Below, one piece after another: positions 1-48,250 of a DNA stretch of 48,250 bases. The notes below the pieces were generated by a model. The model saw nothing but the letters and a program-made list of their open reading frames with translations. It made no database searches and had not been told where the DNA came from. The stretch's first letter is position 1, and every line of letters begins with the position of its first letter. The translations under genes and the position numbers were made by a program. This stretch comes from a virus, in IMG/VR virus record IMGVR_UViG_3300036851_000302, positions 1-48,250 of that record; one strand, given 5' to 3'.

Positions 1-143
1 CGTTCGTAGGTCGCGACTTTACCATTGCCCGAAGCCATGATGGCGTACACCGAGACCGGTTTCCACATGTGCCCCAGGTCACGACAGTCGAGGTTGCGTT
101 GCGGATAACGCGCGAGGCTGGCTTTGTCGTTGCGGGTAGCCAT
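1..143 (-). CDS. 5' part of a small hypothetical protein, runs off the window
   Basis: Opens with ATG at 143 (TGATG overlap with the stop of the upstream gene, so probably translationally coupled) and is still open at base 1 after 47 codons. The start reads MATRNDKASLARYPQRNLDC, followed by RDLGHMWKP. It is the last gene seen of the leftward polycistron. No recognisable domain; the Cys and the short basic opening resemble small phage proteins with zinc knuckles, but the rest of the protein is outside the window. Confidence 0.6.
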   Translation of the reverse strand, partial: MATRNDKASLARYPQRNLDCRDLGHMWKPVSVYAIMASGNGKVATYE

Positions 144-511
144 CAGCGCCTCGGCTTCCGTTGTGCGCGCTTGCGGCGTGTGCGCTCGCGGGCGCTCTTA
201 GGCTTCTGGCTGTACTGACGATGCATCCTTGCGCGATGCGTCGCCAGCCCTTGCGCAGAGCTGAATGTTCTCTTGCCCTTGCATTTGGCATGCGTGCAGC
301 GAAACGTAGCCCCGTTCGATGAGGGCTGCGACCGCCGTTGCCGGGGTGGTGCTCCTCCGAAGCTACGCAGCACGCTCTCGCCCCGCAGCAGGATGTGCTT
401 GCGGTCGTCGGTCTGAACGATGACCCCAGCGAACCCGTTGGAGTCGAGCCACGGAAGGACCGAGGCCACATCGAGTACCTCTACTTCGAACTTCTCCTTC
501 GTCATCGTCAT
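143..511 (-). CDS. Small protein with a C2H2-type zinc finger
   Basis: 122 residues. Residues about 70-100 hold a classical finger spacing: FRCTHAKCKGKRTF then LATHRARMH, i.e. Cys-x4-Cys-x12-His-x4-His with the usual hydrophobic positions; the tail after it is Arg/Lys rich. A DNA- or RNA-binding role is inferred. A GTG six bases further upstream is in frame, but AGGAGG sits five bases before ATG at 511, which decides the start; a third in-frame ATG is at 505. The stop overlaps the next start (TGATG). C2H2 fingers are uncommon in bacterial viruses. The N-terminal 55 residues are acidic and hydrophobic and unassigned. Confidence 0.75.
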   Translation of the reverse strand: MTMTKEKFEVEVLDVASVLPWLDSNGFAGVIVQTDDRKHILLRGESVLRSFGGAPPRQRRSQPSSNGATFRCTHAKCKGKRTFSSAQGLATHRARMHRQYSQKPKSARERTRRKRAQRKPRR

Positions 512-600
512 CGTCACCTCCTGCCATTGCCTTCGGATTGCCTCTTAACGTTCGAGTACCATGTCCACTGGTTTGCGCAAGCATACCACACTGCGCCGAC
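512..600 (-). other. Short gap in the leftward operon, possible internal promoter
   Basis: This 89-base gap is the longest in the leftward operon. It holds one of five copies of the palindrome TTGCGCAA (573-580) and, on the minus strand, a TATGCT preceded by TGTGG that could act as a weak extended -10. It also carries the AGGAGG ribosome site of the zinc-finger gene. No hairpin terminator was seen. Confidence 0.3.
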
Positions 601-855
601 TCATTCCACCGCTCGGTAGGTTGCGTGCTCGTCGTAAATCCCTTGACGCCACACCAACCCACGGTCGACGAGGCTTTCCAGTGTGTTGCGGCGGATACGC
701 GGCCACTTACGCCCGCGCTTGAGCTTGATTCCCTGCCAGTAAAGCCCTGATGAGTACGGCCCACGGTAGTGGTATGGAATCTCTTCGATAGTGGCTCCGG
801 TACGCAACACGTCGAGCATCGCTCGCTGCTGTGGTGACAGCTTCGTGGTTGCCAT
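601..855 (-). CDS. Hypothetical protein, winged-helix-like
   Basis: 84 residues from ATG at 855, which overlaps the upstream stop as TGATG. The order of elements (SPQQRAMLDVLRTG, a basic middle, then IRRNTLESLVDRGLVWRQG) is that of a small helix-turn-helix domain in which a recognition helix is followed by a wing: NTLESLVDRGLV is typical of winged-helix proteins that read a switch between long and short helices. A DNA-binding role is inferred from that pattern only. Confidence 0.65.
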   Translation of the reverse strand: MATTKLSPQQRAMLDVLRTGATIEEIPYHYRGPYSSGLYWQGIKLKRGRKWPRIRRNTLESLVDRGLVWRQGIYDEHATYRAVE

Positions 856-1340
856 CAGCGGCGCAGTTCTTCGACTTCTTTCCAGTCGAAGTTTGGAGCC
901 AGCCCGCAACGCCACGGTACGCGCTCACATCCTGCTGCCACTAGCCAGTCTGCAGTAGCGGCGACGAACGATTTGCACAACCGTTCCAAGTCTTCGTTGC
1001 GCGGGTCTGTCGCGAAAACAACATCGAGCAACCGTTCCTCTGGGGTTTCGCCGAAGGGTTGACCTACCTCGAAAGAAATGACGGCGAAGAACGGTCCGCG
1101 CTCAGGAAGAAACGGTTCACCGATTTCTTCCTGGACGAAGTCGTACAGTGCCCGGTCCGGCATGAATGCGATGTCAACGTGGGCGCTTTCACTGTCGAGT
1201 TGATATTGAACGAGGTTCCGTAGCGGATACTCTTCCCATGACGCGTTGCGGTCGAGGACGACTTCGTGCCCGATGTACTGACGGAGCGCAAGCAAGTCGA
1301 CTGGTCGCGTGACGAGGAGCGTACCAACGACGGCGGCCAT
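855..1340 (-). CDS. Hypothetical phage protein
   Basis: 161 residues starting at ATG 1340 (TAATG overlap with the upstream stop); a longer in-frame extension exists but would run deep into the upstream gene. The protein is acidic with WEEYPL, DIAFMPDRALYDFVQEEIGEPFL and a C-terminal region of alternating aromatic and charged residues. No motif assigned. It is translationally coupled to both neighbours, so it likely acts with the two larger unknown proteins upstream. Confidence 0.7.
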   Translation of the reverse strand: MAAVVGTLLVTRPVDLLALRQYIGHEVVLDRNASWEEYPLRNLVQYQLDSESAHVDIAFMPDRALYDFVQEEIGEPFLPERGPFFAVISFEVGQPFGETPEERLLDVVFATDPRNEDLERLCKSFVAATADWLVAAGCERVPWRCGLAPNFDWKEVEELRR

Positions 1341-2362
1341 TAGCGCGCCACCCGGAACACGCGAGTCTTCGGCACGAACGGTCCTTCGCCCTTGATGTAG
1401 GGATGCACGTACCGCAGCCGTCGCTCGCTCCAGTTCCTCCCCATCGCCTGGTTTCGCCAGTGGCCGCGGACCAAGAACGAGTGTGTGTACTGGCGGCGTT
1501 CGGCGACATGCCCTTCGTCGACCGCGTGCTTGGGACGCCGCAACGTGATAACGGTGACTTCGGGAATCTTCTGGCCTTCGCGCTCCATCCGTCGCCGCTG
1601 TGCGCGAGGCACCGACGCCTGTACCTTCACCGCTACCTCCTCGTGGCAAAGGTGCCAGAACGCGGTGAGCCATCGCCCGAAGCTCGGGTCGAGTTCACGG
1701 CGGTCGTCGACGGGAGCGAAGCCTTCGGTTCGACCGTCCGCGTCTTCGTTCCAAGCCCAATGCTGTACGCCGACCGGCATAAGGCTAGGAATCATCGCGC
1801 CGGATGAGCGGAGGGCATCCCGCAAGTCAGCTGTGTTCGGGTCGTTGGTCACGTCGGCGAACAGGATGATGAAGAGCCCGTTCTGTAAGTCACGTCCGAC
1901 TGCGGGCGATGGAATCCACCCCACGCCGCGCAGCGGTACGACTTCGGCGTAACCGTCGTTACGCGACGATGCCTCTATCCCCAGCTCGTCGGCGAAGTAC
2001 GTGAACCCGATATCGCTGAGCAGCAGTCGCGGTGTCAGCTTGGGCAGCTCGACCTTCCTCTCTGCGACATCAAGAGACAAGTCGTTGGTAGCGGTTCCGA
2101 TGAGCTTCATCATGTCGGAGGACACCCAGAACACGTCTGCCTTCGATGCGAGCTGAGTCGTTTTGGCTTGCCAGTTCGCGCCGAAGCCTGCGACGGTCTC
2201 GTCGAGCTTGGCTTGCTCCTCCGCAGTTGTCGTGCGTACGATTTCCCGGCCCGCGTTGAGGAAGAACAACGCACCGGCTCCCGGCGATTCTTTGAGGAAA
2301 CGAACGAGTTCCTCGCGGGCAGAAACCGCGCTGTGGATACCGTGGTGGTCGGTCACTACCAT
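1340..2362 (-). CDS. Conserved hypothetical phage protein
   Basis: 340 residues; ATG at 2362 overlaps the upstream TAG by 7 bases. N-terminal 150 residues are mixed alpha/beta; the C-terminal third is basic with RRRMEREG and a final segment HWRNQAMGRNWSERRLRYVHPYI followed by KGEGPFV. A W-R-x5-G-x-H/N-...-R-x-V-x-P-Y-I-K-G ending like this recurs in uncharacterised phage and plasmid proteins, so it is probably a conserved family, but I cannot name an activity. The preceding gene has similar size and polarity. Confidence 0.75.
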   Translation of the reverse strand: MVVTDHHGIHSAVSAREELVRFLKESPGAGALFFLNAGREIVRTTTAEEQAKLDETVAGFGANWQAKTTQLASKADVFWVSSDMMKLIGTATNDLSLDVAERKVELPKLTPRLLLSDIGFTYFADELGIEASSRNDGYAEVVPLRGVGWIPSPAVGRDLQNGLFIILFADVTNDPNTADLRDALRSSGAMIPSLMPVGVQHWAWNEDADGRTEGFAPVDDRRELDPSFGRWLTAFWHLCHEEVAVKVQASVPRAQRRRMEREGQKIPEVTVITLRRPKHAVDEGHVAERRQYTHSFLVRGHWRNQAMGRNWSERRLRYVHPYIKGEGPFVPKTRVFRVAR

Positions 2363-3384
2363 GGGGCGCCCTTGATTTTGTCGTCCACCTGAGCTATGCG
2401 CACGGCTTCTTCTTCGCTGAGCCCTTCCTTGAATCCTTCAACGAAGGTGCGGACGGTAGCTGTGACGGCTTCACGCGCAGGAAGCACATCGGCGGTGTTG
2501 CTCGCGTCACCCGCGATGATGCAGTCAAGCTCCGCGAACATCTGCAACGGGACGTCGACGATGCGTATCTCAGGTTCCTCTACGCCCGTTAGCTTGAAGT
2601 ACGCCCGGCAACGGACATGGACTGGTACGGGTCGTTGCATCGCGAAGTAGTGGAACATCAGCGGGATGAGGACGTGATTCCCGTCCGGGTCCAGCTCTCC
2701 GGGCAGCTTCGTGTCGACGGTAGGCTCGTCGCCGAGAACCCCTACCGGCCGACCGAGTACGCGGTTGAGCCCGATGCGCTGGGCCTCACGGTCGATGGCT
2801 TGCCATTGGCGTGTCGTGCATGAGCGGTACGGGAGGTCGAGCAGCATCCGTTCGAGGATGCGGCGTATCGGTGTCGGCTCGGGGTCGTCGTCGAAGGACT
2901 GGTGCGCTTGGAGGATAGCGTCGGACTCTCGCTCAAGCCACTCGTCGTAGAGCGGAGTACCACCGACGTCGCGGTGGTCCTCGATGAGGAGTCCACCTGC
3001 GTCACCGACCTCCTCACGACGTTCGAAACGGCGCCGGATAACTACGCGGCGTTCTTCTTCGGTGGGCTCGTAGTCCTCGATGACGGTGATTGGTCCGTCG
3101 TCGATAGCCTTACGCGCCCCGTTCCGAACCGCTGCGACGTGTTCGGGCTTGCCGACGATGTAGATTACGCGGTCTCCAGCACGGTTACGGCCGTTGTAAA
3201 TCGACAGGTCGACATTGTGCTTCTCGGCGAGCCCCACGAGGGTATCGAAGGTGTGCTTGGCGCATGCTTCGGCGGTGCGCTGGTAGTCGAGTGGGCTTTC
3301 GGGTAACCCGTGGAAACGCAATCCCGCGACGTCGATGTCGACGCCGTCGACTAAGGCTTCGAACGTAGGGGTGTTATCCGTCAT
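2356..3384 (-). CDS. Hypothetical protein
   Basis: 342 residues from ATG 3384 (MTDNTPTFEALVDGVD). GGAGAGGCGG lies upstream at normal spacing, and this start avoids the long overlap that an upstream start at 3414 would give. Highly acidic and rich in Arg (clusters RRVVIRRRFERRE). The C-terminal half has long hydrophobic strands (NHVLIPLMFHYFAMQRPVPV) and ends with a helix SEEEAVRIAQVDDKIKG. No catalytic motif recognised. Confidence 0.72.
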   Translation of the reverse strand: MTDNTPTFEALVDGVDIDVAGLRFHGLPESPLDYQRTAEACAKHTFDTLVGLAEKHNVDLSIYNGRNRAGDRVIYIVGKPEHVAAVRNGARKAIDDGPITVIEDYEPTEEERRVVIRRRFERREEVGDAGGLLIEDHRDVGGTPLYDEWLERESDAILQAHQSFDDDPEPTPIRRILERMLLDLPYRSCTTRQWQAIDREAQRIGLNRVLGRPVGVLGDEPTVDTKLPGELDPDGNHVLIPLMFHYFAMQRPVPVHVRCRAYFKLTGVEEPEIRIVDVPLQMFAELDCIIAGDASNTADVLPAREAVTATVRTFVEGFKEGLSEEEAVRIAQVDDKIKGAPW

Positions 3385-3616
3385 CGTTATCCGCCTCTCC
3401 CCGCAATGCCCCAATGATGCTCGTCAGCTGGTCGCGCTTGAACAGCAGCCGCGGGATGTTCTCGACGAGGCTCTTGCGTTGCCGACCACTGTTCACTCCG
3501 TTGGCGAGCTTGTCCTCAGAGAGCGTGAGGGCGCCTACGACGCGGCACAGCTCATCGTTGAGGAGGCGGAGCACGTACTGGCGCTCGGAAGTCGTGAAGG
3601 TCGCGTATTTAGTCAT
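3374..3616 (-). CDS. Small helical hypothetical protein
   Basis: 80 residues, ATG 3616, overlapping the upstream stop by 8 bases and the downstream start by 11. Predicted almost entirely helical: a helix SERQYVLRLLNDELCRVVGAL, a polar linker, then IPRLLFKRDQLTSIIGALRG. This two-helix layout fits a small dimeric coiled-coil accessory protein. Located directly after the HD-domain gene, so it may be its partner; this is inference from position. Confidence 0.7.
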   Translation of the reverse strand: MTKYATFTTSERQYVLRLLNDELCRVVGALTLSEDKLANGVNSGRQRKSLVENIPRLLFKRDQLTSIIGALRGEADNDDG

Positions 3617-4406
3617 AGGTCATCCGCCCGTCCCGCAGGGTCGGCACGCCCGTCTCGCCGAACGCCCCCGGCGTGTCGGCCAACTCCGACAGCACCCACT
3701 GGTACTTCTTCGGCATCCCACTGCGCGGGTCGTCATGAAGGTTGTCGAGCGCGTCGGCGCGCTTCACGGTCACCGCTACCGGGTCGGCCTTCACGCGGTC
3801 GAGGTATTCGGCGTAGCTATCGCTCCACCCGCTACCGTTGCACTTGCGACAGTGCTTGGTCAGCTCGGGGATGGAGACGACGGCGTCAGCGAGTTCGTTG
3901 ATGGTTACGTCCGACAGGCTCCACCCGATAACTCCGCCAATACGATTCATCACCTTGTGCCATAGGTCGGCGTCCTCTTCGCGGCCCTTGCCTCTGCATC
4001 GCTTGCAGTGAACGCGGGAGAGCGCGACCACCGAGCGAGTGACACCGAGCGGTACGCTAAGGTTGCGCAGCTGCTCGGTCGTGAACTCGCGGTTGTCCTC
4101 GATAACGTCATGGAGCGTGGCGGTAGCCATTACTCTTGCCGCGAGTGGAGCTTTCGGCTTCTCCCACATCGGAGGCCATTGAGCGAGCAGTTCTCGCACT
4201 CGGTGGATGTGCTCGATGTAGCCCTCGCCCCCGCGCCGCTTCTGGCCGAAGTGGGCGTATCGCGCGATAGCCAACGCCGTTTGTTCGTTGAACCCGAAGA
4301 CTTGCGCCTCGTCGCACGCATCGACCATCGCCTCATGCAACCGCGCCTTGGCCGCGAGCTGCTGGCACTCGGGGCAGTTCGTAGGGTCGTGGTGGTCCCT
4401 CCTCAT
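3609..4406 (-). CDS. HD-domain (p)ppGpp hydrolase-like protein with inserted zinc motifs
   Basis: 265 residues, ATG 4406 overlapping the upstream stop (ATGA). The fold signature of RelA/SpoT-type and MESH1-like hydrolases is visible: AHFGQKRRGGEGYIEHIHRV (His52, His66/68), LHDVIED (His99-Asp100, the HD pair), and VKRADALDN (Asp218, Asp221-Asn222). These residues hold the Mn ion in the family, which removes the 3' pyrophosphate of alarmones. Unusual additions: CPEC near the N-terminus and two DnaJ-style CxxCxGxG motifs (134-141 and 186-193) flanking an inserted segment, predicted to bind zinc. It could be an alarmone or nucleotide hydrolase, or an antidote to the RelA/SpoT-like protein encoded at 20642. 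The HD assignment is strong; the substrate is inferred. Confidence 0.85.
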   Translation of the reverse strand: MRRDHHDPTNCPECQQLAAKARLHEAMVDACDEAQVFGFNEQTALAIARYAHFGQKRRGGEGYIEHIHRVRELLAQWPPMWEKPKAPLAARVMATATLHDVIEDNREFTTEQLRNLSVPLGVTRSVVALSRVHCKRCRGKGREEDADLWHKVMNRIGGVIGWSLSDVTINELADAVVSIPELTKHCRKCNGSGWSDSYAEYLDRVKADPVAVTVKRADALDNLHDDPRSGMPKKYQWVLSELADTPGAFGETGVPTLRDGRMTYD

Positions 4407-4753
4407 TGACCTACTTTACCAGTCTTGCGCAAGGGTTGTCCAGTGCGCATTGGCATTTCTGTGGGACCTGCGAACGTGCACCACATCACGGGGTACATCC
4501 GTTGTGACGGCAAGTCTCCCAGCCGGAGTCCGTCGACCTCGTCCACCGTCTTGTACGTGCATTCCGGACCAACAGCCATGACATTCATCTCGCCCCGTCG
4601 AGACGAGTCCAGTTGCAGGTTGCGGAAGAGCACGAGCGCGGCGGCTTGATTCGTACGCCCCATCCGTTCGACGGCGCGTCTCGCGTCGTAGGACTCGTCG
4701 TCGTCTTCGCCCGCGAACTCGTGCAGGAGAACGTCCAGACTCACTTGCCGCAT
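4403..4753 (-). CDS. Hypothetical protein
   Basis: 116 residues from ATG 4753, a 13-base overlap with the end of the metallohydrolase gene; the longer in-frame start at 4873 would lie far inside that gene. Acidic N-terminus (FAGEDDDESYDARRAVERMG) and a C-terminal region with Cys and Trp (RMYPVMWCTFAGPTEMPM). No family recognised. The last 35 bases of the gene contain a copy of the palindrome TTGCGCAA (4425-4432). Confidence 0.68.
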   Translation of the reverse strand: MRQVSLDVLLHEFAGEDDDESYDARRAVERMGRTNQAAALVLFRNLQLDSSRRGEMNVMAVGPECTYKTVDEVDGLRLGDLPSQRMYPVMWCTFAGPTEMPMRTGQPLRKTGKVGQ

Positions 4754-5397
4754 AGTTTCTCCAGTGCTCGGGCCGTCTCCAACGCGTGTGTTCGCGGCCT
4801 GCGGCCACTGGCTCCGAGCTGTCCGGCCTTCACCGCGCGTCGGATGGTAGCTGCCGCTGTAGCTACGTCCCACCGCGCTGGAGGGCGGTTCGCTGCGGCC
4901 TTGCGTTCGCGCGCAGCTCGACGAACTTGTTCTAGCTTGTGTTGCGACGGACTGGGTAGCGCACGGTTCGACACTCGCACTCGGTGGCGCCGGTACTCGC
5001 CGCGTAGCTTCGTCCAGGCTTCGGTGCCCAACTTAGTTCGCACGAGGAAGAGTAGGACTCCCGCGAATTCGGGTCCGTGTGCCGCGCATTCTCGCGGAGC
5101 CAGGCAGTGTGCCAGTTCGTGGAGCACAACGATTTCCTGACGCGCCCATACGCCGAGAGTGATGAAGTCACCATTTCCGTGACCGCCGTTGCGCCCAGGG
5201 AGCACGAGGATGCGGCGCTTGCCCCAGCGCCGTACGAACCATGCTGACTCGGTGATGCCGTCGACGTAACGTTGGCACTGGTCGACGCTCCACCGCTCCG
5301 GTGCGTTGCGCGTCCGCATGACGTGCACGCCGTGTTGTAAGCCACGTTCGGCTGCGTACAACCGCGAGCGTTGCGAGTCTCGTGGTCTCGTCATCAT
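4741..5397 (-). CDS. Zinc metallohydrolase, TIGR04338-like
   Basis: 218 residues. The opening MMTRPRDSQRSRLYAAERG matches the start of the TIGR04338 family of putative actinobacterial metallohydrolases. The zinc site is HELAHCLA (His93, Glu94, His97) followed nine residues later by HGPEF (His107), i.e. HExxH plus a third His, as in that family. Substrate unknown. The C-terminal 70 residues are Arg/Ala rich and extend beyond the core. Two adjacent ATG codons at 5397 and 5394 are possible starts; the first overlaps the upstream stop. The family is largely restricted to actinobacteria and their phages, which supports the host inference. Confidence 0.85.
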   Translation of the reverse strand: MMTRPRDSQRSRLYAAERGLQHGVHVMRTRNAPERWSVDQCQRYVDGITESAWFVRRWGKRRILVLPGRNGGHGNGDFITLGVWARQEIVVLHELAHCLAPRECAAHGPEFAGVLLFLVRTKLGTEAWTKLRGEYRRHRVRVSNRALPSPSQHKLEQVRRAARERKAAANRPPARWDVATAAATIRRAVKAGQLGASGRRPRTHALETARALEKLCGK

Positions 5398-5633
5398 TCT
5401 CCCCTCACCAGTTCCAGCTCCACTCGCCCAACCGCGTAGTACCTCGGTGAAGCTTTACTGATGGCGCGGATAGCTACCAGCAGCGTCCCCGCTGCCTTGT
5501 CGGGACCAGCCATTCCACAGAAGACGAACAATCCGCGCTGTCGTCTCCCGTCTAGGATGAGTCGTACGATGTCACCTCTTTCGAAGTGACGGATACGCTC
5601 TACCGCTGCATCGTGCTCGGTCGCCACCGGCAT
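5394..5633 (-). CDS. First gene of the leftward operon, hypothetical
   Basis: 79 residues. A run GAGGAGGAGG lies just upstream of ATG 5633, so this start is preferred over in-frame starts at or beyond the promoter. The sequence FERGDIVRLILDGRRQRGLFVFCGM suggests a small beta-barrel (SH3/KOW-like) domain; the C-terminus again has strand character (YYAVGRVELELVRGE). It is the promoter-proximal gene. Function unknown. Confidence 0.72.
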   Translation of the reverse strand: MPVATEHDAAVERIRHFERGDIVRLILDGRRQRGLFVFCGMAGPDKAAGTLLVAIRAISKASPRYYAVGRVELELVRGE

Positions 5634-5670
5634 GCCTCCTCCTCTCTCGATGCAGACTCCCTCCATAACC

Positions 5671-5679
5671 ATTATAACA
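5671..5679 (-). promoter_or_regulatory. Extended -10 promoter for the leftward operon
   Basis: On the minus strand the sequence reads TGTTATAAT, a perfect TATAAT with an upstream TG. No good -35 lies 16-18 bases away, as expected for an extended -10 element. Transcription would start near 5664, giving a 30-base leader with the GAGGAGGAGG ribosome site of the 5633 gene. Confidence 0.6.
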
Positions 5680-5699
5680 TGGTGCGCAAATCCTCCTTC

Positions 5700-5707
5700 T
5701 TGCGCAA
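5700..5707. promoter_or_regulatory. TTGCGCAA palindrome between the divergent promoters
   Basis: One of five copies of this 8-base palindrome in the window (573, 4425, 5700, 13553, 23865). It lies between the leftward and rightward promoters, a natural place for an operator, but no cognate regulator is known. Confidence 0.3.
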
Positions 5708-5735
5708 GGTGTATTCCCCACACCGCTGGCGACTC

Positions 5736-5765
5736 TTGCGCACGCGGTCAACCCTCGTTTATCAT
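5736..5765 (+). promoter_or_regulatory. Rightward promoter, leaderless for the 5772 gene
   Basis: TTGCGC (5736-5741), an 18-base spacer and TATCAT (5760-5765), followed by 6 bases and then ATG at 5772. The predicted start point coincides with the start codon, so the mRNA would be leaderless; no Shine-Dalgarno sequence precedes the ATG. The -35 hexamer matches those at 9684 and 13553. Confidence 0.6.
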
Positions 5766-5771
5766 CGCCTG

Positions 5772-6755
5772 ATGGTGTTTCAACGACCCTCCAGACGTGA
5801 CCGCGCAGAGGAAGTAGCTGCCTTCTCCCTTTGCGTCCTTGCGAGTCTCGGCGTTGCCAATGCATTAGGGCAAGCAGGGACCAGTTTGGTTCATGGTCAG
5901 CTCTTGAGCGCGACCGCATGGCTCGCGCTCACCGTTGTCGACATAGCGCTGGTATGGTGGAACTATCGGTGGTACGCCGCAACGCGTGCATATCGTCGCG
6001 CTTGGAAGCGAAAGGAGGCAGAGCATGGACATTGGTACGGAGAGCAGCCCGGTGAAGGTGGTGCCGCTCCACGAGCCCTCACGTATTCCTTCGCATCCTT
6101 CACCGCCATCGTCCACGCCATCGCCCGTGCGCGAACGCGAGAAGAAGCCAGTGCCCACGCGCGAGAAGGAGCCGGTGAAGAACCGCTCGTAGTCGGACCC
6201 ATCCTTGGTTACCGAAGATGGAGCGTCGACACATCCTCGTCCACGTTGCGCGGGATAACTATTCCCGAAGTATGGCCGCGAGAACAGATTGAAGCTCACT
6301 GCGAGTCTCAGCTTCTTTGGGCGCCGTGGGGGCCAAGACGTGGGCGATACGTAGCACGGACACCGAGCCATACCCCGGGCGTCATGTGCACGTGCGGCAT
6401 TTACGCGATGTCGGACCCGCTGCATGTACGGCTGCGACGAACTGCCGTCGGTTTGTCCTCAGAACTTTTTGGGACCATCGAAGCGTGGGGGAGAGTAATC
6501 CCGGCCACTCATGGGTTCCGTGCTCAGTTTGCGAGGGTTACCGGTATCGTCAACACCGGCTACCCGGCAAGTCGGTTGGCGAAGCGTTACGGCGTGCCGC
6601 TCATCAAGGTCAAGGACTGGTACAACTTGCCGCGAGGCGGGATAGCGGTGGAGTCGCTTTCCCAGACCCCCGCCATAAGGTTGCTTTCGCCTGACCTCTC
6701 GGAGACACAAAAGGAGCATGATGAATCTAGCGACCATCAAAATGCCGCGGAGTAA
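5772..6755 (+). CDS. Membrane-anchored protein with a CGIYA-type domain
   Basis: 327 residues. The start at ATG 5772 is set by a promoter that would make a leaderless message; an upstream extension would cross the promoter. Residues about 15-70 form two hydrophobic segments (VAAFSLCVLASLGVANALG and LALTVVDIALVWW), then a charged linker. From about residue 150 comes a soluble domain with GYRRWSVD and HTPGVMCTCGIYAM, an arrangement (GWRxW ... CxCGIYA) that I have seen in uncharacterised actinobacterial and phage proteins. The C-terminal part includes ASRLAKRYGVPLIKV. A second reading frame with its own ribosome site lies inside the linker (6025). Function unknown; probably faces the cytoplasm. 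Confidence 0.75.
   Translation: MVFQRPSRRDRAEEVAAFSLCVLASLGVANALGQAGTSLVHGQLLSATAWLALTVVDIALVWWNYRWYAATRAYRRAWKRKEAEHGHWYGEQPGEGGAAPRALTYSFASFTAIVHAIARARTREEASAHAREGAGEEPLVVGPILGYRRWSVDTSSSTLRGITIPEVWPREQIEAHCESQLLWAPWGPRRGRYVARTPSHTPGVMCTCGIYAMSDPLHVRLRRTAVGLSSELFGTIEAWGRVIPATHGFRAQFARVTGIVNTGYPASRLAKRYGVPLIKVKDWYNLPRGGIAVESLSQTPAIRLLSPDLSETQKEHDESSDHQNAAE
6025..6192 (+). CDS. Possible overprinted Pro/Lys-rich peptide
   Basis: A 55-codon frame inside the 5772 gene. AAAGGAGG lies 6-8 bases before its ATG, a better ribosome site than most genes here have. The product is proline- and charge-rich with two similar segments (VREREKKPVPT and REKEPVKN). It lies over the linker of the host gene, where overprinting costs least. 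It may equally be accidental. Confidence 0.3.
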   Translation: MDIGTESSPVKVVPLHEPSRIPSHPSPPSSTPSPVREREKKPVPTREKEPVKNRS

Positions 6756-7368
6756 AGCCCGCGAGAAGTTCCTCGAATACCGCAAGAGCGTGCGTGAACG
6801 CCACAACGCTGAGGAAGAGCAGATTATGCGCGGTTACCGCGAGCTGGCGAATGGCCGTCAGCTCATCTCGCTCGCCGAGACCATCCGTGCGGGGGGACTC
6901 GTCGAGCGAATCGAGAAGCGCTACGACTATGAGCAGAAAGGTCAAGTCCTCGTCACGGTGAGGCTCCCGGCATTAGCGTGTTGCCGCGCACACCTAGGTG
7001 AGTGCTGGGTTGCTACGAACGTCGGCATCAGCAAGAGCGGCGAAGCCGTGTTTTCTCCCGACCCCTATTACCGCGGACTCCGTGACCGGATAGCCGTGAG
7101 TGGCTTTGAGGGGCTCGTGTACTCCCACGGCGATTACCGCGCCATGGTTCCGCTGGTCCCACCGGCCTTGCGCCCGGTTCATCATCTGCGCAACTACTAC
7201 GTTCTCTGGGAAGCTGATTGGGAGAAGGCTCGACCGCCTCATCCGCCACGTGACCCTGCACTTCTGAAGCGCATCGGCGGAGACCTGTTCGCGGTTCTGG
7301 CCGTTTGGGACCTAAGCGAACTTGAACGCGCTGTGCTTGCTGGGCGGCGCTCTGAGTCACGGAGGTGA
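6718..7368 (+). CDS. Hypothetical protein
   Basis: 216 residues; AAAAGGAG precedes a tandem ATGATG start, and the gene overlaps the previous one by 38 bases. An N-terminal basic helix (SKAREKFLEYRKSVRERHNAE, about residues 12-32) is followed by a mixed alpha/beta region with CCRAHLGECW and DPYYRGLRDRIAVSGFEGLVY. The C-terminus is helical (FAVLAVWDLSELERAVL). No family named. The stop overlaps the next GTG (GTGA). Confidence 0.72.
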   Translation: MMNLATIKMPRSKAREKFLEYRKSVRERHNAEEEQIMRGYRELANGRQLISLAETIRAGGLVERIEKRYDYEQKGQVLVTVRLPALACCRAHLGECWVATNVGISKSGEAVFSPDPYYRGLRDRIAVSGFEGLVYSHGDYRAMVPLVPPALRPVHHLRNYYVLWEADWEKARPPHPPRDPALLKRIGGDLFAVLAVWDLSELERAVLAGRRSESRR

Positions 7369-7646
7369 GTGTCGTTCGAGGCGTGCGTGAAGTTCAAACT
7401 CATCCACTGTCGTCATGGCCTGCTCCGCGCTGGGGGTGGGAAGCGTTTCTCCAGAAAGACGGCAGCTTGATTCCTTGCGGGCATACACACAACACAGCCG
7501 CGGCAGCCCTTCGGTGTTCGGGGAAAGTGAGGAAGCTGCTGGGTATCCGCTTCGCGCGCCCGTCAGACGGCGGCGTAAGTGATAGACGACCGGGAGAAGC
7601 CGAGGAGAGGCGACTGCGCGTTCTGCGGTTATGCAACAGACGTTAA
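7365..7646 (+). CDS. Small hypothetical protein with a CGH motif
   Basis: 93 codons from GTG 7365 (GTGA overlap, CGGAG close upstream). The central part WEAFLQKDGSLIPCGHTHNT followed by AAAALRCSGK has the Cys/His spacing of small phage proteins that carry a C-x-H...C knuckle near their C-terminus. The last 22 codons overlap the next gene in another frame and look non-natural in composition, so the true gene may be this frame with a long overlap. Moderate confidence. Confidence 0.5.
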   Translation: MSVVRGVREVQTHPLSSWPAPRWGWEAFLQKDGSLIPCGHTHNTAAAALRCSGKVRKLLGIRFARPSDGGVSDRRPGEAEERRLRVLRLCNRR

Positions 7647-7854
7647 GGAGTACCCCTACGGTGCCGGGAGTGGTCGCGAAGGGTCGCGGAAGTTGTGCCA
7701 CGTCTGCGCGAACACGTTTTGCGGCAACGCGGAGGAGTATCCCAGGAGCTACCCCGAAAGTGACACGATGCGGCTAATCGCATGGGGCATCAATCGTGTC
7801 CTAGCTGAGCTTAGAGACCAGGCTTTTCTTCGTAGTCGAGTTCGACCCCGCTGA
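7579..7854 (+). CDS. Zinc-ribbon small protein
   Basis: 91 residues from GTG 7579. Two CxxC pairs (CAFCG and CHVCANTFCGNA) are separated by about 26 residues, a typical zinc ribbon. The ending YPESDTMRLIAWGINRVL followed by AELR matches a widespread actinophage small-protein pattern in which CxxC...GNA...YP is followed by IAWGxNxIL. Probably structural zinc binding; role unknown. Confidence 0.72.
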   Translation: MIDDREKPRRGDCAFCGYATDVKEYPYGAGSGREGSRKLCHVCANTFCGNAEEYPRSYPESDTMRLIAWGINRVLAELRDQAFLRSRVRPR

Positions 7855-7858
7855 TGGC

Positions 7859-8026
7859 ATGACGCTCTGCTCGTTCGACAACCGCGAAGCCGAGACGCAG
7901 TTGCGCGATGAGCTGACGGGCCATGTCATCTACGTGTGCAGCGATTGTTTTTTGCGTTACTCCAAGCTCAAAGGGTTCTGGGAAGTCGTTCGCGATGAAG
8001 CGACCACCGACGCAGGGAGTGAGTGA
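7859..8026 (+). CDS. Small cysteine-containing protein
   Basis: 55 residues: MTLCSFDNREAETQLRDELT, then HVIYVCSDCFLRYSKLKGFW. It lies between two related small zinc proteins; the start ATG 7859 has no clear ribosome site, and the 20 codons upstream in the same frame (FVVEFDPADG) also look coding but offer no start codon, so the start is uncertain or coupled to the previous stop at 7854. The stop overlaps the next start as TGATG. Confidence 0.6.
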   Translation: MTLCSFDNREAETQLRDELTGHVIYVCSDCFLRYSKLKGFWEVVRDEATTDAGSE

Positions 8027-8568
8027 TGGACCGCGAACACATCGACGACCTCATCGAGCGGCATGGTATCCCGCGAGGGCCGGGTCCGAAACGGAGCCAG
8101 ATGCACATGCAGTCGGTCCTTGACCATATCGCTGGAGCTTGGGCAAGGCATCCCGAATATCGGCTCTGCCAACTTCTTTCGAACGCGGTTGGCTCGGGTC
8201 CACAGGATTTGTTCCACGTCGAGGACGACGTGCTTATCGGTAAGCTGGCGCAGTCGGCCTTGACGTCTACCGACGATGCCCCAGCTGCTAGCGCGAACTG
8301 GACTTCCGAAGTCATCAAGGCCATCGAGCGCGACCCGTCGTTACTCAGGAAGGTCGGTAGGCGACCATCGGACGATGCACCAACGGACGCCAACGGTAAG
8401 CGGCTCAACATCGCTCTCCATCGCCTCCTGGGCGTGAAGGAGGATTGTCTGCACGGCTGCACTCATGTCATCGCTGAGGAATGGACAGCGCTTGGACTTG
8501 CAAGCGTTGCGTATCGGGCGACAAGGCGGCAACTGGCAGCGGATTCAGGGTCAGCAGCCGATGAGTAG
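8026..8568 (+). CDS. Conserved phage protein, HPEYRLCQLL family
   Basis: 180 residues from ATG 8026 (TGATG; GGGAG upstream). Residues about 25-75 read MHMQSVLDHIAGAWARHPEY, then RLCQLLSNAV and DLFHVEDDVLIGKL. The pattern W..HP..RL.QLL.N......D.F..ED..L is common in small phage and actinobacterial proteins of unknown function. Residues 130-180 form a less conserved C-terminal extension with CLHGC. Confidence 0.7.
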   Translation: MDREHIDDLIERHGIPRGPGPKRSQMHMQSVLDHIAGAWARHPEYRLCQLLSNAVGSGPQDLFHVEDDVLIGKLAQSALTSTDDAPAASANWTSEVIKAIERDPSLLRKVGRRPSDDAPTDANGKRLNIALHRLLGVKEDCLHGCTHVIAEEWTALGLASVAYRATRRQLAADSGSAADE

Positions 8569-8779
8569 GCCGCGCGACCTGGAGGGGTTCGTGGAGTTCG
8601 GTCGCTCCATCAGCGGCTACGCCATCTCGAAGTGCGCGCTCTGCAACCAGACGATTAACCCGTCAGCGCGTGTCGTCTGGCTCCGGGACTGGCACAGCGG
8701 GCTGACCGTCCATGAGCGGTGCTACGACGTGTACCAGGTCGTAGCGGTAGTTCCTCACAAGGGAGCAGACGGTGACTGA
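8561..8779 (+). CDS. Small zinc-knuckle protein
   Basis: 72 residues from ATG 8561. CALCNQTINP and then LTVHERCYD give a Cys-x2-Cys...His-x2-Cys set, a treble-clef-like zinc site around VVWLRDWHSG. The C-terminus ends HKGADGD; the DNA coding this junction (8755-8771) is repeated at 25749-25765. Role unknown. Confidence 0.7.
   Translation: MSRPRDLEGFVEFGRSISGYAISKCALCNQTINPSARVVWLRDWHSGLTVHERCYDVYQVVAVVPHKGADGD
8755..8771 (+). repeat. Gene-junction repeat A, copy 1
   Basis: Seventeen bases, tcacaagggagcagacg, identical to 25749-25765. It codes the HKGAD ending of one gene and supplies the ribosome site of the next. Confidence 0.8.
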
Positions 8780-8957
8780 CCGCATGCCGGAGAAATGTCG
8801 CCATTGTCAAGTGGTGGAAGCCGCACCGCGCATCGAAACGCTTGGTCCTTATCGTGGATTCGTGGTCCACGACTACGAGCGGGGGCCGACGGTGCCTTGT
8901 GATGCTGACCGCCCTAATCTACGAGCGGCAACGGACTTCAGGAGAGAGGACGCATGA
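8772..8957 (+). CDS. Small CxxC protein ending DFRREDA
   Basis: 61 residues from GTG 8772, with AGGGAG seven bases upstream. CRHCQ and a later Cys suggest metal binding. The C-terminal seven residues DFRREDA and the following ribosome site are shared exactly at DNA level with the gene ending at 26033. Confidence 0.65.
   Translation: MTDRMPEKCRHCQVVEAAPRIETLGPYRGFVVHDYERGPTVPCDADRPNLRAATDFRREDA
8932..8957 (+). repeat. Gene-junction repeat B, copy 1
   Basis: Twenty-six bases identical to 26008-26033 (begins cggacttcagg, ends ggacgcatga). It codes DFRREDA, the stop, and the AGGAGAGAGG ribosome site and ATG of the next gene. Confidence 0.85.
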
Positions 8958-9181
8958 GGCACCCCTGCTACTACGGTCACATGACGGTTGACCAAGTGCG
9001 TTCTCACGGAGCAAGACTGATATTTCTTGGCTACTTGCTCGGCGGAATGGTCGCAGGAGTCGAACGCCAGGCCTCGTGGTTTATTGCCGGAGGGGTGCTG
9101 TTCGCAGGCATGGTCTGGCTCGACTTCCGAGCATGGAGAGCGTCCGCTGACAGCCGAGGAGCTGACCGGGAGGAAGAATGA
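8954..9181 (+). CDS. Small membrane protein, two transmembrane helices
   Basis: 75 residues, ATG 8954 behind AGGAGAGAGG. Two hydrophobic stretches (LIFLGYLLGGMVAGV and FIAGGVLFAGMVWLDF) separated by a short polar turn; charged C-terminus ending REEE. Looks like a small inner-membrane protein; position gives no clear role. Confidence 0.68.
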   Translation: MRHPCYYGHMTVDQVRSHGARLIFLGYLLGGMVAGVERQASWFIAGGVLFAGMVWLDFRAWRASADSRGADREEE

Positions 9182-9663
9182 GCGACGGAGCACACGCAGG
9201 CGTCGACGCAGAACGCGCACTTGGGACGATTCTCGGCGGCGAACCTGCGCCCGATGAGACGGGCGAGAAGACCATGAGCCCCGTTGAGATGCGGGCCAAG
9301 CTCGAAGCGCAAGAGCAACCGGAGGGCTACGACGGTACGGCGACCTACGCCGGGAAGTTGATTCTCCACTTCTTGCTGGACGACCCGTCGCGAGCAAGCA
9401 TCCCCAACGAGAACGTGTACGACAGAGAAGCTTTTAGGCGTGACGGGAAACCGTGGGACAAGTTCAGTGACTACATCGTGCAGGCGGGGCTCTACGAGGT
9501 GATGCGCGACGCGGGTGAGCCGTGGGCCGAGGTCACGCGGCTCGACTTGACCGGCTTCATGTGGGGCTGGGCCGTCAACGCTGCTCGCTACTGCGTCGAG
9601 CTTCCACCCGTTCCGAACCCGGCAATCATCACGGTCGGTTCGGCTGAGGGCGAGGAGTCGTGA
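9178..9663 (+). CDS. Hypothetical protein
   Basis: 161 residues from ATG 9178 (ATGA overlap, GGGAGGAAG upstream). The first 40 residues are low-complexity; then an ordered region with YAGKLILHFLLDDPSRASIP, and WAEVTRLDLTGFMWGWAVNA near the C-terminus. No named family. It is the last gene before the 9684 promoter. Confidence 0.68.
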   Translation: MSDGAHAGVDAERALGTILGGEPAPDETGEKTMSPVEMRAKLEAQEQPEGYDGTATYAGKLILHFLLDDPSRASIPNENVYDREAFRRDGKPWDKFSDYIVQAGLYEVMRDAGEPWAEVTRLDLTGFMWGWAVNAARYCVELPPVPNPAIITVGSAEGEES

Positions 9664-9683
9664 ACAGCTAGAGGCTGTCGGGG

Positions 9684-9713
9684 TTGCGCAGTTGAGTCTC
9701 GTTGCGCTAGACT
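9684..9713 (+). promoter_or_regulatory. Promoter for the 9746-10845 genes
   Basis: TTGCGC (9684-9689), an 18-base spacer and TAGACT (9708-9713) in the 82-base gap between genes. The predicted start near 9720 leaves a short leader with GAGGAGG before GTG 9746. Confidence 0.65.
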
Positions 9714-9745
9714 AGCCTCCTTGTCTCGTCGAGAGGAGGTTGGTC

Positions 9746-10387
9746 GTGGCAACCAAGAAGGCCAAGCAGGACCAGCAGAATAGCGGTACCGCCGTCGTCA
9801 TCGACCGCATCGAAGCTGAACGGTTGCGGGTGCCGATAGTTGGCACAAGTCCGCTCATCGTTCACCGCTTCAGCGAGAAGGCCAAGCGTGCGATGCTCGA
9901 CGCGATGCAGGGTCGCAAGAACCCTAAGACGGTGAAGAACCCGCAAGAGGATTACGAGCAAGCCTTCTATCGCTTGAAGGACGGCGAGCCCGGGTTCCCC
10001 GCTGTCGGGTTCAAGAAGTCTACTGTCGGTGCTGTGCGTTTCTATCACGCACTGACGATGACTGCAGTCCGCCAGTTCGTGTTTTTCCACGGCGAAGTTG
10101 GTGGCGACGGCATGCAGCTGGTGCGTATCGAAGGTGCGCCGCGGATGCGTGAAGACGTCGTGACTGTCGGTCGTGGCACCGACCTTCGCTACCGTCCCGA
10201 GTTCCTTGAGTGGTCGACTTCGCTTGAAGTCACCTACGTCAAGTCGTGCATCACTCGGGCCAGCGTTCTGTCCCTCATCGACGCAGGTGGTATGGGTGTC
10301 GGAGTCGGCGAATGGCGCCCCGAGCGCGGTGGCGATTTCGGGATGTACCGTATCGACCCGACGCGCGAAGTCGAGGTGCTGTCGTGA
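9746..10387 (+). CDS. Conserved phage protein (PLIVHRFSEKAK family)
   Basis: 213 residues from GTG 9746, with AGGAGG at seven bases; an upstream in-frame TTG at 9740 overlaps the ribosome site. The motifs IVGTSPLIVHRFSEKAK, a YEQAFYRLKDGEPGFPAVGFK segment and later GWGE-like GVGEWRPERGGDFGMYRI define a phage family of unknown function that I recognise by its P-L-I-x-H-x-F and FPA-x-x-FK signatures. It is followed without a gap by a gene of another such family, and both are expressed from their own promoter before packaging genes, so a role in DNA metabolism or packaging is possible. Confidence 0.72.
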   Translation: MATKKAKQDQQNSGTAVVIDRIEAERLRVPIVGTSPLIVHRFSEKAKRAMLDAMQGRKNPKTVKNPQEDYEQAFYRLKDGEPGFPAVGFKKSTVGAVRFYHALTMTAVRQFVFFHGEVGGDGMQLVRIEGAPRMREDVVTVGRGTDLRYRPEFLEWSTSLEVTYVKSCITRASVLSLIDAGGMGVGVGEWRPERGGDFGMYRIDPTREVEVLS

Positions 10388-10845
10388 GCGACCTTCGCGC
10401 TGAGTTCGAAGTGCTGTACGAACGCAACGGGAAACTAACGCCGGAGCTAGTCGTTGATGCAGCTCGCCCACAGCGAAGCGCGTTGCACGATTACTTCGAG
10501 TGGGATGACGCCATCGCAGGTGAGGCGTTCCGTCGCGAGCAAGCGCGCCACCTCATCAAGTCGGTGCGAGTCTCATACACGACACCGTCGGGTGAAGTGC
10601 ATGATGTCCGTGCGTTCCACGCGCTACGCGACGAGGATGAGCCCGGGAAGCATTACGAGTTCTTCTCGGCGGAGGACGTTGCCAGTGACCCCCTTCGTCG
10701 TGGGCTTCTGTTGCGGGACATGGAGCGTGACTGGTTCGCCCTTCGGCGGAGGTGGGAATCGTTCAGCGAGTTTTGGAGCCTGATAGCGACGGAGGTCGAG
10801 CAGACGGGACGTAGGGTTCGGCGCCGCCGCCGCAAAGCTAGTTGA
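10384..10845 (+). CDS. Conserved phage protein (HDYFEWDD family)
   Basis: 153 residues from GTG 10384 (GTGA overlap). The start NGKLTPELVVDAARPQRSAL followed by HDYFEWDDAIAGEAFRREQA is a frequently seen phage signature: NG-x-L-T-P-x-x-V-V...S-x-L-H-x-x-FEWDD...A...R..QA. In other phages it travels with the previous gene type. The C-terminal half (HYEFFSAEDVASDPL, RDMERDWFALRRRWESF) is helical and basic at the end. Function unknown. Confidence 0.72.
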   Translation: MSDLRAEFEVLYERNGKLTPELVVDAARPQRSALHDYFEWDDAIAGEAFRREQARHLIKSVRVSYTTPSGEVHDVRAFHALRDEDEPGKHYEFFSAEDVASDPLRRGLLLRDMERDWFALRRRWESFSEFWSLIATEVEQTGRRVRRRRRKAS

Positions 10846-10857
10846 CGGGGAGAGGCC

Positions 10858-11250
10858 CGGCTGGTTCAGGCAAGTTCAGGACCGGCTCGGCACGGCAAGG
10901 TACGGCAGGCACGGCTGGGTTCGTTGAATCGAGTCGGGGCAAGGATTCGCGCGGCGTGCCAGTTGCGGCTAGTCGCGTCACGTCCTGGGCTGGTGGCAAC
11001 TGGTTAGGCAAGGCTGGTCACAGCGGGTCACGTTCCGGCAAGGCAGGTGGGGTGTGGCTAGGTAAGGTGGTTACGGCAGGTCCCGGATGGGCGCGGCAGG
11101 CAAGGTCAGGCAATGCGGGTCGGGGTTGGGCGAGGCGTGGAAGGTCGCGGTCCGGCAGGTGCGGTCAGGCGAGGTCGGTCGTGGCTTAGCGAGGTCTCGC
11201 CTGGTGAGGTCCGTCGCGGCGTGGAAAGGCGAGGTCTCGAAGGGGGGGAG
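10858..11250 (+). repeat. Degenerate 5-nt G-rich repeat array, non-coding
   Basis: About 400 bases with strong strand asymmetry (G far above C on this strand) and a rough five-base beat of the type NGGYN: for example cggct cggca cggca aggta cggca, and near the end ggtca ggcga ggtcg. An open frame crosses it (10842-11189), but its Gly/Arg/Ser/Ala product only mirrors the repeat. It lies directly upstream of a terS-like gene, so a packaging-initiation, origin or recombination role is possible. No perfect repeat unit longer than about 8 bases was seen. Confidence 0.7.
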
Positions 11251-11251
11251 G

Positions 11252-11257
11252 TACGCT
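11252..11257 (+). promoter_or_regulatory. Probable -10 element before the terS-like gene
   Basis: TACGCT seven bases upstream of ATG 11265, in the spacing used at other leaderless starts here. The -35 region (gcgagg) is poor. Confidence 0.35.
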
Positions 11258-11264
11258 GTAACTC

Positions 11265-11333
11265 ATGAAGCGAGGTCTCGACCTGATGGGCGGACCCTTG
11301 GGCCGCTTGACCCATGGAGGGTTCGCTTCGTGA
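11265..11333 (+). CDS. Possible 22-residue leader peptide
   Basis: ATG 11265 opens a 22-codon frame (MKRGLDLMGGPLGRLTHGGF then AS) whose TGA overlaps the GTG of the terS-like gene (GTGA). The frame sits right behind a -10 hexamer, so it would be leaderless and could couple translation into the next gene. Small size makes chance possible. Confidence 0.35.
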   Translation: MKRGLDLMGGPLGRLTHGGFAS

Positions 11334-11791
11334 GCTTGGCTGAGCAGCCTCACGAGGAAGCTGAACCTCAGCTCTTCGCGACGCAGTGCACGGCGCATTC
11401 TTCGCGAACTGGGTTGCGTTGCGCCAAGGCTGCAATCAAGGGCGGGACGGTCTGTCCGACGCACGGCGGCTCGGCACCACAAGTAAGGGCTGCGGCGGAT
11501 GCGCGAATAATCGAAGCTCAGGAGCGCATGCTTAATTTGCTTGACCCGGCGATGCAGCGGTTGGAGCAGCTGTTAAAGGCAGCCGACAAGGATTCGGTGT
11601 CGATGCAAGCTATCCGCGAAATCTTCGAGAAGGCCGGGTGGGTCGTTGCGCGCAAGCACGACGTGAAGCTGACGGCGGAGGCGTACACGTTCAACATCGT
11701 GGTGGCCGGTGAAGACGAGGAAGGGGATGATGCGCCTATCGAGGTAGAAGCGTATGAGGACGACGAGCCTACGTATTTGGGAGAGGGGTGA
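11330..11791 (+). CDS. Putative small terminase subunit (HGG-motif protein)
   Basis: 153 residues from GTG 11330, with GGAGG nine bases upstream; the frame extends further 5' but only into the repeat array. Residues 15-55 carry CTAHSSRTGLRCAKAAIKGG and VCPTHGGSAPQV: C...G-x-x-C...C-x-x-HGG-x-x-P-Q-V. This small zinc-like module precedes the helical region in many phage proteins annotated as small terminase. Then follow helices (AQERMLNLLDPAMQRLEQLL and MQAIREIFEKAGW) and an acidic tail (EDEEGDDAPIEVEAYEDDEP). Terminase small subunits bind the packaging site and recruit the large subunit (here at 18145). Assignment is by motif and synteny, moderate. Confidence 0.68.
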   Translation: MSLAEQPHEEAEPQLFATQCTAHSSRTGLRCAKAAIKGGTVCPTHGGSAPQVRAAADARIIEAQERMLNLLDPAMQRLEQLLKAADKDSVSMQAIREIFEKAGWVVARKHDVKLTAEAYTFNIVVAGEDEEGDDAPIEVEAYEDDEPTYLGEG

Positions 11792-11794
11792 GGG

Positions 11795-11965
11795 ATGGTG
11801 ACCTGGAGGACGGTATTGCGAGGAGCAGCGGTTCTGCTGTTCATCATCTGTGCTCTGTCCAGCTTCGCTGATGGTGTGAACGTCATCGAGACCGGATTCG
11901 GGTTCGTTGGACTAGCGTGCTTCGCGGCATCGTTTTGGGGGCCGACCGACCGGGTGGTTCGCTGA
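11795..11965 (+). CDS. Small membrane protein
   Basis: 56 residues, ATG 11795, GAGAGGGGTGAGGG upstream. Two hydrophobic segments (VLRGAAVLLFIICALSSF and GFVGLACFAASFWG) separated by a short polar loop. Ends GPTDRVVR. No family; a two-pass membrane peptide. Confidence 0.6.
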   Translation: MVTWRTVLRGAAVLLFIICALSSFADGVNVIETGFGFVGLACFAASFWGPTDRVVR

Positions 11966-11966
11966 G

Positions 11967-12176
11967 GTGCGGTGGAATCGGTTCAAGGTCTTCTTGGCTC
12001 ACCTGTTTCCTCGTACCCACTGGGGTGTCTACACCACCGATAGCTCTGTGGGCACTGGACGCCCGGTACGGCGGTTCATCATCTGGCGTCAGTGGGGGAA
12101 CAGCGTTAAGCACTTCGAGCAGTTCGACTTGGCGGGATGGGACATGAACGCCAATCCGGTAGGGAGGGCGACGTGA
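11967..12176 (+). CDS. Small basic hypothetical protein
   Basis: 69 residues from GTG 11967. N-terminus MRWNRFKVFLAHLFPRTHWG is basic and amphipathic, followed by strand-like repeats (VRRFIIWRQW, HFEQFDLAGW). It overlaps the next gene by 4 bases. Unknown role; the pattern could be a small membrane-associated protein. Confidence 0.55.
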   Translation: MRWNRFKVFLAHLFPRTHWGVYTTDSSVGTGRPVRRFIIWRQWGNSVKHFEQFDLAGWDMNANPVGRAT

Positions 12177-12415
12177 CGACGTGGGTGCATTGCGACGCTG
12201 AAGGCATCGAGGGTCACGGCTGCCACGTGAAGATGTTGGTAGACGAGACGTCGCCCAACCCGGGCATCCACGTGAAAACGTCGGCCGCGGAGGTGCGCCA
12301 AGGGCTGATACACGACTACGAGCGCTCGCTCGATTTCTGCTCGTGGAGCTGCATGGCCGCATACGCTGCGTCTGCAGCGCGTGGAGAGCCCATTCCCGAG
12401 GAGGCGTTGGCCTGA
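12173..12415 (+). CDS. Small zinc-binding protein
   Basis: 80 residues from GTG 12173, GGGAGGGCG upstream. WVHCDAEGIEGHGCHVKM and later FCSWSCMAAYAA give four cysteines with two histidines, the layout of a zinc-ribbon in which CxxC is followed by a helix. Similar small proteins occur in actinobacteria; function unknown. Confidence 0.65.
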   Translation: MTTWVHCDAEGIEGHGCHVKMLVDETSPNPGIHVKTSAAEVRQGLIHDYERSLDFCSWSCMAAYAASAARGEPIPEEALA

Positions 12416-12720
12416 TGTCCACTCGCTCGCCGCGCTCACCCCGTGCACCACGCAAGCCAGTTGTTCGCAAGCCGATAAGCGGCGTACCGGTCATCCGCAA
12501 GCCGAAACCGCCAGACCTCAGTCACGTACCGACAGCCGCAGCGATACAGAAGAAGGTCGCCGACCGGCTGACCGGTTTGCCACCTCGCCCAGGGAAAGGG
12601 AAGCCCACTCGTTCGGCACGGGGTCGGGCTGGCGCAGGCCGTGCGGAACGGTTGAAGGCTCGGGCTGCTCGGCGTGCTGGCCGCGGGTCTCGGCGCGGTT
12701 CCCGTGGAAGGTCGGACTGA
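12415..12720 (+). CDS. Arg/Pro-rich basic protein (set 1)
   Basis: 101 residues, extremely basic: MSTRSPRSPRAPRKPVVRKP at the start and poly-Arg/Gly at the end. It contains PPDLSHVPTAAAIQKKV, which resembles APNLSRVPKRATTSGNI in the protein at 17168, so the two are probably paralogs. ATG 12415 overlaps the upstream stop region; GAGGAGG lies about 10 bases before. Such a composition suits nucleic-acid binding or DNA condensation in the head. First of three consecutive basic proteins upstream of the Y RNA locus. Confidence 0.62.
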   Translation: MSTRSPRSPRAPRKPVVRKPISGVPVIRKPKPPDLSHVPTAAAIQKKVADRLTGLPPRPGKGKPTRSARGRAGAGRAERLKARAARRAGRGSRRGSRGRSD

Positions 12721-13016
12721 TGGCTCTCCCACGCGCTAGCTTGGGAGGTATCCGCAACCCTACGGGCTCCAGCGCTGCTCGCTCGACGGCTCGCAGCGGA
12801 CGTGGTCCTACGCGTCGTACCAAGAGCGTCATCCGTTCGCTCACCCGTCCGACGAAGGGTGTACGGCTGGAGCGCTACCGCGAACAGGCTCGTCGCAATC
12901 CCCGCATCAAGGAACGCCATCAGCGCGTCTCCGGCGGGGTTGAACCCCGCGCTCGGGCGAGTCGGTCGAGCCGCACCCCACGGCGCCCGCGGAGCCCACG
13001 GCGAACGAGTCGGTAG
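12720..13016 (+). CDS. Arg/Ser-rich basic protein (set 1)
   Basis: 98 residues from ATG 12720 (TGATG). Low-complexity start (GGIRNPTGSSAARSTARSGR) and end (RTPRRPRSPRRTSR), with a more ordered middle YREQARRNPRIKERHQR. It shares its Arg-rich style with its neighbours but no clear homology. Presumably nucleic-acid binding. Coding choice rests on the tight stop-start overlap and continuity; other frames here are also open because the region is very GC rich. Confidence 0.5.
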   Translation: MALPRASLGGIRNPTGSSAARSTARSGRGPTRRTKSVIRSLTRPTKGVRLERYREQARRNPRIKERHQRVSGGVEPRARASRSSRTPRRPRSPRRTSR

Positions 13017-13019
13017 CCC

Positions 13020-13532
13020 GTGGCTCGCCAACGCTCATCCCGACCACCGAAAGCTAGTGGCAGGAAGTTCCGTGACCCCAGCAATGAACGCCGCTACCAG
13101 CGGTTCAAGGGTCTCGGTGGGGTTGGTGGTCGTAGCGAGTATTGGCGAACGCTAGGTCGAGGCGAACGGAAGGATGCCCGGCAATCCTCAGGCCGTGTTC
13201 CGTTTTTCCGCAACCGCAGGAACGAGACGGACTACCGCAACTACCGGAAGAACACGACGAAGAAGGGTCAACGCCCTCTCGCTGCACCCGACTGGTACGA
13301 CCGATTCGTCCGGGGTTCGAACCCCCCGTCGCGCAATCAACGACGTGCGACCGAACGGCGTTACAACCCGGAGTTCAAGCTCCGCGAGGCCAACCGCCTT
13401 TTGTCCTACACCGGCATCCGTCAGCCACGGCGACGACGGACGCAGGCGAAGCCGAAGCGACGTACCGTTCGACGAGCCGCTCCTGGCCGTGCTTACGGTG
13501 GCTCAGGCGGCACGTCTCGTAGGCGCAGCTGA
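13020..13532 (+). CDS. Arg-rich protein with repeated NERRYQRF-like motif (set 1)
   Basis: 170 residues from GTG 13020. Shares two segments with the 17719 protein: KFRDPSNERRYQRFK versus GFRDPRNERAYQSYWK, and the ending PGRAYGGSGG versus PGRAYGGTGG. Internally the same motif recurs in variant form: SNERRYQRF, RNETDYRNYRK, RATERRYNPEF. The regular E-x-x-Y spacing inside an otherwise disordered basic chain suggests repeated contacts with nucleic acid or a protein partner. Ends just before the Y RNA promoter. Family unknown. Confidence 0.65.
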   Translation: MARQRSSRPPKASGRKFRDPSNERRYQRFKGLGGVGGRSEYWRTLGRGERKDARQSSGRVPFFRNRRNETDYRNYRKNTTKKGQRPLAAPDWYDRFVRGSNPPSRNQRRATERRYNPEFKLREANRLLSYTGIRQPRRRRTQAKPKRRTVRRAAPGRAYGGSGGTSRRRS

Positions 13533-13552
13533 CGCGGCGCAGCTCGGACCCC

Positions 13553-13581
13553 TTGCGCAACTGAGCCGGGCGTAGTAGGCT
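13553..13581 (+). promoter_or_regulatory. Promoter of the Y RNA array
   Basis: TTGCGC (13553-13558), a 17-base spacer and TAGGCT (13576-13581). Transcription from seven or eight bases downstream would begin at about 13589, which is exactly where the first Y RNA stem (GCAGGACG) starts. The -35 is part of a TTGCGCAA palindrome (13553-13560). Confidence 0.75.
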
Positions 13582-13588
13582 CGTCTGC

Positions 13589-13660
13589 GCAGGACGGTGC
13601 GAAGTTCGCGGGATACTTCTTGGAAAAGGAACCTGCGAGCGGCTCTGGTGCTCGTCCTGC
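13589..13660 (+). ncRNA. Predicted Y RNA 1 (short form)
   Basis: Closed by a perfect 8-bp stem GCAGGACG (13589-13596) with CGTCCTGC (13653-13660). Inside is GGUGCGAAGUUCGCGGGAUAC, the same block that opens the other four RNAs and that resembles the Ro60-binding strand of animal Y RNAs (GGUCCGAAGGUAGUGGGUUA). UUCGCGGG then pairs with CCUGCGAG, enclosing a small hairpin (UUCUU/AGGAA). No T-loop-like arm is visible, so this copy is a minimal Y RNA or a remnant. Confidence 0.65.
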
Positions 13661-13668
13661 ATAGTTTT

Positions 13669-13776
13669 CGGGAGGGTGCGAAGACGAGGGATACTTCGGG
13701 TTCGAATCCCGAAGGCTGGGTGCTCAACACTCCGGCCTTCTTGGCAAAGACCTTCGTCGAACCGGTTCTCCTCCCG
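13669..13776 (+). ncRNA. Predicted Y RNA 2 with T-arm-like hairpin
   Basis: Outer stem CGGGAGG/CCTCCCG (13669-13675 with 13770-13776); inner stem GACGAGGG (13683-13690) with CCTTCGTC (13751-13758). The 5' strand carries GGUGCGAAGACGAGGGAUAC. The effector end holds CUUCGGG-UUCGAAU-CCCGAAG, a 7-bp stem with a perfect seven-base T-loop, then a second hairpin GGCUGG...CCGGCC. This matches the tRNA-like module known from bacterial Y RNAs. Confidence 0.75.
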
Positions 13777-13784
13777 GGTTTTGA

Positions 13785-13889
13785 CGTCGAAGGCGGTGTG
13801 ATGGCCGGGGGTTACTTCTCGCCAGAAAAGAGGAACGCCGGGTTCGAGAGACCCGGCACCGGAGTCATCCGGTATGACCTCCGCCGACG
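13785..13889 (+). ncRNA. Predicted Y RNA 3 (divergent copy)
   Basis: Outer helix CGTC (13785-13788) and GGCGG (13792-13796) pair with CCGCC (13881-13885) and GACG (13886-13889). The conserved block reads GGUGUGAUGGCCGGGGGUUAC, close to human hY4 (GAUGG...GGGUUA). Interior hairpins: GCCGGGU-UCGAGAG-ACCCGGC (13837-13857), a T-arm-like element, and ACCGGA-GUCA-UCCGGU (13858-13873) in the acceptor position. The inner Ro stem is weaker than in the others. Confidence 0.62.
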
Positions 13890-13920
13890 AGTGCTCGCCA
13901 ACGGCGTCGCAAGGTTGTCC

Positions 13921-14056
13921 GAGAAGCTGGTGTGAAGGTGAGGGATACTTCGACTGCTAATCGAGAGACCCGGGTTCAAATCCCGGCGCGGAGTCTTCGG
14001 GCGCCGCGTAGTTCAGTGGCCTAGAACGCTAACGTACCTTCGCCGACCTAGTTCTC
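13921..14056 (+). ncRNA. Predicted Y RNA 4 with a complete permuted tRNA-like fold
   Basis: Long bulged stem: GAGAA/UUCUC (13921-13925 with 14052-14056), then CU/AG and GGU/ACC, ending in GAAGGU/ACCUUC (13934-13939 with 14036-14041). The conserved block is GGUGUGAAGGUGAGGGAUAC. The tip contains, in order: an anticodon-type arm UUCGA-CUGCUAA-UCGAG (5 bp, 7-base loop, U33, GCU in the anticodon place); a 4-base variable loop; a T arm CCGGG-UUCAAAU-CCCGG; acceptor 3' strand CGCGG joined by a loop to acceptor 5' strand CCGCG; UA; and a D arm GUUC-AGUGGCCUA-GAAC with the GG pair. Only the link between D arm and anticodon arm is open, where the Ro-binding stem enters. It cannot be a functional tRNA because the acceptor ends are joined. 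Confidence 0.8.
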
Positions 14057-14101
14057 AGCAGCTCGGGCATACTGGAGAGGCTTCGCAAGAGTGCGGCAAT
14101 G

Positions 14102-14236
14102 TTCAGCGATTGGCGGTGTGAAGGTGAGGGATACTTCGGTTGGACTGCCAAAAGCGGTCCGTGGGATTCGAGGCCCACAACTCTAGCTTCGGCTAGTGCG
14201 TAGCCTTCGCCGACCTAGTTCTCGCCAGCCGCTGAA
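14102..14236 (+). ncRNA. Predicted Y RNA 5
   Basis: Outer stem TTCAGCG/CGCTGAA (14102-14108 with 14230-14236), then TGGCG/CGCCA, then GAAGGU/GCCUUC. The Ro-type block GGUGUGAAGGUGAGGGAUAC and the 3' strand CUUCGCCGACCUAGUUCUCG are nearly identical to Y RNA 4. The tip has GGACUGC-CAAAA-GCGGUCC, a T-arm-like hairpin GUGGG-AUUCGAGG-CCCAC and an acceptor-position hairpin CUAGC-UUCG-GCUAG capped by a UUCG tetraloop; no D arm is evident. It ends 37 bases before the Ro60 start codon. Confidence 0.75.
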
Positions 14237-14273
14237 TTCGAAACGGGGAACGAAACGGGGAAAGGACGGTGCG

Positions 14274-15923
14274 ATGACTCCGAAGTTCGCTAAGACAACT
14301 CCGCGTGCGCCTGTGGGTCTGGTGCTCACCGACCCGGACAAGCCCACGGTTACCCACGAAGGTGGTGTAGCCTTCGAACTCGACGCGAAGGGTGCACTGT
14401 TCACCCTCGCCTCAACCTCGTTCGTGCAGGAGGACACCCTCTACGAGACCGCGGCTACCCGCGACAACCGTCTCGTCAACCTTGTGCATCAGGTCGCCGC
14501 CGAGGACCCCGAATGGGTAGCGCGCTTCGTCCCCTACCTCCGCGGTCAGCTCAACATGCGTTCGGCTGCCGTCGTCGTGGCGTGCGAGTATGCCCACACG
14601 GTACTTGAGGGTCGGAAGGGCGATTGGTTCAACCGCGTCAACGTTCCGGCTATCCGCGGAGTCATCGCTTCAGCTTGCCTCCGCGCTGACGAGCCCGCGG
14701 AAGTCATCGGCTACTGGTGGCAGCGGTTCGGCCGCGGACTCCCCAAGCCCGTCAAGCGCGGAGTTGCCGACGCTGCCGTTCGCCTCTACACCCAGCGCAG
14801 CGCTCTCCGCTACGACGGTAAGTCTCGCGCCATCCGTATGGCCGACGTCATCGAACTCACTCACCCCAAGCCACGCGACGGTGAGCAGGCTGCGTTGTTC
14901 CGTTGGCTGCTCGACCACCGCCACCGGGACGTGGTTGATGTTCCCGCAGCTTTATTGCCTGTCATCGAAGCCCGTGCTGCATTGGACTTGATGCCCGTCG
15001 ACGCACGGCGTCCGCTCGTCGGCTCTGCGCTCGCCGCCGAAACCCTCAACCAGGCAGGTATGTCCTGGGAAGCGCTGTCTGGCTGGCTGCAAGGCCCGAT
15101 GGACGCTACCGCGTGGTCGGCCGTCATTCCGTCGATGGGCCTGATGGCGCTCACCCGCAACCTGCGCAACTTCGACGAAGCGAAGGTGCCCGACGCCATC
15201 GCCCAGTCGGTGATGACTCGTCTCGGTGACGCTGAGGAGGTTCGCCGTTCGCGCCAGTTCCCGTTCCGTTTCTGGACGGCATACCGCGAAGCTCCCTCCA
15301 AGCGCTGGGCATACCCGCTCGAACAGGCTGTCCGCCACGCGTGCTCGAACATCCCGCAGCTGGGTGGCCGCACGCTTGTGTTCGACGACGTCTCGGGCTC
15401 CATGGACGCCGTCTTGTCCGCGCGCTCATCCGTGCAGCGCTGGGAGGTCGGTGCCGTGTTCGCTGGCGCTATGACCCGCGCCTGCGAGCAGGTCGACCTG
15501 ATTCCGTTCGCCACGCATTCAGCCGCGGCCCGGTTGTCTCCGGCTGACGACATCCTCAAGGTCGTGGAGGTCGTGCGCGAGGTCCATACCTCCGGCCGTC
15601 TCGAACACGGGACGAACATCTGGGGAGCCGTCCGTGACCACTGGGACGGCCATGACCGCATCGTCATCTTCACCGACATGCAAGCGCACGACTCCTACGG
15701 TCGTCCGCATGCTTACGTGCGCTCCTTCAACGACAGGCCGGTTGGGACGCTTCCTGCCTACGACGCCTGCAGGTTCATCTATGCCTTCGACCTGGCGGGC
15801 TACGACCGTGGCGGGCTCGACACGACTCAGCCCGGGCGCTACCAGCTTGCCGGGTTCTCGGATGCCGCCTTCCGCATCATGGAGGCCATCGAGCGCGGAG
15901 CGCGGTCGGATTGGCCGTTCTGA
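14274..15923 (+). CDS. rsr: Ro60-like TROVE domain protein (Rsr type)
   Basis: 549 residues from ATG 14274 with AAAGGA nine bases upstream. N-terminal 340 residues show the TROVE repeat pattern (VHQVAAEDPEWVARFVPYLR then NMRSAAVVVACEYA; similar helical repeats follow). The C-terminal part is a von Willebrand A-like domain with an intact MIDAS, FDDVSGSM (Asp372, Ser374, Ser376) and VIFTDMQAHD. Ro60 is a ring that binds misfolded RNA in its hole and Y RNA on its outer face; in Deinococcus Y RNA tethers it to polynucleotide phosphorylase. Here it lies immediately behind five predicted Y RNAs and is probably co-transcribed with them. Length and motifs are normal. A role in degrading or sequestering host or phage RNA is inferred. 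Confidence 0.93.
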   Translation: MTPKFAKTTPRAPVGLVLTDPDKPTVTHEGGVAFELDAKGALFTLASTSFVQEDTLYETAATRDNRLVNLVHQVAAEDPEWVARFVPYLRGQLNMRSAAVVVACEYAHTVLEGRKGDWFNRVNVPAIRGVIASACLRADEPAEVIGYWWQRFGRGLPKPVKRGVADAAVRLYTQRSALRYDGKSRAIRMADVIELTHPKPRDGEQAALFRWLLDHRHRDVVDVPAALLPVIEARAALDLMPVDARRPLVGSALAAETLNQAGMSWEALSGWLQGPMDATAWSAVIPSMGLMALTRNLRNFDEAKVPDAIAQSVMTRLGDAEEVRRSRQFPFRFWTAYREAPSKRWAYPLEQAVRHACSNIPQLGGRTLVFDDVSGSMDAVLSARSSVQRWEVGAVFAGAMTRACEQVDLIPFATHSAAARLSPADDILKVVEVVREVHTSGRLEHGTNIWGAVRDHWDGHDRIVIFTDMQAHDSYGRPHAYVRSFNDRPVGTLPAYDACRFIYAFDLAGYDRGGLDTTQPGRYQLAGFSDAAFRIMEAIERGARSDWPF

Positions 15924-15964
15924 TTCCCACGCGGAGCTGACTCGCGGAGCTAACCGCGGCGGGA

Positions 15965-16000
15965 GCGGGAGCCCATCGGCGCACCGTCCTGGGCTCCCGC
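15965..16000 (+). terminator. Strong hairpin after the Ro60 gene
   Basis: GCGGGAGCCCA pairs perfectly with TGGGCTCCCGC (11 bp), with a further CGG/CCG inside the loop. There is no U-tract, so it may be a transcript-end stabiliser or a factor-assisted terminator for the Ro/Y transcript. Confidence 0.6.
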
Positions 16001-16010
16001 ATGCACCCGG

Positions 16011-16016
16011 TAAGCT
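16011..16016 (+). promoter_or_regulatory. -10 element for a leaderless protease mRNA
   Basis: TAAGCT followed by exactly six bases and ATG 16023; no ribosome site is present. The -35 region falls inside the hairpin and is not recognisable, so the promoter is less certain than those at 5736 or 16776. Confidence 0.4.
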
Positions 16017-16022
16017 AGCGAG

Positions 16023-16772
16023 ATGGCTTGGCTCCCACCGTCACAGCGGCTCACTTCCGGTGAGTCCACTTCAGACCCGCGGCTAGACCGTGTGCGGCGC
16101 GTCGACCTCCGCACGCTGCGATACCCCGTCGACCACATTTTGCCGCCGGAGGCTTACCTGGAACCTCGCAGCACAGCCTACGAACTCACCACCGTCTTAG
16201 ACCAAGGCGCTGAGGGAGCTTGCGTGGGGTTCGGCTTCGCGCATGAACTCCTCGCTGCCCCGCAACAGGTACAAGCCGACGTAACGTTGGCTCGCGAGAC
16301 CATTTACTGGGCTGCTCAACAGCGTGACCCGTACCCCGGTGGCGCATACCCCGGCGCCGACCCGTTCATGGAAGGGACCTCCGTCGTCAGCGCGTCCGAC
16401 GTTATGCGCGAACTCGGTTACTACACCGCCGTGCATTGGGCCTTGACCTTCGCCGACCTCATCGCAGCGCTCGGCCATTATGGTCCGGTGGTCATCGGCG
16501 TTGACTGGTACGAAGGGATGTCCATGCCCGACGCTGACGGGTTCATTCGTCCGACCGGACTCATCCGCGGAGGGCACTGCGTCTGCCTCGTCGGCATCCA
16601 GTTTAACTCGGTCTACATCCCGGAAATCGACCACGCGAAGAGCTGGGTCATCGTGCACAACTCGTGGGGTCCAGACTGGGGGGACGGTGGTCGAGCCAAG
16701 TTGTCGCTAGCGGATTTGGCCGTGTTGTGGCCGGGCGGGGACTTCTGTATCCCAGTACGGGCGTACTCGTGA
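16023..16772 (+). CDS. Papain-like (C1) cysteine protease
   Basis: 249 residues. The C1-family catalytic set is complete: LDQGAEGACVGFGFAHELL (oxyanion Gln61, nucleophile Cys67), GGHCVCLVG (His185) and HNSWGPDWGDGG (Asn213). The N-terminal 50 residues form a propeptide-like or substrate-like extension with VRRVDLRTLRYPVDH. No signal peptide, so it acts in the cytoplasm or is packaged. It stands alone between the Ro60 gene and the second basic-protein set and could process phage proteins such as the tagged effectors; that link is speculative. Confidence 0.9.
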   Translation: MAWLPPSQRLTSGESTSDPRLDRVRRVDLRTLRYPVDHILPPEAYLEPRSTAYELTTVLDQGAEGACVGFGFAHELLAAPQQVQADVTLARETIYWAAQQRDPYPGGAYPGADPFMEGTSVVSASDVMRELGYYTAVHWALTFADLIAALGHYGPVVIGVDWYEGMSMPDADGFIRPTGLIRGGHCVCLVGIQFNSVYIPEIDHAKSWVIVHNSWGPDWGDGGRAKLSLADLAVLWPGGDFCIPVRAYS

Positions 16773-16775
16773 GTG

Positions 16776-16804
16776 TTGGCAGAACCGACCCGGTGCGCTA
16801 GCGT
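16776..16804 (+). promoter_or_regulatory. Promoter for a leaderless basic-protein mRNA
   Basis: TTGGCA (16776-16781), a 17-base spacer and TAGCGT (16799-16804), six bases, then GTG 16811. The start codon lacks a ribosome site, as expected for leaderless translation. Confidence 0.65.
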
Positions 16805-16810
16805 AGCCCC

Positions 16811-16993
16811 GTGCCCGCACGCAAGATGCGCTCCATTGCTCCCGGCCGCCGGAGGGTGTACGAAGAACTCGGCGAGACCACCAACCTGTCAAAGGAGTCT
16901 CGTGCGCGAATCGCCAACGCAGGCAAGACACGCACAGGCCGACAGCGCATGGCTCGCAAGGCAGTCGCTACGCGCAAACGGAGGGGGAGGTAG
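16811..16993 (+). CDS. Arg/Lys-rich small protein (set 2)
   Basis: 60 residues from GTG 16811: MPARKMRSIAPGRRRVYEEL, then helical ETTNLSKESRARIANAG and a basic tail RQRMARKAVATRKRRGR. The helical middle looks like a small DNA-binding element. The stop is followed immediately, in the -1 frame, by another Arg-rich open frame without a start codon (16990), so the two may be one protein made by frameshift. Confidence 0.65.
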   Translation: MPARKMRSIAPGRRRVYEELGETTNLSKESRARIANAGKTRTGRQRMARKAVATRKRRGR

Positions 16994-17154
16994 CTGTCCC
17001 GACAGGTGGCCGTAGTTACCGCATCCCGTCCGGGCTCCGCGGCCGCGGCCGCGTACGACGTCCGCGCCGTGTTGTGCCGAGGGTCAACAGGGCAAGCGTA
17101 CGCAGGACGGGCGCAGTCCGTACCCGTACTCGCATCAAGAGTCGGTTCCGCTAG
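16990..17154 (+). pseudogene. Arg-rich frame without start, possible -1 frameshift extension
   Basis: 54 codons in the -1 frame relative to the 16811 gene, beginning within the G-run GGAGGGGGAGG at its end: PTGGRSYRIPSGLRGRGRVR and later VRTRTRIKSRFR, then TAG. Composition matches neighbouring basic proteins, but no ATG, GTG or TTG start precedes it. It could be a programmed frameshift extension, a small indel, or a chance frame. Confidence 0.4.
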
Positions 17155-17167
17155 AAGGGAGGAGTAG

Positions 17168-17518
17168 ATGGCTAAGAGACCGCCAACGGTCAAGAGCATC
17201 CGCAAGCAGGTCACTCGCCGCATCACCCCTCGCACGTCCGGCATCACGCGCGAGGTGTCAGCCCGCACGTCTGGGGTACGTACCGCCGCTGAGCGCAAGG
17301 TCACAGCGAGGACGACCGGTATCGCTAAGCGTGTGCGCAACAGCATCCGTGCACCGCGAGCACCGAACCTGTCCCGTGTCCCGAAGCGCGCTACGACGTC
17401 GGGAAACATCCGCACGACGCGGTCCATAGGCCGTCGCGCGCGCACCCGGGTTCGGCAGCGCGGGTCATCGCGTTCGGGCGACGTCGTCAAGGGTCAGCGC
17501 GTCATCGTTCGCCGCTAA
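17168..17518 (+). CDS. Arg/Thr-rich basic protein with internal repeats (set 2)
   Basis: 116 residues, ATG 17168 with GGGAGGAG upstream. Repeats of about 12-14 residues: TPRTSGITREVS, ARTSGVRTAAERKV, ARTTGIAKRVRNS. The middle APNLSRVPKRATTSGNI resembles the 12415 protein. Very basic along its whole length (ends VKGQRVIVRR). Histone-like DNA or RNA binding is inferred. Confidence 0.68.
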   Translation: MAKRPPTVKSIRKQVTRRITPRTSGITREVSARTSGVRTAAERKVTARTTGIAKRVRNSIRAPRAPNLSRVPKRATTSGNIRTTRSIGRRARTRVRQRGSSRSGDVVKGQRVIVRR

Positions 17519-17530
17519 GAGCACAGCAGG

Positions 17531-17719
17531 GTGCGACGGAAGTACCGTCAGGCAGACGGTTCGCTGGATGTGTACTGGCATGGCTGGCTGTGCTGGGAGT
17601 GCGGCTACGAGACCCGCTCGACCTTCATGACCCTTGTTGCTATCCGCCGACTGTGGCATCTGCTCTCATCGTGCGCCACCGACCTCGCGCGTAAGGGTCC
17701 ACTCGGGAGAAGGAGCTGA
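17531..17719 (+). CDS. Small cysteine-containing protein
   Basis: 62 residues from GTG 17531. YWHGWLCWECGYETRSTF followed by a helix MTLVAIRRLWHLLSSCATD suggests a half zinc-ribbon with a helical tail. It overlaps the next ATG (TGATG). Its composition differs from the basic neighbours. Function unknown. Confidence 0.58.
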   Translation: MRRKYRQADGSLDVYWHGWLCWECGYETRSTFMTLVAIRRLWHLLSSCATDLARKGPLGRRS

Positions 17720-18132
17720 TGGCCGAAAGGGGCTTCAGGGACCCTCGCAACGAGCGCGCTTACCAGAGCTACTGGAAGCGAGCGCAGAAGCGCGGTATCT
17801 CCCGCCCCCTTGGTCGGTCAGCCTGGTACAAGAGCCACAATGTTCTCGGAGGTCGCGCGTACGGCAAAGGGTTAGTGGGTGGCGCCCGCAAGAAAGCGAC
17901 CGTACTAGGGCGGAGTGCGAAGGGTTCCGTGATAGCTGACCTTCAGCGCCAAGCCGCTCCGGTCAAGGGAGCGATACGGCTAACACGCCCGCTCCGCGGC
18001 AAACCCTTCGGGCGTATTCGCTCGCAAGGCCCGGGTCGAGCGTACGGTGGGACTGGGGGCAAGCCTTCGGGCAAGCTTTCGCGACGTCGGAAGCCTGCAG
18101 CTGCGCGGACGAGACGTTCCCGTCGCCGGTAA
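17719..18132 (+). CDS. Arg-rich protein, paralog of the 13020 protein (set 2)
   Basis: 137 residues, ATG 17719, AGAAGGAG upstream. GFRDPRNERAYQSYWKRAQK and PGRAYGGTGGKPSGK match segments of the 13020 product in the same order, while the middle differs. Very basic with Lys/Arg at the C-terminus (RRKPAAARTRRSRRR). Two paralogs on both sides of the Ro60/Y RNA locus argue for duplication and a shared job, possibly packaging-associated DNA binding. Confidence 0.68.
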   Translation: MAERGFRDPRNERAYQSYWKRAQKRGISRPLGRSAWYKSHNVLGGRAYGKGLVGGARKKATVLGRSAKGSVIADLQRQAAPVKGAIRLTRPLRGKPFGRIRSQGPGRAYGGTGGKPSGKLSRRRKPAAARTRRSRRR

Positions 18133-18144
18133 TACTCTGTGAGC

Positions 18145-19401
18145 GTGGTGCTTGCACCGGACTCTGAGCAGAACCGAATAAACTGGCATCGCCCGTGGCT
18201 GTACCCGCGCCAACTCGACGCCATCTACGACCCAGCACGAGTCTCGGTCGTCGAAGCTTCCACCAAGTCGGGGAAAACTTCTGGCTGTCTGGTTTGGCTC
18301 ATCGAGCTGGCGATGCGTGGCCGCTCCGGTCAGAACTACTGGTGGGTAGCTCCCTCCTATTCCCAAACCTCTATCGCGTACGTCCGTGCCAAACACGGGC
18401 TCTCGCGTGACCTCTACGTCGCTAACAAGACGGAGATGACCATCACTCTCATCAACGGTACCGTCATCACCTTCAAAACAGCCGAGAAGCCCGACCTCCT
18501 CTACGGCGAAGACGTCTACGGCGTCGTGCTCGACGAGTCGACCCGTATGCGCGAGGAAGCCTGGTACGCCATCCGTACGACCATCACCGCTACCCAAGCC
18601 CCCGTGCGCATCATCGGCAACGTCAAGGGCCGGAAGAACTGGGCTTACCGCATGGCTCGCCGCGCCGAGAAGGGCGAGCCCGACATGGCGTATCACAAGC
18701 TCACCTCCGCTGACGCAATCGCAGCAGGCATCCTCGCAGGCACGGAAGTCGAGGGCGCCCGTCGCGACTTACCCGAAGCCGTCTTCCGCGAGTTGTACGA
18801 AGCTGAGCCCTCCGACGACGAGGGCAACCCGTTCGGGCTTGCGCATATCGCTGCGTGTACCGTCGACGGGCTCTCTCTCGGCGACCCAGTCGCCTGGGGG
18901 TGGGACCTCGCGCGCGCGCAGGACTATACCGTCGGTATCGCGTTCGACTTCGAGGGCGACGTCTGTCGGTTCGTGCGCTTCCAGAAGCCGTGGGAAGAAA
19001 CCCTCGACATCATCGTCGAGCAGACCGGTGGTGTCCGTGCCCTCGTTGACGCAACCGGAGTCGGTGACCCTATCGTCGAGCGCCTCCAGAAAATCGGGTG
19101 GAACTTCGAGCGCTTCGTGTTCACCTCGTCCACCAAACAGCAGTTGATGGAGCGTCTCGCGCTCGCCATCCAGCATCACGCCATCAGGTTCCCTCGTGGG
19201 CCAATCTCCATCGAGCTGGAGGGCTTCGAGTACGAGTACACGAGGTTGGGCGTGCGCTACTCGGCGCCATCCGGAGACCACGACGACTGCGTCATCGCGC
19301 TGGCGTTGGCGGTGTCCGGACTTCCGCGGGTCCACGTCACGCCCCTGGCAACGTTGAACCCCGCGCGTCAGATGTTGGGTCCAACAGCGATGAGCCAGTA
19401 A
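18145..19401 (+). CDS. terL: Terminase large subunit
   Basis: 418 residues from GTG 18145 (TACTCT then six bases, leaderless style); the in-frame GTG at 18139 is an alternative and adds two residues. Walker A is VVEASTKSGKT, Walker B YGVVLDESTRM. The nuclease acidic residues are GWDLARAQDYT, ALVDATGVGDP and SGDHDDCVIALALA, all in the expected order. The protein cuts concatemeric DNA and pumps it into the prohead. Size is typical. The putative small subunit lies 6 kb upstream, separated by the Ro/Y locus and basic-protein sets, an unusual distance. Confidence 0.95.
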   Translation: MVLAPDSEQNRINWHRPWLYPRQLDAIYDPARVSVVEASTKSGKTSGCLVWLIELAMRGRSGQNYWWVAPSYSQTSIAYVRAKHGLSRDLYVANKTEMTITLINGTVITFKTAEKPDLLYGEDVYGVVLDESTRMREEAWYAIRTTITATQAPVRIIGNVKGRKNWAYRMARRAEKGEPDMAYHKLTSADAIAAGILAGTEVEGARRDLPEAVFRELYEAEPSDDEGNPFGLAHIAACTVDGLSLGDPVAWGWDLARAQDYTVGIAFDFEGDVCRFVRFQKPWEETLDIIVEQTGGVRALVDATGVGDPIVERLQKIGWNFERFVFTSSTKQQLMERLALAIQHHAIRFPRGPISIELEGFEYEYTRLGVRYSAPSGDHDDCVIALALAVSGLPRVHVTPLATLNPARQMLGPTAMSQ

Positions 19402-19404
19402 CAT
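19375..19404 (+). promoter_or_regulatory. Promoter for a leaderless mRNA at 19411
   Basis: TTGGGT (19375-19380), an 18-base spacer, TAACAT (19399-19404), six bases, ATG 19411. It overlaps the end of the terminase gene and would drive the tagged-effector region. Confidence 0.55.
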
Positions 19405-19410
19405 CGGCAC

Positions 19411-19614
19411 ATGCGTCGTTCGCGCAAGGAACCTGCCGCAACCTCACCCGGCATGTCGCGGCAGTTCGTCACGTGGTGTCGTTTCCACCGCCGCTGGGAG
19501 CTTCGTCGCAAGGCGCTTCTGCCTATCGAGCGCGCGGCCGGAGCGACATCTCCCACGCGGCTGGTGCGAGGGTTCGGACCGTGGGCGTGTCGCGACAGAA
19601 GGGTCGTGTCGTGA
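19411..19614 (+). CDS. Small Arg-rich protein
   Basis: 67 residues, leaderless ATG 19411; no ribosome site. Starts MRRSRKEPAATSPGMSRQFV, with a Cys-containing RFHRRWELRRKALLP helix. The stop overlaps the GTG of the next gene (GTGA), which supports translation. Unknown role; it resembles the basic proteins upstream of the terminase only in composition. Confidence 0.55.
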   Translation: MRRSRKEPAATSPGMSRQFVTWCRFHRRWELRRKALLPIERAAGATSPTRLVRGFGPWACRDRRVVS

Positions 19615-19838
19615 GTTTGCGACGCAAGCCCTACACACAAATCGGTATCGCTCGACTCCCGTGCGGGCGATGCGGTCGTCGCCCTGCGACTACGCAGTTC
19701 CAAATCTGCGCGGACGACAACATCTGGCGGGTGCTGTGTCGTCGTTGCGATATCCAGTTGAACCGAATCGTGTTGCGGTTCTTCAACGACCCTGAGGTGA
19801 CAGCTAAGCTGTCGGACTACATCGGGCGGGTGTCGTGA
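19611..19838 (+). CDS. Zinc-ribbon protein
   Basis: 75 residues, GTG 19611. LPCGRCGRRPATTQFQICAD and LCRRCDIQLNRIVLRFF give two CxxC pairs, a classical zinc ribbon, followed by a helix. The small size and position just before the tagged effectors suggest an accessory; no function is known. Confidence 0.7.
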   Translation: MSLRRKPYTQIGIARLPCGRCGRRPATTQFQICADDNIWRVLCRRCDIQLNRIVLRFFNDPEVTAKLSDYIGRVS

Positions 19839-20320
19839 GCTTCCAGACCCTCCAGCGCAACGGGGTCCTCTATGAGGCAAGCCCCAACCAGTCAGTCGTA
19901 GCGCATGGCACACCCGGCCGACCGTCGTACGCGAAGTACCACCGTGGCGGTCCCGGCTCCAAGGAACGCATCGCTCGCAGCGCCCGCTCCCCTGGCGGCG
20001 GCTTCACCTACCAGCCCCTCACCACGAACCAGCCGACCACGGGCTGGGCCGTCTCCATCTACCCCGAGCACGAGGTCAAGCTCAAAGCCTCCGAGGTCAC
20101 CCGAGAACGCGTCCACGCTTACGTTCAGGACCGCATGCACGTCTTCCGAAGCGACCCTCAGGCCCACCTCGGAGGGTGGCATGACCCGGATACTGGGACC
20201 GTATACTTAGACATCTCCAGAGTGGTGGGCTCCAGAGCGGAGGCGATGCGACTTGGCCGAGAGCACAGACAGAAAGCGGTCTACTCCCTTGACGAAGGTG
20301 AGTCTCACGAAGTCGGGTGA
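19835..20320 (+). CDS. Tagged effector-like protein 1 (GWHDPDTG domain)
   Basis: 161 residues, GTG 19835 (GTGA overlap). Residues 1-39 are the shared tag, here MSFQTLQRNGVLYEASPNQS followed by VVAHGTPGRPSYAKYHRGG, with a 9-residue insertion relative to the three other copies. The C-terminal domain (50-161) has GWAVSIYPEH, HLGGWHDPDTGTVYLDISRV and LGREHRQKAVYSLD. The pattern GGW.D..TG.VYLD.S.VV...A..LGREH.Q.A is found in phage morphogenesis-associated (MuF-linked) polyprotein modules; I do not know its activity. Followed by two small genes. Confidence 0.75.
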   Translation: MSFQTLQRNGVLYEASPNQSVVAHGTPGRPSYAKYHRGGPGSKERIARSARSPGGGFTYQPLTTNQPTTGWAVSIYPEHEVKLKASEVTRERVHAYVQDRMHVFRSDPQAHLGGWHDPDTGTVYLDISRVVGSRAEAMRLGREHRQKAVYSLDEGESHEVG

Positions 20321-20429
20321 ACCGACGGTGTTCCTGACGCGCCCCGAGAAGGGCGAGTCTGTCGACGCATTCGCTGACCGCGTCTTCGCGGCACTACAGA
20401 AGCAGACCGGGAAGAACGCCGAGGACTAG
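20298..20429 (+). CDS. Small gene after effector 1
   Basis: 43 residues from GTG 20298, overlapping the effector gene by 23 bases: MSLTKSGEPTVFLTRPEKGE, then a helix SVDAFADRVFAALQKQTGK. Possible cognate partner or immunity factor by analogy with neighbouring pairs. No family known. Confidence 0.5.
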   Translation: MSLTKSGEPTVFLTRPEKGESVDAFADRVFAALQKQTGKNAED

Positions 20430-20438
20430 GTTCGTCCG

Positions 20439-20645
20439 GTGGCCGACCAGGACGACACTGCGATTGTCGCAGCGGGTGGGCTTTGCGAGCCGTGGGACGG
20501 CGTCGTCCGACCAGGAGACCGCGGCATAGTTACGTTCCGTACGGTCCGTGATTCTACCCCGGCGTTGTTGTCAAGACGCGGCTGGGACCTCGCGCGTCGT
20601 CTCTGGCGTTTGTGCCGATTCTGGTTCACGGGTAGGACGCGATGA
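20439..20645 (+). CDS. Small hypothetical protein
   Basis: 68 residues from GTG 20439. Acidic beginning MADQDDTAIVAAGGL, with a strand-like PWDGVVRPGDRGIVTF and a basic, tryptophan-rich end (RRLWRLCRFWFTGRTR) that could lie on a membrane. The stop overlaps the next ATG (ATGA). Real-gene evidence is the overlap and continuous coding, not homology. Confidence 0.5.
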   Translation: MADQDDTAIVAAGGLCEPWDGVVRPGDRGIVTFRTVRDSTPALLSRRGWDLARRLWRLCRFWFTGRTR

Positions 20646-21385
20646 GCTACCAGACGCTTCGGCGTAACTCAGCCATCCTTGCGCACGGCACTCTGGGCCG
20701 CCCCAGTTACGGGAAGTACCATCCCGGCGGCGGGCGCGGCACCGACCTCGTCGGCCGTGGACCAATCACGACTTCCGCCCAAGCCGCACGCGCTCTCGCG
20801 GCACGCGCCAAGCAAGCTGAACGCCAACTCACCCCCGTCGTCACGGGCGCAGTCGCCAAGGCTGGCGGCACGATGGACAAACTCCAATATCGCCTCAAGG
20901 CCGAGAATCCCGACAAGCCGGGTGAGGGCATCAAGCGCCTTGAAGAGAAGATTGACCTCACCATGCGCAAGGACGGCGTCTCGGCTGCCGAAGCCGCTGA
21001 CTCCATCGCCGATGCCGTGCGTTACACCGCCGTTTTCCCCGACGAGAGGTACCCGCAAGGCATCACCTCTACGCTCGATGCCTTGCGAGCTGAGGGCGCG
21101 TCAGTCTACGACAAGAAGGACAAGAACTTCTGGAAGAAGGGTGACCCTTACCAGGGGTTCAACGTCACTGCCGTCGCCTCCAACGGGCAGAAGTTCGAGG
21201 TGCAGTTCCACACCCCACGAAGCTTGGCCGTAGCTAACACGAATCATCCGCTTTACCAACTGGCTCGCAAGCCGACGACGACCGCCCCCGTCCGCCAGCA
21301 CCTCACCATGCTGATGACGGCGTCGAGCGCTACGGTCCCGGTACCTCCCGGTATCGAGAACATCGGTACTCCAACGAGCGCCTGA
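20642..21385 (+). CDS. Tagged effector-like protein 2: RelA/SpoT-like synthetase fold
   Basis: 247 residues. Tag: MSYQTLRRNSAILAHGTLGR then PSYGKYHPGG. The domain at 75-215 follows the alarmone-synthetase order: RLK (84-86), a Lys-rich helix ending EEKI, DAVRYT (Asp124, Arg127), KNFWKKGDPYQGFN (Asn162-Trp164, Tyr170, Asn174) and FEVQFHTPRS (Glu186 to Thr191). Related small synthetases include toxic members (toxSAS, Tas1) that make (p)ppGpp or (p)ppApp or pyrophosphorylate tRNA. Sequence similarity is by motif only; catalytic competence is not proven. The next gene is small and acidic and may neutralise it; the HD hydrolase at 3609 is another candidate counterpart. Confidence 0.72.
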   Translation: MSYQTLRRNSAILAHGTLGRPSYGKYHPGGGRGTDLVGRGPITTSAQAARALAARAKQAERQLTPVVTGAVAKAGGTMDKLQYRLKAENPDKPGEGIKRLEEKIDLTMRKDGVSAAEAADSIADAVRYTAVFPDERYPQGITSTLDALRAEGASVYDKKDKNFWKKGDPYQGFNVTAVASNGQKFEVQFHTPRSLAVANTNHPLYQLARKPTTTAPVRQHLTMLMTASSATVPVPPGIENIGTPTSA

Positions 21386-21624
21386 TGAGCGTTCGCTACT
21401 TCGCCTCTGTTCCTTTCGACGACGGGGTGCAGCGCGGTCTCGTTCGAGAACAGCGGCTCGGTGACCGGCTCATCCTCGAATATTTCGACGGCGATGGTTG
21501 GGTCGAGGACGGCGGGTTGATGGCAATCATCGTCGGCCAAGACTTGAGCGGCGAACCCATTTCTGAACAAGACGCGAAGAGGTTGGAGGACCGGTTGCGC
21601 GCGGAGCGTGGGAGCAAGCCGTGA
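21385..21624 (+). CDS. Small acidic partner of effector 2
   Basis: 79 residues, ATG 21385 (TGATG). VRYFASVPFDDGVQRGLVRE, ILEYFDGDGWVEDGGL and a C-terminal helix EPISEQDAKRLEDRLRAE. Proteins with this D-G-x-W...ISE-x-x-A pattern often sit right behind phage-borne toxins and capsid-linked effectors, so immunity is a reasonable guess. Strongly acidic, contrasting with the basic effector N-termini. Confidence 0.65.
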   Translation: MSVRYFASVPFDDGVQRGLVREQRLGDRLILEYFDGDGWVEDGGLMAIIVGQDLSGEPISEQDAKRLEDRLRAERGSKP

Positions 21625-22289
21625 GCTACCAGACCTTGCTTCGTAACCGTGCAGTCACTGCCCACGGCACTCAGGGGAGACCGTCGTATCCGAAGTATCA
21701 CCGAGGTGGTGGCGGAGGTGGGGAGGGCTCATTAGCTGAACAGGCGGCGTTGTTAAATCGCGGGAAGACGCTTGACCCTGACTCCAAGCTCGCGAAGGCT
21801 ATTGGTTCCTACACTTCGGGTACCGTTTCCCGAACTCCTGCGGCACTACGTGACGCGTTAGCCGAAGCGCCAGCTAATGCTCCGCAGCTTTATCGCGGCA
21901 TGGTGTTCGAGCAGAGCGGAGCAGGTTGGGACGCTTCTACAGCGGATGGGTTCATTGCCAAACTGCAACCTGGTGCAACGGTAAAATTAGATGCTTCCGG
22001 AGGACTAACGTCTTGGTCGAGTTCTCCGAAAGTAGGGCGGGAGTTCGCTGGCTTGACCGCTGCGGGGAAAATCCCGCGCGGACGAGTGGAGACTCCGGTG
22101 CTCAACGACATCGTTCCTGGCGACCGACGTGTTCTCTTCACTCTTAAGCCGGGCGCTAAGGCGTTGAACCTTGAGCCGCATGCTTCTCAGGGATGGCGGT
22201 ACCAGAAGGAGTGGGTGGTCCCCTCTCGTGTGACCGTTAAGTCAGTTCGTCATCAAGGTTCTTTAACTCTCGTTGAGGTGCAGCAATGA
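21621..22289 (+). CDS. Tagged effector-like protein 3: ADP-ribosyltransferase
   Basis: 222 residues; tag MSYQTLLRNRAVTAHGTQGR then PSYPKYHRGG, followed by a glycine linker. The R-S-E class of ADP-ribosyltransferases is recognisable: LYRGMVF (Arg92), TSWSSSPKVGREFA (Ser131-Ser135), and YQKEWVVP (Gln195-x-Glu197). The last strand VTVKSVRHQGSLTLVEV closes the fold. Such enzymes transfer ADP-ribose from NAD to target proteins or nucleic acids. The coding region from 21720 on is poorer in G+C than its neighbours and uses more A/T-ending codons, a hint of separate origin. Target unknown. Confidence 0.8.
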   Translation: MSYQTLLRNRAVTAHGTQGRPSYPKYHRGGGGGGEGSLAEQAALLNRGKTLDPDSKLAKAIGSYTSGTVSRTPAALRDALAEAPANAPQLYRGMVFEQSGAGWDASTADGFIAKLQPGATVKLDASGGLTSWSSSPKVGREFAGLTAAGKIPRGRVETPVLNDIVPGDRRVLFTLKPGAKALNLEPHASQGWRYQKEWVVPSRVTVKSVRHQGSLTLVEVQQ

Positions 22290-22408
22290 AGAGTCAGCTT
22301 AGAAGATGGTTGACGCGTCCTGAAGACATTGAGGTCGTTGAGGAGGAGCCGCAGGTTAAGCCGCTGCCGAAGGGGAAGCTTCGGCCGCCGAAGCCTCCGA
22401 AGAAGTGA
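22286..22408 (+). CDS. Very small gene after effector 3
   Basis: 40 residues, ATG 22286 (ATGA) and ending with GTGA overlap into the next effector: MKSQLRRWLTRPEDIEVVEE, EPQVKP and a basic Pro/Lys tail KLRPPKPPKK. Hypothetical; may be a partner or only a translational bridge. Confidence 0.55.
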   Translation: MKSQLRRWLTRPEDIEVVEEEPQVKPLPKGKLRPPKPPKK

Positions 22409-23346
22409 GTTACCAGACTCTGCTCCGGACTCGTGCTGTCGTCGCGCACGGAACCGTTGGTCGGCCTTCCTACCCGCGCTATCACGCGACCCCGCTGACT
22501 GGCCCCACCGTTTCAGCTGACTCGTTCCTCAACGACTGGCCGCCCGGTACCCGCGAGCACCTCTCCGGCGTTCTGCGTTCTAAACTCGGTGATGACTGGT
22601 CGAACCTCACCGATGACGAAGTCTTCGAACGCCTCACCGAGAACCATGGGCGGCTCATTGACGACGCGAAGCGCCGTCTCTCACCTGCCGAATTCGCGAA
22701 GCGGAAGAACTGGTACGCCAACGCGCATAACGATGTTCAAGTGATGTCACAGGAACTCGGTGTCGATGCCGAGAAAGCTTTCGCCGTTTCGGCTGCGCTC
22801 TCCGCGCAAGGAGACTGGTCGACTAGCGGCAAGCGCCTCGGTACTCTTGATTCCGCGAAGGCGCAACTCTCCGTCCTCAAACTTGACCCACGCTTTGGTG
22901 ACCGCAGCGTCCCCATCGACGACTCGTTGCTCCGCCTTCTGCCGAATACCCCCACCGCTAATCGGGACATGCGCGAGAAGATGGTTCGGCTCTGGCGCGG
23001 AGAGTCTCCCGACGCTGTCCTTCGTGGCGAGAACGGATGGAAGGTGCGTAACTTCTACTCGAATCTCACGAGCCCTAAAGCCCTCTCCGGCGTTACCATC
23101 GACCGTCATGCCATCCGTGCTTCGGTTGGCCGAGTGGTCCCGGAACAGGGTAAAGGTCTCACTCTTTCGAAACTCATTGGCAAACCTGGCCGTACGAAAG
23201 CTGGACCGTCAATCGCGTCCTACCAGTACCCCTTATTCGCCGACGCTATCGCTGAAGCTGGGCGTCGACGCGGGCTCCTTCCGCACGAAGCTCAGGCCGT
23301 CTCATGGAAGGAATGGCAGGACCAGAACCCAGGGAAGGCGCGATGA
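22405..23346 (+). CDS. Tagged effector-like protein 4 (DUF7178-like domain)
   Basis: 313 residues, GTG 22405. Tag: MSYQTLLRTRAVVAHGTVGR then PSYPRYH. The domain from about 75 on carries NWYANAHNDVQVMSQELGVD, AFAVSAALSAQGDW, KVRNFYSNLTSP, VTIDRHAIRA and LPHEAQAVSWKEWQ. The pattern W...AH..V..mA...G......A.aALSpq.dW...GKv..FY.NL......VTIDRHA...a..y...A...G..PhE.QA.tW..W is a phage family that I recall as DUF7178, possibly related to helix-hairpin-helix DNA glycosylases; this is unverified. If so it would act on DNA. Confidence 0.7.
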   Translation: MSYQTLLRTRAVVAHGTVGRPSYPRYHATPLTGPTVSADSFLNDWPPGTREHLSGVLRSKLGDDWSNLTDDEVFERLTENHGRLIDDAKRRLSPAEFAKRKNWYANAHNDVQVMSQELGVDAEKAFAVSAALSAQGDWSTSGKRLGTLDSAKAQLSVLKLDPRFGDRSVPIDDSLLRLLPNTPTANRDMREKMVRLWRGESPDAVLRGENGWKVRNFYSNLTSPKALSGVTIDRHAIRASVGRVVPEQGKGLTLSKLIGKPGRTKAGPSIASYQYPLFADAIAEAGRRRGLLPHEAQAVSWKEWQDQNPGKAR

Positions 23347-23480
23347 ATCTTCACGACGTTGAGCCTCTGGTTGATGAGAAGTACGTCTCAGAGGAAGACC
23401 TTGACCAGGAAGCGCGGCGTTACGGACCACTGCTGACGCTTGAGGGACTACGCGCGTTGCTACGAAGGCTGAAGTCCTAG
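23343..23480 (+). CDS. Very small acidic gene after effector 4
   Basis: 45 residues, ATG 23343 (ATGA overlap): MNLHDVEPLVDEKYVSEEDL, then a helix TLEGLRALLRRLKS. Its TAG stop shares the bases CTAG with the stop of the converging minus-strand gene. Possible immunity or accessory protein. Confidence 0.55.
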   Translation: MNLHDVEPLVDEKYVSEEDLDQEARRYGPLLTLEGLRALLRRLKS

Positions 23481-23773
23481 GTCGAGATTGGTCCCCGCGG
23501 TCGCGGGTTCGTCTCGCGCCCGACGTACGTCTTCGTCTTCCGGCTCCGAGGCAATAACCGACTGTAGTCGCGCTGCCATGCACGATTAGACGGCACGGGC
23601 GCAGCCCGGCCCGTTACCCTCGGTTGCGTAGCTCTCGCCCCGTAGACTCCGCGGGTCCCTCGGACCCCCCGAGCGCCGACCCGCTGTCCTCGCGCGGCGC
23701 GAAGGATTGATGCCTTGCGTTTGCGCGGCTTCCTGGGCTTACGTGGCCTTCGAGGCGCGCGTTCTCGACGCAT
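23477..23773 (-). CDS. Antisense Arg-rich basic protein
   Basis: 98 residues: MRRERAPRRPRKPRKPRKRK at the start, GVRGTRGVYGARATQP in the middle. It is the only minus-strand gene inside the plus-strand effector block. Support comes from a complete promoter (TTGTGC-18-TAGCAT) six bases before its ATG, giving a leaderless mRNA, and from a basic composition like that of the terminase-flanking proteins. It converges on the 23343 gene with overlapping stops (CTAG). Function unknown. Confidence 0.6.
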   Translation of the reverse strand: MRRERAPRRPRKPRKPRKRKASILRAARGQRVGARGVRGTRGVYGARATQPRVTGRAAPVPSNRAWQRDYSRLLPRSRKTKTYVGRETNPRPRGPIST

Positions 23774-23779
23774 GACCCG

Positions 23780-23809
23780 ATGCTAAGGTCCCCCCTGGCG
23801 TCAGCACAA
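23780..23809 (-). promoter_or_regulatory. Promoter of the antisense basic-protein gene
   Basis: Minus-strand TTGTGC (23809-23804), an 18-base spacer, TAGCAT (23785-23780), then six bases to ATG 23773. Confidence 0.6.
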
Positions 23810-23840
23810 CACCGGCTCGCCAACCCGGGCGTCTTCCTGG

Positions 23841-23846
23841 TATACT
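23841..23846 (+). promoter_or_regulatory. -10 element for the 23894 operon
   Basis: TATACT with a weak TCGCCA 18 bases upstream (23817-23822). Divergent from the antisense promoter. A TTGCGCAA palindrome lies just downstream at 23865-23872, before the AGGAGG ribosome site of the 23894 gene. Confidence 0.5.
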
Positions 23847-23893
23847 TGACCAACTAGAGGTAGGTTGCGCAAGGGAGGCGAGGAGGTGAGCGG

Positions 23894-24151
23894 GTGGAAG
23901 AAGCGACCAAAGCACGCGAAGGCAAGAAGGTGGGCGGCGTCAGGTACTCGCCGACGCAGGCGGAGGTCGCGCGACGGCAAGCGGAAGAACACCGCCGACT
24001 TCTCCCGCCAGTGATACACCGCTTCCGCGAGAAGCTCGCATTGCGTATCGCCCCGTGGCTGTACACCGAGCCCGAAGCCGTAGAGTGGGTCAGCCAGAAT
24101 TGCGACCCGTGGGACGTCTTCGGGCGTGACTGGACGAGGAGGGAACAATGA
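23894..24151 (+). CDS. Hypothetical protein
   Basis: 85 residues from GTG 23894, AGGAGG seven bases upstream. A basic start (EEATKAREGKKVGG), a helix SPTQAEVARRQAEEHRRLLP, and a C-terminal part with tryptophans (APWLYTEPEAVEWVSQNCDPW). First gene behind the 23841 promoter. No family. Confidence 0.65.
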   Translation: MEEATKAREGKKVGGVRYSPTQAEVARRQAEEHRRLLPPVIHRFREKLALRIAPWLYTEPEAVEWVSQNCDPWDVFGRDWTRREQ

Positions 24152-24687
24152 AGGAGCAGAAGGCTGTCTTGGTTGGGAGCGCCATCTTGGCGGTAGTGGC
24201 AATCGGGTTCGGTTACGCCAATCAACGAGGTCCCGTCGACACCGGGCTCGATACCGCAAGCCCGGTGAACTTGCTCGCGGACGGGTTCCCTGAGCCTGCT
24301 CGCAGGGTTGTCGCTCATGCTGCGGCCCCAGCGTCACGCAGGTGTCACGGTAGCACCGACCTCAGCCTCGTGAACTCGACTTCGGGCGCGGTCGCAGAGT
24401 CGGGCCGGGCTCGTGCCGAGAACGAAGCCGAATCTTCCGCCGAAGCGACCGGTCCGTCCAATTCTGGTGATGCTGAGGCCGAAGCCGAGCAGGTTGCCGA
24501 CGCTAATTCTGGTGACGCTATCGTCGGTCAGGTCATCGGCGTTGTCGCGTGTGGCGACGTCGCTATCGAAGCAACGAACACGGTTGAGGACTCCAAGGCA
24601 ATCAGCGGGGACGTGGAAGCTTCGAACGTGGCCGACGTCGACGCACGGACAGGTAGTTCACCCGTTTCATCGACGGCAACACCGTAA
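24148..24687 (+). CDS. Signal-anchored or secreted acidic low-complexity protein
   Basis: 179 residues, ATG 24148 (ATGA). MKEQKAVLVGSAILAVVAIG is an uncleaved anchor or signal sequence. Beyond residue 70 the chain is Ala/Glu/Asp/Ser rich with repeated SGDA/NSGDA units (SNSGDAEAEAEQVADANSGD, then KAISGDVEASN) and two single cysteines (HRRC.., VVACGDV). Such SGDA-spaced repeats occur in actinobacterial surface proteins. Probably extracytoplasmic; role unknown. Confidence 0.65.
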   Translation: MKEQKAVLVGSAILAVVAIGFGYANQRGPVDTGLDTASPVNLLADGFPEPARRVVAHAAAPASRRCHGSTDLSLVNSTSGAVAESGRARAENEAESSAEATGPSNSGDAEAEAEQVADANSGDAIVGQVIGVVACGDVAIEATNTVEDSKAISGDVEASNVADVDARTGSSPVSSTATP

Positions 24688-24692
24688 GAGAG

Positions 24693-24812
24693 ATGACTCC
24701 TGAGGTCGAACTGCCTGCTCGTTCGTTGGATGGTGAACTCCTTTACCCGCGTCCGACGCGGGGGTGGGCATCCACAACCGCTTTACGACGACACCAAGGT
24801 GCTCCTAGCTGA
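24693..24812 (+). CDS. Possible small frame, perhaps 5' part of a frameshifted gene
   Basis: 39 codons, ATG 24693 with AAGAGAG upstream: MTPEVELPARSLDGELLYPR followed by a less natural end. The next frame (+1) is coding further on, switching near CGCGGGGGTGGG. See the finding on a possible frameshift. Confidence 0.35.
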   Translation: MTPEVELPARSLDGELLYPRPTRGWASTTALRRHQGAPS

Positions 24813-24882
24813 ACGTGGCGTAACTGTGAAGTGGGACGCCGCGAACCAGCGCGTCTTGACGACGGTGGCACATGAGTCCTAA
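24730..24882 (+). CDS. Small hypothetical protein
   Basis: 50 residues, ATG 24730: GGGHPQPLYDDTKVLLAERG followed by VTVKWDAANQRVLTT. The C-terminal 35 residues look coding (helix then strands); the first ten are doubtful and the ribosome site is weak, so the real N-terminus may lie in the 24693 frame. Confidence 0.5.
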   Translation: MVNSFTRVRRGGGHPQPLYDDTKVLLAERGVTVKWDAANQRVLTTVAHES

Positions 24883-24893
24883 GGAACTGCCGA

Positions 24894-25127
24894 GTGACGA
24901 CCTTGCATGAGTTCGTAGCCGAGGCATTGAAGGACTACCCGCGCCCGCTCAACGACCTAGAGCTTCTGGTGCAGACGTGCCTCCTTGACACCATCGCGTC
25001 GATTAGCGGTGACCAGGCAGCTAGAGGAGCCATCGGCATGTGCGCCTTGCTGCGTGCTCGCCCCGAGAACGTGGACATTACGTCCGTTCTGTCCAAGACC
25101 AAGGAACTACCGGGGGGTAGCGGATGA
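24894..25127 (+). CDS. Small helical hypothetical protein
   Basis: 77 residues, GTG 24894, AAGGA eight bases upstream. MTTLHEFVAEALKDYPRPLN, LELLVQTCLLDTIASISGDQ and a short helical end. All-helical; overlaps the next gene (ATGAGG with TGA). Confidence 0.62.
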   Translation: MTTLHEFVAEALKDYPRPLNDLELLVQTCLLDTIASISGDQAARGAIGMCALLRARPENVDITSVLSKTKELPGGSG

Positions 25128-25384
25128 GGAGCCTCGCCGAGGCCAAGGCGGCTGCACTCCGAGTCAGCAACGAAGAGAGCGACGGCTCTCAGTTTGCGGA
25201 TGACGTGCTGCTCTGCGCTGACATCGTGATTTCACTCGTCATGGACCTACAGGCTGCTGGCTACTCTTGCGTCTGCGAGGCGTGCTTGTACCAGTCGGTT
25301 GAGAAGAACTGCATGTTGAAGCGAACGCGCATCGAATTAGGGACGTGGCCGTCAACGGTGTCGCAGTCCGGTGGTGAGTCCTGA
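25124..25384 (+). CDS. Small cysteine-containing hypothetical protein
   Basis: 86 residues, ATG 25124. DDVLLCADIVISLVMDLQAA is helical and partly hydrophobic; then YSCVCEACLYQSVEKNCML has four cysteines, a possible zinc or iron site. Overlaps both neighbours by 1-4 bases. Confidence 0.62.
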   Translation: MRSLAEAKAAALRVSNEESDGSQFADDVLLCADIVISLVMDLQAAGYSCVCEACLYQSVEKNCMLKRTRIELGTWPSTVSQSGGES

Positions 25385-25770
25385 TGCTATTCCGAGGTGG
25401 GTTCTTCTACGGCAAGAACGGGCGCGTGTTCAAGGACGAGGAGGGTCATGGCGTTCCCGCTCAGCTTGGGCGAGTCGGGAAAACTATTCACCCGTTGATT
25501 CACCGGTTCGCAGGTGAGGAGTATGAGCGGCAAGGCTATAACCAGACCAAAGAGCGAGTAGCCGAGCGAGGCGGGTTCGGCACGCTAGAGCTGGTCATGC
25601 TCTTGGCGGACGCGCTCCTCCGTGAGCGCGGAGTGGTGCCCACGGCAGCGGACTCAGCGTCATCGGAGCACCCCGGCTGGCGTTGGTGCGAGACGTGCAA
25701 ACTCGACGTTCCGCCTGAGCACTTCCATGACCACGAACGAGCAACGGGTCACAAGGGAGCAGACGAGTGA
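25384..25770 (+). CDS. Hypothetical protein with C-terminal zinc finger, ends HKGADE
   Basis: 128 residues, ATG 25384. An N-terminal beta-like region (FRGGFFYGKNGRVFKDEEGH) and C-terminal WRWCETCKLDVPPEHFHDHE followed by RATGHKGADE: CxxC with two His, a C2H2-like finger. Its 3' end shares 17 bases with the 8561 gene end. Confidence 0.66.
   Translation: MLFRGGFFYGKNGRVFKDEEGHGVPAQLGRVGKTIHPLIHRFAGEEYERQGYNQTKERVAERGGFGTLELVMLLADALLRERGVVPTAADSASSEHPGWRWCETCKLDVPPEHFHDHERATGHKGADE
25749..25765 (+). repeat. Gene-junction repeat A, copy 2
   Basis: Identical to 8755-8771. It codes the HKGAD ending here and provides the ribosome site for the GTG at 25767. Confidence 0.8.
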
Positions 25771-26033
25771 GCCACTTCCGCCGACGCCATGCGGTACGAG
25801 GGGGCCGAGAGACGGCCCCTAAGCGGGTCTGGCGGCTGACGGCCTTCAATCGGAAGCGCAAGAGCGGCAGCACTCGGGCGAAACTAGCTGAGGCTCGAAA
25901 GAGGTCACAGGGCACGCCTCGTGCGGGCGTCCAAGTCCGGGGGGAGGGGCACGACCCGAGCGTTCCTGGGCATGGTTCTCAGGCGTTCCCCCCGGCCCCT
26001 GTGCCAGCGGACTTCAGGAGAGAGGACGCATGA
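25767..26033 (+). CDS. Basic low-complexity protein ending DFRREDA
   Basis: 88 residues from GTG 25767. MSHFRRRHAVRGGRETAPKR is strongly basic; the C-terminal 20 residues are Gly/Pro rich and finish in DFRREDA, identical in DNA to the end of the 8772 gene. The two genes are otherwise unrelated. Unknown function. Confidence 0.55.
   Translation: MSHFRRRHAVRGGRETAPKRVWRLTAFNRKRKSGSTRAKLAEARKRSQGTPRAGVQVRGEGHDPSVPGHGSQAFPPAPVPADFRREDA
26008..26033 (+). repeat. Gene-junction repeat B, copy 2
   Basis: Identical to 8932-8957; provides stop, ribosome site and start for the gene at 26030. Confidence 0.85.
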
Positions 26034-26260
26034 CCCCGACCTCGATGGTGCGTCAGGTGCGGGTGCAGAAGAACGGACGGGAGCGCGTGGTCTGGATACC
26101 GTCGAGCCTCGCCCAACGAGGTCACTACATCCAGTTCAGGGATGGTGGCGGGTGGGATGACGGGTGGAAAGTGACCGATGTTTACAGCCTGATGCCTACC
26201 GCGTTCATGGCTGAGAGGTCGCGGGACTACCGGACCCAACGGAGCGTGTCAGATGCTTGA
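26030..26260 (+). CDS. Small conserved-type phage protein
   Basis: 76 residues, ATG 26030 behind AGGAGAGAGG. VRQVRVQKNGRERVVWIPSS, then LAQRGHYIQFRDGGGWDDGW and VTDVY: the W-I-P...A-x-x-G...W-x-x-G-W-x-V layout is common in small actinophage proteins of unknown role. Beta-rich. Confidence 0.68.
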   Translation: MTPTSMVRQVRVQKNGRERVVWIPSSLAQRGHYIQFRDGGGWDDGWKVTDVYSLMPTAFMAERSRDYRTQRSVSDA

Positions 26261-26296
26261 CCTCTTTGCGTCCGTTCTCTCACGAGGAGAGGGCGT

Positions 26297-26500
26297 GTGA
26301 GGCGGAGGGTTAAGCAGGGCGGAATTCCTGGGCTGGGGTGTCCGCTAGACACGGACGGGGACGGCAACTGCCCTCGACACCCCGAGGGCTGCATCATCGG
26401 CGTGTTGGACGAGGACATGGAGCGAATGCTTTTGGCCGACGTCGTGCAGATGGCGACTGACCGGCTGTCGTCAGATGGCAACTCAGAAACGCGCCAATGA
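26297..26500 (+). CDS. Small hypothetical protein
   Basis: 67 residues, GTG 26297, GAGGAGAGGG upstream. GGIPGLGCPLDTDGDGNCPR followed by HPEGC has three cysteines and a His, a possible metal site; DTDGDGN is also EF-hand-like. The second half is a helix MERMLLADVVQMATDRL. The 40-base gap before it holds only a chance 15-codon frame. Confidence 0.6.
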   Translation: MRRRVKQGGIPGLGCPLDTDGDGNCPRHPEGCIIGVLDEDMERMLLADVVQMATDRLSSDGNSETRQ

Positions 26501-26646
26501 CGGAAGTCCAAGGTGGTCTGCTCATTGGAATTGGGGTGATAGGCGTTCTAATGCTTGCTGGCGCCTTCATCATGCTCGGATACATTAGCGACCAGCTACG
26601 AGCTATCAAGAAGGCAGTTACCAGTCGAGGAGCGGATGGTGGCTGA
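26497..26646 (+). CDS. Small single-pass membrane protein
   Basis: 49 residues, ATG 26497. One long hydrophobic helix (LLIGIGVIGVLMLAGAFIML) followed by a basic helix SDQLRAIKKAV. Overlaps the gene upstream (ATGA) and the next gene by 11 bases. Confidence 0.62.
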   Translation: MTEVQGGLLIGIGVIGVLMLAGAFIMLGYISDQLRAIKKAVTSRGADGG

Positions 26647-26881
26647 ACCTTCGGAGCGCGAACTGCTCAAGCTCATTCTGTCTCACGGGTACTCCTCGGT
26701 GCAGGAATGGGAGGGGCCGAGCATGGTGGAGGACGACGAGGACCGACCACGTTTGGAACTAACCATTGACAACTCTACGGAGCTGCCCCCAGAGTGGCAC
26801 GAATGGTTTCGCCGGTTCCTTGCCGACATCGGCTATAGGTCGTTCTGGGAACGTCGGTCTCGGACAAGTGATGTGCGCTAG
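26636..26881 (+). CDS. Small acidic hypothetical protein
   Basis: 81 residues, ATG 26636, GAGGAG just upstream. EPSERELLKLILSHGYSSVQ, an acidic loop MVEDDEDRPRL and a helical WHEWFRRFLADIGYRSFWE. No family known. Overlaps the next ATG by 11 bases. Confidence 0.6.
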   Translation: MVAEPSERELLKLILSHGYSSVQEWEGPSMVEDDEDRPRLELTIDNSTELPPEWHEWFRRFLADIGYRSFWERRSRTSDVR

Positions 26882-27029
26882 TTGCGGCTGCGGTCTCCCC
26901 GAAGACCAACACGGAGATAACCGGCACATCCTGCTTAGCGCACTCGAATCAGCCGCTCTGGCTGCGCGCACCACGGTCCTTGAAGTGGCACGTAACATCC
27001 TGGAGATGGCTGCTCGGATGGGTCGCTAG
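26871..27029 (+). CDS. Small CGCG protein common in actinophages
   Basis: 52 residues, ATG 26871. MCASCGCGLPEDQHGDNRHI is the diagnostic start: C-x-x-C-G-C-G...HGD-x-R-x-I, seen in many small actinophage and actinobacterial proteins, with a helical remainder (ALESAALAARTTVLEVARN). Likely binds zinc. Last gene before the bidirectional hairpin. Confidence 0.72.
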   Translation: MCASCGCGLPEDQHGDNRHILLSALESAALAARTTVLEVARNILEMAARMGR

Positions 27030-27058
27030 AATCATTTCGCTAGAGTGGTGCTCAACGT

Positions 27059-27095
27059 GAAGAGCCCCTGAGCGCGTTAGGCCCAGGGGCTCTTC
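27059..27095. terminator. Bidirectional terminator between converging genes
   Basis: GAAGAGCCCCTG pairs with CAGGGGCTCTTC (12 bp, 13-base loop). It lies between the plus-strand block ending at 27029 and the minus-strand vWA gene ending at 27117, so it can serve both directions. Confidence 0.85.
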
Positions 27096-27116
27096 CGTTC
27101 CCGCAACTAGCTAGAA

Positions 27117-27869
27117 CTAGGACTTCTCCCAGCCCTCTGTCTCCGTTTCGTCGGGTTGCGATGACTGGCCCTTCCGAGACGCCCAGTCCTTTTCAGCCGT
27201 TTTTCCCGTGCTGTCGTAGAACCTCGCGCTCGTCGGCATCGGCCGACCTGCGGCGAGAAGGGTACGGCTGTCTAATACGGCAGCGCTGGCTGACGAGAAC
27301 GCGGCAGCTGTGCCCTGAGAGTCGCCAGCGTAATTCTGCGTTGCGCCAGCCGCGATACCCATCGCTCCCGCCTCGTCGTACGCATTGACGTTCGCACCGA
27401 GGTAAGTGAACACCCATCCTTGCGCTTCCTTCGCCTCGATGAGCGAACGGATTTGCGCCTTCGTGTACTCGCGTGAGCTGTTCTCTTGCCCGTCCGTGAG
27501 TATCACGACAATCGGCTGCTCGTCTGGATGCGCGTCCTTGCGTTCCTGCGCCTTCGTGATAGCGCGCCCAACAGCATCGAGCAGCGGCGTGCCGCCACGC
27601 GGGATGAAGTCGGTCTCGCTGGCTTCGCGCACCTTCTTGACTTCCATCGCGTCGAAGAGGGTGTCGAAGCCTTGCGTGTCGAACTGGTGCACGGTCAGGA
27701 TGCAATCGCCTTCCTGTCCCTGTTGGTCACGCAAGAATTGGTTGAACCCTCCGATGACGTCCTTGCGAATCACCGCCATCGAGCCACTGCGGTCGACGAG
27801 CAGTGTCACATGAGCGACCTTCGTTACCTTGTCACGCTTGGCCTTGCGTTGCTTCACGGCTTTCGCCAT
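27117..27869 (-). CDS. von Willebrand A domain protein
   Basis: 250 residues, ATG 27869, AAGGAGG upstream. The MIDAS is complete: LLVDRSGSM (Asp26, Ser28, Ser30), RGGTPLLDAV (Thr), ILTDGQENSS (Asp). vWA domains bind divalent metal and mediate protein contacts. N-terminal 18 residues are Lys/Arg rich; the C-terminal 70 residues are Ala/Ser rich and acidic at the end. Paired with an upstream ribbon-helix-helix regulator in a two-gene operon. The Ro60 protein is the only other vWA protein seen; whether they are linked is unknown. Confidence 0.88.
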   Translation of the reverse strand: MAKAVKQRKAKRDKVTKVAHVTLLVDRSGSMAVIRKDVIGGFNQFLRDQQGQEGDCILTVHQFDTQGFDTLFDAMEVKKVREASETDFIPRGGTPLLDAVGRAITKAQERKDAHPDEQPIVVILTDGQENSSREYTKAQIRSLIEAKEAQGWVFTYLGANVNAYDEAGAMGIAAGATQNYAGDSQGTAAAFSSASAAVLDSRTLLAAGRPMPTSARFYDSTGKTAEKDWASRKGQSSQPDETETEGWEKS

Positions 27870-28099
27870 TCCTCTGCCTCCTTCCGCGGAGCCGGAGCCC
27901 CGCTCGCTTGAAGCCCTCGCTTGATAACCAAGCGCAGGGTGTCGCTGAAGCTGAGCCCACCTTCGTCGTCAGCTACGTGCGCCAAACCAGCGACCATGGA
28001 TTCGTCAACCCATAGGCTGATGCGCTCGCGCTTCTCCCCTCGTTGCCTCCGGCCGGACGGCGCGAAGTACGACGATGGGGTGACTCGCTTCTCGCTCAT
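27854..28099 (-). CDS. Ribbon-helix-helix regulator
   Basis: 81 residues, ATG 28099. ERISLWVDESMVAGLAHVAD followed by FSDTLRLVIKRGLQA is a typical RHH core (short strand, two helices); the N-terminal 25 residues are basic and flexible. Probably represses its own operon, since a 19-base inverted repeat covers its start codon and promoter. Overlaps the vWA gene by 16 bases. Confidence 0.78.
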   Translation of the reverse strand: MSEKRVTPSSYFAPSGRRQRGEKRERISLWVDESMVAGLAHVADDEGGLSFSDTLRLVIKRGLQASGAPAPRKEAEEWRKP

Positions 28100-28115
28100 A
28101 ACGTCATACGTTATG
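28097..28115. promoter_or_regulatory. Operator of the RHH-vWA operon
   Basis: CATAACGT-CAT-ACGTTATG, a perfect 8-base inverted repeat around a 3-base centre. It covers the -10 hexamer and the ATG of the RHH gene. An extra half-like CATATGACAT lies just upstream. Size and symmetry suit an RHH dimer or dimer pair. Confidence 0.65.
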
Positions 28116-28136
28116 TCATATGTAGCTGATTGTCAA
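28108..28136 (-). promoter_or_regulatory. Promoter of the RHH-vWA operon
   Basis: Minus-strand TTGACA (28136-28131), a 17-base spacer, TAACGT (28113-28108). Start near 28101, a nearly leaderless message. It is the best -35 match in the window. Confidence 0.7.
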
Positions 28137-28139
28137 GAC

Positions 28140-28169
28140 TGGCGCTCGATGTCCCTCGTCCGCTAGGGT
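28140..28169 (+). promoter_or_regulatory. Promoter for the Rpf-like gene
   Basis: TGGCGC (28140-28145), an 18-base spacer, TAGGGT (28164-28169). Start near 28176, leaving a leader of about 105 bases. Confidence 0.45.
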
Positions 28170-28175
28170 CGTTCC

Positions 28176-28280
28176 CTCAAACACAGACGCCGAGGGGTGC
28201 GCGCCTTGCGCCCCGCTAGGAGGCGACTCCCCGTGGAGAGAACCCAGCAGCGTGTTCACTTGCGTAAGAGGAGGTTACCT
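28176..28280 (+). promoter_or_regulatory. Structured 5' leader of the Rpf-like gene
   Basis: Contains a 7-bp hairpin GGGGUGC/GCGCCCC (28194-28200 with 28208-28214) and a small hairpin CUCC-CCGU-GGAG (28227-28238), then GAGGAGGT before ATG 28281. In actinobacteria, Rpf genes often have regulatory leaders (for example c-di-AMP riboswitches), but this sequence does not match that consensus as I know it. Confidence 0.4.
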
Positions 28281-28748
28281 ATGGTGGTTCGGGAGCTAGT
28301 GATGATGATGCTCGTTCCGTTGTTCGCGTTAACGCCGTTGGCTGTAGCGCAAGCGTCTATCGAGGAGATGCAAGAGCGACGGGAGGAACGCGCGGAGCAC
28401 CGCGAGGAGATGCGGGCTGCGATGCTCCGTCGTCTGGACGTCGACCGACAGGCATGGCGAATCCCCGCTATTCCTGCTCAAGACGCGCCAAGCGCTCAAC
28501 TCCGGCGCCTACATGTGAGCGCATCACGCTATGGCCCGTCAACCAATCGTTACGTACAGCCGTGGGGATGTGAGTCTCGCGACGTACAAGTTCGTTCCAG
28601 GAGTGGCAAGTATTGGGGAAAGTATCAGTTCGACCGGCAGACGTGGGAGTCGCATGGAGGTGACCCTGCAACCTACGGTCATGCGGACGAGGCCGAGCAG
28701 GACCGCGTCGCTTCGCGCGTGAAGTACGATGCCTGGCCGAACTGTTAG
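28281..28748 (+). CDS. Secreted Rpf-like/transglycosylase-domain protein
   Basis: 155 residues, ATG 28281 set by AGAGGAGGT seven bases upstream. MVVRELVMMMLVPLFALTPL and AVAQA form a cleavable signal peptide. A charged helix (EEMQERREERAEHREEMRAA) follows. The C-terminal 60 residues resemble resuscitation-promoting-factor lysozyme domains: PWGCESRD (catalytic Glu), GKYWGKYQFDRQTWESHGG, then DRVASRVKYDAWPNC with the paired Cys. It would cleave peptidoglycan outside the membrane, aiding lysis, DNA entry or host wake-up from dormancy. Slightly divergent from canonical Rpf around the Glu. Confidence 0.8.
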   Translation: MVVRELVMMMLVPLFALTPLAVAQASIEEMQERREERAEHREEMRAAMLRRLDVDRQAWRIPAIPAQDAPSAQLRRLHVSASRYGPSTNRYVQPWGCESRDVQVRSRSGKYWGKYQFDRQTWESHGGDPATYGHADEAEQDRVASRVKYDAWPNC

Positions 28749-28764
28749 AGAACGGAGACGCACG

Positions 28765-28923
28765 ATGGTCCTCTACACGCTCGTGTGCCGAGCTTGCTCT
28801 CCCAGCGACCGTCGGTTGTTCCAGTGGGAGACGCTCGACCGCGAACAACCGTGTCCTAAATGCCACGGCGCATCACGCGTTAAGGGCATTCAAGAGCTTA
28901 CCCAAACATCGCAAAACGCCTAG
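28765..28923 (+). CDS. Zinc-ribbon small protein
   Basis: 52 residues, ATG 28765. LVCRACSPSDRRLFQWETLD followed by PCPKCHGASRVKGI: CxxC...CxxC with a beta-hairpin between, the FmdB-like regulatory-protein style of zinc ribbon. Its stop lies inside the terminator hairpin. Confidence 0.68.
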   Translation: MVLYTLVCRACSPSDRRLFQWETLDREQPCPKCHGASRVKGIQELTQTSQNA

Positions 28924-28939
28924 TCAAGGGCGGTTTTGC
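28911..28939 (+). terminator. Terminator after the zinc-ribbon gene
   Basis: GCAAAACGCC and GGCGGTTTTGC form a 10-bp hairpin with one bulged base and an 8-base loop, ending in a TTTTG run. It overlaps the end of the gene at 28923. Confidence 0.65.
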
Positions 28940-28951
28940 TAGACGGCGGGC

Positions 28952-28957
28952 TACAAT
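28952..28957 (+). promoter_or_regulatory. -10 element for a leaderless mRNA at 28964
   Basis: TACAAT followed by six bases and GTG 28964. No convincing -35; the region is occupied by the terminator hairpin. Confidence 0.45.
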
Positions 28958-28963
28958 ATCCGC

Positions 28964-29152
28964 GTGCGTAACCCGCTGCGTCTGCGTTGCCCGCGATGCG
29001 GTGGCGTTATCGTTGTTCCGATAGCTATTTACGCAGCTCAGCCTACGGTTGAGGGCGGCCTGACGATGGACGTTCGGCTAGAGCGCGATGAGCTACGTCA
29101 TGCATGCAAAGGCGGCGAGCAAGTGGAGCCCCGGGTGAGAAGGAAGCGATGA
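28964..29152 (+). CDS. Small CxxC protein
   Basis: 62 residues, leaderless GTG 28964. RLRCPRCGGVIVVPIAIYAA carries one CxxC; a third Cys (RHACKGG) lies later. Basic C-terminus. Opens the transcript that leads into the virion genes. Confidence 0.6.
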   Translation: MRNPLRLRCPRCGGVIVVPIAIYAAQPTVEGGLTMDVRLERDELRHACKGGEQVEPRVRRKR

Positions 29153-29508
29153 GTCTCGCGCTGCTCTACCTTCTCGTCGGACTTACTGCCTTCCGTGCGC
29201 AACGCCTCGTAACGGTCGACGAGTGGCCGCCGTCGTTGTCGTTTCGTGACTGGCTGAGACACCGTGCGGTCGTACGCGGGACACCTCATCCAACGGGTGA
29301 GCCCCGTGGATTTTGGGGACATACCTACAAACTGTTCACCTGCCATTGGTGTCTCGGCCTTTGGGCATCGGTGGTTGTCGTCGTGCTCACTCACTTGTTC
29401 GTGGCAGACCTTCTTACCGCAGAGGTACGTGAGCCCATCGGCGTCCTTGTTCTTGTAGCTGCCGCCGCATCCACCTTCGTGGGAATCATCGGTGACGCCC
29501 TCGAATAG
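29149..29508 (+). CDS. DUF1360-type membrane protein
   Basis: 119 residues, ATG 29149, AAGGAAG upstream. Hydrophobic segments LALLYLLVGLTAF, LWASVVVVVLTHLFV and VLVLVAAAASTFVGI; between them RAQRLVTVDEW and FTCHWCLGLWAS. The R-x-x-RL...D-x-W...C-x-W-C-x-G-x-W signature is that of DUF1360 proteins, often encoded beside actinophage portal genes. It overlaps the portal gene by 17 bases. Function unknown. Confidence 0.78.
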   Translation: MSLALLYLLVGLTAFRAQRLVTVDEWPPSLSFRDWLRHRAVVRGTPHPTGEPRGFWGHTYKLFTCHWCLGLWASVVVVVLTHLFVADLLTAEVREPIGVLVLVAAAASTFVGIIGDALE

Positions 29509-32488
29509 GACTGTCACCGCTGCCGCTACTCGTGTTCGCCTCGATGATGCGCCGTCGGTTAAGCGTGCTCTCGCTCTCCGGCAAGATTGGCAGAAGCTCG
29601 CATGGAACTATTACGACGCCGTCGGTGAACTCAAGTACGCAATCAACCTCATCGGCAGTGCTTGCTCGCGGATTCGACTTGTTCCCGCGGAAATCAAGGA
29701 GCCTGGAGCACCACCCTCTGTTCTGACCGCGGAGGACGATTCCGGTCGATTCAAGGACGCGATGTCCTTGCTCGATACTCTCCGCGGTCCTACGGGCAGC
29801 CACGCCGAGATGATGCGCGAGCTTGCTATCCATCTCGAAGTAGCGGGTGAGGGATATCTCATCGGTGCGGTTGCTCGGGACGAATTCGCAGAAGACCGCT
29901 GGTTCGTCGCTAGCGTCGACGAGCTGAAAAAGAAGTCGGGTCACGTCATCGTCTCGTCCGCGCGCTTGCCGTACGACGAAACGACGCTCGTGCTCACTGA
30001 GGACGACTTTTGGGCACGTATCTGGCGTCGGCATCCCCGTCGCTCCGACCACGCAGACTCACCCGTTCGTGGCGTGCTTAATGTGTGTGAAGAACTCGTC
30101 ACACTCGACCGAGCCGTCAAGGCTGTAGCTCAGTCGGGTATCTCTACCCGCAAACTCGTCGCTATCCCCGACGACATCAACCCAGCGGGCACGTACGTGG
30201 ACACGCAAGACGAGGGTGACGGGGAACTCGTGGGTGACCCATTCCTCGCGGACCTCATGGATATGTTCGTCACTCCGGTGCAGAAGGAAGGCACCGTCGC
30301 ACAGGTCGCCCCGTATCTTCTGCGCTACCCGTGGCGTTCTTCGAAGCCCGACCTCATGAGTGGCATCGAGGTTATCGACGTTGGCCGTGAACTCGACGCT
30401 GCTTTCGATGCGCGTACCGACCGCGCACTCCGCCGTCTCGCACAAGGACTTCAGCTCCCGCCCGAGTTGATTTTCGGGCTCAGTCAGGCGACGCATTGGG
30501 GGTCAGGGCAAATCGAGGAGTCGCTGTACCGAGAGCACATCGAGCCACTCGCTGCGCTCATCGTATCCAGCTTGACGGAGGTGTATTACCGCCCCGCTGC
30601 CGAAGAACTCGGGCTCGGTCCGTTGCTCGTGTGGCTTGACCCGTCAGAGCTAATCGTGCGTCCCGATACCCAGCAAGCCGCCGATTACGGTCACCGCTCG
30701 ATGCTCATTTCCGACGACTCGTGGCGGAACCAACGCGGGTTCAGTGACTCCGATAAACCTACGCCCAAGGAAGTCGAACGCCGTATCGCCATCGAGCAAG
30801 CATTGCGCATGCCGGGCATGGGGGTTCCTGAACTCGAAGACTCGGAGGACGAGGAAGAGAAGGCCGAGACGGATGCCGCAGCGAAGGAAGCACAGCTGGT
30901 GGAGCCTCCCACTAGCGCTATCGGCGTCCCAGCCCCGCGAGACGAAACACGTACTCCGGATGAGGCCGTTCTTGCCACTGGCCCAGACGGTGAGTTGAAG
31001 CTTGGTGCGGAACTCCGCGCGCTCGACGACATGCTGCGGCTACAGCTTCACGAAGCCGCGGAAGCGGCGCTTGAACGCACCATCGAGCGAGCAGAAGCGA
31101 AAGTGGTATCGCGCGCGCGCGCGGACAGTGTTCTGTCGCTCCGGGCGAAGAACGCTGAACGTGGTTGGGTCGTGACGGCAGTCGGCGGCGAAGAAGCACT
31201 CGAACGCTTCAGTCTTTCGGCTGTTGACCTTGTCGGTGGGACCTTCGCCAGTGTCGCTAGACGCCTGGAAACGCAGACCGCGAAGGTTTTCGCCGTCGTC
31301 CTCGACGCGGCAGGGGTAACTCGTTCGCAACGTACAGCGCTGAAGCAGCAGGCTGCGCATCGTGCGCACCAAGCCGGAGAGTGGCTTGCCCGCGAGCTTG
31401 AAATCCTCGCTATGGACCAGCTCCTTCGTCCGCGCGCCGTCACCTTCCATGACGATGAGCCCGGTGAGAAGGACCCCGACGCCCGCGTCCCGTTCCACTT
31501 GATTCGAGAAGCCGTTGCGCGCGCGGGCGGAGCTAATGGTCAAGGTGTCACGGCTGCCATGGCGGCCCCAACGCTTGTGGCCGGAATCGGTGTTAGTGAC
31601 CCGTCTTTCGACGTGTTGGCGGAAGCCGGTATCGGGACTGAGGCATGGCGGTGGGTGTATGGCGTTTATCCGCGCATGCCCTTTCCGCCCCACAAGCAAC
31701 TCGACGGCGTCATGTTCGACAACTTCGACGACCAAGTGCTTGCGTTCAACAGCTGGCCGGGAGGGTTCCTTTACCCAGGAGACCACAGCGGGTGCCGGTG
31801 CTCCATCGAGCCAGTGATGAGGCTCATCGCACAGCAACCATCCTTGTTCGTTGTAGCGGAACCCTCTGGAGCGGCTTTAGTTCGTATGGCTGAAGGGTTT
31901 GAACAGGCTGAAACTCTTCGCCAAAGCGCTCAGGGCAAACTTGAGGCGCTTGCTCTCACTGAGGGGTTAACGACGGCCGAGCAGGCGACGCTTGACTCGT
32001 ACATGGGATTCACCTACCGGTCAATCAACGACCGTCTCCGTGGGCGTAAGGTCAGCCGCACGTCCAAGCGTGCTTACACGGCGGAGGAGATACAGGCAGC
32101 TGACGAACATATCGCTGGCCTCGACGCGCTCTTCGGTAAGTTCAACATGCGTATAGAGCGCCCCTTGTTTGTGGCTCGTGGCGTCAATTTCGCGAAGTTC
32201 GACTCCGCGGTGAAGGACGCGTATCTCACACCTGGGTCAGTTATTCGTGAACCTGCGTTCATCTCCGCATCGACTAACATTCAGTCGGCTTGGACGGTAG
32301 CTCGCGACGACAAAGAGCCTGCGTTGCTCGTCATCGAGGTACCAGCCCAGAAACGCGTTTTGCCCGGCACCCACTACGAAGACGAGTTAATCCTTGAGCG
32401 TGGTCAAGAGCTTGAGATTGTGGACGTCATACCGGCTACTGAAGAAACGGGCTGGATGCTGACTATCCTTGGTCGTTTGAGAGGCTAG
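29492..32488 (+). CDS. Portal-MuF-ADP-ribosyltransferase fusion protein
   Basis: 998 residues, GTG 29492. Residues 1 to about 470 are an HK97/SPP1-type portal (NYYDAVGELKYAINLIGSA, LLRYPWRSSKPDLMSG, QGLQLPPELIFGLSQATHWG, PSELIVRPDTQQAADYG). Residues about 500-780 form a MuF-like head domain ending YPGDHSGCRCSIEPVM. Residues about 820-998 are an ADP-ribosyltransferase: YRSINDRLRG, FVARGV (Arg), AFISAST (Ser), HYEDELILERG (Glu963-x-Glu965). MuF-linked toxins are known, but portal, MuF and toxin in one chain is notable. Copies of the transferase would be fixed inside or at the neck of each particle. The 3' part is less GC-rich than the portal part. Confidence 0.88.
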   Translation: MTPSNRTVTAAATRVRLDDAPSVKRALALRQDWQKLAWNYYDAVGELKYAINLIGSACSRIRLVPAEIKEPGAPPSVLTAEDDSGRFKDAMSLLDTLRGPTGSHAEMMRELAIHLEVAGEGYLIGAVARDEFAEDRWFVASVDELKKKSGHVIVSSARLPYDETTLVLTEDDFWARIWRRHPRRSDHADSPVRGVLNVCEELVTLDRAVKAVAQSGISTRKLVAIPDDINPAGTYVDTQDEGDGELVGDPFLADLMDMFVTPVQKEGTVAQVAPYLLRYPWRSSKPDLMSGIEVIDVGRELDAAFDARTDRALRRLAQGLQLPPELIFGLSQATHWGSGQIEESLYREHIEPLAALIVSSLTEVYYRPAAEELGLGPLLVWLDPSELIVRPDTQQAADYGHRSMLISDDSWRNQRGFSDSDKPTPKEVERRIAIEQALRMPGMGVPELEDSEDEEEKAETDAAAKEAQLVEPPTSAIGVPAPRDETRTPDEAVLATGPDGELKLGAELRALDDMLRLQLHEAAEAALERTIERAEAKVVSRARADSVLSLRAKNAERGWVVTAVGGEEALERFSLSAVDLVGGTFASVARRLETQTAKVFAVVLDAAGVTRSQRTALKQQAAHRAHQAGEWLARELEILAMDQLLRPRAVTFHDDEPGEKDPDARVPFHLIREAVARAGGANGQGVTAAMAAPTLVAGIGVSDPSFDVLAEAGIGTEAWRWVYGVYPRMPFPPHKQLDGVMFDNFDDQVLAFNSWPGGFLYPGDHSGCRCSIEPVMRLIAQQPSLFVVAEPSGAALVRMAEGFEQAETLRQSAQGKLEALALTEGLTTAEQATLDSYMGFTYRSINDRLRGRKVSRTSKRAYTAEEIQAADEHIAGLDALFGKFNMRIERPLFVARGVNFAKFDSAVKDAYLTPGSVIREPAFISASTNIQSAWTVARDDKEPALLVIEVPAQKRVLPGTHYEDELILERGQELEIVDVIPATEETGWMLTILGRLRG

Positions 32489-32493
32489 AGAAC

Positions 32494-32658
32494 GTGGCAG
32501 AGGAGACTCGGGAGCAGGAAGAGCGTGGAGCGTTCCGCGAGCGCGTCGTCGCGGAATCCGATGGAGTTAAGGTAGTGAAGAAAGGCCCGAAGGCCAACCG
32601 GTTCCCGTACGAGGAAGAGCGCAAGAAGGCGAAGCAGGAGGCCGAGGGTGGCGGATAA
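32494..32658 (+). CDS. Small charged protein between portal and protease genes
   Basis: 54 residues, GTG 32494, missed by length filters: MAEETREQEERGAFRERVVA, VKKGPKANRFPYEEERKKAK. Helical and highly charged. It follows the ADP-ribosyltransferase domain, so it may restrain that enzyme before release or be a scaffold accessory. Confidence 0.6.
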   Translation: MAEETREQEERGAFRERVVAESDGVKVVKKGPKANRFPYEEERKKAKQEAEGGG

Positions 32659-35392
32659 GCCGGTTGTCGCGGGTGCTGCATACGACGGTGCGATGCTCGC
32701 CGTCACTCCAACCGATGAGGAAGCGCATCGAATCGCTCAGCCGTGGGGGGAGGACCAGGCTCAACTCCATGTCACGCTAGCGTTCCTGACGGATGACGCT
32801 TCGGCGATGGAGGCAGGGACCCAGCAGCGCGTCGCAGCTGTGGCGCAGTCCGTGGCAGAGAAGTTCTCGGGGACGCTCCGAGGTACCGTGACCGCGCTAA
32901 CCCATTTCGGCGAGAAGGATGGTCAGGTCCCGTGTATCGCCATCGTCAGCGTAAATGGCCTTGACGAATTGCGGGTAAACGTCATCGGCCAACTTCGTCA
33001 AGAGAAGATTGCGTACTCGTCCGACTATGGGTTCGTCCCGCACCTCACGCTGGGATATCACCCGCCCGGCGAGTGCCCTGGGGTTGACCCCGTAGTCATC
33101 AGCGCCCCGCTGACCTTCAGCGGTGTGGGTCTATGGTGGGCGGGGGAGCACCAAGAGTTTTCCTTCACGCCCGCGAGCGACGGTAAGATGCCAGAAGCGC
33201 CTGAGAAGGAGGCTGTGTTGGCGGACCCTGCGAAGGTGGCACTCGATGTGAAGGAGGCGGTCGAAGGAGGAGCCCCGCTTCCGCAGAGCCAGGACGAGAA
33301 GTCCTTACCCGAGAAGTGGGATGCCGTTCTCGCTATCGAGGGAGAGCGGACGACCGACGGTCGGTTCATCGAGCACGACGCGCTCACGTGGCGTGCGCTT
33401 CCCCTTCCCCTCATGTGGCAGAAGTCCCGCGCGCATGGTGGCATGCCGCAAGACGTCTGTGTGCAGGTCGGAACCATCCAGGACATCCGCCGCGAAGGTT
33501 ACGAAATCCGCGCGAGCGGAACCTTCGACCTCGCGTCGGAGGATGGTCGCGAACTCGCGCGCCGTGTGCGTGACCAGATAACTCGGTGGGTCTCAATCGA
33601 CGCCGAAATCCAGTCCTTTGACGTTTCTCGCGAGGGTGACTGTGGTAGTGCGGCGCTTGACCTGTTGCTTGCTCACGGTGAGACACCGACTCCAACCGAG
33701 ACACCGACTCCTCCACCGCCAGGAATCGTCACGCCGAAGTCTGAGCCCATCATCCGTCAGCCGACAGCTCGTAAGAAGTGCATCGAGACCTACCACGTAC
33801 AGGCTGGTTCCATCATGGGCGCAACCGTTGTCGGCTTCCCTGCGCTACCCGGTGCAGTCATCGTTCCAGCGGGCGTGGATATCCCACCTATTCCCGAAGG
33901 GATACGCGGGCGCCCCGCGGCCCAGGTTGCGGCTGGGGCTTTCGGTGTAGAGGAAGCGCATACCAAGCTCGCTGAAGCGAGGACGAGGGTAGCGGACTAC
34001 ATCGAGGACCCGACACTCATCACGCCGGAGACGATGAAGGCGTTGCTGCAAGCGCTCAGCGAAGCACACGACGAACTTGATTCGGCTATCGGCGAGAAGA
34101 AGGTCGAAGTTACCGAGAACGCGAAAGCGGAATCGGGAGAAGGCGAGCATCCAGGAGGGGAATCCGTCGCCGCTTCAGCTGTCCCGTTCGGCCCTACCGG
34201 TCAGCCGGTCAGCGAGCAGGCGTGGGACGGTGAGGCTTCCCGCTTCACCGATGAGCAGTACAAGGAATCGACGGCAGCATGCGAAGAGGGCGACGAGTCC
34301 GTCAAGCAGCGCTGCTTCCTTCCCCATCACGACCCAAATGGCCGCGTCAATCGGCGAGGGGTCTACGCGGCAGCCCAGCGTCTTACATCTTTGAAGCGGT
34401 CCTCGCAAGCCAAGCAGCGTGCAGCGACGCACATCCTGTCGCACTACACCCGCGACCTCAATGAGGAACCACCGAATATCCTGCGGGCGGCATCCGAAGC
34501 CGAGCCGTGGGCACTCGAACCTGCTGAAACCGATGAGCAGTCGGCTGGTCTTCTTGCGCGTGCGGACCAGTGGGCGGCTGACGAAGTCGCAGCTTTCGTT
34601 GCGGCGGCCCCCGAAGGCGTCTGGCGCGTTGCCCCCCAGTCAGAACTGGCGCTGACGGCTTGCGGGGGTCCCGCGCGTCCGCCCCGCGAGTGGTTCGAAA
34701 ACCCGCAACTCCCTGAGCTTCAGCGCTGGGTGACCGTTACCGACGACGGTCACGTGTTCGGCCACCTAGCCGGTTGGGGCGAGTGCCACATCGGGCTCCA
34801 CCGTTGCGTCACAGCCGAGAAGCTGATGGAAGGCGGCTTCGAATCCGCGATGCATGGTCATGTCGTCGCTGAGGACGGGTCGAAGGTCGGCGTTATGCCC
34901 ATCGCCATCAAGAACGGACACGCTGACGTACGTTGGGATTGGCGGAAAGCTCAAGCGCACTACGATGACCCGTCATGCGCCCCGCTGCTTGTAGCCGTTG
35001 GTCCGGACGAGCATGGAGTGTGGTTCGCAGGGACCGTCAAGCCTGACGCGAGCCCCGAAGACATCCTCACCGTTCGGGCTCACGGTGTGTCCGGTGACTG
35101 GCGCGTCATCGGCGGCAAGCTCCGCCTCGTCGGCGCATGCGCTATCAACGTCCCGGGGTTCCCGAAGCTCCAAGCCCGTGTTGCGTCGGGCGACGTTGTT
35201 ACGCTCATCGCCGCAGGTGGTGCACCGCAATCAGCTCCGGGCGCCTGCGGGTGTCGCGACGACAATGTCCGTGAAATCGCGTTGCGCGCGTTGGAGGCAA
35301 CGACTGAGAGCCGCGATGCCTACCTGAAGTTGACGCGCCAACTCCGCCCCGTCATCCGCGAACAGCTCCTTGCGGAGGTGCGTGGTGGCTGA
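32648..35392 (+). CDS. 2H phosphoesterase fused to capsid maturation protease
   Basis: 914 residues, GTG 32648 with GAGG upstream. Residues 1-175 are a 2H (LigT/2'-5' RNA ligase-like) domain: HVTLAFL (His41-Thr43) and HLTLGY (His132-Thr134). Residues about 220-350 match actinophage capsid maturation proteases (TTDGRFIEHDALTWRALPLP, VQVGTIQDIRREGYEI, RWVSIDAEI). A Pro/Thr linker and an acidic helical scaffold-like stretch follow. From about 640 on: WVTVTDDGHVFGHLAGWG, HYDDPSCAPLLVAVGPDEHG, VSGDWRVIGGKLRLVGACAI and NVPGFP, a C-terminal module usually found in these proteins. It cuts scaffold or capsid during head maturation; the 2H substrate is unknown. Confidence 0.85.
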   Translation: MADKPVVAGAAYDGAMLAVTPTDEEAHRIAQPWGEDQAQLHVTLAFLTDDASAMEAGTQQRVAAVAQSVAEKFSGTLRGTVTALTHFGEKDGQVPCIAIVSVNGLDELRVNVIGQLRQEKIAYSSDYGFVPHLTLGYHPPGECPGVDPVVISAPLTFSGVGLWWAGEHQEFSFTPASDGKMPEAPEKEAVLADPAKVALDVKEAVEGGAPLPQSQDEKSLPEKWDAVLAIEGERTTDGRFIEHDALTWRALPLPLMWQKSRAHGGMPQDVCVQVGTIQDIRREGYEIRASGTFDLASEDGRELARRVRDQITRWVSIDAEIQSFDVSREGDCGSAALDLLLAHGETPTPTETPTPPPPGIVTPKSEPIIRQPTARKKCIETYHVQAGSIMGATVVGFPALPGAVIVPAGVDIPPIPEGIRGRPAAQVAAGAFGVEEAHTKLAEARTRVADYIEDPTLITPETMKALLQALSEAHDELDSAIGEKKVEVTENAKAESGEGEHPGGESVAASAVPFGPTGQPVSEQAWDGEASRFTDEQYKESTAACEEGDESVKQRCFLPHHDPNGRVNRRGVYAAAQRLTSLKRSSQAKQRAATHILSHYTRDLNEEPPNILRAASEAEPWALEPAETDEQSAGLLARADQWAADEVAAFVAAAPEGVWRVAPQSELALTACGGPARPPREWFENPQLPELQRWVTVTDDGHVFGHLAGWGECHIGLHRCVTAEKLMEGGFESAMHGHVVAEDGSKVGVMPIAIKNGHADVRWDWRKAQAHYDDPSCAPLLVAVGPDEHGVWFAGTVKPDASPEDILTVRAHGVSGDWRVIGGKLRLVGACAINVPGFPKLQARVASGDVVTLIAAGGAPQSAPGACGCRDDNVREIALRALEATTESRDAYLKLTRQLRPVIREQLLAEVRGG

Positions 35393-35693
35393 TTTGCCGA
35401 CCAACGGTGGGCCTCATCCCGCAGGTCAGCAACGGCTAGTTCCGGGACAAAACGTCGCGTTCGGGCCACTTACGACTGTTGTCTCCATCTTGACTCTTCC
35501 GAACGGGCAGAAGGTGGTGCAGCTTCGTGCAGAGACGACGGTCGGCACGATTGTTCACCTCCTGGAGTTGGACCACGCTGAATCGCTCGCTGAGAAGCTT
35601 TCGCTGATGGCTAAGCAGGCGCGTACTGGGCTAACCGTAGTCCCGAATTCGCCGTTGATTACGCCGCCCCGCGACGGGCCGGGTGTACCATGA
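35385..35693 (+). CDS. Small capsid-associated protein
   Basis: 102 residues; GTG 35385 or 35382, with GGAGG a few bases before. Mostly beta: NVAFGPLTTVVSILTLPNGQ, VVQLRAETTVGTIVHLLELD and a helical LAEKLSLMAKQARTG. It sits between the protease and major capsid genes, the usual place of a decoration or scaffold-like protein. No named family. Confidence 0.62.
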   Translation: MADLPTNGGPHPAGQQRLVPGQNVAFGPLTTVVSILTLPNGQKVVQLRAETTVGTIVHLLELDHAESLAEKLSLMAKQARTGLTVVPNSPLITPPRDGPGVP

Positions 35694-35837
35694 GCGCAGC
35701 CATTGGAACATAGAGCAGGGACGAACCCGCTAGACGCGTAGCGCTTAGCGGGGTCGCCGGGAGCCGGTCCGTAGGACGCCGGGGACACGCCCCTCACTGA
35801 AGCTGGACTGTTGTATCGGTGAGAGGAGGAGACCCGG
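35694..35837 (+). other. Structured leader before the major capsid gene
   Basis: 144 bases without a gene. Contains the hairpin CCCGCUA...UAGCGGG and a GC-rich CCGG-type stem further on, then GAGGAGGAG before the capsid start. No good promoter hexamers at normal spacing were found. Likely a translation-enhancing or processing leader. Confidence 0.45.
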
Positions 35838-37580
35838 TTGGACAAAGAACTCCTGGAGCAGCTGAATCGTATCGACCAGCTCAGTGACCCTGAACTCGCT
35901 GAGTTGGAGGCCCAGTTGGTCTCGGCGGCAGAGGAAGCCGCGCAAGACGACTCCGACGAAGGGCTTGAGCGTCTCGGCGAAGTGCGAGATGCAATCGCTC
36001 GGGTCCGGACGATGCAGCACGAACGGCTGGAGGCAGCCAAGGAGCGCGACGAGAAGAGGCAAGCTCTTCTGGCGGAAATCAATCCGCCGAGCGCGGTTGC
36101 CGAAGAGGAGCCGGAGCCCGAAGCGTCTGACGGCGGTGGCGGTGAACCCGACGAGCCTGAGGGCGAAGGCGCCGACAGCGATGGGCCGCAGGGTGGGAGC
36201 GAAGACGACTCCGACAGCGGCGGCGAGCCCGCTCCTGAGGTAGTAGCAGTCGAGAAGGAGCCTGAGCCGGTGGCGGCTTCAGCTACCCCGTCTCGCGCTC
36301 CGATGCCGCGGCGCATCTTCCCGCGTCCGCCCCGCGAAGCACAGCGGGATGCCGACGTGAGGGAGGACAGTCGCGTCGTCATCACAGCGGCCGGTGACGT
36401 GCCCCGCTATTCGGCGGGTCAGGAAATCGGGTCGCTCGACGCCCTCGGTGAAGCCTTCGCCCACAAGGCGCAGGCGGCTCTGGGGTCGCCGGGCTACTAC
36501 CCGGTGGCTACAGTCACCTACGACTGGCCGGAGGAGCGCGTCCTCAGTGAGGACCCGAGCCAGAACCGCGAGCGCATCGAGGCTGTCATCAGCCCCGAAG
36601 CCATCACGGCGGCGGGTGGTCTCTGTGCGCCACCTGCGGTGTCCTACGACTTGTTCGGCATCTCGGTCGAGTCTCGGCCGTTCCGGGACGCACTTCCCGG
36701 CTTCTCGGCTGACCGTGGTGGCATCCAGTTCGTGACACCACCGACTCTCGCCTCGCTGTCGGGGTCGGCGGCCGTTGTGACGGAGGCCCAGGACGCGACG
36801 CCGAACTTCTACGACACGAGCCCGAAGCCGTGCCTCGTCGTTGCATGTGGTGCGACGGTTGAGGTTCTCGTGTCGGCGGTGACGCGGTGCTTGCAGGTCG
36901 GGAACTTCAACCGGCGGTTCTTTCCGGAGCAGTTCGACCGCTTCTGGCAGCTCGCTGGTGCCTGGCATGCCCGTCTGGCGGAGCAGACGCTGCTCGCACG
37001 TGCCGAGACGGAGTCCACACTGGTGACGACGGGCCGGGTCTTCGGTACCGCGCGCGACGTCATCGAGAACCTCATCCAAGCCGGAGCTGCGTACAGGCTT
37101 CGGCATCGTACGGCAGACAACCTCGCGTTGCGGATGGTGGCGCCGATGTGGCTGTACTACAACATGATGGCTGACCTCGTTCGGCAGATGCCGGGTGACG
37201 ACGCCATCGCGCGTGCGGCCGAAATCATCGACGCTGGCCTTCGCTCTGCGCGCATCAACCCGGTGTGGTCTCCGGACTACCAGCTCGGTGTGTTCGCTGG
37301 TGCGCAGGCGGCAGGCACGCTCAACGCGTGGCCGCTGACGGTCGACGTTCTGCTCTACGCGGAAGGAACGTTCATCTTCACGGACGGTGGAACGCTCGAC
37401 TTCGGGATGGAAATCAGGGACACCACGATGAACGCGGCGAACAACGTCAGGTCCATGACCGAGACGTTCGAGAATCTCGCCAAGGTCGGAGTGGAATCTC
37501 TGCGGCTGCGGATGCAAATCTGCGCCGACGGTTCGGCGGCAGCGCTGCAGGAAGAGGACCCCTGCCTGCTGGCTTCTTAG
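35838..37580 (+). CDS. Major capsid protein, HK97 type, with acidic N-terminal domain
   Basis: 580 residues; TTG 35838, GAGGAGGAG at eight bases. Residues 1-80 are a coiled helix region (LLEQLNRIDQLSDPELAELE, VRDAIARVRTMQHERLEAAK) and 80-150 an acidic Gly/Glu/Asp/Pro stretch, together a delta-type scaffold normally cut away by the maturation protease. The mature part begins near 165-230 and contains AVISPEAITAAGGLCAPPAV, PFRDALPGFSADRGGIQFVT and NMMADLVRQM, the features of actinophage HK97-fold capsids. About 60 kDa in total. Confidence 0.9.
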   Translation: MDKELLEQLNRIDQLSDPELAELEAQLVSAAEEAAQDDSDEGLERLGEVRDAIARVRTMQHERLEAAKERDEKRQALLAEINPPSAVAEEEPEPEASDGGGGEPDEPEGEGADSDGPQGGSEDDSDSGGEPAPEVVAVEKEPEPVAASATPSRAPMPRRIFPRPPREAQRDADVREDSRVVITAAGDVPRYSAGQEIGSLDALGEAFAHKAQAALGSPGYYPVATVTYDWPEERVLSEDPSQNRERIEAVISPEAITAAGGLCAPPAVSYDLFGISVESRPFRDALPGFSADRGGIQFVTPPTLASLSGSAAVVTEAQDATPNFYDTSPKPCLVVACGATVEVLVSAVTRCLQVGNFNRRFFPEQFDRFWQLAGAWHARLAEQTLLARAETESTLVTTGRVFGTARDVIENLIQAGAAYRLRHRTADNLALRMVAPMWLYYNMMADLVRQMPGDDAIARAAEIIDAGLRSARINPVWSPDYQLGVFAGAQAAGTLNAWPLTVDVLLYAEGTFIFTDGGTLDFGMEIRDTTMNAANNVRSMTETFENLAKVGVESLRLRMQICADGSAAALQEEDPCLLAS

Positions 37581-37612
37581 GCTAGGGGAACGAGGTAGGC
37601 GCTGAGGGAGAT

Positions 37613-37649
37613 GGCGGAGCAGAGAGCGAAACGGGCTCTCTGCTCCGCC
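37613..37649 (+). terminator. Very strong hairpin after the capsid gene
   Basis: GGCGGAGCAGAGAGC pairs perfectly with GCTCTCTGCTCCGCC (15 bp, 7-base loop). No U-tract follows (CCCCCCTGAAAG). Probably a partial terminator or mRNA stabiliser giving extra capsid message. Confidence 0.75.
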
Positions 37650-37669
37650 CCCCCTGAAAGGACGAACAG

Positions 37670-38524
37670 TTGACTCAACCTCTTGCGCCGATAGTTCCAC
37701 CGCCAGCCGAAGCTCCGGTCAATGGGCTGCTCGTTTCGGCGCGTAAGCCTGTCGATGCACCCGGCATCCGCTGGCAGCTTGGCTTTTCCTACGAACCAGA
37801 AGGCTGCGTGGACGGGACGACCTTCGACCCTTGCGACGCAGCCCCAGCCATCGTCGTGCCCACCAACCCCTCTACCGTGGAGTGGCAGCCCGTTGCGCTC
37901 AGCGCTTCCTATCGCTGCTCGACTTGGGACTACCGAGCGAAGGATTGGCAAGCTGTCGTACTGCGGCGCCTCGAAGCCGACCAGGAACGACAGCTCGGCT
38001 TTGAGCTTTGGACCGGTACCCTCGCGCAAGCGAAGGGGTTCCCGAACAAGCGCCTTGCAGGTGGCGCCATCGTCGACATCTTGACGGAATCGGGACCCGT
38101 GGGTTTGGTACATGGCCTCGCGTGCCTGGAGGAATACCTCAACACGCGTAACGGCGGGCAACGCGGGATGATTCACGCCACCGCACAAGTCGCTTCTCAC
38201 TGGTCGAGCTTCGGGATGCTGCTTCGGGAGAACGACCGACTTCGGACGTATCAAGGCACCGAGGTTGTGACGAGCCCCGGTTACCCCGGCACGAATCCTA
38301 ATGGCGGCATCGCCGACGACGATGTTTGGGCTTACGCGACCGACATGGTCGACGTGCGTCTCGCCGAAGTCCAGTACATCGGGCTTGAGAACGGCGCACA
38401 AGTTAACCGTGAGACGAATGAGATAACCGTTCGTGCGCAACGAGATGCCGCTGCTAGCTGGCAGGGTTGCCGTCTCGGCGGAGTGCGTCTTGCGGTTATC
38501 CGTTGCGGCATCGGGGGGTCCTAA
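37670..38524 (+). CDS. Virion structural protein, capsid-distal
   Basis: 284 residues; TTG 37670 with AAAGGA eight bases upstream. WQPVALSASYRCSTWDYRAK, DQERQLGFELWTGTLAQAKG, VHGLACLEEYLNTRNGGQRG and MIHATAQVASHW. Proteins of this type follow the capsid gene in several actinophages and belong to the virion (a minor capsid or vertex protein); I base this on position and pattern. Cys-rich beginning FDPCDAAPA. Confidence 0.65.
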   Translation: MTQPLAPIVPPPAEAPVNGLLVSARKPVDAPGIRWQLGFSYEPEGCVDGTTFDPCDAAPAIVVPTNPSTVEWQPVALSASYRCSTWDYRAKDWQAVVLRRLEADQERQLGFELWTGTLAQAKGFPNKRLAGGAIVDILTESGPVGLVHGLACLEEYLNTRNGGQRGMIHATAQVASHWSSFGMLLRENDRLRTYQGTEVVTSPGYPGTNPNGGIADDDVWAYATDMVDVRLAEVQYIGLENGAQVNRETNEITVRAQRDAAASWQGCRLGGVRLAVIRCGIGGS

Positions 38525-38919
38525 TGCCCCACGCTGAAGGTACGCCCGACCGCTTCGTTCACGACCAGAACGGTGGTGGTGTTGGTGGCGGCACCGATGT
38601 GTCCTCGCTCGTCAAGGAAGCGACGTTTACGGGCCGAGTGCCAGACGAGGTAGGGACCTGGGCGTATTACGCAGGCACAGCAGGGCCGGTGACCGTTGGG
38701 ACGAAGCTCGGTGTAGGGGAGAGGGTTATCGGCATCGCCGCAGCGGTGTCAGCGGCGGGAGCCACCGTCACTATCGACGGCGGGGACACTATCCCCATCC
38801 CGTTCCCCAGTTCTGGCGAGCCGGTTGTTGGGATTGAGCTAGCGCCGCGAGGCAACCTCGTGGACCCGGTCATAGTTTTCGCGGGAACCGATTCGTTCAT
38901 GGTGGAGGTCGTTCGGTGA
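38524..38919 (+). CDS. Structural hypothetical protein
   Basis: 131 residues, ATG 38524 (TAATG overlap). Gly-rich N-terminus then beta-sandwich-like VGERVIGIAAAVSAAGATVT, DTIPIPFPSSGEPVVGIELA. Possible decoration protein; no family named. Confidence 0.58.
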   Translation: MPHAEGTPDRFVHDQNGGGVGGGTDVSSLVKEATFTGRVPDEVGTWAYYAGTAGPVTVGTKLGVGERVIGIAAAVSAAGATVTIDGGDTIPIPFPSSGEPVVGIELAPRGNLVDPVIVFAGTDSFMVEVVR

Positions 38920-39143
38920 GAACTCCTGCTACCTGCATCGTGCAGCAGAGGGTCGTGGTGCCCGATGTGGTTGCTCACGACGCGGTGAAGGCTTGGCTGG
39001 ACGCCGCTGGACCAACTGTGCTGGCGACCCACCAAGTCGCTAGCTGGACGGAGAATCGTGACGAAGGCGAAATCGTGCTCGTCCGTGCGGCGCAGTCGGT
39101 AATCATCGACACCGACGTCCCCATTCTTGTGGTGGTGACATGA
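38916..39143 (+). CDS. Small hypothetical protein in the virion module
   Basis: 75 residues, GTG 38916 (GTGA). CIVQQRVVVPDVVAHDAVKA, WTENRDEGEIVLVRAAQSVI: alpha/beta, alternating strands. ATGA overlap into the next gene. No family named. Confidence 0.58.
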   Translation: MRTPATCIVQQRVVVPDVVAHDAVKAWLDAAGPTVLATHQVASWTENRDEGEIVLVRAAQSVIIDTDVPILVVVT

Positions 39144-41290
39144 GGACAACGCGCTACCGGTCGATGGGTGGCGGCGGGGGCGGCTCTGCTGTCTGTACTC
39201 CTACAGCCGTGTTCGCCGACACGTTCGCCGTAACCGATGACCTAGCGGCGAAGGCGACGCTGTTCGACACGCTGGGAATCACTGAAGACTTGGCAGTCAA
39301 GGTGGAGATGGGTGACACAGTGGCAGTTGATGACCACTTCTCCTTGGCAACTGCGTTGGTCGACACGTTCGGCATGACGGATGGCTTGGTCGTCAACGTG
39401 TCGCTCTTCGATTCCCTTGCGCTTACTGACGACTTGGCGGTCGTAGTCAAGCTGTTCGACACCCTCGGAGCCGATGACCGACTGTCCTTGGCGCAGCTGG
39501 TCGTGGCCTACGTGGACACGTTCGGCATAACGGATGGCCTGGGGGCCGTTGTGCAGTTGTTCGATACTCTCGGTGTCGACGACGCACTGTCGTTCGTGGA
39601 TATCTCTACTACTCACCCAGACACCTTCGGCGTGACGGATGACCTCATGGTGTTTCTCACTGTCACTCAAGCCGAAACTCTGGGAGCCAACGACGCGTTG
39701 TCGTTCGTGGACCTGTTCACCGTTCACCCTGACACCTTCGGTGTCGACGATGCAATGTCATTGGTGGACATTTTCACTATCCATCCGGATACGTTCGCCG
39801 TAACCGAAAACGTGGTGGCAACCGTAAAGCCCGTATACGCGGATACCGTCGGTGCAACTGAAAACTTGTTCGTGGACTTGTTCTCTAGCTTTACTGAGGA
39901 CGTCCGGGTTGCTGCGTTGCCAGTTGTCGCTGACGTCGGAACTCCTGCCGATGGAACGTCTGACGCGACGGGCGTCACGGTACTCGTCCCTGCTGGAACC
40001 CAGAATGGGGACTTACTCTACGCCGAAATCACCGCTGTCCGTACCGGCAGCACAGCGCCGACCATCACTCCGCCGAGCGGTTGGACGCAGGTGCAGAACA
40101 GCCCCAGCGAAGGCGCTCAAGCTGGCGACTCCGACGTCCGGCATGCGACGTACTACCGCATAGCATCCTCGGAGCCAGTCAGCTACACCTGGACCGCCAA
40201 CGGAGCCGCCACAGACGGGATGGTTGGAATCATACGAAGAATCACTGGTCACGACCCCGTGAATCCTGTTGACACCAGCGCGGTCAGTACCGGAACTGAC
40301 TTGACGGCGGAAGCGCCTTCTTTGACGACCACCGTGGACAGAACCTTACTACTTGCTAGTGTCGGAGCTTCATCTACGGCGGTACGGACTTTTGCGTCTG
40401 CTGGTACAGCTGGCCTGGTTGAGGATTACGACAACAACACAGACCCCGGAGCTGCAGCGAACTCCTCCGGGGCAGTAGGTGCTAAGACATCTGCCGGTGC
40501 GGTAGGGACACAGGTTTTCACTGTCAGTGGCGTCATTACCGGCTTCGGCGCATGGACGGTCATCTTGGCTGCCATCCGGCCTTCCGTTAACACCACTCTT
40601 GACGACAATCTCGGTGTCACCACGAAGCTGTTCGACACCTTCGGTGTAACTGAGAACCTCATCCCGAAGCCGAAGCTCTTCTTGCCTGACACGGTTGGCA
40701 TCACCGACGACTTCCCCAAGGCTCAGTTCCGCAACTGGACGTGTAGCCGTTCTGCGAGCCCCGACACCGACCCCGGTTGTGACGCATGGGTAGACCAGGC
40801 CAACGCGGGCACAAACCACGGTAATGAGTCGCCACTCCTCGTGTCGGGGAAGTCCACGCTCGCCGACGACGAGCGCCGAGCCCTGTTGGAGTTCGACTTC
40901 ACCCGCTACGCCAACATGACGGCCTTTGTTGGGGGTATCCACCAGTTAACGCTACGGGTCGTGAACACAGACATTGTGTTGCCGGTGGACCTGACGGTGC
41001 AGCTTTCACGCTTGGCTGCCCGTCCCTTCACTGAGTCGACCGTCACTTGGAACAATCAGCCCGCAGCGGGCACGGTCATCAAGTCAGAAGTTTTCACGCT
41101 GGCAGCCAACTCGACTTCCTCCATTGTCATGACGTTGACCGATGCGCAGATGGACGACCTGCTCGGCGATTGGGGGTACGTGCGGCTGACCAGTCCCAGT
41201 GTCGTTACGCCCATCACCATCGACGTCATGAGCCGAGAGGATGCCGACTTGGCCGACAAGCCCCGCTGGGATTTCGACCTAAAGAGGTGA
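39140..41290 (+). CDS. Repeat protein with jelly-roll and DNRLRE domains
   Basis: 716 residues, ATG 39140. Residues 15-250 hold about thirteen tandem units of 16-19 residues with the core D-T-[LF]-G-[VI]-[TD]-[DE]-x-L, e.g. DTLGITEDLAVKVEMG and DTFGMTDGLVVNVSLF; three more follow near 490-530. The middle (about 255-480) is a beta-sandwich (TVLVPAGTQNGDLLYAEITA, SGWTQVQNSPS). The C-terminus (about 530-716) is a DNRLRE/CBM96-type carbohydrate-binding domain (ALLEFDFTRY, LTLRVVN, TVTWNNQP). Position among head genes suggests a head-surface fibre or decoration that binds glycans or the host surface. Confidence 0.78.
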   Translation: MRTTRYRSMGGGGGGSAVCTPTAVFADTFAVTDDLAAKATLFDTLGITEDLAVKVEMGDTVAVDDHFSLATALVDTFGMTDGLVVNVSLFDSLALTDDLAVVVKLFDTLGADDRLSLAQLVVAYVDTFGITDGLGAVVQLFDTLGVDDALSFVDISTTHPDTFGVTDDLMVFLTVTQAETLGANDALSFVDLFTVHPDTFGVDDAMSLVDIFTIHPDTFAVTENVVATVKPVYADTVGATENLFVDLFSSFTEDVRVAALPVVADVGTPADGTSDATGVTVLVPAGTQNGDLLYAEITAVRTGSTAPTITPPSGWTQVQNSPSEGAQAGDSDVRHATYYRIASSEPVSYTWTANGAATDGMVGIIRRITGHDPVNPVDTSAVSTGTDLTAEAPSLTTTVDRTLLLASVGASSTAVRTFASAGTAGLVEDYDNNTDPGAAANSSGAVGAKTSAGAVGTQVFTVSGVITGFGAWTVILAAIRPSVNTTLDDNLGVTTKLFDTFGVTENLIPKPKLFLPDTVGITDDFPKAQFRNWTCSRSASPDTDPGCDAWVDQANAGTNHGNESPLLVSGKSTLADDERRALLEFDFTRYANMTAFVGGIHQLTLRVVNTDIVLPVDLTVQLSRLAARPFTESTVTWNNQPAAGTVIKSEVFTLAANSTSSIVMTLTDAQMDDLLGDWGYVRLTSPSVVTPITIDVMSREDADLADKPRWDFDLKR

Positions 41291-41292
41291 GC

Positions 41293-41751
41293 ATGGGAGG
41301 CAAGCGAGACACGTTCGGGACGCGGGATGGGCTTCAAGCCAGTATCAGTGTGCCCGAAGGCGAAGAGCACCTAGTCGAAGGTTTGACCGAGGACGAGGAG
41401 TCTACGCCAACTGAGCCGCGGCCCGCGAACCTAGCCGTCGAGGTACGGGAGACGAAGAAGGGCTGGGGGCTGTTCGTCTCCACGCAGGAGGCTCCGCTGA
41501 CTGTCAACAACGCAACGTGGTACGCCAGTAAGGACGCAGCCGAAGCGGGTTTGAAGCATCTGCACGACAACTTCGGCTGGGTGTGGACCAGCCCCGTCTA
41601 TCACCGTGAGGAACGAGAGGTCGAGAACCCCAACACGGGCGAGGTTGAGAAGCGCGTGGTGAAGACGGGCGAGGTTGCACGACCGGGATTCTGGTCGCAT
41701 TCGTACGGTCTAGTTCTCGATTCATCGTCCTTACAGGAGCTACTGCCGTGA
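41293..41751 (+). CDS. Structural hypothetical protein
   Basis: 152 residues, ATG 41293, AAAGAGGTG upstream. GWGLFVSTQEAPLTVNNATW, KDAAEAGLKHLHDNFGWVW, VYHREEREVENPNTGEVEKR. Acidic N-terminus. Overlaps the next GTG. Function unknown. Confidence 0.6.
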   Translation: MGGKRDTFGTRDGLQASISVPEGEEHLVEGLTEDEESTPTEPRPANLAVEVRETKKGWGLFVSTQEAPLTVNNATWYASKDAAEAGLKHLHDNFGWVWTSPVYHREEREVENPNTGEVEKRVVKTGEVARPGFWSHSYGLVLDSSSLQELLP

Positions 41752-42512
41752 AGGGTCGACTGGTTGGGACACTGTATCGAGGGGACAAGCGACTTCTCCC
41801 TGAGCCCGCAAAGCTCGATGGGTACGACAGTTTCGGCATAGGCGGAGTCCTCACGGCGCGTATCGCCGTACCGCGTGGTGAACTTCATTTGGTCAACGCT
41901 TCCGGCGTTGAGGAAGTCGCCCCGCTCGCGTTCGCGCGACGGTTCCACCGCGACGGGACGCCGATGGTCCATGCGGGCCGTAATCCCTACCGGCTCGGTC
42001 ACCAGCTCGGGCAGCCTGAGGCCGATGTCATCTACCTAGCTGCCCACAACGGGTTCATCAATCTCGGGCTGCACTTCATCTTGGACCGTATCTTCAACAT
42101 CAACACTCCGGATACGGCTATCGACTCGATGGGTATCTCCAACGACACAACGGCTGTTACCGCCACGACGTTGCTCATCGACCCTTCGGCGGGTGCGGGC
42201 TCGCCGGACTTCCAAGCTCTCGGTGCAGGTGTTGGTGCAGCGGCGACTTCACGTTCCGGCAACACCGTCACCTGTTCGTCGGGTTGGGAACCCGGCGACT
42301 TCTCTACCGTGTTCTCGATTACCAAGGTTGGTCTCTCAACGAATGCGGCTGACTCGGGTGACGATACGGTGCCAACGGTTCAGGGCGTCGTGAACATCAT
42401 CGGCGGCACAGGTGGCGCGGGTGTTTACAACGAACCTTTCACAATTGACCTCACGACTGTAAGTGACTTCGATTTGACCCTTCAACAACAGATAACAGCG
42501 CAAGCGACATGA
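41748..42512 (+). CDS. Structural protein, probably head-associated
   Basis: 254 residues, GTG 41748. FGIGGVLTARIAVPRGELHL, ADVIYLAAHNGFINLGLHFI, DTAIDSMGISNDTTAVTATT and LLIDPSAGAG. The D-x-M-G-[IV]-S-N/D-x-T motif followed by a beta-rich region occurs in phage virion proteins (decoration or tail-fibre associated). Not a firm assignment. Overlaps the next ATG. Confidence 0.6.
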   Translation: MKGRLVGTLYRGDKRLLPEPAKLDGYDSFGIGGVLTARIAVPRGELHLVNASGVEEVAPLAFARRFHRDGTPMVHAGRNPYRLGHQLGQPEADVIYLAAHNGFINLGLHFILDRIFNINTPDTAIDSMGISNDTTAVTATTLLIDPSAGAGSPDFQALGAGVGAAATSRSGNTVTCSSGWEPGDFSTVFSITKVGLSTNAADSGDDTVPTVQGVVNIIGGTGGAGVYNEPFTIDLTTVSDFDLTLQQQITAQAT

Positions 42513-42718
42513 CCTACACTCCGAGCATGCGGGTACTGCAAGTGGTCGACGGAACTTTGGCCGATTTCCATGTGTTCCAAACCACGGACCCGACGCGGGC
42601 AACCCTCGACGTTGAAGTTGTCACCAATCGCGTGTTGGCAGACGCTGCCGTACGTGTGGTGCTCCTTGAGCGGGACGCGGAAGAAGTCGTCCGTGTAGTG
42701 AAAGGGAGTTTCGTCTAA
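42509..42718 (+). CDS. Small structural hypothetical protein
   Basis: 69 residues, ATG 42509 (ATGA). VLQVVDGTLADFHVFQTTDP, VVTNRVLADAAVRVVLLERD: beta-rich. Ends just before the HNH insertion. No family. Confidence 0.58.
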   Translation: MTYTPSMRVLQVVDGTLADFHVFQTTDPTRATLDVEVVTNRVLADAAVRVVLLERDAEEVVRVVKGSFV

Positions 42719-42776
42719 AGGGTGTTGGCGTCGGAGGCGAAGGGTGGTACGAATGAGAGAACGAGGAGGCTAGAAG

Positions 42777-43244
42777 ATGGCAGGGACGCGGGATAAACGG
42801 ACGGGTCGATTCGTTGAGCAGGACGCGTTGGTCCGCTTCTCTTCGCGTGTTCTCGTCCTCCCGGACGGTTGCTGGTTGTGGCAGGGGCACATAATGGAAA
42901 ACGGCTATGGGCTCTTCTGGGCTAATGGTCGAACAGTGCTGGCACACCGCTGGGCTTATCTGCGTCTAGTGGGACCCCTGGAAGCGTCGAAGCAACTGGA
43001 CCATTTTGCATGCGACCGAAGGGCTTGCGTTAACCCAGCGCATCTTCGGCCAGTGTCAGCACGTGAAAACACGCTTCGCGGGAATACTCTGGCGGCTCGG
43101 AACCTCGTGAAGACCCACTGTCCTGCGGGGCATGCTTACAGTCCGCAAGATGTACAACGAGACGGGAGCAGGCGTTGCCACGTCTGCCATCGTGAACGCG
43201 AAGCAGCGCGGAGGCAACAGCGCGTGCAGAGCGGGAGGAGGTAG
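42777..43244 (+). CDS. HNH endonuclease (free-standing)
   Basis: 155 residues, ATG 42777, GAGGAGG upstream. An HNH_3-type module: GCWLWQGHIMENGYGLFWAN, LAHRWAYLRL, LDHFACDRRACVNPAHLRPV (His-Asn-His core) and ENTLRGNT. A second zinc-like segment CPAGHAYSPQD...RRCHVCHRERE follows. It lies between structural genes in a local intergenic stretch, typical of homing nucleases that insert in late phage operons. Its end runs to within 3 bases of the next structural gene, which lacks a standard start. Confidence 0.85.
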   Translation: MAGTRDKRTGRFVEQDALVRFSSRVLVLPDGCWLWQGHIMENGYGLFWANGRTVLAHRWAYLRLVGPLEASKQLDHFACDRRACVNPAHLRPVSARENTLRGNTLAARNLVKTHCPAGHAYSPQDVQRDGSRRCHVCHREREAARRQQRVQSGRR

Positions 43245-43246
43245 TC

Positions 43247-43900
43247 ATCGCAGGGACAATTTGCGGCGGCCAGGTTCAACTCTGCGCGCTTCGGATTGCC
43301 AGGCTAGAACCGGACGGCGTACCGAAGCCGGGCGCGGGGAACCTCTATATCACTAACCAGATGATTGACCTCTCGGCGGAAGTCGAGTTGGAAGGCGGGC
43401 TCGACGTCTCCCAAACGAATGGGTGCGACGCGCTCTGCCTCGTGTTCCGGACGCCGGACAAGTTGAAGCAAATCAACATCTCGCTGACCCTGTGTACCCC
43501 TGAGCCCGAGCTGACTCAGATGCTGGTGCCGGGCGGCTCGCTACTCCTTTCGGCTGGGAACACAGTCGGCTACGCATACCCGGCGGTCGGCGGCAACCCT
43601 TCTGGTGACGGGGTGAGCATTGAGGCGTGGGCGAAGCACATCCTCGACGGTGCGCAGCATTCCACTCGACCGTACATCCGCTTCGTGTTCCCGCGTGTGT
43701 ACATGCAAATCGGGAGCAAGGATTTCTCGAACGACCTCACGCTGCATCCGTTCGACGGGTTCGGTATCCAGAATCCGAACTTCCATAACGGTCCTGCGAA
43801 CGACTGGCCGTACACTCCGAATGACCGTGCAGCCGCGTACGCCTTTGACACAGGCATCCCGGCAGCGAGCTGTGGCAGCCAGGCGCTCGCAGCGTCCTAA
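43247..43900 (+). CDS. Structural protein starting at a non-standard codon
   Basis: 217 residues from ATC 43247. The frame upstream of the first ATG (43361) is clearly coding: AGTICGGQVQLCALRIARLE, DGVPKPGAGNLYITNQMIDL, which matches the usual opening of this phage family (GGQVxLCxLRxARLExDGVPxPGAGNLYxT). An ideal ribosome site GGGAGGAGG precedes ATC, but no ATG, GTG or TTG is available; the ATC may be used directly, or translation re-initiates. Later parts: NGCDALCLVF, TPEPELTQMLVPGG. Function: probably tail- or neck-associated virion protein. Confidence 0.7.
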   Translation: MAGTICGGQVQLCALRIARLEPDGVPKPGAGNLYITNQMIDLSAEVELEGGLDVSQTNGCDALCLVFRTPDKLKQINISLTLCTPEPELTQMLVPGGSLLLSAGNTVGYAYPAVGGNPSGDGVSIEAWAKHILDGAQHSTRPYIRFVFPRVYMQIGSKDFSNDLTLHPFDGFGIQNPNFHNGPANDWPYTPNDRAAAYAFDTGIPAASCGSQALAAS

Positions 43901-43932
43901 TAGGGAGGGATGAATGGCGAGACGCGGAAGTC

Positions 43933-44115
43933 GTGCAGGCAAGCGGCTCCCAGGGGTCCGCCGTGCGCGGGTTCGCCGGGAAGGGAGGCGTAGTCGTCGG
44001 ACTGTTCCCGGAGCCGGAGTTGGAAGGGCGCCGCTTGTCGCGCATGTTCGGCCGCGTAGAACTCGCGCGAGGGGTGGAATTGGGCGGGGTCAAGCTCGGG
44101 CGTACCGGATTCTGA
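43933..44115 (+). CDS. Small structural hypothetical protein, frame ambiguous
   Basis: 60 codons from GTG 43933: MQASGSQGSAVRGFAGKGGV then a beta-like FGRVELARGVELGGVKLGRT. Third-position G/C is higher here than in the overlapping frame that opens with ATG 43914 (a GGGAGGG site precedes that one) and gives a very Arg-rich 73-residue product. I favour this frame on codon use, but cannot exclude that both are expressed. Confidence 0.45.
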   Translation: MQASGSQGSAVRGFAGKGGVVVGLFPEPELEGRRLSRMFGRVELARGVELGGVKLGRTGF

Positions 44116-44167
44116 GGCGACCGAGCGCGCGCTGAGTTAGCTATCGAAGCAAGAGGAACGGGGGTAG

Positions 44168-44998
44168 GTGGTGCATGTAGGACCTTGTCAGTCATGGATT
44201 GACACGTCCGACTTCTGCCACCCCTGTACGGGTGCGGCGTTTGCCACTGTTGAGACGACTGTTAAGAACGAAGCCATCCTCGCTGCTTCGCAAGTGCTCT
44301 TCGTGTTGTCGGGGAAGCGGTTCGCCGGGAACTGCTCAACGACAGTCCGGCCTTGTGTCCGCAGCATCTATGAGACTCGCCCCGTCATCCTGGATGGTTC
44401 AGTCGACTACGACTTCCCTTGGACGGTTTGTAGCTGTCAGCGTGGGCGAGACTGCGGTTGTACGACGCTGAGCGAAATCACTCTCGGCGCCTCACCGATA
44501 CGGACTATCACTCGGGTACGCATCGACGGTGTGGACCTCGACCCAACTCGGTATCGCGTGGACGACCACCGCTATCTCGTCCGGCTGCCAGACGCTGACG
44601 GCGTGAATCCCGGATGGCCTTGCTGTCAGCGGCTCGACCGCGCTGCGACCGAGGACGAGACATTTGAGGTTCAGTTCACTTACGGTCGCGAACCACCGGA
44701 AATCGCTAAGCGAGCTGCAGCCGAACTTGCTTGCCAGTTGGCGTTGTCTTGTTCTCCAACCGGAGCCGGTACATGCCGACTCCCACAGCGTGTGCAATCT
44801 ATTTCGCGGCAAGGCGTCAGCATGACGGTACTTGACCCGTTTAACTTCCTCGACAACGGGCGCACAGGTTTGTATATCTGCGACCTCTTCCTCGCGACGT
44901 ACAATCCCAGCGGCGTGCGTAGGCCGGGAGCGGTGATGAGCCCCGATTGGGGACGCCGTGTTCGACGTGTGGGAACCGAGACCGCGACGGGTTCATGA
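44168..44998 (+). CDS. Head-tail connector-like structural protein
   Basis: 276 residues; GTG 44168 or 44171, GGGGG upstream. SWIDTSDFCHPCTGAAFATV, AAVQ-type helices (ILAASQVLFVLSGKRFAGNC), many cysteines, ITRVRIDGVDLDPTRYRVDD, and CCQRLDRAA, TFEVQFTYGREPPEIAKRAA. The pattern resembles head completion/adaptor proteins of actinophages. Twelve cysteines suggest disulphides or metal. Last clear virion gene in the window. Confidence 0.68.
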   Translation: MVHVGPCQSWIDTSDFCHPCTGAAFATVETTVKNEAILAASQVLFVLSGKRFAGNCSTTVRPCVRSIYETRPVILDGSVDYDFPWTVCSCQRGRDCGCTTLSEITLGASPIRTITRVRIDGVDLDPTRYRVDDHRYLVRLPDADGVNPGWPCCQRLDRAATEDETFEVQFTYGREPPEIAKRAAAELACQLALSCSPTGAGTCRLPQRVQSISRQGVSMTVLDPFNFLDNGRTGLYICDLFLATYNPSGVRRPGAVMSPDWGRRVRRVGTETATGS

Positions 44999-45010
44999 GA
45001 AACGGGGGCA

Positions 45011-45967
45011 GTGGTGCGAATCGCGTATCTCGGGAACTTCCAGCCTAGTCACAGCACGGAAACCCACGTAGCTGCTTCGCTGGAAGCTCTTGGGCATGAG
45101 GTTCTTCGTGTCCAAGAAGGCGTTATCCGTGCAACTGAAGTTCCAGACTTCATCGGTGACATTCGGCTCGTCTGGTGGACCCAAACTTTCGGCCTTGCCG
45201 AATCCGGCGGCACCTTCGACGACCGCGTCCGCATGGTGGAGACTTTCCGTGACCGTGGTGTCACGACGGTTTCGTTTCACCTAGACCGCTGGTGGGGACT
45301 CGCGCGTCAGGACCAAGTAGAGCGCGGTGAAGCCTTCTTCAGAACAGACCATGTCTTCACGGCTGACGGGGGCCATGATGAGGATTGGCGCCGGTCGAGC
45401 GTTAACCATCATTGGTCCCCGCCAGCCGTGTTCCATGCAGAAGCTCATGATGGGTCGCTCCGCCAGGAGTTCGCTTGCGACATCGCGTTCGTTGGCTCGT
45501 GGCGCCATTACGGTCACGAGGAATGGTGGCCGCGGCGTTTGGAGCTTCTCGAACATCTACGGCGTCGATACGGTGGGCGGTTCCGTTGCTTCCCGGAAGA
45601 CAGCGTGACTGTACGTGGTAGTGCTCTCAATGACTTGTACGCGTCCGTCAAGGTCGTCGTCGGCGACTCGTGTCTGGTCGGCGCCCCATCTCGTTACTGG
45701 TCAGACCGGATACCGGAGACAACAGGGCGCGGTGGCTTCTTGCTCCACCCCGAAGTCGAAGGGCTCGAAGAGGTACACGCATTCGTGCCCACTTGGCCGT
45801 TCGGTGACTGGCGACAGCTCGACATGCTCATCGACCAGTTCTTACTCAACGATGCACTGCGGGAGCAGGCTCGCGTTCTCGCAGCGGAGGAGACGCGGCG
45901 CGGGAACACCTACAAGCACCGGGTGGCGAAGGTGCTCAGTATCGTCGAGACCGGGGTAACTGTATGA
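45011..45967 (+). CDS. Glycosyltransferase, CgeB/GT-B-like
   Basis: 318 residues; GTG 45011 or 45014. VRIAYLGNFQPSHSTETHVA opens a Rossmann domain; FHLDRWWGLARQ, FTADGGHDEDWRR, VFHAEAHDGSLRQEFACDIA, VKVVVGDSCLV and GRGGFLLHPEVEGLEEVHAF give the second Rossmann-like half with the E...E region of CgeB/DUF3880-type transferases. It probably adds sugar to a phage or host glycan. First of four genes for glycan building, all overlapped by 4 bases. Confidence 0.8.
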   Translation: MVRIAYLGNFQPSHSTETHVAASLEALGHEVLRVQEGVIRATEVPDFIGDIRLVWWTQTFGLAESGGTFDDRVRMVETFRDRGVTTVSFHLDRWWGLARQDQVERGEAFFRTDHVFTADGGHDEDWRRSSVNHHWSPPAVFHAEAHDGSLRQEFACDIAFVGSWRHYGHEEWWPRRLELLEHLRRRYGGRFRCFPEDSVTVRGSALNDLYASVKVVVGDSCLVGAPSRYWSDRIPETTGRGGFLLHPEVEGLEEVHAFVPTWPFGDWRQLDMLIDQFLLNDALREQARVLAAEETRRGNTYKHRVAKVLSIVETGVTV

Positions 45968-46752
45968 CCATGACCATGACGCGCACGCTCATCAACGGGA
46001 AATGGGAGCTACTCCTGCCGCCACACCGTGCCGCGCGTGCTGAGTGGTGGGACGGCTGGGAGAAGGAACGGCTCGCTTCGATGCACGACAACATCCGCCC
46101 CGGTGACGTGGTGTACGACGTGGGTGCAGAGGAAGGCGACCTGTCGGCGTTGTTCGCGATGTGGGCACGTGGTCTTGAGCAACCACCGGCTAGAGATTGG
46201 CAGCCTGGAATGGTTCTTCCTGGGGAGCATGGCGGTGTCGTTCTCTTCGAGCCGAACCCTCGCGTTTGGCCGAACATCAAGGCAATCTTCGACGCAAACG
46301 GGCTGAGACCGCTAGGCTGTTACGTTGGGTTCGCGGGCTCCGAATCTCGCACCGGACGCTTCGTCGCCGACCTCGCTGTCGGCGGAACGTGGCCCGAGTG
46401 TGCAGATGGCCCGGTCATCGGTGACCATGGGTTCTGCAACCTCAACGAGCGCCCCGATATCCCGTCCTGGACCATCGACGAAGTTGCACAGGCTGGTCCA
46501 CCGGACGTCATCACCATGGACACCGAGGGCTCCGAGCTGCATGTCCTTCAAGGCGCTGAGCGTACGCTGTCGAACTACAAGCCGCTCGTCTATGTCTCCG
46601 TGCACCCCGACTTCATGCGCGAGATGTACGGACAAGAGCCTTGGCAGCTGCACTCCTTCATGCAGCAACTGGGATACCAGGAACGCTTCATCGCTAATGA
46701 CCACGAAGAGCATTATGCGTACTGGCACCCGGAAGGCCGGGTTCTGCAGTGA
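45964..46752 (+). CDS. FkbM-family methyltransferase
   Basis: 262 residues, ATG 45964. GDVVYDVGAEEGDLSALFAM (SAM-binding motif I), VVLFEPNPRVWPNIKAIFDA, VGFAGSESRTGRF, DVITMDTEGSELHVLQGAER and VYVSVHPDFM: the FkbM signature (D-x-x-T-x-D-x-x-E-G-x-E). It methylates sugars or small molecules in related systems. The start MTMTMTRT is a repeat ATGACC. Overlaps both neighbours (ATGA/GTGA). Confidence 0.85.
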   Translation: MTMTMTRTLINGKWELLLPPHRAARAEWWDGWEKERLASMHDNIRPGDVVYDVGAEEGDLSALFAMWARGLEQPPARDWQPGMVLPGEHGGVVLFEPNPRVWPNIKAIFDANGLRPLGCYVGFAGSESRTGRFVADLAVGGTWPECADGPVIGDHGFCNLNERPDIPSWTIDEVAQAGPPDVITMDTEGSELHVLQGAERTLSNYKPLVYVSVHPDFMREMYGQEPWQLHSFMQQLGYQERFIANDHEEHYAYWHPEGRVLQ

Positions 46753-47465
46753 GTGGACTGGTCGTCGTGCTCCCTGTCATCGGTCGCGAAACCGCTGACA
46801 TTTGCATCGACTCACTACTTCGCAACAACTCCGCAGCCGGGCTGTCTCGTGACGAGATACTCATCGTCGACAACTCTCGAAAAGGTTGGGGTAGCCAGTA
46901 CGGGCTTCGCGCATACCGCGACCCGGATGACCATAACCTCGGCGTTGCCCGCTCGTGGAACGTCGGTGCCCGAGAAGTTCTCGACCGAGACCTCGACTAC
47001 CTCGTCATCATGTCGACTGCCATGCGTTTCGGTCCCGAGCTGCACACGACGTGGAAGCGCCAAATGGAGGAGTTCTGGGGAGCGAAAGTCATCGAAGCTG
47101 ATGGGCATTCGTGGCATCTCATCGCGCTCCACCGCACGTGCTTCGAAAAGGTCGGGTTCTTCGACGAGAACTTCTATCCCGCATACTTCGAGCAGACGGA
47201 CTGGTGTTACCGGTTGCGCATGGCCGGTTGGGAGCATGGGTTCATCCGCGTCTGGGTGAATGCGCTCTCTCAGGGCCACGCGCTCCACAATCACCTCGTC
47301 TCGTGCCCTGCCGAACCTTTGCTCGATTACTACGCGCAGAAGTGGGGAGGCAAGAAGGGCGAGGAAACTTTCGTGCAGCCGTTCGGGTCCAAGCCTCTCG
47401 GCTACTGGGAACTTGCGACTATCCCCGAACTGGCTGCGAGATACGGGCTGACGGAATGGTGGTGA
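46749..47465 (+). CDS. Family 2-type glycosyltransferase
   Basis: 238 residues, GTG 46749. LVVVLPVIGRETADICIDSL, EILIVDNSRKGWG, NLGVARSWNVGAREVL, DYLVIMSTAMRFGPEL, GFFDENFYPAYFEQTDWCYR: the GT-A fold order with a D-x-D-replacing S-T-A site and the E(T/Q)DW acceptor motif. Some positions (no clear DxD) deviate. Acts with its neighbours in glycan assembly. Confidence 0.82.
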   Translation: MSGLVVVLPVIGRETADICIDSLLRNNSAAGLSRDEILIVDNSRKGWGSQYGLRAYRDPDDHNLGVARSWNVGAREVLDRDLDYLVIMSTAMRFGPELHTTWKRQMEEFWGAKVIEADGHSWHLIALHRTCFEKVGFFDENFYPAYFEQTDWCYRLRMAGWEHGFIRVWVNALSQGHALHNHLVSCPAEPLLDYYAQKWGGKKGEETFVQPFGSKPLGYWELATIPELAARYGLTEWW

Positions 47466-48187
47466 CGCCGATGGTTCGTCGCCGATTCGCTCCGTTGCAA
47501 GGTGGGCGGAGAGACGACTGCGAGTTCGGTCACCCACGTCACGACATCATCCAGGTTGGCGTCGAGCTTCCCTATCGTGGCGGTTCGGTCCGGCGCCCCA
47601 TGCGCGTCTTCAATTGGTTCCGCTATGAGCGTAGTGACCCGGGTTACTGCACCGGTCGCGACGAGGTCAGTAAGGGCATCCAGCATGCGGGTGGGTGGGA
47701 ACTGGAAGCGAGCAGGCACGTCAGCGAATGGCTTGAAGGCGGCTCGACTGAACATCAGATAGTGCTCGACTTCGGAGCCCATATCGGCTGGTATGCGATG
47801 CTCGCCGAGCTTCATGGCTACGAGGTTATGGCAGTCGATGCGAGCCAGGAACACCTCTGGCTCCTCGGCGCCAACGCCCCGAACGCCAACCGCGTTCGTG
47901 GGTGGATTGGGCCGGAGACGCCCGCGCTGGAGGACTGCGACGTCCACATCCGGTTATTGAAGCTGGACCTGGAAGGCAACGAGTCGCAAGCGCTTCGGGT
48001 ACTAGCCCCGTTGTTCGCTCGGCAGCTTATCGAGGCTGTGCTTATGGAGGTGAATCCCGGAGACCCGAACCCGGTGCAGACGCTGATGCGCGCGGGGTTC
48101 AACGGCTACGACGTGGACCGTTCGGAGCGTGAGGTTGCAACCTTCCCAGGAGACGGGCAGCGGAACTGCTTGTTCGTACGCCGATGA
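47462..48187 (+). CDS. FkbM-like methyltransferase
   Basis: 241 residues from GTG 47462 (GTGA overlap); ATG 47456 and 47471 are alternatives. VLDFGAHIGWYAMLAELHGY (SAM motif), VMAVDASQEHLWLLGANAPN, IRLLKLDLEGNESQALRVLA and LIEAVLMEVNPGD. Typical FkbM core, shorter N-terminal part with LPYRGGSVRRP. Second methyltransferase of the glycan cassette. Confidence 0.8.
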   Translation: MTPMVRRRFAPLQGGRRDDCEFGHPRHDIIQVGVELPYRGGSVRRPMRVFNWFRYERSDPGYCTGRDEVSKGIQHAGGWELEASRHVSEWLEGGSTEHQIVLDFGAHIGWYAMLAELHGYEVMAVDASQEHLWLLGANAPNANRVRGWIGPETPALEDCDVHIRLLKLDLEGNESQALRVLAPLFARQLIEAVLMEVNPGDPNPVQTLMRAGFNGYDVDRSEREVATFPGDGQRNCLFVRR

Positions 48188-48250
48188 CCCCACCGCTCGT
48201 TTGGCTCTCGTTTGCGAAAGGCAATGCGCGTTGCTGTTGGGACCAAAGTC
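48184..48250 (+). CDS. 5' end of a further glycan-cassette gene, runs off the window
   Basis: ATG 48184 (ATGA overlap); 22 codons are visible: MTPPLVWLSFAKGNARCCWD. Probably another transferase from its context and the short overlap, but too little is present to name it. Confidence 0.5.
   Translation, partial: MTPPLVWLSFAKGNARCCWDQS

What the first reader, a model, noticed from the sequence alone, without database searches (positions are those of the whole stretch)
19835..23346. Four effector-like proteins share one conserved N-terminal tag
Seen: proteins at 19835, 20642, 21621 and 22405 all begin M-S-[YF]-Q-T-L-x-R...AHGT-x-GRPSY-x-[KR]-YH, then diverge completely into a MuF-associated-type domain, a RelA/SpoT-like fold, an ADP-ribosyltransferase and a DUF7178-like domain. 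Codons for the tag differ between copies while the protein sequence is kept, so the tag is under selection. Inference: a shared address label, most simply for loading into the procapsid (compare the capsid-targeting sequences of T4 internal proteins) or for recognition by a processing protease such as the papain-like one at 16023. The phage would inject a set of enzymes with its DNA. I know of no description of this tag.
Basis: partly seen in the sequence, partly recalled or inferred. Interest (0 to 1): 0.92.

Follow-up and report, generated by a model that had tools for sequence, protein, structure and literature searches.

The report
Shared delivery tag on phage effectors
A bacterial virus puts the same short, rigidly conserved tag on the front of four unrelated enzymes; the tag, and a second unrelated one found here in other viruses of soil bacteria, probably marks proteins to be carried in the virus particle and injected into the host, but this has not been tested in the laboratory.

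Summary
Four adjacent genes (19835, 20642, 21621, 22405) begin M-S-[YF]-Q-T-L-x-R ... A-H-G-T-x-G-R-P-S-Y-x-[KR]-Y-H and are unrelated afterwards. Third codon positions are scrambled while the residues are kept. A profile made only from other phages' tags finds all four (E 4e-8 to 7e-7). The second half of the tag also occurs in about 17 Streptomyces-type (pro)phage loci, always just before an ADP-ribosyltransferase inside head-protein polyproteins (after MuF, RNA-ligase or protease domains), sometimes in tandem. There the tag is far better conserved than the enzyme. The portal, protease and capsid genes of those phages are homologous to the window's. A second, unrelated tag ([IV]-x-[TS]-A-R-[ED]-Q-x-x-x-L-x-P-W) marks suites of two to five unrelated proteins in Mycobacterium and Gordonia myophages and IMG/VR contigs, including DUF7178 and the 19835-type domain. 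Best explanation: a portable cargo label that sends free-standing effectors into the head for co-injection, working like the T4 capsid-targeting sequence but with no demonstrated homology to it. Whether the conserved half acts in loading, processing or ejection is open. No virion data exist for this phage.

The parts
19835..19858 (+). Tag half A of protein 1 (MSFQTLQR)
   Evidence: half A occurs only in the four window proteins
19901..19942 (+). Tag half B of protein 1 (AHGTPGRPSYAKYH), after a 9-residue insertion
19943..20317 (+). Body of protein 1: domain like the C-terminus of phrog_3170
   Evidence: E 4e-7; 27% identity over 131 aa to Mycobacterium phage DrPhinkDaddy gp105
20642..20665 (+). 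Tag half A of protein 2 (MSYQTLRR)
20681..20722 (+). Tag half B of protein 2 (AHGTLGRPSYGKYH)
20723..21382 (+). Body of protein 2: alarmone synthetase domain with motifs RYT, GFN, QFHT
   Evidence: phrog_2859 and phrog_7625; MuF C-termini of Streptococcus, Pasteurella and Mannheimia phages; PDB 8vx3 E 2.9e-18; motifs
21385..21624 (+). 79-aa ORF directly after protein 2, in the place of an immunity gene; function unknown
   Evidence: no similarity to the ORF after the Javan146 MuF toxin
21621..21644 (+). Tag half A of protein 3 (MSYQTLLR)
21660..21701 (+). Tag half B of protein 3 (AHGTQGRPSYPKYH)
   Evidence: residues 1-33 predicted disordered
21702..22286 (+). Body of protein 3: ADP-ribosyltransferase fold (YRG 91, SWSSS 131, QKE 195)
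   Evidence: AF2 model and Foldseek PDB hits to ARTs, E 7.8e-7; aligned with Streptomyces tag-ART units
22405..22428 (+). Tag half A of protein 4 (MSYQTLLR)
22444..22485 (+). Tag half B of protein 4 (AHGTVGRPSYPRYH)
   Evidence: residues 1-42 predicted disordered
22486..23343 (+). Body of protein 4: DUF7178, all-helical, enzyme activity unknown
   Evidence: Pfam PF23802 E 1.5e-15; model; no PDB match
18139..19401 (+). Terminase large subunit (context)
   Evidence: phrog_2 E 7.7e-31
29492..32488 (+). Portal + MuF-like + ADP-ribosyltransferase fusion, untagged (context)
32648..35392 (+). 2'-5' RNA ligase-like domain fused to capsid maturation protease-type protein, untagged (context)
   Evidence: 44% identity to the protein annotated capsid maturation protease in phage DSL-LC01
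35838..37580 (+). Major capsid protein (context)
   Evidence: phrog_777 E 1.7e-73
16023..16772 (+). Papain-like protease; candidate but untested processing enzyme
   Evidence: Peptidase_C1 E 1.3e-6; phrog_16701 E 2e-34

Best explanation
The tag is a portable cargo label. Unrelated effector enzymes that are not fused to a head protein carry it at the N-terminus so that they are taken into the phage head during assembly and injected with the DNA. The anatomy suggests two parts. Half A (MS[YF]QTLxR) is found only on free-standing proteins and would be the head-loading signal. Half B (HGTxGRPSYxKYH) is found on free-standing proteins and also inside head polyproteins just before an ADP-ribosyltransferase, and would serve a step that both kinds need, such as release from the polyprotein, holding inside the head, or ejection. 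Shown: the shared tag, constraint on its protein sequence, its separability from the cargo, its presence in head polyproteins of phages with homologous head genes, predicted disorder, and a parallel unrelated tag on the same kinds of cargo. Inferred: presence in the virion, injection, and the roles of the two halves.
For: 1) Same 14-residue half B at the junction between head domains (MuF, RNA ligase, protease-type polyprotein) and an ART in about 17 Streptomyces-type loci; their portal, protease and capsid proteins match the window's. 2) The tag is conserved beyond the enzyme: window protein 3 versus those units, tag 10-12 of 14 identical, ART 18-26%; three tandem tag-ART units in one ORF, tag 12-13 of 14, ART 44-48%. 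3) Cargo families are known head cargo: MuF-fused alarmone synthetases (PMC12226406) and ARTs (PMC9503650). 4) In the window, predicted effectors are either fused to portal/MuF/protease (29492, 32648) or tagged. 5) An unrelated N-terminal tag in Mycobacterium cluster C and Gordonia myophages marks homologs of proteins 1 and 4 plus GNAT, ParB, glutaredoxin and Arr-type proteins: 203 records, 409 places; 2-3 per genome in four of five searched; up to five per contig. 6) DUF7178 without a tag is domain-only (five of five, motif at residue 35-37), with a tag it has an extension (five of five). 7) Tag residues are predicted disordered. 8) Precedents: T4 CTS and the P1 DarB N-terminal 30 residues.
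Against: No virion proteomics for any tagged protein was found. About 770-840 sequenced phages have a homologous capsid or portal protein and no INPHARED record gave a match to the tag (a short and insensitive query), so the label is not an obligate partner of this head type. Phages related by terminase (L027-L035) lack it. Half B inside MuF fusions, and repeated within one chain, would be redundant if its only job were loading. Capsid and portal proteins of the tag-bearing phages are only about 26-31% identical, so a conserved binding site for a nearly invariant peptide is not obvious.
Confidence: 0.55

Rival explanations
1. The tag is mainly a processing signal: a phage protease (the maturation protease-type protein 32648 or the papain-like protein 16023) recognises half B and frees the enzymes from polyproteins or trims the free-standing ones.
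For: Half B stands exactly at domain junctions of polyproteins and before each tandem ART unit; it is predicted disordered; both protease types are in the window.
Against: Free-standing proteins do not need release from anything. The papain-like gene was not traced in the other phages. No cleavage-site logo is known for this family. T4-type processing needs only a few residues, whereas some ten positions are fixed here.
Confidence: 0.18
2. Half B works after or during ejection, or by holding the cargo to packaged DNA; it binds something universal such as nucleic acid, metal or a conserved host factor, which would explain conservation across diverged phages.
For: Tag nearly invariant while all structural proteins have diverged; basic and His/Tyr-rich; contains a GRP core.
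Against: The AT-hook core needs R-G-R-P, but the residue before GRP is the most variable position (P, Q, L, V, R). No host protein with the tag was seen.
Confidence: 0.15
3. The tag is an evolutionary by-product: the N-terminal stub of an ancestral tag-ART gene that was reused as a start region by recombination, without present function.
For: In all Streptomyces-type loci the tag is linked to ART, and window protein 3 is a homologous tag-ART.
Against: Residues kept while third positions are randomised; tag conserved better than the enzyme; an unrelated tag shows the same pattern elsewhere.
Confidence: 0.05
4. The tag is recognised by a common chaperone or antitoxin that keeps toxic enzymes silent in the producing cell.
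For: Two cargoes belong to toxin-type families; a small ORF (21385-21624) sits where an immunity gene would be.
Against: That ORF is not similar to the corresponding ORF after the Javan146 MuF toxin; DUF7178 and the 19835 domain are not known toxins; MuF-type toxins use cargo-specific immunity proteins.
Confidence: 0.07

Closest known systems
Capsid-targeting sequence (CTS) of phage T4 internal proteins IPI, IPII, IPIII and Alt
   Same: Short N-terminal sequence shared by otherwise diverse injected proteins. T4 ipII and ipIII both begin MKTYQEFIAE; residues 4 and 7 matter for targeting (PMC9026906), and half A has Tyr3 and Leu6 at the same spacing.
   Different: Half B has no counterpart in T4; the tag is longer and also occurs internally in polyproteins; no Glu-type cleavage site; the resemblance of half A is only 2-3 residues; no homology shown.
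N-terminal packaging signal of phage P1 DarB
   Same: The first 30 residues suffice to send a reporter into the capsid (PMC9024508).
   Different: Not shown there to be shared by a suite of unrelated enzymes; sequence not compared here.
MuF polymorphic toxins (Apk2 and others)
   Same: Same kinds of C-terminal effector (alarmone synthetase, ART), variable behind a constant N-terminal delivery part (PMC12226406, PMC5576092).
   Different: In the window the constant part is a peptide of about 30 residues, not a MuF domain, and the genes are free-standing.
Exported alarmone synthetases (SaEAS, PDB 8vx3)
   Same: Same enzyme fold, with the delivery element at the N-terminus (PMC12691689).
   Different: Those use Sec, T6SS, T7SS, MuF and other elements; this tag is not among those listed in the passages read.
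Polyvalent proteins of phages
   Same: Multi-enzyme effectors thought to be packaged and injected (PMC5512222).
   Different: Here the enzymes are separate genes united by a tag; the Streptomyces tag-ART polyproteins are closer to that architecture.

Membership tests
T4-type capsid-targeting sequence | N-terminal peptide shared by several unrelated proteins of one phage | tested here: met
T4-type capsid-targeting sequence | Sequence homology to MKTYQEFIAE | tested here: inconclusive
   Only Y-Q and the hydrophobic residue three further on agree; too short to judge
T4-type capsid-targeting sequence | Sufficient to bring a foreign protein into the head | not testable with these tools
   needs a tag-reporter packaging assay
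T4-type capsid-targeting sequence | Removed by the prohead protease | not testable with these tools
   needs virion mass spectrometry
MuF polymorphic toxin | MuF domain N-terminal to the toxin domain in the same protein | tested here: not met
   No MuF in the four proteins; a MuF-like segment is in 29492 only
Alarmone synthetase, Apk2/EAS type (protein 2) | Sequence homology and Syn motifs RYT, GxN, [YF]H | tested here: met
   motifs as described in PMC12226406
Alarmone synthetase, Apk2/EAS type (protein 2) | Makes (p)ppApp or (p)ppGpp | not testable with these tools
   needs an enzyme assay
ADP-ribosyltransferase, R-S-E clade (protein 3) | ART fold with R, S-T-S-like and [QE]-x-E motifs | tested here: met
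   Foldseek E 7.8e-7; YRG 91, SWSSS 131, QKE 195; Pfam threshold not reached
DUF7178 (protein 4) | Pfam PF23802 above gathering score | tested here: met
   58 bits, cut-off 27
AT-hook | R-G-R-P core | tested here: not met
   Residue before GRP is variable

The most novel reading that the evidence does not exclude
Viruses of actinobacteria carry lineage-specific cargo codes: each lineage has its own short peptide that any enzyme gene can acquire to become a virion-delivered effector. Two unrelated codes are documented here. The HGTxGRPSY code also works from inside polyproteins and has a separate loading half and release or ejection half.
Probability: 0.42. Interest if true: 0.87.

Novelty: new variant of a known kind. 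Interest (0 to 1): 0.74.

Why it matters
If right, the tag predicts which unknown phage proteins enter the host at infection, without virion proteomics, and gives short handles for loading foreign proteins into actinophage heads. It would extend the T4 CTS idea to unrelated phages. The second tag is immediately testable: it is present in about 190 sequenced Mycobacterium phage records, many isolated on laboratory M. smegmatis mc2 155, with two or three tagged proteins in each of the Mycobacterium phages examined.

Tried and rejected
DNA-level repeat or recent duplication: rejected, third positions scrambled. Tag as part of the ART fold: rejected, it precedes three non-ART domains and is predicted disordered. 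AT-hook: core arginine not conserved. Tag inherited with the terminase lineage: rejected, nine terminase relatives lack it. Tag as obligate partner of this head type: rejected, many phages with homologous capsid or portal and no tag found. Internal start codons before the tag in Streptomyces polyproteins: Shine-Dalgarno-like four-mers are present in several, but such four-mers are common, so left as an idea. Similarity of the 79-aa ORF to the ORF after the Javan146 MuF toxin: none. Fold of DUF7178 in the PDB: no match. Relaxed patterns in IMG/VR gave only ART fusions and chance hits. Neither tag sequence was found in the text of the paper library.
Full report
OBSERVATION. The four ORFs lie where stated. 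Their N-termini share 17 invariant positions in two blocks: half A, M-S-[YF]-Q-T-L-x-R, and half B, A-H-G-T-x-G-R-P-S-Y-x-[KR]-Y-H. Protein 1 has nine extra residues between the halves. The motif occurs four times in the window and in no reversed control. Leave-one-out profiles and a profile built only from foreign tags recover all four with good E-values; the next hit is at E 0.005. First and second codon positions agree at 35-38 of 44, third positions at 7-12 of 22, so the peptide is kept by selection and is not a recent copy. No similarity remains behind the tag.

THE CARGO. Protein 1 resembles the C-terminal part of phrog_3170. Protein 2 is an alarmone synthetase domain: it matches the C-terminal toxin part of MuF proteins in Streptococcus, Pasteurella and Mannheimia phages and the solved Streptomyces enzyme 8vx3 at E 2.9e-18, and has the RYT, GxN and [YF]H motifs described for MuF-borne adenosine 3'-pyrophosphokinases. 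Protein 3 is an ADP-ribosyltransferase by predicted fold. Protein 4 is DUF7178, all-helical with no PDB match. In both AF2 models the tag is disordered (residues 1-33 and 1-42 below pLDDT 50).

CONTEXT. The window is a 48,250-base IMG/VR virus record. The tagged genes lie between terminase (18139) and a portal-MuF-ART fusion (29492), followed by an RNA-ligase plus maturation-protease-type protein (32648) and the major capsid protein (35838). The effector domains recognised around the head genes are either fused to head proteins (29492, 32648) or, when free-standing, tagged. Nine IMG/VR relatives by terminase lack the tag, and their portal and capsid proteins gave no hits with the window's.

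SAME TAG ELSEWHERE. Half B occurs in IMG/VR contigs and Streptomyces genomes, always directly before an ART domain. The ART follows a MuF domain, an RNA-ligase/MuF polyprotein, or a protease-type polyprotein with a winged-helix-like segment. One ORF has three tandem tag-ART units. Window protein 3 and these units share 10-12 of 14 tag residues but 18-26% of the ART; the tandem units share 12-13 of 14 and 44-48%. These phages' portal, protease-type and capsid proteins match the window's at roughly 26-31%, 22-45% and 27-28%. Half A was found in none of them. The tag is rare: 5 of 400 Streptomycetaceae genomes gave a hit, one of them a chance match, and 1 of 398 Actinomycetota genomes. A 30-residue query found nothing in 50,697 phage records.

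AN INDEPENDENT SECOND TAG. Homologs of proteins 1 and 4 in Mycobacterium phage DrPhinkDaddy (gp105, gp104) share their own N-terminus, [RK]-[IV]-x-[TS]-A-R-[ED]-Q-x-x-x-L-x-P-W. This tag is in 203 phage records at 409 places. In Tonenili it is also on a 125-aa protein next to the capsid gene; in Gordonia phage Skog on DUF7178, phrog_3170-like and ParB/GNAT-like proteins. An IMG/VR scan gave, with Skog, 42 tagged ORFs (some from near-identical contigs), up to five on one contig, in about ten body families, including DUF7178, GNAT acetyltransferases, glutaredoxin, ParB-N and Arr-type ADP-ribosyltransferase. DUF7178 proteins without a tag start directly at the domain; those with either tag have an extension. 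The untagged Andris copy lies near an Ocr-like antirestriction gene, away from head genes.

MECHANISM. The two tags are unrelated in sequence but mark overlapping cargo kinds in late gene clusters. The simplest reading is a cargo label for virion delivery. T4 provides the precedent: diverse internal proteins with only a conserved CTS; P1 DarB is a second. T4 ipII and ipIII were confirmed to start MKTYQEFIAE; half A resembles it in Tyr-Gln and the hydrophobic residue three positions on, which is suggestive only. Because half A is confined to free-standing proteins while half B also occurs inside head-protein fusions, I infer that half A loads and half B serves a later step (release, retention or ejection). 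That division is inference.

LIMITS. No virion data, no cleavage data and no partner are known. Many phages with homologous head proteins seem to do without the tag. The choice between loading, processing and ejection for half B is open, which is why confidence is 0.55 and not higher.

Noticed in passing
L022, L066, L067, L070, L103-L148; window homologs at 19835 and 22405: A second, unrelated N-terminal tag ([IV]x[TS]AR[ED]QxxxLxPW) on suites of unrelated proteins in Mycobacterium and Gordonia myophages and IMG/VR contigs, up to five per contig.
   Followed up: partly
L038 (record G008), reverse strand: Three tandem tag-ART units in one polyprotein after a MuF domain, separated by stretches ending in DKRAKAS(A)-like sequence; similar stretches recur in other Streptomyces loci and may be processing sites.
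   Followed up: no
L001, L010, L018, L020, L052, L059: In-frame ATG/GTG codons 3-9 codons before the tag inside polyproteins, several with a Shine-Dalgarno-like four-mer; possible internal starts or relics of gene fusion.
   Followed up: partly
window 20439-20645: 68-aa ORF whose start (DTAIVAAGGLCEPWDG..RGIVTF) resembles a segment of the window's major capsid protein (EAITAAGGLCAPP..RGGIQF).
   Followed up: no
window 21385-21624: 79-aa ORF overlapping the end of protein 2 and the start of protein 3, placed like an immunity gene of MuF alarmone-synthetase toxins; no family match.
   Followed up: partly
window 14196-15923: TROVE/Ro60-type protein with a vWA-like segment upstream of the terminase (Pfam E 1.9e-13).
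   Followed up: no
window 18139-19401 versus 29492-37580: Mosaic phage: terminase nearest to contigs L027-L035, while portal, protease and capsid are nearest to Streptomyces-type and actinophage head modules.
   Followed up: partly
window 45011-45967 and 46749-47465: Two glycosyltransferase-like genes behind the head-tail adaptor (phrog_28745, phrog_29879).
   Followed up: no
L147 6239-7033 and other phrog_3170 members: Just behind the second tag these have a short H-G-[ST]-x-H-T-x-G-G-R stretch that loosely recalls HGTxGR; may be chance.
   Followed up: no
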